Assembly (NCBI GenBank): GCA_947629625.1
Contig: CANRES010000007.1
Location: 1 to 32,166, forward strand
Reading direction: 5' to 3'
Source: an uncultured Clostridia bacterium
GTDB lineage: Bacteria; Bacillota; Clostridia; TANB77; CAG-508
DNA length: 32,166 bases
Shown here: positions 1-32,166 of the stretch, piece after piece
How the letters are laid out: each line of letters starts with the position of its first letter
Numbering within the stretch: position 1 is the first letter of the stretch
The notes under the pieces: model-generated
Seen by the model: only the letters and a program-made list of their open reading frames with translations
What the model was told of the DNA's origin: nothing
Databases searched by the model: none
Position numbers and translations under genes: made by a program

Positions 1-72
1 GGATTATTACCATTACATAGAGTAATTAAAAAGACACCAGCAAAAATATTAGCAAGACATGATGTAGAATAA
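1..72 (+). CDS. 3' end of a gene that starts left of the window
   Basis: An open frame enters from the left edge and codes for 23 residues, ending in ...KILARHDVE before a TAA stop. A strong terminator follows at once, which supports it as the real end of a gene. I do not recognise the protein. It does not look like the missing N-terminal part of the carboxypeptidase interrupted at 7825. It probably belongs to the same mobile element as the genes to its right, but this is inference. Confidence 0.5.
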   Translation, partial: GLLPLHRVIKKTPAKILARHDVE

Positions 73-110
73 AATAATAACCACTCGTTTCACGGGTGGT
101 TATTATTGTT
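73..110 (+). terminator. Rho-independent terminator
   Basis: A 15-bp stem (73-87 with 93-107, one G-T pair) with a 5-nt loop is followed by a T-rich tract. It ends the partial gene at the left edge. The stem is A/T-rich at its base, so it may work on both strands. Confidence 0.8.
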
Positions 111-306
111 ATATTAGTATTGAATCATAATTTATAAGTTTAAATGCAAATATTTACAAAGATTTAATTTTATGTTATTATTATATAAAATTTGAATTAA
201 TAAGGAAAAGAGATAAAAATACAATATAAAGACTTAAATGTTCCAATAGATAAATTAGAATTGCAAAAAATTGAAGTTATTGAATAATAAAAGGAGAAAA
301 AAGTTT

Positions 307-1303
307 ATGAAAAAAATAAGTTATATTATAATTACAATTATATTTATAATTTTAATATCATTAGTAGTTATAAATGTAATAAAAAAAGACGAAACAAAAG
401 AAACATTAAGTAATGAAAATTTATATAATGATATTGAAAATACTGTTATAAGTGAGAAAACTTTAAATATTGAAAAAAATAGTGCTATATCAAAATATAT
501 TCCTAATGATATTACTGAAATCTCAATAGTAAAGTTTTTTTCATATAATCCTAATGCTACACCATATACAATAACTGATATTGAGAAAATAAAAAAATTT
601 ATTGAATTATTTACTGGTTTTACATGGACAGAAATAGATAAACAAAGTTACTCAATAATAGAGCATAAAATAATAATAACAGGTTCTACAACAACTAATT
701 TTAATATGATGCGGATTAGCAGGAGAAAATGGAATGTATGGAATTATTCAAGTAGATGATAATGGTACTATTAAAACATATCAAACTTCTAAAACAAATT
801 ACGAAGAATTATTATCTTTTGATACTGAAAAATATTATTTACATGATAGTGATTTAGAGATTCCAAAACAAGAGATATGTTATGAAGTACAAAATAAAGT
901 ACTATCGGAATTAGACGAAAATAATAAAGCAATTCTTCAAAAACAAATTCGAGACGAACATATATCAATGGAACGTCAAATATTAGAAGGAATACAAGCA
1001 TTAAAAGATTCTAATAACCCAGTTTGGGAAAATAATTATTTATTAACATTTAATTTACAAAGAACAAAAGAATTATATAATATTGTTCAAAATGAACAAG
1101 TAAAAGAAGATTTAAAGCAAACTATAAATTTGTTTGAAAAAGCAATAAATGAACATAGTATAAAAAAACTATTGGAAGTACATAAAATAATACACGATTA
1201 TGATTATTGGATAATTAATTATCCACCAATTGAATTTGAATATGCTCCACCAGATTGGGAAGGTGCAAATACATATTTTGGTACAGTTTCAATTTTAAAA
1301 TAA
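307..1303 (+). pseudogene. Membrane-anchored extracytoplasmic protein of unknown function, frameshifted
   Basis: Two overlapping frames form one gene. The first starts at ATG 307 behind an AAGGAG site with a hydrophobic anchor (IIITIIFIILISLVVI, about residues 6-22). The frame breaks at 712: the sequence reads ATG-C-GGATTAGC. Without that C, MMGLAGENGMYGIIQ reads straight into the second frame, giving a 331-residue protein that ends at 1303. It would be a single-pass or lipoprotein-like protein with a helical, charged outer domain. I do not recognise the family. It is preceded by an AT-rich leader and followed by a strong terminator, so it is probably monocistronic cargo of the element. The break may be a sequence error rather than true decay (see findings). 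Confidence 0.6.
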
Positions 1304-1309
1304 GGTTTA

Positions 1310-1345
1310 AACAATGATATAAAAAATTATATCATTGTTTTTTTA
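1310..1345 (+). terminator. Rho-independent terminator
   Basis: A perfect 13-bp stem (1310-1322 with 1327-1339), a 4-nt loop and a run of T residues directly follow the 307-1303 gene. Confidence 0.9.
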
Positions 1346-1505
1346 TTTCTATTTTAAGTTTCATTATTCCATCCATAATATATGATTGTATAAACTTAAT
1401 TTTGTTACATTAAATAATCCATTAAATAGAGCCACAGTAAATTTGCACTATAATGTAAAATATGATAAAATAATGGCAAAGTTAAAAAACGGAGGAAAAT
1501 ATTTA

Positions 1506-1979
1506 ATGAAAAAATGGATAATATACTGTATATATATTTGTTTGTTTTTTTTAATGATTTATTTAGAATTTTATATATCTTTTAATCAAACTATTTATTA
1601 TCTTAATTATTATAATTTTTTTGGTAAATATAAATCCGAATTAATAAATGAAACCATTTTGGAAAATGGACTAATAGATAAAAATCAAAAAATTGAAGAT
1701 ATTAAACAAATAAGCATTAATTATACACAAGGATATGGTTATTTATTAACTTATAAATATACAAATAGAGATATAGGTTACTCTCATTGGACCGAAAATC
1801 CTAATATATATATAGATTATATAATATCTAATAATGGTTATAATGGACCTTTAATATATGATAAATATTATATTGTAATTAAATATATTATAATAGTTAT
1901 GATAATTATTCCATTTATAAAATTATTTATATATTTATTACAAAGAATAAAAAATTTAATTCAAAAAAGAGAATCCTAA
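1506..1979 (+). CDS. Small two-pass membrane protein, hypothetical
   Basis: The best start is ATG 1506, behind GGAGG at 1491-1495; upstream extension to a TTG has no ribosome site. The product of 157 residues has one hydrophobic segment near the N-terminus (WIIYCIYICLFFLMIYLEF) and another near the C-terminus (YIIIVMIIIPFIKLFIYLL). The Tyr/Asn-rich loop of about 80 residues between them probably lies outside the cell. The end is basic (KNLIQKRES). No family is recognised. It lies between two terminators, as a separate cargo unit of the serine-recombinase element. Confidence 0.65.
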   Translation: MKKWIIYCIYICLFFLMIYLEFYISFNQTIYYLNYYNFFGKYKSELINETILENGLIDKNQKIEDIKQISINYTQGYGYLLTYKYTNRDIGYSHWTENPNIYIDYIISNNGYNGPLIYDKYYIVIKYIIIVMIIIPFIKLFIYLLQRIKNLIQKRES

Positions 1980-1995
1980 ATGGATTCTCTAAATT
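1968..1995 (+). terminator. Terminator hairpin after the two-pass membrane protein
   Basis: An inverted repeat AGAGAATCC / GGATTCTCT overlaps the stop codon of the 1506 gene and is followed by an A/T-rich stretch. There is no clean T run, so termination may be weak. Confidence 0.5.
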
Positions 1996-2052
1996 ATTTA
2001 TATAGGACATATAATAATCGTATTTATAACAAAAAATATAATATATGATATT

Positions 2053-3063
2053 TTAACTATTCTTCTTTATCCATTTTTGAAATTCCTCAGCAGAAATTTT
2101 ATTATTTTTATATTTTGCTAATTTATTTTTTCCTATTTTACTATACTTTTCAAAATCTTCAATGTATTTTTGAATATCAGGGTATCTTGACTTCATCATT
2201 GCCTTTCGATTATATACTTGGTAATATGAGAAAATAATAGGATCTTCATTTTTACTATTTTCAAATACATTTTTTCTACCAATTTCCTTACAAGTTTTTT
2301 TAGTTTCACCAGGTGCAATATTAGAACAATAGTTAGTTGCTTTATTTGTAGAAATGAAGTATTTTTTACAATTCTTACATACTTTTAAATACACATCTTG
2401 CTTTAAAATACTGCAAATTGATTTATATAAAATAGCAGAAATATTGTAAGGTAGTATTAAATCAAATTCTGTTATTTTACTATTTTTTTGTGAAAGAAAT
2501 TCATATATTTGCTTTTCAGATTCACCAGGATAAGAAGAAAAAAGATTAACTGAATAATATGCTGCTTTATTCTCATTCAATAAAGTTAAGTTAGGTGATA
2601 TTCTTCTTAAAACATATAATCTCTCTATTGCTTTATAATTATTTGCAATTTTATTAGGGTTTAAATAACAATAATCAAGAATAATATCTGTTTGGTTTTG
2701 TAACTTATTAAATAAATTTTTATTTTTATTTAATAAATCCGTTATAAAATCTTCAAATTTTTTCTGTTCACAATTTGATTCTTTAAATAATTTTAACATT
2801 TTATTATAATCTATTAAAGATAATGAGTATTTACTAAAAAAATAAAGAAAATCCTCATATTTATTAAAATCAGTATTTAAAAAATCAGCTAAAAATGAGC
2901 CAATTGGTTGTATGAAAATTTTATATTCTGAATTCATTTCATATTGCATACTTTTTTTATTAAATTTTATGGGATAATTTATTATAATTTCGCAATTATT
3001 TTTATCATTTATAGCTAATCCTAATCCACATATAATATCTTGAATATATTTATTCTCATCCAT
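2053..3063 (-). CDS. Zinc-ribbon protein of unknown function, DUF6076-like
   Basis: The product has 336 residues. It is a helical protein with a Cys cluster in the second half: CKNCKKYFI, then YCSN, then TCKEIGRK, spaced like a treble-clef or zinc-ribbon site. This layout resembles the DUF6076 proteins often seen in conjugative and mobilizable elements of Clostridia, but that match is from memory and was not tested. The start has a good AGGAG site. A 10-bp inverted repeat in the leader (3084-3117) could act as operator or mRNA hairpin. The gene faces against the genes on both sides. Confidence 0.6.
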   Translation of the reverse strand: MDENKYIQDIICGLGLAINDKNNCEIIINYPIKFNKKSMQYEMNSEYKIFIQPIGSFLADFLNTDFNKYEDFLYFFSKYSLSLIDYNKMLKLFKESNCEQKKFEDFITDLLNKNKNLFNKLQNQTDIILDYCYLNPNKIANNYKAIERLYVLRRISPNLTLLNENKAAYYSVNLFSSYPGESEKQIYEFLSQKNSKITEFDLILPYNISAILYKSICSILKQDVYLKVCKNCKKYFISTNKATNYCSNIAPGETKKTCKEIGRKNVFENSKNEDPIIFSYYQVYNRKAMMKSRYPDIQKYIEDFEKYSKIGKNKLAKYKNNKISAEEFQKWIKKNS

Positions 3064-3083
3064 TTTTAACTCCTTTTTGTTAA

Positions 3084-3117
3084 GAACACAATTAAAAAAT
3101 AACTATAAATTGTGTTC
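3084..3117 (-). promoter_or_regulatory. Inverted repeat in the leader of the zinc-ribbon gene
   Basis: GAACACAATT at 3084-3093 is repeated inverted at 3108-3117, just upstream of the ribosome site of the 3063 gene. A related AAGAAC...GTTCTT pair lies at about 3180-3210. These may be operator half-sites or an mRNA hairpin. Confidence 0.4.
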
Positions 3118-3220
3118 ATTTCATTTTTTCCTAATACTTATTGACTTTATTAATATATGAAATTATAATAGCAATAGTTAAGAACGAATATGAAATTCTT
3201 TCTGTTCTTGACAATTATAA

Positions 3221-3278
3221 AACATATAGTATAAGTACATTTCTTCCTTTTTTTTATATATAAATTATACTATATGTT
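3221..3278. repeat. 14-bp perfect inverted repeat in the divergent intergenic region
   Basis: AACATATAGTATAA at 3221-3234 is matched by its inverse at 3265-3278, with a 30-bp T-rich centre. It lies between the divergent genes at 3063 (minus) and 3385 (plus). It fits a regulator operator or a recombinase-binding site; nothing in the sequence decides between these. The rest of 3064-3384 is AT-rich with no gene I can support. Confidence 0.5.
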
Positions 3279-3384
3279 AATAAAAAAATCAATATAGGCA
3301 AATTCTAGATATGTCTATATGATACTACTATGTCAAAAAATGTGTAAACACTTTTTGAACCAAATATAAAATATGGAGGTAAGT

Positions 3385-3801
3385 ATGGAAAAAATTTTAA
3401 CAATAAAAGATTTATATTTTAATCACAAAAAGAGTTTAACTGAAATTTCAGAAATAGTAAAAACATCCATAAGTTATATCTCAAAAGTTTTAAGAAAAGA
3501 TATAAGATACACAGAAGAAAAAGAAAAACGAAAACAAGAGAATTTAACAGAACGAAAAAAAATACAAAAAGAAATAATTTATAATAAACGTAGAGAAATA
3601 AAATGTACAGATAATATTGATTTAAAAAGTCAGCATGAACAAGCAGTTAAAGAATTATCAAAACATTCTGTATTAGGAAAAGAAGCATTAAGAAAATGGT
3701 GTAGTAGTGCATATAAATATAATCCAAAAAAGAAAAGATATGAATTTGATACAGAAAATTTATTAAAACCTGCTGATTTTCCATTATATATAGGTATATA
3801 A
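3385..3801 (+). CDS. HTH DNA-binding protein of the element
   Basis: ATG 3385 is placed correctly behind GGAGGT; the earlier ATG 3373 overlaps that ribosome site. The product has 138 residues. Residues 1-45 (LTIKDLYFNHKKSLTEISEIV, then SISYISKVLRKD) read as a resolvase or sigma-like helix-turn-helix. A long basic helical linker rich in Lys, Glu and Arg follows, then a C-terminal region with a conserved-looking WCSSAYKYNPKKKRYEF. It is probably a regulator of the element's transfer or excision functions; the target is unknown. It starts the cluster of small genes that leads into the recombinases. Confidence 0.6.
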   Translation: MEKILTIKDLYFNHKKSLTEISEIVKTSISYISKVLRKDIRYTEEKEKRKQENLTERKKIQKEIIYNKRREIKCTDNIDLKSQHEQAVKELSKHSVLGKEALRKWCSSAYKYNPKKKRYEFDTENLLKPADFPLYIGI

Positions 3802-3884
3802 ATTTTATAAGAATAAAAAAATATAACTGTACATTTATGTAGAGAAAATGAAATAAGTTTTATAGAAATTTAGAAGGTGATAAA

Positions 3885-3980
3885 ATGTTGTTATTTATAT
3901 TAGGAATGATGGTAGGAGGAACAATTGGAATAATAGTTCACTGTATGTTAATTATTGCCAAAGAATCAGATAAAAATTAA
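3885..3980 (+). CDS. 31-residue single-pass membrane peptide, DUF3789-like
   Basis: The sequence reads AAGGTGATAAAATG, a good ribosome site and start. The peptide begins MLLFILGMMVGGTIGIIVH and ends with the polar AKESDKN. The glycine-rich hydrophobic segment after MLLFILG is typical of the very small DUF3789 proteins found in phages and conjugative elements, by recollection. No function is known for the family. A terminator follows directly. Confidence 0.6.
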   Translation: MLLFILGMMVGGTIGIIVHCMLIIAKESDKN

Positions 3981-3995
3981 AGTATATAATATTTA

Positions 3996-4026
3996 TAAAA
4001 AGTCAGAAAAAATCTGGCTTTTTTAT
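3996..4026 (+). terminator. Rho-independent terminator
   Basis: AAGTCAGA and TCTGGCTT form a stem (one G-T pair) around an A-rich loop, followed by six T residues. It separates the 31-residue peptide gene from the 4040 gene. Confidence 0.8.
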
Positions 4027-4039
4027 TATGGAGGAAAAA

Positions 4040-4312
4040 ATGAATAAAAATGAATGTAAAAAATATATAAGAAAATCTTATGAAAAACTTATAAATAAAT
4101 CATTAACAATGAATCCAGAAAATTTAGCAAATGAAATGGAAAAAGTAATGAAAAATGAAAGTAGAATTTATATTGCTTATGCAAAACTTGCAATGCACCA
4201 TTTGAATAAAAGTGCTACTGATATTACTGCTAAACAATTATTAGCACAAATAGATGTAATATCAAAAATATATGATCAAACAGATATATTACTTAAAGCA
4301 GAAAACATCTAA
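4040..4312 (+). CDS. Small helical protein, hypothetical
   Basis: ATG 4040 is preferred because GGAGG at 4030-4034 sits at the right distance, while ATG 4028 overlaps it. The 90-residue product is wholly polar and predicted helical (KKYIRKSYEKLINKSLTMNP..., then MHHLNKSATDITAKQLLAQID). It has no membrane segment or cysteine motif. It belongs to the string of small genes before the serine recombinases; such proteins could be recombination directionality factors, but nothing in the sequence proves it. Confidence 0.6.
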   Translation: MNKNECKKYIRKSYEKLINKSLTMNPENLANEMEKVMKNESRIYIAYAKLAMHHLNKSATDITAKQLLAQIDVISKIYDQTDILLKAENI

Positions 4313-4389
4313 ATTTTTTTCTCAACTTATATTTATATAATAATATTTTTTTGCTTTCGTTCATAAAATTAAGCAAGAGGTGAAGAAAT

Positions 4390-4533
4390 ATGCAAGAAAG
4401 CATAACTACTCAAGAAAAGAAAAATAAAGTAAAAGAAGATTTTAATATTATTGTAACTTATGCTAATAATGGACAAAGTTTTCAGACAATTGCTGAAAAC
4501 ATAATAATAAGAAAAATGAATGAAAATAAATAA
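4390..4533 (+). CDS. 47-residue accessory protein upstream of the recombinases
   Basis: A GAGGTGAAGAAAT ribosome site precedes ATG 4390. The product is MQESITTQEKKNKVKEDFNI..., followed by VTYANNGQSFQTIAENI and a short basic end. Small proteins of this shape lie directly before large serine recombinases in several clostridial transposons (compare TnpW of Tn4451-type elements); the resemblance is loose. The 3' flanks of this gene and of the 4040 gene share TTTTTTCTCAACTT (near 4315 and 4538), so the two units may have arisen by local duplication. Confidence 0.55.
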   Translation: MQESITTQEKKNKVKEDFNIIVTYANNGQSFQTIAENIIIRKMNENK

Positions 4534-4610
4534 AATTTTTTCTCAACTTTAAATATAAAATATAATGTGGTAAAAAGTAAGCATAGATAATTACAAAGAA
4601 GGGAGGAAAT

Positions 4611-6266
4611 TTGGAAGCAAAAGACTTTGATAATAAAAATTATATTGCCGCTTTATATATGAGATTAAGTAAAGATGATGGCGATAAAGAAGAAAGCGAA
4701 AGTATAAAAAATCAAAGGAAAATATTAAAAGCATTTGTTAAAGAAAATAATTATAAAATTTATGATGAATATATAGATGATGGATATAGTGGAACAAATT
4801 TTAATAGACCTGATTTTAAAAGAATGATTAAAGATATAAAATCTGGAAAAGTTAATATGGTAATCACAAAAAACCTAGCAAGATTAGGTAGAGATTATAT
4901 TGAAGCAGGAAGATATATTGAATCCTTTTTTCCAGAAAACGAAATAAGATATATCGCAATATTGGATGATGTTGATACATATTTAGATAAGAACTGTGAT
5001 ACTGTTGCATTTAAAAATATTATGAATGATTTTTATGCTAAGGAAACATCTAAAAATATAAAGAAAACCAAAAATAGAAAAAAACAAGAAGGTTTTTATT
5101 ATATAAGTTATGCTCCATTTGGTTATAAAAAAATAAATAAAGCAGGAAATCTAAAAATAGATGAGGTAGCAGCAGATACGGTAAGAAGAATATTTAAAGA
5201 ATTTATTGCTGGTAAAGGAACATATCAAATTGCTCAAATTTTAAACAAAGAAAATGTAACTACTCCTGGATTATATATGAATATGACAAGTGTCGTAAAT
5301 AATATAACAAACACAACTAATATATGGAGGCATACTACTATAAAAAGAATTCTTACTAATCCAATATACATAGGTACAGTAGTACAAAATAAAAGAAAAA
5401 AAATTAGTTATAAAAGTAAAAAGATGATTACATTACCAGAAGATCAACATACAATAACTACGGACCATCATACTCCTATTATAGATATTGACACATGGAA
5501 TACTGTACAATCTATTTTTAAAAATCGTGTAGGAGAAAAAATAAAAGAAGATGATCCATTATTGAAATCATTATTACATTGCTATCATTGTCATAATAAA
5601 TTACAAATTGTTAAGAAAACTGATAAATATAAGGATAATATAAAAACTAGAAAATATGTTATATGTAATACAGCATCAAGAGTTGTAACAAATAAAATAT
5701 GTAATAATAAAAAATATATAAATTATGAAGTATTAGAAAAAAAAGTATTAGATAAAATATCTAGTGTTTTTGAAGAATATATTACATCAAATGCTTTTAA
5801 TAATGAAGAATTATTAGAAAACTTAATTAAATCTCAAAGTAATAAAGGAAAATTAATAGAAAAATTAGAACAAATTAATAATCAACTAAACAGTGTAAAT
5901 AAAAAAATATCTACACTATATAATGATAAGTTAAATGGACTAATTGAAGAACAAGATTATAGTAATTTTTCAGATAATTTAGTAAAAGAAAGACATAAAT
6001 TAGAAGAATTGAAGGAAATTACAGAAGAAGAAATTAATGAATTTGAAAAAAAATTTGATGGCAAACAAATAGAGAATAAATTAGAAAAGGTAATAAAAAG
6101 AATCATTGATGGAAGAGAATTAAAAAAAGAAGATTTACAACAATTAGTAAATATGATTGAAATAGATGAAAACAAAAATGTATTAATCCATTTTAATTTT
6201 TATGAATTAAATTGTATAGGAGGGCATTTTAATTATGATGATACTCAAAAAGCAGTTAATTCGTAA
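4611..6266 (+). CDS. Large serine recombinase, first of a tandem pair
   Basis: This is a site-specific DNA integrase/excisionase of the large serine family, 551 residues. It starts with TTG 4611, four bases after GGGAGG; no ATG is better placed. The resolvase domain has the catalytic serine in YMRLSKDDGD (about S20), then GYSGTNFNRPDFKRMI and the ITKNLARLGRDY segment. The recombinase domain follows (FGYKKINKAGNLKID, GTYQIAQILNKENV). A zinc ribbon has paired cysteines in CYHCHNK and later single ones. A long coiled coil covers about residues 410-500. The stop overlaps the next recombinase start by 32 bp, so the two are translationally coupled. It probably catalyses integration and excision of this element. 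Confidence 0.92.
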   Translation: MEAKDFDNKNYIAALYMRLSKDDGDKEESESIKNQRKILKAFVKENNYKIYDEYIDDGYSGTNFNRPDFKRMIKDIKSGKVNMVITKNLARLGRDYIEAGRYIESFFPENEIRYIAILDDVDTYLDKNCDTVAFKNIMNDFYAKETSKNIKKTKNRKKQEGFYYISYAPFGYKKINKAGNLKIDEVAADTVRRIFKEFIAGKGTYQIAQILNKENVTTPGLYMNMTSVVNNITNTTNIWRHTTIKRILTNPIYIGTVVQNKRKKISYKSKKMITLPEDQHTITTDHHTPIIDIDTWNTVQSIFKNRVGEKIKEDDPLLKSLLHCYHCHNKLQIVKKTDKYKDNIKTRKYVICNTASRVVTNKICNNKKYINYEVLEKKVLDKISSVFEEYITSNAFNNEELLENLIKSQSNKGKLIEKLEQINNQLNSVNKKISTLYNDKLNGLIEEQDYSNFSDNLVKERHKLEELKEITEEEINEFEKKFDGKQIENKLEKVIKRIIDGRELKKEDLQQLVNMIEIDENKNVLIHFNFYELNCIGGHFNYDDTQKAVNS

Positions 6267-7812
6267 TGTAGCAATTTATTTAAGACTTAGTAAAGATGAT
6301 GGTGATACAGAAGAAAGTGAAAGTATTTCAAATCAAAGAGCAATTATTTTGAACTATTTAAAAGAAAATTTCAATTATGAAAATTATTATGAATATGTGG
6401 ATGATGGCTTTTCAGGTGCTACGTTTAATAGACCAGGATTTAAAAGAATGATTGCTGATTTAAAAACAAAGAAAATAGACTTAGTAATAACAAAAAATTT
6501 AGCAAGGTTTGCAAGAAATTACATTGAAGCAGGTGAATATATAGAAAAACTATTTCCAGATAACAATATAAGATATATTGCAATATTAGATGGTGTTGAT
6601 AATTTTGAAGATAAAGTTGCAAACGAATTTGCACCGATAAAAGCAGTGTTTAATGAATTATTTTGTAAAGAAACATCAAAGAGTATAAAAAAGAGTAAAA
6701 GAAAAAAGATGTCTGAGGGGATATATAGTTGTAATGTAGCACCATTTGGTTATAAAAAAGATAATGATAATCCAGGAAAATTAATAATTGATGAATATGC
6801 TAGTAAGATAGTTGAAAGAATTTTTGAATTAACATTAAAAGGAAAAACAGCAAAACAAATAGCTGATTTATTCAATAAAGAAAAAATAATCACACCAGCA
6901 GAATATTTAAAAATTAAAGGATTAGAAAATAGAACAAAGAAAATTTGGACAAGAAGTATGATTTCAAGAATCTTAGAAAATCCTGTATATACAGGAAAAT
7001 GTTTAAGAGGAAAAACACAAAATATTAGTTATAAGAGTAAAAAAAGAATTAACATACGAAGAAATGAACAAATAATAACTGAAAATACTCATAAAGCAAT
7101 AATACCAGGTGAAATATATGATAAGATTCATAATAATAACAAATTTGGAAAAATAAAAGGTGAATCAAAAGGTATAGATGTTAAATTTGCACCATATATG
7201 TTTTGTGGTGAATGTAAAAATAAAATGTCAAAAAGAAGATCAAGAAAATTTATAAATATTCATTGTCCATCAAGAAATGAAACTAATTATTTATGTTCAA
7301 ATAAAAAACTATATAAATATGAAGAACTTGAACAATTAATAATAGATAGTATAAGAAAAGAATTCGATATATATTTAAAAAAGAATAACTTAAATCTTAG
7401 TTTAATGAAAAAATATAATATGATGAAAGTAAATGAAATAGATAGTAAATTAAAAGAATTTAACAAAGAACTAGGAATAATAAGATTTAAAATCTCTAAA
7501 TTATATAATGATAGATTACAAGAAAGTATTTCAGAAGATGATTACAAAAAAATGTACAATGCCTTAACTAAAAGGAGAAAAGAATTAAGTGAAGATATTG
7601 AAATACTTGAAAATGAAAAAAATAATATCAATAATGATAGTGAAAATATATCGAAGATAAAAGAAGTTAAAAATGTGTTAAAGAACCTAGATAAAGAATT
7701 CTTAACTGACGAAGATATAGGAGAAATAATTGAAAAAATATACCTATATGATAATCATATTCAGATATTTTATAAATTTGAAAAAATGCCATCAAAAATA
7801 ATTTCTTGTTAA
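6235..7812 (+). CDS. Large serine recombinase, second of a tandem pair
   Basis: A second family member, 525 residues, starts at ATG 6235 behind AGGAGGG. The catalytic serine is in YLRLSKDDGD (about S19), followed by GFSGATFNRPGFKRMI and LVITKNLARFARNYIEAGE. The recombinase domain contains FGYKKDNDNPGK; the zinc ribbon is CGECKNKM... with later cysteines in HCPS and LCSN. A coiled coil fills about residues 390-480. It resembles the first recombinase clearly but not closely, so this is an old duplication or a paired system like CcrA/CcrB of SCCmec rather than a recent copy. Its stop lies within about 15 bp of the junction with the interrupted carboxypeptidase gene, the usual place for an integrase gene at an element end. 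Confidence 0.92.
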   Translation: MMILKKQLIRNVAIYLRLSKDDGDTEESESISNQRAIILNYLKENFNYENYYEYVDDGFSGATFNRPGFKRMIADLKTKKIDLVITKNLARFARNYIEAGEYIEKLFPDNNIRYIAILDGVDNFEDKVANEFAPIKAVFNELFCKETSKSIKKSKRKKMSEGIYSCNVAPFGYKKDNDNPGKLIIDEYASKIVERIFELTLKGKTAKQIADLFNKEKIITPAEYLKIKGLENRTKKIWTRSMISRILENPVYTGKCLRGKTQNISYKSKKRINIRRNEQIITENTHKAIIPGEIYDKIHNNNKFGKIKGESKGIDVKFAPYMFCGECKNKMSKRRSRKFINIHCPSRNETNYLCSNKKLYKYEELEQLIIDSIRKEFDIYLKKNNLNLSLMKKYNMMKVNEIDSKLKEFNKELGIIRFKISKLYNDRLQESISEDDYKKMYNALTKRRKELSEDIEILENEKNNINNDSENISKIKEVKNVLKNLDKEFLTDEDIGEIIEKIYLYDNHIQIFYKFEKMPSKIISC

Positions 7813-7842
7813 TTATGAACGCTCAATGATTGTACTGTTGCA
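7813..7842. other. Probable right attachment site of the serine-recombinase element
   Basis: Between the recombinase stop (7812) and the carboxypeptidase coding sequence, homology to the penicillin-binding-protein family begins at about 7825 with N-D-C-T-V-A-M-A-E. In frame upstream there is a stop at 7816-7818, so the gene cannot be read across the junction. The crossover is therefore about 7815-7830. The exact core cannot be fixed without the left junction. Confidence 0.6.
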
Positions 7843-8613
7843 ATGGCAGAATATTTAGCAGGATCCGAAGAAGCATTTGTAGATTTAATGAATAAACGTG
7901 CAAAAGAATTAGGAATGAATGATACAACATTTAAAAACTGTCATGGTATAGATGAAGACGGTCATGTAACATCACCTTATGATATTAGTATTATGGCAAG
8001 AGAACTTTTAAAAAATCATCCTAACATAACAAAATATACAACAATATGGATGGATTCATTAAGAGATGGAAAATCAGAATTAGTAAATACAAATAAATTA
8101 ATAAGAAACTATAAAGGTGCAACAGGTTTAAAAACAGGTTCAACATCACTTGCATTATATAATTTAGCAGCAAGTGCAACAAGAGATAATTTATCATTAA
8201 TAGCAGTAATAATGAAAGCACCAACAACTAAAATTCGTTTTTCAGAAGCTCAAAAACTTTTAGACTATGGATTTGCAAATTATTCATATAAACAATTTGG
8301 AAAAGAAGGAGAAATAGTACAAAATATTGCAGTTGAAAAAGGAGTGGAACCAACTGTAAATGCAATATATGAAAAAGAAGCATCTGTTTTAATAAAGAAA
8401 GGTCAAGAAAAAAATGTTATACAAAATATAAAAATTAATGAAAATATTTCAGCACCAATAGTAAAAGGAGATAAAGTAGGAGAGGCAACATTTGAATTAG
8501 ATGGAAAAATAATTGCAACAGTAAATTTAGTAGCAGATAATGACGTAAATAAGGTAAATATTTGGAATATCACTACAAATTTATATAAAAAATGGTTTAA
8601 TTTAATTAGATAA
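7825..8613 (+). pseudogene. dacF: D-alanyl-D-alanine carboxypeptidase, 3' part, 5' end cut off by the element
   Basis: Serine-type carboxypeptidases of the PBP5/DacF family trim the terminal D-Ala of peptidoglycan stem peptides at the cell surface. Here the frame opens in the second active-site motif (S-x-N, of which ND is seen) and runs through MAEYLAGSEEAFVDLMN, the HGIDEDGHVTSPYD segment, KTGST (the third motif), and the beta-rich C-terminal domain, ending in a short amphipathic tail (NLYKKWFNLIR) that would bind the membrane. The signal peptide, the S-x-x-K motif with the catalytic serine, and about the first 100 or more residues are missing. ATG 7843 is only a possible restart and lacks a ribosome site. 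The 5' part should lie beyond the left end of the element. The gene symbol is a family guess; dacA/dacB-type naming is equally possible. Confidence 0.88.
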
Positions 8614-8656
8614 ATTTGATATAAAAATAAATAACTATGTAAATAAGATAAATATA

Positions 8657-8685
8657 TTGAAATATTTTTTTACTTATAGTATAAT
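8657..8685 (+). promoter_or_regulatory. Promoter of the acetyltransferase gene
   Basis: TTGAAA (8657-8662), 17 bp, TATAAT (8680-8685). Confidence 0.7.
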
Positions 8686-8721
8686 AATTTGAAAAATAAA
8701 CTATAAGGAGGAAAAGTAAAT

Positions 8722-9297
8722 ATGCAATATTTTAAAAAACTAGTTGGAGAAAGAATATATTTATCACCTAAAGGCTCATCAGAAGAAGAAATAGAAAAAT
8801 TTACGGAATGGATGAACGATTTTCAAATAACAGATTACACAAGCAGAAGTTCACTATTAATAACATTAAATGGAGAAAGAGAATATCTTGAAGGGGAATC
8901 TAAAAATACAAAAAATAGAAATTTTAATATAGTAGATTTAAAAGAAGATAAATTAATAGGAACAATTGGATTAGAAGAATTTAACTGGGTAGATAGAAGT
9001 GCGGTACTTGGGATATTTATTGGAGATAAAGAATATAGAAGCAATGGTTATGGAACTGAGGCAATAAAACTTTTACTAGAATATGGATTTAGGTATCTTA
9101 ATTTACATAGTATAAGATTACAATTACTTGCTATAAATGAAAGAGCACATAAGTGCTACTTAAAATGTGGATTTAAAGACACAGGTTGCGAGAGAGAAAG
9201 AGTATATATAAATGGAAAATATTATGATAAATTACATATGGATATTTTAGAAAATGAATTTGAAGGAGACTATATAAAAAATAAAAATATAAAATAG
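8722..9297 (+). CDS. GNAT-family N-acetyltransferase, RimJ/RimL type
   Basis: The product of 191 residues has the GNAT fold: VGERIYLSP at the start, WMNDFQITDYTSR, the beta4 segment LIGTIGLEEFNWVDRSAVLGIFIG, and the acetyl-CoA pyrophosphate-binding loop in YRSNGYGTEAI (R/Q-x-x-G-x-G/A). NERAHKCYLKCGFKDTG is the usual C-terminal motif. This group acetylates N-termini of ribosomal proteins or small amines, polyamines or antibiotics; the substrate cannot be read from sequence. The start ATG 8722 follows AAGGAGG. It has its own promoter and terminator, so it is a separate unit. Confidence 0.88.
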   Translation: MQYFKKLVGERIYLSPKGSSEEEIEKFTEWMNDFQITDYTSRSSLLITLNGEREYLEGESKNTKNRNFNIVDLKEDKLIGTIGLEEFNWVDRSAVLGIFIGDKEYRSNGYGTEAIKLLLEYGFRYLNLHSIRLQLLAINERAHKCYLKCGFKDTGCERERVYINGKYYDKLHMDILENEFEGDYIKNKNIK

Positions 9298-9307
9298 AGG
9301 TAAAATT

Positions 9308-9343
9308 AGAGTAAGAGATTATTTAATAATTTCTTACTTTTTT
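9308..9343 (+). terminator. Rho-independent terminator after the acetyltransferase
   Basis: The stem AGTAAGA / TTTCTTACT with an A/T-rich loop is followed by six T residues. Confidence 0.8.
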
Positions 9344-9400
9344 AATGTTTACAAAAATTTACAATAATTTTTTTAAGATTACATAAAATTTTTAGAAGGA

Positions 9401-9429
9401 TTAAAGACAAATCTGTCGAATAATATAAT
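9401..9429 (+). promoter_or_regulatory. Candidate promoter of dnaG-rpoD
   Basis: TATAAT at 9424-9429, with TTAAAG 17 bp upstream. The -35 element is weak, but the -10 is perfect and the start codon lies 23 bp beyond. Confidence 0.55.
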
Positions 9430-9452
9430 ATATTAGAGAAAGGTAAATTAAT

Positions 9453-11231
9453 ATGGCAAGATATAATGACGAAATAGTAGAAGAAATTAGAAATAGTAAC
9501 AATATAGTAGATGTTATATCACAATATGTTGTATTAAAGAAAAAAGGTAGAAATTATTTTGGACTATGTCCATTCCATAATGAAAAATCACCATCTTTTT
9601 CTGTATCACAAGAAAAACAAATATTTAATTGCTTTGGATGTCATACAGGAGGAGATGTTATACGTTTTATATGCAAAATAGAAAATGTAGAATTCAAAGA
9701 AGCACTAGAAATATTGGCAGATAGAGCAGGAATAATATTACCAAAATTAAATAATGAAAGAGATAACGCACAAGAATTTTTAAAAGAAAAAGTATATGAA
9801 ATAAACAAAATAGCAGCAGAATACTATCATGAAATGCTATATAAACCAATATCAGTAAAAGCACAAGAATATGTAAAAAAAAGAAAATTAGATAATAAAA
9901 CATTAAAAACTTTTATGATAGGATATGCACATGAAAATAGCAACTTATATAAAATACTAAAAGAAAAAGGCTTTAAAGATGAAGAAATATTAGCATCAAG
10001 TTTAATTGGAAAAAATGAAAATGGAAGAATTTATGAAAAATTTAGAGGAAGACTTATATTCCCAATTAAAGATGTAAAAGAAAGAGTAATAGCATTTGGT
10101 GGAAGAGTCTTAGACGATTCAAAACCAAAATATATAAATTCACCAGAAAATATTGTATACAGTAAAGGAAGACAATTATTTGGATTAAATGTTGCAAAAA
10201 AAAGTGGAAGCAAAAAAATAATAATTGTTGAAGGTTATATGGATGCAGTATCATTATACCAAAGAGGAATAGAAAATGTAGTAGCATCACTTGGAACAGC
10301 ATTAACAGAAGCACAAGGAAGATTGCTTGGAAAATATGCATCACAAATAATAATAGGGTATGATTCAGACGGAGCAGGACAAGCAGCAACACTTAGAGGC
10401 TTAGACATATTACAAAATTTAGGATATGATGTTAGAGTTTTACAATTAGAAGGAGCAAAAGATCCAGATGAATTTGTAATAAAATATGGAACAGGAAGAT
10501 TTAATAATTACGTAGAAAATGCTATATCACTTGTAGAATTTAAAGTTAAAAACATAAAACAAAATTTAAATTTAGAAATAACAGGAGATAAAATTAAATT
10601 CTTAAATGAAGTAAGTAGTTTACTATGCAAAGTAAAAAATGAAATTGAAAGAGAAGTATACATTGATAAAATATCTAAAAATTATGATATAAAAAAAGAA
10701 GCAATATATGCACAAATAAATAAAACATTATATGCAAATAATCAAGGTGCAAAAGTATTAGAAAGACCTGTAATAAACAAAACTATAATAAAAAAAGAAC
10801 AAATTGATATATCAGAAAACATTATAAAAAAAGAAAACATGATAATATCACTTTTAATAAATTCAGAAAAAAACATATTTGAAAAAATAAAATCTAACAT
10901 AGATGTAAATGATTTTAAATATGAAAAAAATAAAAAAATAGCAGAAAAACTATACAATGACTATGACAAAGAAAATACCAATAATGTAATTGACTTATTT
11001 GAAGATGAAGAATTAATAAATCATATTACATATATAATGGCTTATGATTTTGATATACAAAATGAAGAAAAAGTTATAGAAGATATAATAAATAGTTACA
11101 AAAAGGAAAAACTAATTGAAGAAAAAAATGAAATATTAGTAAAATTAGAAGAAAATATAACCAAAGAAGAAATGGCAGAATTAGAAAAAAAGTTAAATGA
11201 AGTAGTTATTAAACTTGCTAGAATGAAATAG
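9453..11231 (+). CDS. dnaG: DNA primase
   Basis: DnaG makes RNA primers at the replication fork and binds the DnaB helicase. The 592-residue protein has the N-terminal zinc finger (CPFHNEKSPSFSV...FNCFGCHTGG, C39-x2-H42-x17-C60-x2-C63), the RNA-polymerase domain (FRGRLIFPIKD, GRVLDDSKPKYINSPE), the TOPRIM motifs (IIIVEGYMDAVSLYQ near residue 260 and GYDSDGAGQAA near 302) and a poorly conserved C-terminal helicase-binding domain. Length is normal. The start ATG 9453 has an AAAGG site. Only 34 bp separate it from rpoD, in the classical macromolecular-synthesis operon order. Confidence 0.97.
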   Translation: MARYNDEIVEEIRNSNNIVDVISQYVVLKKKGRNYFGLCPFHNEKSPSFSVSQEKQIFNCFGCHTGGDVIRFICKIENVEFKEALEILADRAGIILPKLNNERDNAQEFLKEKVYEINKIAAEYYHEMLYKPISVKAQEYVKKRKLDNKTLKTFMIGYAHENSNLYKILKEKGFKDEEILASSLIGKNENGRIYEKFRGRLIFPIKDVKERVIAFGGRVLDDSKPKYINSPENIVYSKGRQLFGLNVAKKSGSKKIIIVEGYMDAVSLYQRGIENVVASLGTALTEAQGRLLGKYASQIIIGYDSDGAGQAATLRGLDILQNLGYDVRVLQLEGAKDPDEFVIKYGTGRFNNYVENAISLVEFKVKNIKQNLNLEITGDKIKFLNEVSSLLCKVKNEIEREVYIDKISKNYDIKKEAIYAQINKTLYANNQGAKVLERPVINKTIIKKEQIDISENIIKKENMIISLLINSEKNIFEKIKSNIDVNDFKYEKNKKIAEKLYNDYDKENTNNVIDLFEDEELINHITYIMAYDFDIQNEEKVIEDIINSYKKEKLIEEKNEILVKLEENITKEEMAELEKKLNEVVIKLARMK

Positions 11232-11265
11232 AAAATATTCTTAGAAAGGATTGTGAAATAATAAA

Positions 11266-12549
11266 ATGAGTAAATCACAAAAGGAGCCAGAAGAAATAGA
11301 AGAAATTAAAGAAGAAGTAAAAGAAAAAGCAAAAAAGAAAATAAAAGAGAAAGCAAAAGAAGAGGTAAAAGAGAAAGTAAAAGAAGAAATAAAAGAAGAA
11401 AACAAAGTAAAAGCAGAAAATAACGAAAAAGAAGAAAACAATGAAACAGAGTTAAATAATGAAAAAGACGAAAAAGCAAAAATAGAAGACATAGTAAAAA
11501 AAGCAAAATCAAAAGGAAAAATGACTTATGGAGAGCTTGCAAGTGAATTAGGAGATGTCCCACCTGAACAAATAGATAAAGTATTTGATGCGTTTGAAGA
11601 AATGGGTGTAGATTTATTAGGAGATTCATTTGAAGATGATGAACCAAATATAGAAGACCTAGAAGAAGTAGAAGATTTAAAATTAGATGATATAAGCAAT
11701 TTAGATAATCTTGATGGAATAAATATAGAAGACCCTGTAAGATTATATTTAAGAGAAATTGGAAGAATACCATTATTAAATTATGACCAAGAACTAGAAT
11801 TAGCACAAAGAGTATTAAAAGGTGATGAAGAAGCAAAACAAATTCTAGCTGAATCAAATTTAAGATTAGTAGTAAGTATTGCAAAAAAATATGTTGGAAG
11901 AGGAATGTTATTTTTAGATTTAATTCAAGAAGGAAATATGGGATTAATCAAAGCAGTTGAAAAATTTGATTATGAAAAAGGATATAAATTTAGTACTTAT
12001 GCAACTTGGTGGATTAGACAAGCAATTACAAGAGCAATAGCAGACCAAGCAAGAACTATTAGAATACCAGTACACATGGTAGAAACAATAAATAAATTAA
12101 TACGTACATCAAGACATTTATTACAAAAATTAGGTAGAGAGCCTAGCCCAGAAGAAATTGCAGAAGAATTAGAAATGCCAGTTGAAAAAGTAATAGAAAT
12201 ACAAAAAATTGCACAAGACCCAGTATCATTAGAAACACCAATAGGTGAAGAAGATGATAGCCATTTAGGAGATTTTATTCAAGATGATGATAGTCCTGCA
12301 CCACAAGATTCTGCGGCCTATACTTTATTAAGAGAACAATTAGAAGAAGTAATGAATACACTTACACCAAGAGAAGCAAAAGTATTAAAATTAAGATTTG
12401 GACTTGAAGATGGAAAAGCAAGAACATTAGAGGAAGTTGGAAGAGAATTTGCAGTTACAAGAGAAAGAATAAGACAAATAGAAGCAAAAGCATTAAGAAA
12501 ATTAAGACATCCAAGTAGAAGTAAAAAATTAAAAGATTATATGAATTAA
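11266..12549 (+). CDS. rpoD: Primary sigma factor (sigma-A/sigma-70)
   Basis: It directs RNA polymerase to housekeeping promoters. The 427-residue product has a highly charged Lys/Glu-rich extension (about residues 1-80, with [11 protein letters not shown]-type repeats), then region 1.1 ([21 protein letters not shown]), 1.2 ([17 protein letters not shown]), 2 ([55 protein letters not shown]), 3 ([27 protein letters not shown]) and 4 ([35 protein letters not shown]). The DNA-binding regions are standard, matching the TTGACA/TATAAT promoters seen across the window. It follows dnaG in the same operon. The charged head is unusual in composition, though such extensions vary freely among clostridial sigma factors. 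Confidence 0.98.
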
Positions 12550-12550
12550 T

Positions 12551-12579
12551 TTGACATTTCTTGAATTTTATGTTAATAT
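12551..12579 (+). promoter_or_regulatory. Promoter of the 12609 gene
   Basis: TTGACA (12551-12556), 17 bp, TAATAT (12574-12579) with an upstream TG, so an extended -10 promoter. It starts two bases after the rpoD stop. Confidence 0.65.
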
Positions 12580-12608
12580 AATAATATAGTTTTATTAGGA
12601 GATGTAAA

Positions 12609-12917
12609 ATGGGTAAAATTAAAGAAATATTTCAAAGTTTAAAAAATATATTTATAGAGCCAGACACTGTAGAAAATTATGAAGATGCAGTTACTGAAAT
12701 AGGAAAAATTGATGCACCAGAAGAAGTAAAAAGCGAATTAAAAAAATCCTTAGAATTAATAGATAAAGAATATATCTTTGATAATTCTAAGAAAAAAGTT
12801 GAACAAGAAATAGATAAAAAAGATAAAAACTTAAAAGTAAAAGTAAATTCAATGACTGCAATAGCAGAGGCACAGAAAAAAATTAATAAAGTAAAAGAAG
12901 AAGAAAAAGAAAAATAA
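12609..12917 (+). CDS. Small charged helical protein, hypothetical
   Basis: The product of 102 residues begins MGKIKEIFQSLKNIFIEPD and continues as Lys/Glu-rich helices (EEVKSELKKSLELIDKEY, ending INKVKEEEKEK). It has no signal peptide, membrane segment or cysteine. The start has an AGGAG site and the gene has its own promoter after rpoD. I do not recognise a family; the weak hydrophobic N-terminus could be an amphipathic membrane-contact helix. Confidence 0.65.
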   Translation: MGKIKEIFQSLKNIFIEPDTVENYEDAVTEIGKIDAPEEVKSELKKSLELIDKEYIFDNSKKKVEQEIDKKDKNLKVKVNSMTAIAEAQKKINKVKEEEKEK

Positions 12918-12947
12918 AAAAATTAAGAAAATTTTTTAAAAAAGGTA

Positions 12948-12976
12948 TTGACAAAAATCATATTAAGTCTTATAAT
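12948..12976 (+). promoter_or_regulatory. tRNA operon promoter
   Basis: A consensus promoter, TTGACA (12948-12953), 17 bp, TATAAT (12971-12976), lies 21 bp before tRNA-Gly. It matches the primary sigma factor encoded upstream. Confidence 0.9.
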
Positions 12977-12997
12977 AAATAACTGTCAGGGGCAAAT

Positions 12998-13071
12998 GCA
13001 GGTGTAGTTCAATGGTAGAACCCCAGCCTTCCAAGCTGGATACGTGGGTTCGATTCCCACTACCTGCTCCA
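12998..13071 (+). tRNA. tRNA-Gly (anticodon TCC)
   Basis: A full cloverleaf: acceptor GCAGGTG/TACCTGC, anticodon stem CCAGC/GCTGG with loop CTTCCAA, GGTTCGATTCC in the T arm, and an encoded CCA end. The gene is enclosed by complementary 10-nt flanks (12983-12992 and 13079-13088) that would pair in the precursor. Confidence 0.97.
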
Positions 13072-13107
13072 TAAAAAACTCCTGACAGAAAAAATTTTAG
13101 CAAACAT

Positions 13108-13184
13108 GCGCCCTTAGCTCAGTTGGTCAGAGCAACCGGCTCATAACCGGTGGGTCCAAGGTTCGAATCCTTGAGGGCGCACCA
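13108..13184 (+). tRNA. tRNA-Met type (anticodon CAT)
   Basis: Acceptor GCGCCCT/AGGGCGC, anticodon stem ACCGG/CCGGT with loop CTCATAA, T loop GTTCGAATC, and encoded CCA. The anticodon stem lacks the three G-C pairs typical of initiators, so this is elongator Met, or Ile if the C is modified to lysidine. Confidence 0.95.
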
Positions 13185-13206
13185 TTTTTTTATAAAAAAA
13201 ATATTT

Positions 13207-13292
13207 GGGCAGATGGCCGAGTGGCTAAAGGCGGCAGACTGTAAATCTGTTCTCATTTGAGTACGATGGTTCGAATCCATCTCTGCCCACCA
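13207..13292 (+). tRNA. tRNA-Tyr (anticodon GTA), integration site of the island
   Basis: A class II tRNA with a long variable arm: acceptor GGGCAGA/TCTGCCC, anticodon loop CTGTAAA, encoded CCA. Its 3' 31 bases are repeated at 25153-25183, at the far end of the island. The tRNA stays complete after integration. Confidence 0.97.
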
Positions 13293-13409
13293 TAATTTTA
13301 TTAGAAATATCAAGGGTTTCAGAGTTTACAGTTTCAAAAATCCTTAAATATTTCTAAAAAATCTTTAAATGAGTAATTATCTTATTTTATTTAGATAATT
13401 GCTTTTTTT
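13262..13409. repeat. Left attachment repeat (attL) of the tRNA-Tyr island
   Basis: A 148-bp direct repeat of 25153-25300 with three mismatches (13328, 13331, 13334). It covers the tRNA 3' end and the tRNA operon terminator. It ends two bases inside the stop codon of the integrase gene. Confidence 0.92.
13372..13409 (+). terminator. tRNA operon terminator (within attL)
   Basis: AGTAATTATCT pairs with AGATAATTGCT around a short A/T loop, then seven T residues. The same hairpin is present in the right repeat (about 25263-25300). It also lies just after the integrase stop on the other strand. Confidence 0.8.
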
Positions 13410-14691
13410 ATTGATTTATTACTTTTTTAGTTGGAAAATGAATAATTTTGCCATTGTTTAAGTTTTCATCTTCTTTACTAGTAAAAGTAATATTTTCATA
13501 TTGTTTATCAACTTCATTGGTTGCTTTTCTCTTATGTTCGTTATCTGTATGAAAATATGTAGTAATTATTTGACTCCATCCTGCAAGTTCTTTAATGCTT
13601 TCTTGGTCTGTATTCGTTTCTTGTGCTAAAAATGTAAGATATTCGTGTCTTAAAGAATAAGGCCCTATATCGCTTATTTGCAATAATTTTGATAAAGACT
13701 TATACATTTTTCTTAAAGACTGTTCATAAAACAGAGTTCCTACTTTTGTATAAAAGATGAAATCTGATGGATTTGGTGTAATACCTTTATCAATATATTG
13801 TTGATATTTCATTTTAAATATATTAGATAAAAATCTTCCTAATGGCAATTCTCTCACTGCTTGGGGTGTTTTTCCACCATCTTCAACTACAATTTTTTCG
13901 CCAATTCTCTTACCGTTTTCATCGTATATATTATTTTTAACTACTGTATGTCTACTAGCCCAAAAGCTATCATTTTCAAAGTCTATATCTTGCCATTGTA
14001 GGCCACCGACTTCTTCTGGCCTTAAACCTCTGGCGTCCATAATTGCAATAGGAGCATAATATAAATTAAAAGGTTTATCTTTTATTCTATTGCTAAAATA
14101 ATCTTCTACAATTTTTTGTTCAATTTGATTACGAACTTCACGAGTTCCTTTTACTACTTTTGGCATATCTAATAATTCCAAACTTATATGTGGCATTTTA
14201 TTATCAGCCATAGCATATTTTAATGCTTGTTTTAGTGGTGCAAATACTTCCTTTACTGTTTTACCTTTAAGTGTCTGTAATACACCATTTTTTTCAATTT
14301 TTTTTGACTTTACCTTATTTATTGCTTTTTGTATTTTGTCTATTGTTAAATCTTTTAATTTTACAGAACCAATTAAAGGGTATATATGATTTTGAAAATA
14401 GGAATAATAACTATCTTTGGTGTTTCCCTTTAAATTAGTTTTTACATCTTTAAGCCAATGTACACACCAGCTTTTTACTGTATAACTTTTAGATTTTATT
14501 TGTTTTCCTTGTTTACAAATATCAGCATATTTGTTCTGTAAAGTCTTTCTTGATTCTTCTTCTGTTTTTCCAGTTGAAGATAACTGTTTTCTTGTTCCAT
14601 TTGGCATATCAAAATATGCTCTACAAGTAACTGTTCCACTTTTGTTATATCTATAAGTGTAACCTTTATTTTTCCCTTTTTTATGAGCCAT
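13408..14691 (-). CDS. int: Tyrosine recombinase, integrase of the tRNA-Tyr island
   Basis: The 427-residue integrase inserts and excises the island at tRNA-Tyr. It has an N-terminal arm-binding domain (KGYTYRYNKSGTVTCRAYFDM), a SAM-like core-binding domain (SWCVHWLKDVKTNLKGNT) and a catalytic domain. Catalytic residues seen: the first Arg in DARGLRPEEVGGLQW (about R220), SLRHEY for the second box, with Tyr in place of the first His and Trp instead of the third (LAGWS), and the nucleophile in TTYFHTD (about Y378). These substitutions are common in Tn916-like integrases. The start follows AAAGGAGG, and a TTGACA-17-TAAACT promoter lies upstream. No excisionase gene is visible. Confidence 0.95.
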   Translation of the reverse strand: MAHKKGKNKGYTYRYNKSGTVTCRAYFDMPNGTRKQLSSTGKTEEESRKTLQNKYADICKQGKQIKSKSYTVKSWCVHWLKDVKTNLKGNTKDSYYSYFQNHIYPLIGSVKLKDLTIDKIQKAINKVKSKKIEKNGVLQTLKGKTVKEVFAPLKQALKYAMADNKMPHISLELLDMPKVVKGTREVRNQIEQKIVEDYFSNRIKDKPFNLYYAPIAIMDARGLRPEEVGGLQWQDIDFENDSFWASRHTVVKNNIYDENGKRIGEKIVVEDGGKTPQAVRELPLGRFLSNIFKMKYQQYIDKGITPNPSDFIFYTKVGTLFYEQSLRKMYKSLSKLLQISDIGPYSLRHEYLTFLAQETNTDQESIKELAGWSQIITTYFHTDNEHKRKATNEVDKQYENITFTSKEDENLNNGKIIHFPTKKVINQ

Positions 14692-14758
14692 TTGGCGTAA
14701 CCTCCTTTATTTTAAATTTGGGAAAATATAAAGTAATTAATCTTTATAATTAGTTTAG

Positions 14759-14781
14759 CATTACTAATATATATTGTCAAT
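14759..14781 (-). promoter_or_regulatory. Candidate integrase promoter
   Basis: On the minus strand, TTGACA (14776-14781), 17 bp, TAAACT. The -10 is imperfect. It lies about 70 bp before the integrase start and next to the 16-bp tandem repeats. Confidence 0.5.
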
Positions 14782-14808
14782 TACTTATATATGTTTCCTA
14801 GTAATTCT

Positions 14809-14856
14809 AATCTAAATCTAATCTAATCTAAATCTAATCTAATCTAAATCTAATCT
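14809..14856. repeat. Three tandem copies of a 16-bp repeat, iteron-like
   Basis: AATCTAAATCTAATCT occurs three times without mismatch, directly between the replication gene and the integrase gene. It runs into the last codons and stop of the replication gene. It could bind the replication protein or integrase, or be a product of slippage. Confidence 0.85.
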
Positions 14857-16028
14857 AATTTTAAACAATATTCATCAAAAGTATGATGTTTTAATTCTTC
14901 GTGTTCTCCGTCATATATTGTAAAATCCCTGCATACTTCTTTTGTTGTAAAATTAGGTAAAAATGCAATGTCTATATCTTCATCAAATGTTAAGGGATTA
15001 ATTCCTATACTTCTTAGAAGTTTTATATGGTTTTCAAAAGTATCATCCGAATATTTATATTCTTCTTTTGCTTTTGTAAAGCCTTTTTTATTAATGTCTA
15101 CAACTAAGTTGGATAACTTTTCCGCTTCTTTTTCATTTAATCTTCTATCACTGTTAATTGCTAGTAAAGCATAATCCAAACGATAAAAAGGTTCTGCATA
15201 GAATATAGGTTCTACATAACGTCTAAAACACTCATCTATAATTTTTTCATTGAAGTAGTTATCTAGTGTTTTATCAATTATAAATGTATTGCGTGTATTA
15301 TAATATAAACGTTTATTTTTAAGCCTTAATTCTATTCTGAAAACATCTTCATATTGTGCTATTTCTATGTCTATTTGTTGTGTTTTCTTTTTGTTTCTTA
15401 ATTTTGACTTACGTTCTTCATATTTGTCATACACAATCACTTCTATATAAGCATTTCGTGGTTTAAATTTTATGCCATTGCCTTTTTTTAGTTCTTCTTT
15501 AATAACACCATTATAAGAATCTCTACATATTCTTAAAATACATCTAAGAGCTCTACTTTCTTGTAATGGGTTATTCTCAAACACAAAATCGTGTTTAAAG
15601 TCTATTCTATTAAGTTTACCTTTTTCTAGAAAATCTATGTTAATTCCTATGCTTTCCAACAATTCTAACGTATTTTGATATATTTCATCATCAGTCTTGT
15701 CTTTTATTGCATTATGGCTTATAAATATAAAAACATAGTCATCTCTATACTTACGATGACAATAATTTAAGCTATAATCACCATATTTTCCTGAATATGG
15801 ATATTTTTTCTTAAAAAATATATCATAACCTTTATAATAGAAATGTAAAGCATTTTTACCTTTAAAACAAATTTTTGTTTTAATTTTAGGTTTTCTTAAC
15901 GTTTTACATTTCCATTTTTTTCGAACACGATAAACAACACCATTTTTGAAATCATTAAACATTTCTTCTTTATTTGATGTCTTAACTTTAAATTGCATTG
16001 TTAAAGTGTCAACATAATCTGCTACCAT
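14850..16028 (-). CDS. rep: Phage/plasmid replication initiator, gene II/X family
   Basis: The 392-residue product matches the layout of filamentous-phage gpII-type rolling-circle initiators, which nick the double-stranded origin. Seen in order: KLNRIDFKHDFVFEN (compare SRIDATFS in M13 gpII), AYIEVIVYDKYEER, VFRIELRLKNKRLYY (compare RFEARIETRYL) and a C-terminal FTKAKEEYKYSDDTFENHI. The alignment is by eye. The start follows AGGAGGTGAAACA. It has a long leader from a promoter at 16455-16483, crossed by an antisense RNA and a terminator, which suggests copy control. It lies upstream of int on the same strand. Confidence 0.75.
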   Translation of the reverse strand: MVADYVDTLTMQFKVKTSNKEEMFNDFKNGVVYRVRKKWKCKTLRKPKIKTKICFKGKNALHFYYKGYDIFFKKKYPYSGKYGDYSLNYCHRKYRDDYVFIFISHNAIKDKTDDEIYQNTLELLESIGINIDFLEKGKLNRIDFKHDFVFENNPLQESRALRCILRICRDSYNGVIKEELKKGNGIKFKPRNAYIEVIVYDKYEERKSKLRNKKKTQQIDIEIAQYEDVFRIELRLKNKRLYYNTRNTFIIDKTLDNYFNEKIIDECFRRYVEPIFYAEPFYRLDYALLAINSDRRLNEKEAEKLSNLVVDINKKGFTKAKEEYKYSDDTFENHIKLLRSIGINPLTFDEDIDIAFLPNFTTKEVCRDFTIYDGEHEELKHHTFDEYCLKLD

Positions 16029-16258
16029 TGTTTCACCTCCTATTCTAAAATAAATTATAAATTTTTCATTATCACCCCCATAGTATTGATTTATTACAAA
16101 TTATAGTTTTAGCATTGCCATTGTAGTAAAATAATACAATGTAAGTTAGCAAGGCAAACGCAATAAAACTTTTTTCGGTAATCTATCCTATACCTATACT
16201 TATATGTAAATATTTTTTTAAAGGGTGGAAAATTTAAAAATTTTAGAAAAAAAGATGC

Positions 16259-16292
16259 AAAAATAGAGCATAGATAAATACACTATGCTCTA
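16259..16292 (-). terminator. Terminator/attenuator in the rep leader
   Basis: On the minus strand a perfect 10-bp stem (16283-16292 with 16264-16273) with a 9-nt loop is followed by TTTTTGC and later a second T run. It sits about 155 nt inside the rep leader, well before the rep start, so it would end rep transcription early unless prevented from folding. Confidence 0.75.
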
Positions 16293-16334
16293 AACTCTAT
16301 AATTATAATATCAAACATATTTCTACAAAAAATA

Positions 16335-16363
16335 TTGACATTTTATTTTTTATATGTTATAAT
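16335..16363 (+). promoter_or_regulatory. Promoter of the antisense RNA
   Basis: A consensus promoter, TTGACA (16335-16340), 17 bp, TATAAT (16358-16363), faces against the rep promoter. Confidence 0.8.
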
Positions 16364-16369
16364 ATTATT

Positions 16370-16441
16370 TAGAAAACATATAGAAGTGTGCATCGCATAT
16401 TTCTAAAATTTTAAGAAGTAGTTGGTGTCTACTTCTTTTTT
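16370..16441 (+). ncRNA. Antisense RNA against the rep leader (ctRNA-like)
   Basis: The predicted transcript of about 71 nt runs from the promoter at 16335-16363 to a terminator (stem 16414-16421 with 16429-16436, then seven T residues). It has no plausible reading frame and is fully complementary to the first part of the rep mRNA leader, whose start is predicted near 16448. The terminator loop TTGGTGT holds a YUNR U-turn motif, common in plasmid copy-control RNAs. The role is inferred from this arrangement. Confidence 0.65.
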
Positions 16442-16454
16442 CAAACCTATAAAT

Positions 16455-16483
16455 ATTATATCAAATTTATGCTTGTTTGTCAA
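16455..16483 (-). promoter_or_regulatory. rep promoter
   Basis: On the minus strand, TTGACA (16478-16483), 17 bp, TATAAT (16455-16460), giving a leader of about 420 nt before rep. The -35 region and its upstream flank are shared with the methyltransferase promoter at 17654-17696. Confidence 0.8.
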
Positions 16484-16562
16484 GTTAGGTGGAAATCTTA
16501 CTCTCACAATACATACAAGCATTATTTTGCTTTATATAAGAGTGTACCACCCCAAAAGCACT

Positions 16563-16590
16563 AAAAAGCCTCTATTTTCGAGGCTTTCTA
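16563..16590 (-). terminator. Terminator downstream of the methyltransferase gene
   Basis: AAAGCCTC and GAGGCTTT form a perfect hairpin; on the minus strand it ends in five T residues. The stretch 16590-16750 beyond it holds nothing else that I can identify. Confidence 0.75.
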
Positions 16591-16750
16591 ACAAATTATC
16601 TAAAAAATATTATATAAAAATCATTTATAAACATTGATATATCAGCATTTTAATTTGACACAATTTTAGAAACATACTATGGACTAGGAGTTAACTAGCA
16701 ACGCACAACATTTAATTTTCTTTTCTACTCAAAAGGCAGAATTAGGGGGG

Positions 16751-17511
16751 CTATATTTCTTTTATTCTTTCTACTGCTACGCCATAATATCTTTCATCCA
16801 CTTCACATCCAATAAATTTACGACCAGTTTTTAAACAAGCTATTCCGTGTGCTACCACTCCCCATAAAACAATCCAAAACTATGTCATTTTTATTACTGC
16901 TATTTTCAACTAACTCTTTCATAAGGTTAATTGGTTTCTGTGTAGGGTGAAATTTGTGTTTTACATTATTTATTTGAAAAAAGTTAGAAGTTCCGCAGTT
17001 ATTGATTAGTTTTGCTCCACCGCTTCCTAAATAACAATATAAACTCACATTGTCCGCATATAGTAACCATTTACAACTTTATTATCTTTTGCCCAAACGA
17101 GAACATTTTGTAGCTTAAAACCAACTTTTTCTGTTTCGGTTATAATTTTACTTAGATTACTCCAATTACTAAATAAATAACAATGACTTTTTTCTTTTAA
17201 AATTCTATATACTTCTCCAATATATTCTGTAATATTTATATCATTATATTCAAAAATTTTGCCGATTTTTTATATTATTCTTGTTTTGTTCAGTATTTTC
17301 AAAGTAATTAAACATTCCTCCCATATATTTTTTCCCGTTCTTTCTTTTTTCCACCACCTGTATGTGATATGCGATAAGGAATATCAGAGCAAAATAAATC
17401 AATGCTCTCATCTTTTATATTTTTCAATAATTCTCTACAATCACAATTAAATAGCATATAATTGCTATTTGAACAATTTGGAGTTATACCTCCTGCTAAA
17501 AAAATATCCAT
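16751..17511 (-). pseudogene. DNA adenine/cytosine-N4 methyltransferase with five frameshifts
   Basis: The family transfers a methyl group from S-adenosylmethionine to an amino group of A or C. The frame opens at ATG 17511 behind AAAAGGAGA. The catalytic motif is SDIPY (DPPY class) in DLFCSDIPYRISHTGGG; later come KFHPTQKPINLMK and the cofactor loop VLDCFMGSGST. The frame is broken five times, at plus-strand positions 17337, 17264, 17056, 17022 and 16847. Each break is one extra C before GG on the coding strand. Removing them gives 756 bases, a 251-residue protein of normal length with MGGMFNYFENTEQN, GQCEFILLFRKGGAK and an end at VERIKEI. No restriction endonuclease gene is adjacent, so it would be an orphan methyltransferase. 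Confidence 0.85.
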
Positions 17512-17653
17512 CTTAGAAATCTCCTTTTATTGAAATTTTTTCTAAAATCTCAATAAGAGTTGCAATTTCTAAAATGGTGCAACACTTATTTATTGTAAGA
17601 ATATATAAATTATTTTATGTTTAATCTAATGCGTAAATATTCCCTACATATAT

Positions 17654-17696
17654 ATTATACCATACAAAACATACGTTTGTCAAGTTAGGTAGAAAT
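17654..17696 (-). promoter_or_regulatory. Methyltransferase promoter with the shared upstream box
   Basis: On the minus strand, TTGACA (17678-17683), 18 bp, TATAAT (17654-17659). The -35 and flank GTCAAGTTAGGT recur at the rep promoter; 22 bp match with one difference (17675-17696 against 16475-16496). A leader of about 140 bases precedes the gene, with a GTTGC...GCAAC inverted repeat. Confidence 0.65.
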
Positions 17697-17766
17697 AAAT
17701 TATAAAATCCTCTTTACGCCTCATTTTTAATGTAAAATAAAAAATGAAAAAAGTTCATAAAAACTA

Positions 17767-17817
17767 TTGACAAAACAGGTATCACGTAGTATAATAAATA
17801 TAGTAAACAGGTATCAC
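17767..17817 (+). promoter_or_regulatory. Promoter with two 13-bp operator repeats
   Basis: TTGACA (17767-17772), 17 bp, TATAAT (17790-17795). AAACAGGTATCAC fills most of the spacer (17773-17785) and recurs exactly at 17805-17817, 32 bp on, about three helix turns. A protein bound to both would block the polymerase. The obvious candidate is the AbrB-like product of the gene driven by this promoter. Confidence 0.75.
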
Positions 17818-17877
17818 ATTTATATAAATTTAATAACTTGTTTTTACTAATATAAAATATTTTGGAGGTGATAAATT

Positions 17878-18045
17878 ATGGCGCGATTGACAGAAGTTAT
17901 GGATTATAGAAACAACGGTGTGTTTGTAAAAGGTTATCGAATAGCCCTGCGTAAAAAAGGAATTGAAACAACAGGATTTACAAAAGAATCAGATTTAAAG
18001 ATTACCTATAAACAAGGTAAAATCATTATTGAAGAAAATAAATAA
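17878..18045 (+). CDS. Small AbrB/SymE-like DNA-binding protein
   Basis: ATG 17878 follows TTGGAGGTGATAAATT, an excellent ribosome site. The 55-residue product contains FVKGYRIALRKKGIETTGF and ends with LKITYKQGKIIIEENK, the beta-strand-loop-beta pattern of AbrB/MazE-type swapped-hairpin domains and of SymE. Such proteins are transition regulators, antitoxins or toxins. It has its own promoter with a duplicated operator, which suits autorepression. No partner toxin gene is next to it: the following gene is much larger and has a long structured gap before it. The family assignment is by pattern only. Confidence 0.6.
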   Translation: MARLTEVMDYRNNGVFVKGYRIALRKKGIETTGFTKESDLKITYKQGKIIIEENK

Positions 18046-18109
18046 CTAAAAAGAACATATAAACTCTTAGAAAACTTGGCGGTTATTCAAAGTTTATATG
18101 CTCCACCCC

Positions 18110-18170
18110 TTTACAAAATAAAGGTTATAAATATAATATCACAAAACCTCTATTTTGTAAAGCAAAACAA
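18110..18170. repeat. Long imperfect hairpin in the 18046-18235 gap
   Basis: CTTTACAAAATA and its inverse TATTTTGTAAAG enclose an inner AAGGTT/AACCTC pair, giving a long stem. A CATATAAACT/AGTTTATATG pair lies just upstream. These could end transcription of the AbrB-like gene or fold in the leader of the next gene. Confidence 0.5.
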
Positions 18171-18235
18171 AGTATTTTAGCAAATTAAAAACGCTAAAAT
18201 TTTAAAAATAATTTATAATATATGGAGGTTTTATT

Positions 18236-18772
18236 ATGTTAGAAGAAATCAAACAAAAATGTAAAATTGTTACAAATGAAGAAAAACAAGGCGAAGAACT
18301 TTATTTTGAAAACAAACCTGATTTAAAAGTTATAAAAGAATTAAAGAGCAGTGGCTACAAGTGGCACAATACAAAAAAATGTTGGTATAGAAAATTAAAT
18401 TATACTGAAAATAAAAAACAAGAACACCAAAACTATTTAGGAATAAAAATTGGCGATATATTCCGTTATTCGTGGGGATATGAGCAAACAAATGTGAATT
18501 ATTTTCAAGTAGTAGAATTAAAAGGAAAAAAAAGTGTGCTTATAAAAGAAATTTCATACGAAATAGCAGAAACAACAGGAATTGACAGTTACAAAGTAAG
18601 ACCTTGTAAAGATGTATTTTTGAAAGATAGTCAATTTATTAAAGACAATGAAATTGGAGCAGTAAAACAAGTTAAAGGCTTAAAAAATGGTACAATATAC
18701 ATAAACATTGAAGATTTTGGCTTTTGTAGATTATGGGATAATAAAGATGATTTAATGACTTGCTATTATTAA
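18236..18772 (+). CDS. Mobile-element protein of unknown function
   Basis: The product has 178 residues and a good GGAGG site. The first third (ENKPDLKVIKELKSSGYKWH, then KKCWYRK) is a small domain repeatedly seen in polyvalent proteins of phages and conjugative elements. The second part has SWGYEQTNVNYFQVVELKGKK, a motif I know from phage-encoded proteins of unknown role, and ends with DFGFCRLWDNKDD. There is no signal peptide or membrane segment. It probably binds nucleic acid or a host protein in the cytoplasm, but I cannot assign a function. A terminator follows. Confidence 0.65.
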   Translation: MLEEIKQKCKIVTNEEKQGEELYFENKPDLKVIKELKSSGYKWHNTKKCWYRKLNYTENKKQEHQNYLGIKIGDIFRYSWGYEQTNVNYFQVVELKGKKSVLIKEISYEIAETTGIDSYKVRPCKDVFLKDSQFIKDNEIGAVKQVKGLKNGTIYINIEDFGFCRLWDNKDDLMTCYY

Positions 18773-18776
18773 AATT

Positions 18777-18810
18777 TAAGGGAGAGTATTTCTCCCCTTA
18801 CTTTCTAAAA
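18777..18810 (+). terminator. Terminator hairpin
   Basis: GGGAGA and TCTCCC pair across a short loop after the 18236 gene. The T run is interrupted, so the strength is uncertain. Confidence 0.55.
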
Positions 18811-18889
18811 ATTAAAAAATGAGAAATCTACTCATTATCTATATAATTATAATATAAGAATTGCGGTAATTTCTCAAAAAATAAAAAAA

Positions 18890-19030
18890 ACAAATAATTG
18901 AAAATACTATTTAAAAAAGTATACTTTTATAAACAATTAAAAATACATAAAAAACTTGTTTAAAAAAGTGGTTAAAATACTTTATAAATATTTAAAAAAT
19001 CAACACCACTTTTTTAAACACAAATAATTG
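18890..19030. repeat. Repeat-rich region before the resolvase gene, possible res site
   Basis: ACAAATAATTG is repeated directly at 18890-18900 and 19020-19030. Between them is a perfect 15-bp inverted repeat, GTTTAAAAAAGTGGT (18958-18972), matched at 19005-19019. Resolvases usually act at a site of 100-150 bp directly upstream of their gene, which fits. The subsite layout could not be verified. Confidence 0.55.
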
Positions 19031-19052
19031 TGAAATGGAGATGATTTATAAA

Positions 19053-19664
19053 ATGGCAAAAACAATAGCATATATTCGTGTAAGCACGAAAGGACAAAAC
19101 TTGGACAGACAAATAGAAGAAATGAAAAAACTAGGAATTGATGAAAAAAATATATATTCAGATAAGCAGAGTGGCAAAGATTTTGACAGAATAGGTTATT
19201 TATATGCAAAAAAATGCTTAGAGCGTGGAGATACGCTTGTTATTGAAGAACTAGACAGATTAGGAAGAAATGACGACCTTAGGAAAGAGTGGCAATATTT
19301 TATGGAAAATGAGATAAATGTAAGGGTTTTAAAACTTCCGTCACTAAATCTTAATTATGATGACGAAAGCATTAAGCCTATTGCTAAAATGATTAGAAAT
19401 ATCGTTTTTGAAATTTTTTGTTGGGAGGCTCAAAACAAAAGAGAAACAATACTTAGAACACAAGCTGAGGGCATAAAATGTGCCTTAAAGCAAGGAAAAC
19501 CTTATGGCAGACCTAAAATAGAAATTCCTGCAAATTTTGAAGAAATTTTTAGGCAATGGAAAAATGGTGAAATAACTGCTACAAAAGGGATTCAATTAAC
19601 AGGCTTAAAGCGAAATAAATTTTATGATTTTGCAAAATTATATGAAAAGAAAGTGAGAAATTAA
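19053..19664 (+). CDS. Small serine recombinase, resolvase/invertase type
   Basis: ATG 19053 gives MAKTIAYIRVSTKGQNLDRQ, the usual start with the catalytic serine in YIRVS; GGAG lies 12 bp upstream, and an in-frame ATG at 19035 is less likely. The 203-residue product has LVIEELDRLGRN, the helix E region through EIFCWEAQNKRETILRTQAEGI, GRPKIEIP and a C-terminal helix-turn-helix. It would resolve multimers or invert DNA; on a plasmid-like island, dimer resolution is the natural role. The gene is followed by a second, orphan copy of its DNA-binding region. Confidence 0.92.
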   Translation: MAKTIAYIRVSTKGQNLDRQIEEMKKLGIDEKNIYSDKQSGKDFDRIGYLYAKKCLERGDTLVIEELDRLGRNDDLRKEWQYFMENEINVRVLKLPSLNLNYDDESIKPIAKMIRNIVFEIFCWEAQNKRETILRTQAEGIKCALKQGKPYGRPKIEIPANFEEIFRQWKNGEITATKGIQLTGLKRNKFYDFAKLYEKKVRN

Positions 19665-19665
19665 A

Positions 19666-19864
19666 ATGGAAAATTTAAAAATTAAGAAAAATAAAATTGG
19701 ACGCCCAAAATATATCCCTAATTTAAAACAATTAAAAGAATTATATAAAAAAATTGAAAGTAAAGAAATTACAAACGAAGAACGGTTGGCAAATAGCAGG
19801 TTGTGGCAAAACAAAATGGTTTGAATTAAAGAAAAAAATGGAGGTTAATTATGATGAAAATTAA
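19666..19864 (+). pseudogene. Orphan resolvase-like HTH protein, frameshifted
   Basis: The frame from ATG 19666 reads ENLKIKKNKIGRPKYIPN and then breaks at 19783 (GAA-C-GGTTGG), stopping early at 19824. Without that C it continues GWQIAGCGKTKWFELKKK to a stop at 19862-19864, 65 residues in all. GRPK followed by a helix-turn-helix copies the C-terminal part of the resolvase before it. The start lies one base after the resolvase stop and the restored end overlaps the next gene, so the three are coupled. It may modulate the resolvase by competing for its sites. Confidence 0.6.
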
Positions 19865-20135
19865 AGAAAATGAATTTAAACAATATCTTAAATATTTTAA
19901 TAATAACTCAGTAAAACTAAAAATCAAAGGTATAATTAATATAAAAATGAATATTAAGAAATTTAATATTGTATTTGATTACGAAAATGGGCTTTTATAT
20001 TTTTCGGATATACAACATAATAATAATTTTAATATTAGTACTTCTTCATTGTATAATATTGAAATAAGAGAAGATTATAAAATGTTAATATTAGATTTTG
20101 ATGAAGATATACATATACAAATATATAATATATAA
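19851..20135 (+). CDS. Hypothetical 94-residue protein
   Basis: GGAGG precedes a double ATG (19851 and 19854). The product starts MMKIKENEFKQYLKYF and is rich in Ile, Asn and Lys, with alternating strands such as FNIVFDYENGLLYFSDIQ and LILDFDEDIHIQIYNI. It is probably an all-beta cytoplasmic protein. No family is recognised. It overlaps the restored end of the HTH gene and stops at a convergent terminator. Confidence 0.6.
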   Translation: MMKIKENEFKQYLKYFNNNSVKLKIKGIINIKMNIKKFNIVFDYENGLLYFSDIQHNNNFNISTSSLYNIEIREDYKMLILDFDEDIHIQIYNI

Positions 20136-20160
20136 AGAAGAGTAAATTTTTACTCTTCTT
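20135..20160. terminator. Bidirectional terminator between convergent genes
   Basis: AAGAAGAGTAAA and TTTACTCTTCTT form a perfect 12-bp stem between the 19851 gene (plus) and the ribbon-helix-helix gene (minus), whose last codons it includes. Confidence 0.75.
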
Positions 20161-20329
20161 CTAAATTATTTAATCCAAATTCTAAAATTTGATTCACAAC
20201 ACTATTAAAACTTATATCGTTACTTTCTGCTATTTCTGTTATTTTATCAAAGGTTTCACCATTTATTCTAATTGTTCTAGTTATTGTTTCTTTTCCTTTT
20301 TGATTATTTGTAATTTTCAGTTTTTGCAT
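20150..20329 (-). CDS. Ribbon-helix-helix DNA-binding protein
   Basis: The 59-residue product starts at 20329 behind GGAGGCGGATAAT. The sequence KETITRTIRINGETFDKITE gives the strand that binds DNA and the first helix; AESNDISFNSVVNQILEFGL gives the rest of the ribbon-helix-helix fold (CopG/Arc type). Such proteins act as plasmid copy or partition repressors, or as antitoxins. It faces a divergent gene across a 130-bp gap that contains a GTACAC...GTGTAC palindrome, so autoregulation is likely. Confidence 0.75.
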   Translation of the reverse strand: MQKLKITNNQKGKETITRTIRINGETFDKITEIAESNDISFNSVVNQILEFGLNNLEEE

Positions 20330-20377
20330 ATTATCCGCCTCCTATAATTATTGTTCACAAAAAAGAAATTAAAATAA

Positions 20378-20395
20378 GTACACAAAAAGGTGTAC
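20378..20395. promoter_or_regulatory. Candidate operator of the ribbon-helix-helix protein
   Basis: GTACAC-6-GTGTAC, a perfect palindrome at 20378-20395, in the gap between the divergent genes at 20329 and 20459. Confidence 0.5.
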
Positions 20396-20458
20396 AAAAA
20401 TTAAAAAATATGATATTATATATTTTGAAAAAAATGTCGGATTTAAGGAGGTGGAAAA

Positions 20459-21412
20459 ATGAATAATATAAAAGATTTTTTAAGTAGTCCCAAAAAAACA
20501 GCCATTTTAGGATTAATTGTTTGTTCGCTTATGTTGCTATTAAATTTTATAATTAATTTTAATATATTTAATATTTTAACTGATTTATATGTAATTGGTT
20601 TAATTGCTTATTTTATAATTGTTCTAATTAAAATGTATAATAAACAAGTTAATATAAAAATAGCAAATTATATTCTTATATTAGCATATTCAATTCAACT
20701 ATTACTTAGTTTAATTTTTAATATAGGACATTTAGGTTTTTCAAGATATTTGGGATATATAAATTTTTTCAGATTATTTTGTATATTTGCATATATTATT
20801 CCAATTTTATATTTTTTTAATATATTGTTGAGAAAGAAAAATTTTGTCAATAATAAGTTTTTTGCAGTAGTGATTATTATATATACAGTAATTGAACTTG
20901 TATCAATGATGAGATACTCTATATATGGTAATGTAGAAATTTTAATAATCTATTATATAAGTTATATATTTATAATACCTTATTTTTACAATTACTATAA
21001 AATTTTAAAAGGAGAAAATTTAATGGAAAAGAAAGAAGAATTAGAGGCAATAGGAATAAAAGTTGTGAAATGTAAAGAGTGTTGCAAAGATATATCAGAA
21101 GAAGAATTTAATTCATATAAAGGCTATTGCAAAAATTGTTATGAAAATAAAGAAAACATAGCAGATGAGAAAAAATTGTCTAATCAAGAAAAAAATAAAA
21201 TTGCTAGTAAATTTAAAATAGTAGCAAATATTCTAAGGTTTTTTGGTTATGGTATGGCAATTTTATGGGCAATACTACATATTGCAGATTATGAAGCAGG
21301 AATTGGAATTTTTGTAGGCATTGCTATTGCTATTATAACTTGGCTAAGTTGTCTATTTTGGGAAGCTATTGCAGAGGCACTACAATTATTGGAAGATATT
21401 AAGAATAAGTAA
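20459..21412 (+). CDS. Multi-pass membrane protein with a zinc-ribbon loop
   Basis: The 317-residue product has a strong ribosome site (AAGGAGGTGG). About six hydrophobic segments lie in residues 15-180, for example AILGLIVCSLMLLLNFII and ADYEAGIGIFVGIAIAIITW further down, where two more segments end the chain. Between them is a cytoplasmic or extracytoplasmic loop with a four-Cys cluster, CKECCKDISEEEF and GYCKNCYEN, a zinc ribbon. No family is recognised. It begins a run of three genes on the plus strand that all encode membrane or surface proteins and are likely one operon. Confidence 0.65.
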   Translation: MNNIKDFLSSPKKTAILGLIVCSLMLLLNFIINFNIFNILTDLYVIGLIAYFIIVLIKMYNKQVNIKIANYILILAYSIQLLLSLIFNIGHLGFSRYLGYINFFRLFCIFAYIIPILYFFNILLRKKNFVNNKFFAVVIIIYTVIELVSMMRYSIYGNVEILIIYYISYIFIIPYFYNYYKILKGENLMEKKEELEAIGIKVVKCKECCKDISEEEFNSYKGYCKNCYENKENIADEKKLSNQEKNKIASKFKIVANILRFFGYGMAILWAILHIADYEAGIGIFVGIAIAIITWLSCLFWEAIAEALQLLEDIKNK

Positions 21413-21444
21413 AATATTAAAAAATATAGAAAGATGGTGTCAAA

Positions 21445-22077
21445 ATGAATAAGAATAAGAAAAATTTAATGAAAATTATTATTTTAGTAGTAATTTTTTT
21501 ATCAGTTGGAATTATTTTGTACATTGATTGCAAGAAAAATTTAAAAGAGGTAAACCAATCTAAGCAAGAAGTATATGATGAAAATTTTGAAAAAAACGAA
21601 AAAATTTATAAAACAAAAAAAATATCGTTTTGGAAAAGTATATTTTATCAACAATCAAGAGAGGCTGACTTTACAAAAGAAGAACAAGACAGATTAAATG
21701 AAGCATTAAAAAAAGCCAATAAAGAACAAATTGAAGCATATAAAAATATAAAAGATAGAGATTATTATGTAAGTCAAACTGTTGGCTCTCGTTTAATAGA
21801 TGAATATGGACAATTTGGTAGTTATGGAGAAAAAACAGATAGGCTTAGAAAAGAAGACCCACAGAGATATGCACAATATGTAAAAGAAGCGGTTGAGCAA
21901 TGGGATTCAGCACATAATAAAAATTATAAAGATGATATAGAAGCAATTACTTCTGTAATGAGTGAAGAAGAAAAACAATTATATTTTGTAAGCAAACAAC
22001 TTGATGATTTAGCTGATGCAGAAGAAGATGCTACTTCTTCATCAGAAGAAATAATAATTTTATTACAACAAAAGTAA
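21445..22077 (+). CDS. Anchored extracytoplasmic helical protein, hypothetical
   Basis: The product of 210 residues has one N-terminal anchor (IIILVVIFLSVGIILYID) followed by Cys, which is not a lipobox. The outer part is charged and helical (TKEEQDRLNEALKKANKEQ), with YVSQTVGSRLIDEYGQFGS in the middle and an acidic end (DLADAEEDATSSSEE). It lies 32 bp after the zinc-ribbon membrane protein and 51 bp before the FGE-like protein. The three may form one surface complex. Confidence 0.65.
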   Translation: MNKNKKNLMKIIILVVIFLSVGIILYIDCKKNLKEVNQSKQEVYDENFEKNEKIYKTKKISFWKSIFYQQSREADFTKEEQDRLNEALKKANKEQIEAYKNIKDRDYYVSQTVGSRLIDEYGQFGSYGEKTDRLRKEDPQRYAQYVKEAVEQWDSAHNKNYKDDIEAITSVMSEEEKQLYFVSKQLDDLADAEEDATSSSEEIIILLQQK

Positions 22078-22128
22078 AGGATTAAGAAATTAGTTATAAA
22101 TAAAATATAAAAAGGAGATATAAAATAA

Positions 22129-23811
22129 ATGAAAAAAATAAAAAACAAAATAATTTTTGGAGCATTAGCAATTATAATTTTACTAGGAATAGTAATATTT
22201 ATCATAAAAATTATATCAAAATCAAATATATCAGTAAATGCTCCACAATTAGTTGACGGAATGATACCTGTTAAGTGGAATGGTAGCCAATGGGTAGAAA
22301 CATCAACAGATGATGAAGATTGGTATAATTATGCTGATAAAAAATGGGCTAATGTCAAATTATCAGACGGAAGTATGTTTGTTTGGATTCCTAGATATGC
22401 TTATAAGATAACTAAGGGATATCACGGAGAAGATTTAGAATATGAAAAACAAAGTGCAGTAACAGATTCTACCAAACAAGGTGGAATAGTAGATATAGTT
22501 TTTTTAAATGGTATAACCAATAATACTTTTAATAATAAAAAAATAGATAGTACAAATACAAATAGTAAAAATGATTATGTGATACACCCTGCTTTTAAAT
22601 TTGGAAATGAAGACTTACAAGGTATTTGGGTTTCAAAATATGAGGCAAGTAGACTAGATGCAACAGATACAATACAAGGTAATCAAAAAATACTATCTTT
22701 TAAAGAAAATAAATTAAGCATAACTGACTATGACTTAAATGGTGCAATGTATTATTGTAGAGATATGGAAAGACAAGATGTATATGGGTGGACTAAACAA
22801 GAAGGTAAAATAGCAAGTACAGGAGATATTATAGATGACTCAAATAATTTTGATACCCATTTAATAAAGAATATTGAATGGGGAGCAGTATGTTATCTTG
22901 CAGAAAGTAAATATGGAATAAATAAAGAAATACAAGGAAATGCAAGTTTAATAAGTGGAAAAGGTGGTATACTATCTACGACAACTGGAAATGAAACAGG
23001 AATTTATGATATGGCAGGGCAAAGTGCAGAATTTGTAAGTGCATATTATAATCTTGGAACAGACAATCAATATTTAAAAAAATATACAAATGCTATTAAA
23101 TTTAATAAAAAGTATGTAGATATATACAATAGTTATGGAACAGATAATTATGGAGATTGTATATATGAAACATCAAAAGATAATTTTTCAAGACGTAGTT
23201 GGTATGAGGGACAGAGTGATTTATCAATATCTTATCCATTTTTTTTAAGAGGAAAGTCAAGTTATTCTAATTGTATATACTCATATTTTACAACAGACGG
23301 AGATAAAACAAGTGATTATAGCAAATATAAGCAAGGTTTTAGAGCAACAATAGTATTGAGTACAGAAGTATTAAGTGAAGAAGAAAATCAATCTAAAAAG
23401 GAAGCAATAGAAAATGAAGAGATGCAAAATATTAAAACTTCTAATCTTAATACATTATTAAATAGTTTAAATAGCAATTATACTAATGGCTATATTGATG
23501 CAATGGACTTGTTTACATACACATTTCAAGCTAGTTCTATTGATTTTACAAAGTTAAGGACATACTATGATAATTTTAAAGAAGATTATGAAAAATTTAA
23601 AAATAATATTTCTCAATATGAAAAATTAAATAATGAAATGGCAGAAATAATAACTAAGACAGATGAATTTTTAGTAGAATTTGATAAAGCTACTACTAAA
23701 ACAAATAATGTAGATACAATTATAAATAATTATGAAAATTCATCAGATAAATGGGACAAGACATATAAATTAGTATATAAGACTTTATTTAATAAAGAAT
23801 TAGATACATAA
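22129..23811 (+). CDS. Anchored surface protein with an FGE/C-type-lectin-like domain
   Basis: The 560-residue product starts with a signal anchor (IIFGALAIIILLGIVIFIIK). Residues about 40-410 resemble the formylglycine-generating-enzyme/C-type-lectin fold: PVKWNGSQWVET, MFVWIPRYAYKI, IWVSKYEASR, NIEWGAVCYLAESKYG, GIYDMAGQSAEFVS and a terminal KQGFRATIVLS. The catalytic cysteines of true FGE enzymes are not evident, so a binding role is more likely. The last 130 residues are a coiled coil (KLRTYYDNFKEDYEKFK). The fold is also used as target protein of diversity-generating retroelements, but no reverse transcriptase is in the window. It would project from the cell surface as an adhesin or receptor-binding protein carried by the island. 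Confidence 0.75.
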   Translation: MKKIKNKIIFGALAIIILLGIVIFIIKIISKSNISVNAPQLVDGMIPVKWNGSQWVETSTDDEDWYNYADKKWANVKLSDGSMFVWIPRYAYKITKGYHGEDLEYEKQSAVTDSTKQGGIVDIVFLNGITNNTFNNKKIDSTNTNSKNDYVIHPAFKFGNEDLQGIWVSKYEASRLDATDTIQGNQKILSFKENKLSITDYDLNGAMYYCRDMERQDVYGWTKQEGKIASTGDIIDDSNNFDTHLIKNIEWGAVCYLAESKYGINKEIQGNASLISGKGGILSTTTGNETGIYDMAGQSAEFVSAYYNLGTDNQYLKKYTNAIKFNKKYVDIYNSYGTDNYGDCIYETSKDNFSRRSWYEGQSDLSISYPFFLRGKSSYSNCIYSYFTTDGDKTSDYSKYKQGFRATIVLSTEVLSEEENQSKKEAIENEEMQNIKTSNLNTLLNSLNSNYTNGYIDAMDLFTYTFQASSIDFTKLRTYYDNFKEDYEKFKNNISQYEKLNNEMAEIITKTDEFLVEFDKATTKTNNVDTIINNYENSSDKWDKTYKLVYKTLFNKELDT

Positions 23812-23814
23812 ATT

Positions 23815-23842
23815 TAAAGAGGATTAAAATATCCTCTTTTTC
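23815..23842 (+). terminator. Terminator after the surface-protein operon
   Basis: A perfect 9-bp stem AAAGAGGAT / ATCCTCTTT with a six-base loop, then T residues. From here to the toxin promoter (24169) I see AT-rich sequence and one imperfect hairpin (ACGG...CCGT near 23875), but no gene. Confidence 0.85.
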
Positions 23843-24168
23843 TTATCAAAAAAAACGCATTTCTAACGGGCTATAATGGCCGTAGACAAGAGTTTTTTAA
23901 TGGAGTAATAAAGTTATATGTCTAAAAAATAAAATTGGCTTAAAATTGACTGTACAGAAAAATAATCAAAAAAATTCGTCTTCGCAAATGCAGTAATATC
24001 AACACTTTTTAGAGGTATAAAAATTAAATTTTAAGGAATTATTCATATAAAATTCATACTTTTTTATTAATTCATAAAAATTGACATTTTAAAAACATAT
24101 ACCTTTGTTATCTCAAATATAAAAACTACCTAAATTTCATTTTCAAAACCATATATATAAATAAACCA

Positions 24169-24197
24169 TAGACAAAATAGACAAAATATGATATTAT
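24169..24197 (+). promoter_or_regulatory. Toxin mRNA promoter
   Basis: TAGACA (24169-24174), 17 bp, TATTAT (24192-24197); start near 24204. The leader folds into an ACCTTT/AAAGGT hairpin next to the ribosome site. Confidence 0.65.
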
Positions 24198-24243
24198 TTT
24201 TTTACCTTTCACTTAAAGGTAGAAAGGGGTGTGCATACAAAAA

Positions 24244-24315
24244 ATGCGAGATTTACTTAAAATATTAGCACTTATTATTGTTTATTTAGTTTTAAATGAC
24301 AATAAAAAAGACTAA
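24244..24315 (+). CDS. Small hydrophobic toxin of an Fst/par-like type I module
   Basis: The peptide has 23 residues: MRDLLKILALIIVYLVL, then a charged tail ending NDNKKD. This is the plan of Fst/Ldr-type membrane toxins: short polar start, one membrane helix, charged C-terminus. It lacks the proline seen in many Fst peptides. The ribosome site GAAAGGGG is next to a leader hairpin. A convergent antisense RNA carries an exact 7+11-base copy of the region that covers the start codon, so base pairing would block translation. It lies near the right end of the island, where an addiction module would stabilise it. Function is inferred from architecture. Confidence 0.75.
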   Translation: MRDLLKILALIIVYLVLNDNKKD

Positions 24316-24321
24316 TATTAG

Positions 24322-24398
24322 CAAAAAAAGACTAGGAAATTGGAGTTCCTAGTCTTTTATATTGCATACTTTTAATGCGAGATTTCTGCAATATTGCT
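24322..24398 (-). ncRNA. Antisense RNA (antitoxin), RNAII-like
   Basis: It is read from a consensus minus-strand promoter, TTGACA (24428-24433), 17 bp, TATAAT (24405-24410), start near 24398, and ends at the shared terminator after about 77 nt. It carries the complement of TGCATAC-N5-ATGCGAGATTT (24363-24385), which is identical to the toxin's start region (24232-24254), with the same five-base gap. It also overlaps the 3' part of the toxin mRNA through the terminator. This is the layout of RNA II in the pAD1 par system. Confidence 0.75.
24326..24358. terminator. Shared bidirectional terminator of toxin mRNA and antisense RNA
   Basis: A perfect 13-bp stem (24326-24338 with 24346-24358), with AAAA/TTTT ends, terminates both convergent transcripts. 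Confidence 0.9.
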
Positions 24399-24404
24399 AT
24401 ATAT

Positions 24405-24433
24405 ATTATATAACTATTATTATTATATGTCAA
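24405..24433 (-). promoter_or_regulatory. Antisense RNA promoter
   Basis: A perfect TTGACA-17-TATAAT on the minus strand, stronger than the toxin promoter, as expected when a short-lived antitoxin RNA must be in excess. Confidence 0.8.
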
Positions 24434-24550
24434 GTTTTATTTTTTTAATATTTTTCTCATATATATTATAAAAATTTCTAAAACTAACTAAAATCAATTT
24501 TAAGGGATTAAATGTATGAAATGAATAATTTGTTGTCCGAATTATTTTGA

Positions 24551-24587
24551 GAATTTTTGAACTATATTATTGAATTTTTGAACTATA
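24551..24587. repeat. 16-bp direct repeat at a 21-bp period
   Basis: GAATTTTTGAACTATA occurs at 24551-24566 and 24572-24587, two helix turns apart. It could be binding sites for a recombinase or regulator near the right end. Confidence 0.6.
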
Positions 24588-24608
24588 AAATCTCCTTAAC
24601 GTTCGTTG

Positions 24609-24945
24609 CAAAATATGATTACAATGTAAAAATAAAAATTTTGTAATGTTCTTTTTGAAAAATGTAAAAAATTATTGTATATATTATTTTTAATATATTG
24701 ACTTACGATTTCAACAACATTAAACATAACATTATTATTATACATAATTTGGACTAATAAGAAATAAAAAATAGCACTACATTTTGCTTTCCAAAGGCAA
24801 TGTAGTGCTTATCACATATTTTGGTATGTTAATTATATGTACACAGTTTTTTAAGAAATGTCAAAATAATTTTCATAAAATTATCTTTAATATATAATCT
24901 ATAAAAAAATTCTTAATATTCAATACAAAATATGATTACAATGTA
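24609..24945. repeat. Dispersed 20-bp repeats at the island's right end
   Basis: CAAAATATGATTACAATGTA occurs at 24609-24628 and 24926-24945; a diverged copy lies outside the island at about 25326. The 24316-25152 stretch has no gene. Besides these repeats it holds a strong hairpin (AGCACTACATT, 24773-24783, with 24799-24809). Confidence 0.6.
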
Positions 24946-25152
24946 TTAAAAAATGCTAAAATTTCAATAGATTAATTACTTATATTATTCCCAAAAAATC
25001 CTTAAAAAAATCCTTAAATTTAACCTTATAAATAGTCAATATTTATATGGATAAAATATAAACAAATTTTTGATACAAATTTTTGCAAGAATTATGTATG
25101 TAGCGATTCATCATATTTTATATATGTTTTTACAGAATTAATTTTACTAAGA

Positions 25153-25300
25153 TACGATGGTTCGAATCCATCTCTGCCCACCATAATTTTATTAGAAATA
25201 TCAAGGGTTTCAGAGTTTCCATTTCCAAAAATCCTTAAATATTTCTAAAAAATCTTTAAATGAGTAATTATCTTATTTTATTTAGATAATTGCTTTTTTT
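25153..25300. repeat. Right attachment repeat (attR) of the tRNA-Tyr island
   Basis: A second copy of 13262-13409: the last 31 bases of tRNA-Tyr, the downstream stretch and the terminator, with three differences. The tRNA 5' part is absent here, so this is not a gene. Confidence 0.92.
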
Positions 25301-25355
25301 TATAAAAAATACTTAACATTCAATACAAAATATTATTATAATTTAAAAACAAAAT

Positions 25356-25384
25356 TTGCAAATTATGTAAAATTATGTTATAAT
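25356..25384 (+). promoter_or_regulatory. Promoter of the 25469 gene
   Basis: TTGCAA (25356-25361), 17 bp, TATAAT (25379-25384), followed by a leader of about 80 bases. Confidence 0.7.
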
Positions 25385-25468
25385 ATGGATAGTTTGAATT
25401 TTTTTATAACCTTCGTTTTTCAGCAAAGTGTTACAAAACAATAAAAAATTTTTTGGGAGGACGATAAT

Positions 25469-25909
25469 ATGAAAAAAATAATTTTACGGTTTTTAACGGT
25501 AATTGTATTAATTTGCGTTTGCTTTTTAACAAACAGATATTTAAAAGGAGAACTTGATAGTAATATTGAAGTAGTGCTATATTTTATATATTTTGCACTT
25601 GCAATAAATATAATTTTAAAAGTTCAACTAATAAGACAGCAAAATAATTTATTAGCAAATTATGAAGAAAGTTATAATTCATTAAAAATTCTTCATAAAA
25701 CCAGATATAGATTATATCTATCAATAAATTATGACAAAGAAAAAATAGAAAAATACACAGAATTAATTGATATGAAAGGTAATATTCTATTAGTGGAAGG
25801 AAACAATATAATACAAAATGCTTTTCTAAATGAAGGGCAAATTTTTAAAATTAAAACAATTCAAAGTAAAATCGAAGAATTATTAAAAAATATTCAAACT
25901 GAGGGTTAA
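25469..25909 (+). CDS. Small two-pass membrane protein, hypothetical
   Basis: The 146-residue product has a GGGAGG site. Two hydrophobic segments (FLTVIVLICVCFLTNRYL and VVLYFIYFALAINIILKV) are followed by a charged cytoplasmic domain of about 80 residues (RYRLYLSINYDKEKIEKY...). It has its own promoter and a strong terminator, and is the first chromosomal gene after the island. No family is recognised. Confidence 0.65.
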   Translation: MKKIILRFLTVIVLICVCFLTNRYLKGELDSNIEVVLYFIYFALAINIILKVQLIRQQNNLLANYEESYNSLKILHKTRYRLYLSINYDKEKIEKYTELIDMKGNILLVEGNNIIQNAFLNEGQIFKIKTIQSKIEELLKNIQTEG

Positions 25910-25926
25910 TAACCCTCTTTTTTTAA
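25898..25926 (+). terminator. Rho-independent terminator
   Basis: GAGGGTTA and TAACCCTC form a hairpin followed by seven or more T residues; it overlaps the stop codon of the 25469 gene. Confidence 0.9.
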
Positions 25927-25953
25927 TAAATTTAATTAAGTATAAAAATAAAC

Positions 25954-25982
25954 TTGCTAAAACAATAAAAAAGTGATATAGT
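25954..25982 (+). promoter_or_regulatory. secA promoter
   Basis: TTGCTA (25954-25959), 17 bp, TATAGT (25977-25982). Both boxes differ from consensus by one or two bases. Confidence 0.55.
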
Positions 25983-26019
25983 AAATAAGAAATTAAAAAA
26001 CATGGAAGGAAGGACTAAA

Positions 26020-28791
26020 ATGGGCTTAATTAGTAAAATATTTGGAACATATTCAGAAAAAGAGGTAAAAAGAGTAAGACCAATAGTAGAAAAAATAAAT
26101 AGTTTAGAAGAAGAAATATCAAAATTGACAGACACAGAGTTACAAGCAAAAACAAAAGAATTCAAACAAAAATTACAAGAAGGAAGTACATTAGATGACA
26201 TTTTACCAGAAGCATTTGCAGTTGTTAGAGAAGCATCAAAAAGAGTATTAGGAATGAGACATTTTGATGTACAATTAATAGGTGGGATAATATTACACCA
26301 AGGTAGAATTGCAGAAATGAAAACAGGTGAAGGTAAAACATTAGTAGCAACATTACCAGTATACTTGAATGCACTATCAGGAAAAGGAGTACATGTTATA
26401 ACAGTAAACGATTATCTTGCAAAAAGAGATAGTGAATGGATGGGAAAATTATATAAATTTTTAGGATTAAGTGTTGGCTTAGTAGTAAGCGGAATGAATC
26501 CAGAAGAAAAACAAAAAGCATATTTAGCAGATATAACTTATGGAACAAATAACGAATTTGGATTTGATTATTTAAGAGATAATATGGTTATATACAAAAA
26601 TCAAGCAGTACAAAGAGGATTACATTATGCAATAGTAGACGAAATTGATAGTATATTAATAGACGAAGCACGTACACCACTTATAATTTCAGGTAGAGCA
26701 AATAAATCATCAGAATTATATAAAAAAGCAGATAGTTTTGTAAAAAAATTACATGCTAAAGTATTAGTAGAAGAAGATGTAAAAGACTTTGAACAAGCAG
26801 AAGACAATGAAAATTACGATTATATAGTAGATTTAAAAGCAAAATCTGCATCACTAACACAAAAAGGTATAAAAAAAGCAGAAGAAGAATTTAGATTAGA
26901 AAATTTAAATGACCTAGAAAATTCAGACATAGTCCATCATATAAACCAAGCATTAAGAGCAAATGGAATTATGAAAAAAGACATAGATTATATAGTAAAA
27001 GATGGTGAAGTACTAATTGTTGACGAGTTTACAGGAAGAATAATGTATGGAAGAAGATATAATAATGGATTACATCAAGCAATAGAAGCAAAAGAAAGAG
27101 TAGCAATAGCAGACGAATCTAAAATACTTGCAACAATTACATTCCAAAATTATTTTAGAATGTATGAAAAATTATCAGGAATGACAGGTACAGCAATGAC
27201 AGAAGAACAAGAATTTAGAGATATATATAATCTTGATGTTATTGAAATACCTACAAACAAACCAATGATAAGAGTTGACGAAAATGATGTAGTATATAAA
27301 AATGAAAATGCAAAATTTAGAGCAATAGTAGAAAGTATAAAAGAAAGTAACAAAAAAGGTCAACCAGTTCTAGTTGGTACAGTATCAATAGAAAAATCTG
27401 AGAAACTAAGCTCAATTTTAAGAAAAGAAGGAATAAAACACGAAGTATTAAATGCTAAATATCATGAAAAAGAAGCAGAAATAATAGCACAAGCAGGTAA
27501 ATTTGGTGCAGTAACAATTGCAACAAACATGGCAGGACGTGGTACAGATATTATGCTTGGAGGAAATACAGAATTCTTAGCAAAACAAGAAATGAGAAGA
27601 CAAAAAATCTCAGAAGAACTAATTGAACAATCTACAACATACAATGAAACTGACGATCAAGACATATTAAATGCAAGAAAAATATTTAAAGAATTAGAAA
27701 ATAAATACGAAGAAGAAATAAAAGAAGAAAAACAAAAAGTTATCGAAGCCGGTGGATTAAAAATAATAGGAACAGAAAGACATGAATCAAGAAGAATAGA
27801 TAATCAGTTAAGAGGACGTAGTGGACGTCAAGGAGATATAGGTCAATCTAAATTCTTCATTGGATTAGATGACGATTTAATGAAAATATTTGGTGGAGAT
27901 ATGATAACTAATGTATATAATACATTAGGGGCAGATGAAAATATGCCAATAGAATCTAAAATAATATCAAATGCAGTAGAAAAAGCACAAAAAAGAGTTG
28001 AAGGTAGAAACTTTAGCATACGTAAAAATGTATTACAATATGACGATGTTATGAACACACAAAGAGAAATTATATATAAACAAAGAAGAGAAGTATTAGA
28101 TGGAAACAATTTAAAAGCAAGCATTGAAAATATGTATAATTCAGTAGCAGAAGAAGTAGTATCAACATATTTTGCAGATGAAACAATAAATAAAGATTCT
28201 TTAATGCAAGAAATTAAAACAACATTTGGAATAAATGAATTAGATGCGTTAAAAGAAGAAAATGTTCAAGAAAAGAAAGTAATAGAAGAATTAAAAGAAA
28301 AAATATCTAAAAAATATGCAGATAAAGAGCAAAACTTTGGTGAAGAAAATTTAAGAGAACTTGAAAGAGTTGTAATGCTAAAAGTTGTTGACGAAAAATG
28401 GATAAACCATATAGATGCAATGGAAGAGTTAAAAGATGGAATTGGTTTAAGAGCTTATGGACAAAAAAATCCAATTGACCAATATAGAATTGAAGGCTTT
28501 GATATGTTTGATGAAATGATTAACGATATTAAATTAGATGTTGTTAAAATACTTATGAATGTTGAAAAAGCAGAAAATTTAAAAAGAGAAGCACAAGTAC
28601 AAATAACAAATGCAGCATTAGAAACTTTAAATAAAATTAACATAGAATCAACAAAACCATTACCAGATAGTGGAATAAACCATGATCCAGTAGTAAATCA
28701 TGGACCAAAAGTGGGTAGAAATGATTTATGTCCGTGCCGGAAGCCGGTAAGAAATATAAAAATTGTTGTGGAAAAAATCAATAAAAAATGA
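26020..28791 (+). CDS. secA: Preprotein translocase ATPase SecA, C-terminus altered by frameshift
   Basis: SecA drives proteins through the SecYEG channel. The start at 26020 ([18 protein letters not shown]) follows GGAAGG; ATG 26002 overlaps that site. Seen in order: Walker A ([14 protein letters not shown]), DEAD-box motif ([16 protein letters not shown]), the peptide-crosslinking domain, [16 protein letters not shown] and RGRSGRQGD in motor domain 2, and the helical scaffold and wing. The last 25 residues should be the zinc-binding SEC-C tail. They begin GRNDLCPC but then read RKPVRNIK. Two extra C bases (28737/28738 and 28744/28745) shift the frame; without them it reads [15 protein letters not shown] and stops at 28784, the normal end. 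All catalytic parts are intact. The damage is either a sequence error or loss of a dispensable tail. Confidence 0.97.
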
Positions 28792-28816
28792 GCTATGGAA
28801 ACATAGCTCTTAATTA
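28789..28816 (+). terminator. secA terminator
   Basis: GAGCTATG and CATAGCTC enclose a GAAA tetraloop; followed by a T/A-rich stretch. Confidence 0.75.
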
Positions 28817-28844
28817 TTGTAATATAGTACAATCTAATTATAAT
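28817..28844 (+). promoter_or_regulatory. Promoter of the two wall-hydrolase genes
   Basis: TTGTAA (28817-28822), 16 bp, TATAAT (28839-28844), 38 bp before the start at 28882. Confidence 0.6.
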
Positions 28845-28881
28845 ATACTAAAATAAAAAATAATTGAAAGGCAGGGAAAAA

Positions 28882-29376
28882 ATGAAACAAAAACAATATA
28901 ATAGACAAAAAGCCATAGAATATGCAAAACAATGGGCATTTTTAAGAAATCCAAGATATTATAATTTTGATAGTGTTGGAGGAGATTGTACAAGTTTTAT
29001 ATCTCAATGTATTTATGCAGGAAGTAATACCATGAATTATACAAAAACAATGGGTTGGTACTATATTAATGGAAATAATAAATCACCTTCATGGAGTGGA
29101 GTAGAATTTTTACATAAATTTTTAATAGAAAATCAATCAGTAGGACCTTATGGAATAGAAACAAATCAAACTAATATAGAAATTGGAGATATTGCACAAT
29201 TATCATTTGATGGAAAAAAATTTGGACATTCATTAATAATTGTTAATATTGAAGATAATACTAGTTTATATGGAATAAAAATTGCTTCACATACATTAGA
29301 TTCATATAACAAACCAATTGCAGAATATAATTTCGAAAAAATTAGATTTATTCATATACAGGGAGTTAGAGTATAA
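28882..29376 (+). CDS. Putative amidase, Amidase_6 family
   Basis: ATG 28882 is preferred over the TTG at 28864, with a GCAGGG site upstream. The 164-residue product opens YNRQKAIEYAKQWAFLRNP and has the catalytic GGDCTSFISQCIYAG (Cys), MGWYYINGNNKSPSWSGV and GHSLIIVNIED (His). These are hallmarks of the Amidase_6 domain, a papain-like fold related to NlpC/P60. No signal peptide is visible, although related proteins are linked to spore or wall metabolism. It is followed two bases later by an NlpC/P60 gene, so both probably act on cell-wall peptides. Confidence 0.85.
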   Translation: MKQKQYNRQKAIEYAKQWAFLRNPRYYNFDSVGGDCTSFISQCIYAGSNTMNYTKTMGWYYINGNNKSPSWSGVEFLHKFLIENQSVGPYGIETNQTNIEIGDIAQLSFDGKKFGHSLIIVNIEDNTSLYGIKIASHTLDSYNKPIAEYNFEKIRFIHIQGVRV

Positions 29377-29378
29377 AT

Positions 29379-30551
29379 ATGAAAAGGAAAATTTTAATTA
29401 TAGCCATATTAATAATAGCAATAATATTAATTATAACAATATTAAACCTAAGAAATAATAAACAAGAAGGTAATATACAAATTATAGAAAATGCTATCCA
29501 AAATAATAATACAACACAAATAAATGATGAATATATAGAAACAATTCCAGAAAATGCAGAAAAATTTATAAATCTATTAGAGCAAAATGATATAATTTTA
29601 GATAAAGAAGAAATAAAAAAATACAATGAAGAAATAAAGAAAAAAGCGGATAATATGTATGATTTAACAAAAATAATATCATTATCAAAGGAAGAAATAC
29701 AAAAAGGAATAATAGTAAAAAGAGCAAATTTAAGGTCACTTCCAACAGATATAGATTCTAATAATCAAAAAAATATAGAAGATTTTGATAATATTCAAGA
29801 AACCGAATTATGTGTAAATACTCCTGTATTAATAATTCATACAAGTACAGATAATGAATGGAATTTTGTAATAAGTCCAATATATGCTGGTTGGGTAAGA
29901 AAAGAAAACATTGCCCTAGCAACAAATGAAGATTATGAAACTTTTATCAACAATAATAAATTTGGTATTGTAACAGAACCAAATATAGAAATTGAAGGAA
30001 CTTTATTAGATATGGGAGTAAAATTACCATATATAAATGTTACAGAAGAAGGTTATCAATTTTTATTACCGAAAAAAAATGAAAATGGATATATAGAAGC
30101 AAAAACAATAACATTAGATAGAAGTAAAGCACATATAGATTATTTAGATTACACAAATAAAAATGTATATATACAAGCAATAAAATATGAAGATATAAAT
30201 TATAGTTGGGGTGGAAAAAATAAAGGAGTAGATTGTTCAAGTTATATTTTAAATATATATAAATGTTTTGGTTTTGAATTTCCAAGAAATACATCAAGTC
30301 AAAATAAAAGCGTAGGTAAAATAATCAATTTAGAAAATAAAAATATAAATGAAAAATTCGAAATAATAAGCAACAATTTTCCTTGTTTATTGTATCAAAA
30401 CGGTCATGTAATGTTATATTTAGGAAAAATAGATAATGAATATTATATAATTCATGCGTCAGGAGAAAAAATGAAAGTTGTAATTGAAAAATTAACATCA
30501 AGTTCTAGCCATATAAAATTAATTAATAAAGTGGTAATAATTAATAACTAA
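29379..30551 (+). CDS. Secreted SH3-NlpC/P60 cell-wall hydrolase
   Basis: The 390-residue product has an N-terminal anchor (ILIIAILIIAIILIITIL). SH3-like domains follow in the middle (VKRANLRSLPTD; FVISPIYAGWVRKENI). The C-terminal NlpC/P60 domain shows YSWGGKNKGVDCSSYILNIY (catalytic Cys near residue 286), FEFPRNTSSQ, NGHVMLYLG (catalytic His near 343) and YYIIHASGE. These enzymes cut stem-peptide bonds, usually D-Glu to diamino acid. It follows the amidase gene by two bases and is cotranscribed with it. Confidence 0.88.
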   Translation: MKRKILIIAILIIAIILIITILNLRNNKQEGNIQIIENAIQNNNTTQINDEYIETIPENAEKFINLLEQNDIILDKEEIKKYNEEIKKKADNMYDLTKIISLSKEEIQKGIIVKRANLRSLPTDIDSNNQKNIEDFDNIQETELCVNTPVLIIHTSTDNEWNFVISPIYAGWVRKENIALATNEDYETFINNNKFGIVTEPNIEIEGTLLDMGVKLPYINVTEEGYQFLLPKKNENGYIEAKTITLDRSKAHIDYLDYTNKNVYIQAIKYEDINYSWGGKNKGVDCSSYILNIYKCFGFEFPRNTSSQNKSVGKIINLENKNINEKFEIISNNFPCLLYQNGHVMLYLGKIDNEYYIIHASGEKMKVVIEKLTSSSSHIKLINKVVIINN

Positions 30552-30631
30552 AAAATAAAAAAATCCTTGCAATATATTTATTAATATAATAAAATATGAA
30601 TATAATAAAAAAAGAAAAGAGGTATAAAAAT

Positions 30632-31936
30632 ATGTCAAATATAAAATTAGATATTACAAACACAAAAATTGAAATGAAAGAAATAATGAAATACAGTGAA
30701 AAAGTTGAAAATATTCATAAAGAATTACATGAAAAAAGTGAAGATGAAAACGAATTTTTAGGTTGGCTTACATTACCAACAAACTATGATAAAGAAGAAT
30801 TTGAAAGAATAAAAAAAGCAGCAGAAAAAATACAAAAAGATTCAAAAGTATTTTTATGTATAGGAATAGGAGGCTCATATTTAGGAGCAAGAGCAGTAAT
30901 AGAATCACTTACACATACCTTCTATAATTTAAAACAAATGGATACACCACAAATACTATATGCAGGAAATAATTTAAGTCCAAATTATTTAGTAGATTTA
31001 ATAGATTTAATAGGAGATAGAGATTTATCAATAAATGTAATATCAAAATCAGGAACAACTACTGAACCAGCAATTGCATTTAGAATATTTAGAGAAATAT
31101 TAGAAAATAAATATGGAGTAGAAGAAGCAAGAAAAAGAATATATGTTACAACAGATAAAGAAAAAGGAGCATTAAAAAAATTAGCAGAAGAAGAAGGGTA
31201 TGAATCATTTGTTATACCAGATAATGTAGGAGGAAGATATTCTGTATTAACAGCAGTTGGATTATTACCAATAGCAGTAGCAGGAATAAATATAGACGAA
31301 TTAATGAGCGGTGCAAAATGTGCACAAGACAAATATTTAGATAGCAATGTAAAATATAACGAATGTTATCAATATGCAGTAATAAGAAATATTTTATATG
31401 GAAAAAATAAAAATATAGAAATACTAGCAAATTATGAGCCAAAACTACACTATTTCACAGAATGGTGGAAACAATTATATGGTGAAAGTGAAGGAAAAGA
31501 AAAAAAAGGAATATTCCCCGCAGGTGTAGATTTTACAACAGACTTACATTCTATGGGGCAATATATACAAGAAGGTAGAAGAAATTTATTTGAAACAGTA
31601 TTAAATGTTGTTAATACAAAAATGGATATAAAAATTAAAAATGATGCAGATAATTTAGATGGATTAAATTACTTAGCAGATAAAACATTAGATTTTGTTA
31701 ATAAAAAAGCAATGGAAGGAACAATACAAGCACATGTTACAGGTGATGTTCCAAATATAGTAATAAATATAGCAAAACTGGATGAAAACACAATTGGTCA
31801 ATTAATATATTTCTTTGAGCTTGCATGTGCAGTTTCTGGAAAAATATTAGAGGTTAATCCGTTTAATCAACCGGGAGTAGAGGAATATAAGAAAAATATG
31901 TTTAAATTATTAGGAAAACCTGGATATGAAAAATAA
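30632..31936 (+). CDS. pgi: Glucose-6-phosphate isomerase
   Basis: Pgi interconverts glucose-6-phosphate and fructose-6-phosphate in glycolysis. The start at 30632 ([12 protein letters not shown]) follows AAGAGGTATAAAA; the in-frame ATG at 30596 has no such site. The 434-residue product is of the short bacterial type. It shows [33 protein letters not shown] (phosphate-binding SxS/T), [16 protein letters not shown], the signature [18 protein letters not shown] with the catalytic Glu, and [12 protein letters not shown]. Length and motifs are normal. It appears monocistronic. Confidence 0.97.
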
Positions 31937-32036
31937 AAACGAGCGCACATTGGGCCGCGTTGGGCGCACATCGGGGACGAAAAAAAGCAACCGCACATGG
32001 GGACGTTAAAAATGTGCAAACGTAAAACATAAAAAA
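31937..32036 (+). repeat. GC-rich repeat tail after pgi
   Basis: GCACAT followed by GGG or GGGG recurs three times (near 31945, 31966 and 31993), in a patch far richer in G and C than anything around it. I cannot place it in a known repeat family. It could form hairpins and help to end pgi transcription. No gene is seen here. Confidence 0.5.
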
Positions 32037-32039
32037 GTA

Positions 32040-32068
32040 TTGACAATTTAAAAAATTTATTATATATT
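32040..32068 (+). promoter_or_regulatory. Promoter of the gene at the right edge
   Basis: TTGACA (32040-32045), 17 bp, TATATT (32063-32068). Confidence 0.65.
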
Positions 32069-32113
32069 TAAAAATGTAAATATAATTTCAAACAAAAGAA
32101 GGGAGAAATAAAA

Positions 32114-32166
32114 ATGATAGCAAGTCTTGAAACCGTTGGTACTCTACACACACACACACACACACA
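32114..32166 (+). CDS. 5' end of a gene that runs into a CA repeat
   Basis: AGAAGGGAGAAATAAAAATG is a good ribosome site and start. The frame reads MIASLETVGTL and then alternating His-Thr codons from an uninterrupted CA repeat (32146-32166) that reaches the window edge. The gene cannot be identified. A change of one CA unit would shift the frame, so the locus could be phase-variable. The repeat may instead mark a contig end where assembly stopped. Confidence 0.45.
   Translation, partial: MIASLETVGTLHTHTHT
32146..32166. repeat. CA dinucleotide repeat at the window edge
   Basis: An uninterrupted AC/CA tract of 21 bases reaches the last base; its true length is unknown. Confidence 0.9.

Follow-up and report, generated by a model that had tools for sequence, protein, structure and literature searches.

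Recombinase-bearing elements that split a gene and restore it by precise excision are known from Bacillus subtilis, where skin interrupts sigK and SPβ interrupts spsM; SPβ excision takes place in the mother cell and requires both SprA and SprB (PMC4191935). In streptococci, integrative and conjugative elements (ICEs) with serine integrase triplets insert inside mutT, traG and hsdM, with repeats of 2-8 bp (PMC4701971).

The elements described here insert inside dacF, a gene for a D,D-carboxypeptidase. They resemble skin and SPβ in that a recombinase-bearing element splits a gene that precise excision would restore, but differ in carrying conjugation genes and two tandem recombinases, and in having been inserted repeatedly and horizontally in many genera. 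With the streptococcal triplet ICEs they share tandem serine integrases and insertion inside a gene, although they possess a pair rather than a triplet, target dacF, and occur in both orientations, whereas the streptococcal integrases all have the same orientation relative to their target, as the same work reports (PMC4701971). Overall, the dacF elements most resemble the streptococcal triplet ICEs, and on paper they restore their gene like SPβ. A limited literature search found no paper describing dacF, or D-alanyl-D-alanine carboxypeptidase, as an insertion site of a serine recombinase or ICE. We consider it about 75% probable that a mobile integrative element with tandem large serine recombinases targets dacF, and that its precise excision would restore the enzyme.

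A carboxypeptidase gene split at its active-site codons

The window analyzed here (32,166 nucleotides) is contig C7 in its entirety, from a draft genome (G000) of 1.26 Mb in 68 contigs with an estimated completeness of 98%. The gene name dacF is used for this D,D-carboxypeptidase family, together with the customary motif names S-x-x-K, S-x-N and K-T-G. The features of the locus are as follows.

1-7827, no strand: right-hand portion of the integrated element, within which the contig begins (attR at 7816-7843; attL on contig C12, at its end)
2053-3063, minus strand: DUF6076 protein (PF19553, E 9.5e-15), a conserved neighbor of the recombinases in several relatives
3373-3801, plus strand: 142-aa protein conserved alongside the recombinases; by eye it has a helix-turn-helix, and it matched no family
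4028-4312, plus strand: 94-aa protein kept with the recombinase module
4611-6266, plus strand: large serine recombinase 1, 551 aa (PF07508, PF00239, PF13408)
6235-7812, plus strand: large serine recombinase 2, 525 aa, whose gene overlaps that of recombinase 1 (PF00239, PF07508, PF13408)
7816-7843, plus strand: attR, element arm TGAACGCTC and then the dacF 3′ flank, with GA at 7828-7829 (by comparison with attL on C12 and the intact G022 site)
7828-8613, plus strand: dacF 3′ half with the K-T-G motif and PBP5_C, without a start or S-x-x-K (PF00768, PF07943)

Homology to dacF starts at an Asn codon (7825-7827), 12 bases past the stop codon of recombinase 2 (7812), and positions 7819-8610 correspond to Peptidase_S11 positions 105-239 of 239, plus PBP5_C. 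The original prediction held that a recombinase element cuts the gene at S-x-N, and proposed looking for the missing S-x-x-K half beyond the left end of the element. Of the three matches that a Peptidase_S11 search returned across the whole genome, one is an intact gene on contig C39 and another the 3′ half seen in the window; the third, a 5′ half covering positions 6-109 of 239, lies where contig C12 ends. This 5′ half features a hydrophobic start resembling a signal peptide, then S-V-T-K, and its frame ends in ...VVSAND-stop; the absent half is therefore present in the same genome, and both halves break at S-A-N-D. The C39 gene was rejected as a rejoined copy of dacF; it is a diverged paralogue with 33% identity to the 5′ half. 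S-x-N was located by aligning the intact protein of a same-genus genome, G022, to a solved D,D-carboxypeptidase, which places 'sand' opposite 'sgnd'; the 3′ half in the window is 98% identical to this intact gene. The two element ends lie on separate contigs (C12 and C7), and are linked by their matching halves, their arms, and relatives with both ends on one contig.

In gene sense, attL reads GTATCTGCAAAT-GA-CTAGAGTGTTCAATAATG (end of C12) and attR reads GTTAATTATGAACGCTCAAT-GA-TTGTACTGTTGC (window), while the intact G022 site reads TCTGCAAATGATTGTACTG inside a 417-aa open frame. Around the crossover, attL (AAT-GA-CTAGAGTGTTCA) and attR (TGAACGCTCAAT-GA-TTG) form a dyad with GA at its center, giving the attP dyad TGAACGCTCAAT-GA-CTAGAGTGTTCA, and such a short core at the center of a dyad attP is typical of a large serine recombinase. 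The bases shared by host and element are AATGA in G000, ATGATTG in G037, and GACTG in G143, G117 and G272, of which the common part is GA. Central dinucleotides play a role in serine integrases; because GA is common to all host/element overlaps and forms the center of the attP dyad, these alignments identify it, as bases 1-2 of the Asp codon after S-x-N, as the crossover dinucleotide. All Asp codons begin with GA, so the dinucleotide is retained in every synonymous version of the motif.

Scripted joining of the flanks returned an in-frame S-A-N-D in 16 of the 17 elements with both junctions read; the exception, G355, carries a frameshift in its dacF 3′ half. In G000 the joined flanks give back the frame that genomes of the same genus keep uninterrupted. 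Judged by flank joining, precise excision would restore the gene, as in developmentally excised elements. The split at S-x-N is not due to chance, because other elements in relatives break dacF at the same two bases. The target is a set of conserved codons, in line with the original prediction. Intact alleles in related strains had been proposed as a check and are present (e.g. same-genus G022), and among the loci read no relative carries the same break without an element; the exceptions noted are two uninterrupted alleles with a frameshift near the site (G192, and C3 of G402). At the level of sequence, a serine-recombinase element splitting dacF at its active-site codons is confirmed.

The recombinase module and the cargo of the element

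Both recombinases feature Resolvase, Recombinase and zinc ribbon domains above cut-off, the same protein architecture as TnpX, which belongs to Tn4451, the Ccr proteins of SCC, and XisF. The nearest solved chain to recombinase 2 is TnpX, and the best NCBIfam models for recombinase 1 are CcrB and XisF. Unlike Ccr and XisF themselves, the dacF recombinases are no equivalogs, with scores far below the NCBIfam cut-offs; the best CcrA/CcrB equivalog scores of 114 and 93 bits, against a cut-off of 900, do not support assignment to the SCC elements. Homologs of the DUF6076 protein adjoin the recombinases in G102, G130, G293, G312, G283, G380 and G279. The recombinase pair probably catalyzes insertion and excision. 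Its frames are broken in several relatives (recombinase 2 in G130, G102, G143 and G117; recombinase 1 in G283, G385 and G279), as read in draft genomes, where some breaks may be assembly errors.

The left-hand part of the element is contig C12, outside the window, and the G000 element spans at least 35.9 kb. The C12 part encodes a VirB4-like ATPase (PF19044/PF12846), a coupling protein (PF02534) whose gene is split into two frames, type IV secretion pilin-like proteins, an M23 peptidase and a sortase, together with an ERF recombinase and a protein of 1,875 aa containing 15 SpaA stretches. The VirB4-type ATPase and coupling protein are as expected of an integrative and conjugative element; a search with one relaxase family, PF03432, returned no match in the G000 genome, in which the element may be partly unassembled.

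The C12 part also encodes a Gp3-like protein, the only such match in G000 and a putative recombination directionality factor (RDF), which resembles the arrangement of φC31 integrase with Gp3; Gp3 of φC31 is reported to work as an RDF (PMC5814800). Gp3-like matches were found in 5 of the 14 genomes searched (G000, G051, G272, G293 and G401). One of the three matches in G401 lies between the dacF halves, the match in G272 is on a different contig from its element, and G051 has a match with no element found. By the same search the gene was absent in 8 of 12 element-bearing genomes (G205, G143, G117, G078, G398, G399, G400 and G355) and in G022, which has no element; the small elements lack a recognizable directionality factor.

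Distribution, movement and orientation among relatives

Relatives of recombinase 1, counted at E <= 1e-150 in 390 genomes of the family, were found in 17 genomes from 10 of 39 genera. The split of dacF at GA was seen in 15 of these 17; its two halves were both read in 13 (G000, G205, G293, G312, G280, G283, G355, G272, G037, G117, G143, G078 and G102) and a single half in two (G130 and G385). The contigs of G283 and G102 end before recombinases and a dacF half meet, and there the link to the split is made by arms and strand. G380 and G279 fall outside the 15; the G279 element (locus L227) lies at the 3′ end of asnB, which by eye encodes an asparagine synthase, and the dacF of this genome is uninterrupted. 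G040, with a truncated recombinase 1, has a split dacF as well. Reading around the site in 29 family loci (L008-L036) found 27 uninterrupted and two split (G037 and G078). From a scan of the GTDB species genomes 78 loci were retained, and by their record titles these come from draft genomes of uncultured Clostridia and Bacilli of the gut. Distant recombinase pairs at L229 and L230 (~40% identity) are also in dacF, at the same GA.

The recombinase genes are far more alike between hosts than dacF is. Between G117 and G272, nucleotide identity is 98.9% for recombinase 1 and 81.6% for dacF; between G000 and G205, which belong to different genera, the values are 88.8% and 71.5%. The dacF insertions are therefore repeated and horizontal, as judged from these identities. 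A single ancestral insertion with vertical descent was rejected for G117, G143 and G272 (recombinase 1 96-99% identical, dacF 79-82%), and the split dacF of each is closest to intact relatives. Cargo differs strongly between dacF elements, and those with both halves on one contig range from about 7 to 43 kb (about 7 kb in G078, G205 and G400, 8 kb in G272, 11 kb in G117, 12.5 kb in G143, 13 kb in G398, 36 kb in G399, and 43 kb in G401). Candidate pairs of integrated and empty states within one genome were also considered; the intact and split alleles share just 72% identity in G385 and 93% in G035, and neither genome was accepted as showing an empty site from its own strain.

The recombinases face the dacF 3′ half in G000, G312, G280, G037, G040, G143, G117, G272, G401, G399, G402, L226 and G400, and the 5′ half in G205, G293, G398, G078, G355, G102, G130, G385 and L221. 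Across the whole of C12 and the window, the arm motif GAACNCTC occurs only at attL, at attR, and at one inner inverted site 220 bp inside attL. In G205, an element of the other orientation (recombinases towards the 5′ half), recombinase 2 is followed by a full dyad, TTGAACACTCTAATCATAGAGTGTTCAA, located 222 bp inside attL, and the inter-site segments of G000 and G205 align as reverse complement only (z 22.8 vs 1.3). In the best-kept elements, insertion in both orientations is thus accounted for by two inverted attP sites ~220 bp apart; one (X) lies beside recombinase 2 and the other (Y) ~220 bp further on, such that integration via X gives one orientation and via Y the other. In a scan of 15 elements, which left out those with an absent or too short left end, the inner site scored better than all 100 shuffles in four (G000, G205, G355 and G401); G078 gave a borderline result (4 of 100 shuffles), and the remaining 10 showed no such site. 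For an inner second site in clade II elements, the orientation came out ambiguous (G037 vs G355), and this site was set aside.

Mobile element, developmental switch or remnant

The reading of a mobile element that targets dacF builds on features read directly, namely both junctions, the shared core, the restored frame, intact alleles in relatives, the same dinucleotide in other elements, the Gp3-like gene within the element, and the inverted attP pair of the best-kept elements. The tandem recombinase pair would insert an element of conjugative size into dacF at GA, leaving two useless halves, and precise excision would return the Asp codon and the enzyme. Excision presumably occurs, coupled to transfer, and the cell, having another S11 enzyme, may tolerate the loss of dacF. 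The analysis defines the S-x-N/Asp codons of dacF as a chromosomal target that numerous elements use across this family of uncultured Clostridia from the gut, with attP/attB pairs at hand that are centered on a codon position immune to synonymous change. The two-attP layout explains insertion both ways round, and control of a sporulation-linked cell-wall gene by an element becomes testable.

A developmental switch, in which timed excision in the sporulating mother cell rebuilds dacF as for skin/sigK and SPβ/spsM, is unlikely, although several observations are consistent with it. The host probably forms spores; its genome (G000) encodes Spo0A and SpoIVA, and in G022 the sporulation gene ytfJ is found upstream of dacF, separated from it by a few genes. 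With the customary sigma-factor consensus patterns, mother-cell (sigma-E)-like sites (<=2 mismatches) were found in 11 of 57 dacF upstream regions versus 7 of 180 controls (one-sided Fisher p 0.0005), a modest excess given that the sequences are related rather than independent and that five sigma models were tried. A forespore promoter (sigma-F or sigma-G) upstream of dacF was not enriched. Moreover, two DacF homologs of C. difficile are listed as needed for sporulation in a published account (PMC8417463), and dN/dS between the split gene and intact G022 is 0.043, although such a low value equally fits a recent insertion. Against this reading, every recombinase 1 upstream region read has at least 3 mismatches to a sigma-E-like site, and that of the RDF-like gene has 4. 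The insertions are horizontal with quite different cargo, rather than one conserved element, and recombinase frames are broken in several elements. The skin-like regulated excision suggested by the original prediction is thus unsupported. The wider proposal, in which an element family sits on a sporulation gene of spore-forming gut Clostridia, mother-cell excision rebuilds that gene, and an inverted attP pair allows either orientation, is quite improbable.

An immobile remnant, with the element stuck and dacF lost in these lineages, would account for the broken recombinase frames listed above and the frameshifted dacF 3′ halves of G205, G283 and G355, some of which may likewise be errors of draft assembly. 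It is very improbable, as the G000 reading frames of the two recombinases, the RDF-like gene and the two dacF halves are all open, and these halves carry 23 synonymous and 4 non-synonymous changes relative to G022. These dacF changes fit either recent insertion or continued use.

Recombinase pairs and their targets

At loci L229 and L230, recombinase pairs that are only ~40% identical are also located in dacF, the D,D-carboxypeptidase gene, with the crossover at the same GA dinucleotide of the Asp codon after S-x-N; the dacF target is thus common to two distant clades. Sister pairs at L225 (9719-11452) and L227 (9734 onward) share 54-55% identity with recombinase 1, the first of the element's two tandem large serine recombinases, and the DUF6076 neighbour is present, as it is beside recombinase 1. 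dacF is not their site; they adjoin an apparent asparagine synthase gene at its 3' end, a position that suggests a target switch.

Disrupted recombinase and dacF frames

Recombinase 2 is frameshifted near residue 90, at a similar place, in L074 (genome G130) and L071 (G102), and near residue 460 in L069 (G143) and L070 (G117), while the recombinase 1 frame is open in all four. In L075 (G192) and L298 (G402:C3), dacF is uninterrupted, with a frameshift on the upstream side of the insertion site, only a few bases from it; these may be scars or assembly errors. In one genome, G035 (L176, L177), an intact dacF coexists with the 3' half of a split one, and the two are 93% identical over 788 bases.

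Cargo and a putative second element

Judged by eye, the G117 element (L070/L110) appears to carry two DNA methylases, a restriction enzyme and an ATPase. On contig C12, the left-hand part of the window's element, L004:4560-10184 (-) encodes a 1,875-aa protein with 15 SpaA stretches, possibly an element-borne surface protein, with a sortase gene nearby on the element. In the window itself, the following features were noted:

12998-19664, putative second integrated element
13408-14691, tyrosine integrase, after the tRNA genes
16818-17048, N6/N4 methylase fragment
19035-19664, resolvase

The region begins with three tRNA genes (Gly, Met, Tyr), and this succession of tRNA genes, tyrosine integrase, methylase fragment and resolvase looks like a second integrated element.

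Follow-up and report, generated by a model that had tools for sequence, protein, structure and literature searches.

Putative antisense-driven attenuation of rep in an integrated tRNA-Tyr-borne element of an uncultured Clostridia bacterium

The window (the whole analyzed stretch of 32,166 nucleotides, contig CANRES010000007.1) carries an element of about 12 kb that is inserted at tRNA-Tyr (13207-13292) between 148-bp direct repeats. The left repeat, attL (13262-13409), overlaps the 3' end of the tRNA gene and is identical at 145 of 148 positions to the right one, attR (25153-25300). The element encodes a tyrosine integrase (13408-14691, minus strand; PF00589, 3.2e-14), Rep, a broken N6/N4 DNA methyltransferase, a serine resolvase, and several unknown ORFs; the integrase adjoining tRNA-Tyr, together with the flanking repeats, supports the integrated setting claimed in a preliminary description of this DNA. 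The methyltransferase gene (16818-17511, minus strand) is split into at least two fragments. A 55-aa ORF at 17878 (region 17767-18045) resembles SymE weakly (E 0.0034, below the cut-off); its own promoter is perfect, and a facing promoter of 11/12 lies at a distance of 164 bp, an arrangement like that of symE/symR. SymE/SymR-like control was rejected on the absence of the facing promoter in L084 and L087. A near-identical stretch (99.7% over 7.1 kb, with the same 251-nt leader) comes from a different genus, in a genome recorded as the Clostridia MAG 'Lapin-016' (L002; G099:C62), which points to a recent transfer or to bins that share a contig. A search of 195 genomes with the leader DNA retrieved the identical copy and otherwise mostly AT-rich promoter look-alikes.

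The rep gene (14850-16028, minus strand) encodes a gene II-like initiator of 392 aa that matches phrog_702 'replication protein' (1.2e-7). Its score against PF05144 (14 bits) lies below the cut-off of 21.7 bits, which is passed by the Rep of the related locus L026 (25.9 bits), 58% identical to the window Rep; through this relative the gene II-like assignment proposed earlier is supported. No Rep_trans domain was matched in the window Rep, and its hhalign alignment with RepC of pT181 is short and weak, covering 34 columns only. Judged by sequence, the protein appears to belong with the PF05144-type proteins and not with the RepR-type theta initiators. No relatives of it were found in plasmid and phage collections or among viral contigs, the latter also giving no match to the leader patterns, and a profile search against solved structures returned nothing. 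A single-sequence structure prediction (pLDDT 35.9) was too poor for use. Directly downstream of rep, about three and a half iteron-like repeats of 16 bp (TCTAATCTAAATCTAA) occupy positions 14806-14859.

Upstream of rep lies a leader of 420 nt (16029-16448, minus strand), alignable with those of six other loci (L066, L102, L025, L057, L060, and L026). Its promoter, P-rep (16483-16455, minus strand), is a TTGACA-17-TATAAT sequence with TG before the -10 box, matches the consensus at 12 of 12 positions, is kept in all seven homologous leaders, and places the predicted start of the rep mRNA near 16448. From 16259 to the start of rep (16028), the promoter scan found no minus-strand promoter with at least 10/12 matches. 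The opposite strand bears a second promoter of the same quality (16335-16363, plus strand; TTGACA-17-TATAAT, TG before the -10 box, 12/12), with a predicted RNA start near 16370. Both promoters, and an mRNA start near 16448, had been proposed in the preliminary description, and the promoters are confirmed. The two are convergent and 149 bp apart. The whole window holds 14 sigma-70 promoter matches of at least 11/12 and two facing pairs formed by such matches 80-300 bp apart; P-rep and the antisense promoter are the sole pair in which both members reach 12/12.

The -35 box of P-rep is overlain by an operator-like motif, ACCTAACTTGACAAAC (16475-16490, minus strand), with a second exact copy at 17675-17690, where 0.01 matches would be expected; taken as 22 bp, the repeat spans 16475-16496 and 17675-17696 (minus strand). 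The second copy covers the -35 box of a promoter that precedes the broken methyltransferase gene. The core of the motif is present at P-rep in 7/7 homologous leaders, and the copy about 1.2 kb upstream also occurs in L083 and L085. By analogy with the site of CopR in pIP501, a shared repressor site is a reasonable guess.

The antisense promoter is predicted to produce an RNA of 72 nt (16370-16441, plus strand) that forms two hairpins (-21.1 kcal/mol for 16370-16442 as folded) and is fully complementary, over its 72 nt, to the start of the rep leader. An antisense RNA had been described with these ends and a length of about 71 nt; the promoter, the terminator, and the complementarity agree with it, and the ends themselves give 72 nt. 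The RNA ends in a terminator hairpin (16413-16441, plus strand) with a 9-bp stem (16413-16421/16429-16437), the loop UUGGUGU, and a T-run to 16441. This loop is likely the recognition loop. The U-turn motif previously noted in it carries little evidential weight, since by our own estimate roughly 40% of 7-nt loops carry a YUNR U-turn on either strand by chance. An Rfam search recovered only tRNAs and no antisense or leader family at the gathering threshold; matches at lax thresholds were rejected as chance hits.

Further down the leader, a second intrinsic terminator (16292-16259, minus strand) is formed by a stem (16291-16283/16273-16265) of the sequence TAGAGCATAG-loop-CTATGCTCTA, followed by TTTTT to 16259. 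Its existence ahead of rep had been claimed before and was recovered by folding: a simple terminator scan missed both the antisense and the leader terminator, and a fold-based scan detects both. From its end to the start of rep there are about 230 nt.

Folding of the leader as a growing transcript predicts an antiterminator/terminator switch. In the window, leader nt 44-74 (16405-16375, minus strand), within the segment covered by the antisense RNA, are predicted to pair with nt 145-178 (16304-16271). The same behavior was seen in 5/5 leaders folded in this way (window, L066, L025, L057, and L060): in transcripts that end just short of the terminator's 3' arm, the antisense-target region in the 5' leader is paired with the 5' arm, and the completed terminator then displaces the antiterminator. 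When nt 1-79 of the window leader are blocked, mimicking bound antisense RNA, only the terminator remains. The preliminary description had named a leader unable to form an alternative antiterminator as evidence against its reading; as one can form in the predicted folds, this objection does not apply. The antiterminator duplex is stronger than at least 99.4% of shuffles in L025, L057, and L060 (p 0.004-0.006); in the window and L066 it beats only about 86% of shuffles of the target (window p about 0.14), and an energy-gain test of the window antiterminator against local shuffles gave no significance. Ranked by pairing with the RNA 75-120 nt upstream, the five rep attenuators take places 2, 3, 5, 7, and 8 among 40 terminator-like hairpins that serve as background, drawn from the window and five related loci. 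In every leader folded, the antiterminator is less stable than the complete terminator, and read-through into rep, the ON state, would therefore have to be kinetic, i.e., dependent on timing. No change is seen in the main antiterminator helix among the window, L066, and L102, for which reason covariation speaks neither for nor against it; part of the outer helix is missing.

The weightiest evidence comes from related loci. The leader terminator is retained in six of seven: it is nearly identical in L066 and L102, and a different but equivalent hairpin is present in L025, L057, and L060, with one compensatory pair kept in L060. L026 has the facing promoters and the antisense terminator, and no leader terminator was found in it by the fold-based scan. 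Within the alignment, two pairs of the antisense-terminator stem show compensatory changes, and 96% of its cells are paired; the second hairpin has little support (39% paired when counted along the sense strand). The leaders of the window and L066 are 88% identical, and yet the 7-nt loop differs at all seven positions while the stem is unchanged. Such hypervariability of a loop within an unchanged stem would be expected where an antisense RNA is recognized. The loop of L102, TTGGTAG, is the exact reverse complement of that of L026, CTACCAA, as from a flipped hairpin, and such a flip would change specificity: if this is true, the antisense RNA stays matched to its own leader and is separated from its relatives. 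In chimeras of the pT181 system, loop changes alone were not always enough for orthogonality (PMC3753616).

Despite the 88% identity of their leaders, the Reps of the window and L066 share only 32% identity, and the similarity of the two loci ends after the terminator. In L102 (G595:C53), a leader of the L066 type precedes a rep of the window type that is split between two frames. Leaders are evidently exchanged between Reps only 32% identical, as these alignments indicate. A conserved non-coding element in the interval between attenuator and rep (16093-16199, minus strand) aligns with L025 and L060, partly with L026 and L102, and not with L066. It tracks the Rep type rather than the leader type, as would suit an origin, and is a candidate replication origin. 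The same element contains a hairpin with the loop TTATTTTAC, a candidate nick site or origin.

The arrangement recurs at other Rep loci. Rep homologs were detected by Rep profiles in about 7-8% of the genomes sampled from the order and family, and a facing promoter pair lies upstream of rep in 10 of the 35 loci scanned: L003 (the window's own type), L025, L057 (a near-duplicate of L025), L060, L026, L066, L019, L029, L061, and L032. The 12 loci with the best Rep E-values include nine with the pair; at that threshold L030, L031, and L062 have none. Dinucleotide shuffles give a pair by chance in 1-5% of cases per locus, and it was seen in 1/71 coding controls. Nine of the ten loci have the two promoters 146-153 bp apart; in L032 the spacing is 169 bp. 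Loci L019, L029, L061, and L032 have the promoter geometry in common with the window, but not the leader sequence. The first three of these represent a second leader type in which the stretch covered by antisense RNA contains a T-run; in L019 and L029, a small ORF separates the leader from rep.

The promoters, terminators, complementarity, conservation, and element ends can be seen in the sequence, and the switch is a folding prediction; the transcripts, the kinetics, and the role in copy number are what we infer. The region is quite probably a replication-control module of the integrated tRNA-Tyr-borne element, in which antisense-driven attenuation of rep limits copy number. Transcription of rep would start near 16448 and proceed through the 420-nt leader, to the first part of which a constitutive 72-nt antisense RNA (from 16370) would bind, contact probably beginning at the hypervariable hairpin loop. 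When the antisense RNA is scarce, leader nt 44-74 would capture the emerging 5' arm of the terminator and the polymerase would read on into rep; when it is bound, this segment would be sequestered, the terminator would form, and the rep mRNA would end near 16259. The level of the antisense RNA would rise with the number of element copies, and Rep and copy number would therefore be held down.

Alternatively, the facing promoters could act mainly by transcriptional interference, through polymerase collision or promoter occlusion, with the leader terminator as a constitutive damper on rep and an antisense RNA that does little in trans. Such interference is known between the sense and antisense promoters of pIP501 (PMC4981023), and the strength of the two promoters 149 bp apart, the retention of this spacing where the leader is a different one (L019, L029, and L061), and the existence of L026 without a leader terminator are all compatible with it. 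However, interference would not call for an antisense RNA that is structured and terminated, for stem covariation, for a hypervariable loop, or for the pairing of the antisense target with the terminator arm, and it is considered unlikely. Still more doubtful is post-transcriptional action of the antisense RNA, through RNase III cleavage or a leader structure that affects mRNA stability or translation, with the terminator in a secondary role. The 72 nt of perfect complementarity and the action of antisense RNAs at the translation step in other replicons (PMC5703833) fit this explanation, which would serve equally for L026 with its lack of a leader terminator; nevertheless, about 340 nt separate the end of the antisense target from the start of rep, which makes direct occlusion of the ribosome site impossible, and the terminator belongs to the most highly conserved parts of the leader. 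That an AT-rich leader has produced these promoters and hairpins by chance, and that they play no regulatory role, is hardly credible: promoter-like matches are no commoner region-wide than in shuffles (34 vs 32.3) and the U-turn motif alone is weak, but the facing pair recurs with kept spacing, the stem covaries, and the leader is conserved before divergent Reps.

Antisense-driven attenuation as a means of copy control is known from autonomous plasmids; here the arrangement recurs in chromosomal elements of uncultured gut Clostridia. A literature search, itself incomplete, found no description of antisense attenuation in an integrated element. The recurrence of the arrangement in chromosomal elements suggests regulated periods as multicopy circles, and also suggests possible mutual exclusion when one cell receives two related islands. 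More tentatively, the leader might be a portable control cassette of integrated elements that passes among unrelated initiators and whose recognition type is switched by hairpin flips, so that chromosomal elements would have plasmid-like incompatibility types; this extension is possible, if rather doubtful. The constant stem with its changing loop offers naturally occurring pairs, both matched and mismatched, in which specificity could be tested.

The layout likened in the preliminary description to that of pT181 and pIP501 is present, conserved in relatives, and able to form an antiterminator in folds. In pT181 (Novick et al. 1989, reviewed in PMC5703833), repC is controlled by a countertranscript-driven attenuator and the antisense RNAI measures 87 nt. 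The window shares with it a short antisense RNA directed to the rep leader (72 nt predicted) and may also share, as folding predicts, a leader segment that pairs with the 5' arm of the terminator unless antisense RNA is bound. The pT181 terminator, however, directly precedes repC and, by prediction, contains its ribosome site, whereas here it is about 230 nt upstream; RepC is a Rep_trans protein, with which the window Rep aligns over 34 columns only; the leaders have no sequence similarity, nor is there an Rfam match; and pT181 is an autonomous plasmid, unlike the integrated element. With pIP501 (PMC4981023) the module has in common a long leader (329 bp in the plasmid, 420 nt in the window) subject to attenuation, an antisense promoter facing the rep promoter, and an operator that overlaps the rep -35 box or lies upstream of it, here represented by a candidate motif only. 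The two differ in the length of the antisense RNA (RNAIII of 136 nt vs 72 nt), in replication (theta with RepR vs a PF05144-type Rep), and in the repressor, as no CopR-like gene was identified here. The TTGGCG loops of pMU720, R1, and ColIb-P9 (PMC3753616) start with UUGG like the window loop UUGGUGU, although in these plasmids translation is regulated and the attenuator arrangement is absent. At the level of the initiator, the likeness is to PF05144 (Phage_CRI, G2P-type), with the L026 Rep above the family cut-off and the window Rep below it. The module is a member of neither the pT181 nor the pIP501 type, as its Rep family, terminator position, and sequence differ; as far as its sequence tells, it most likely works like pT181/pIP501 attenuation.
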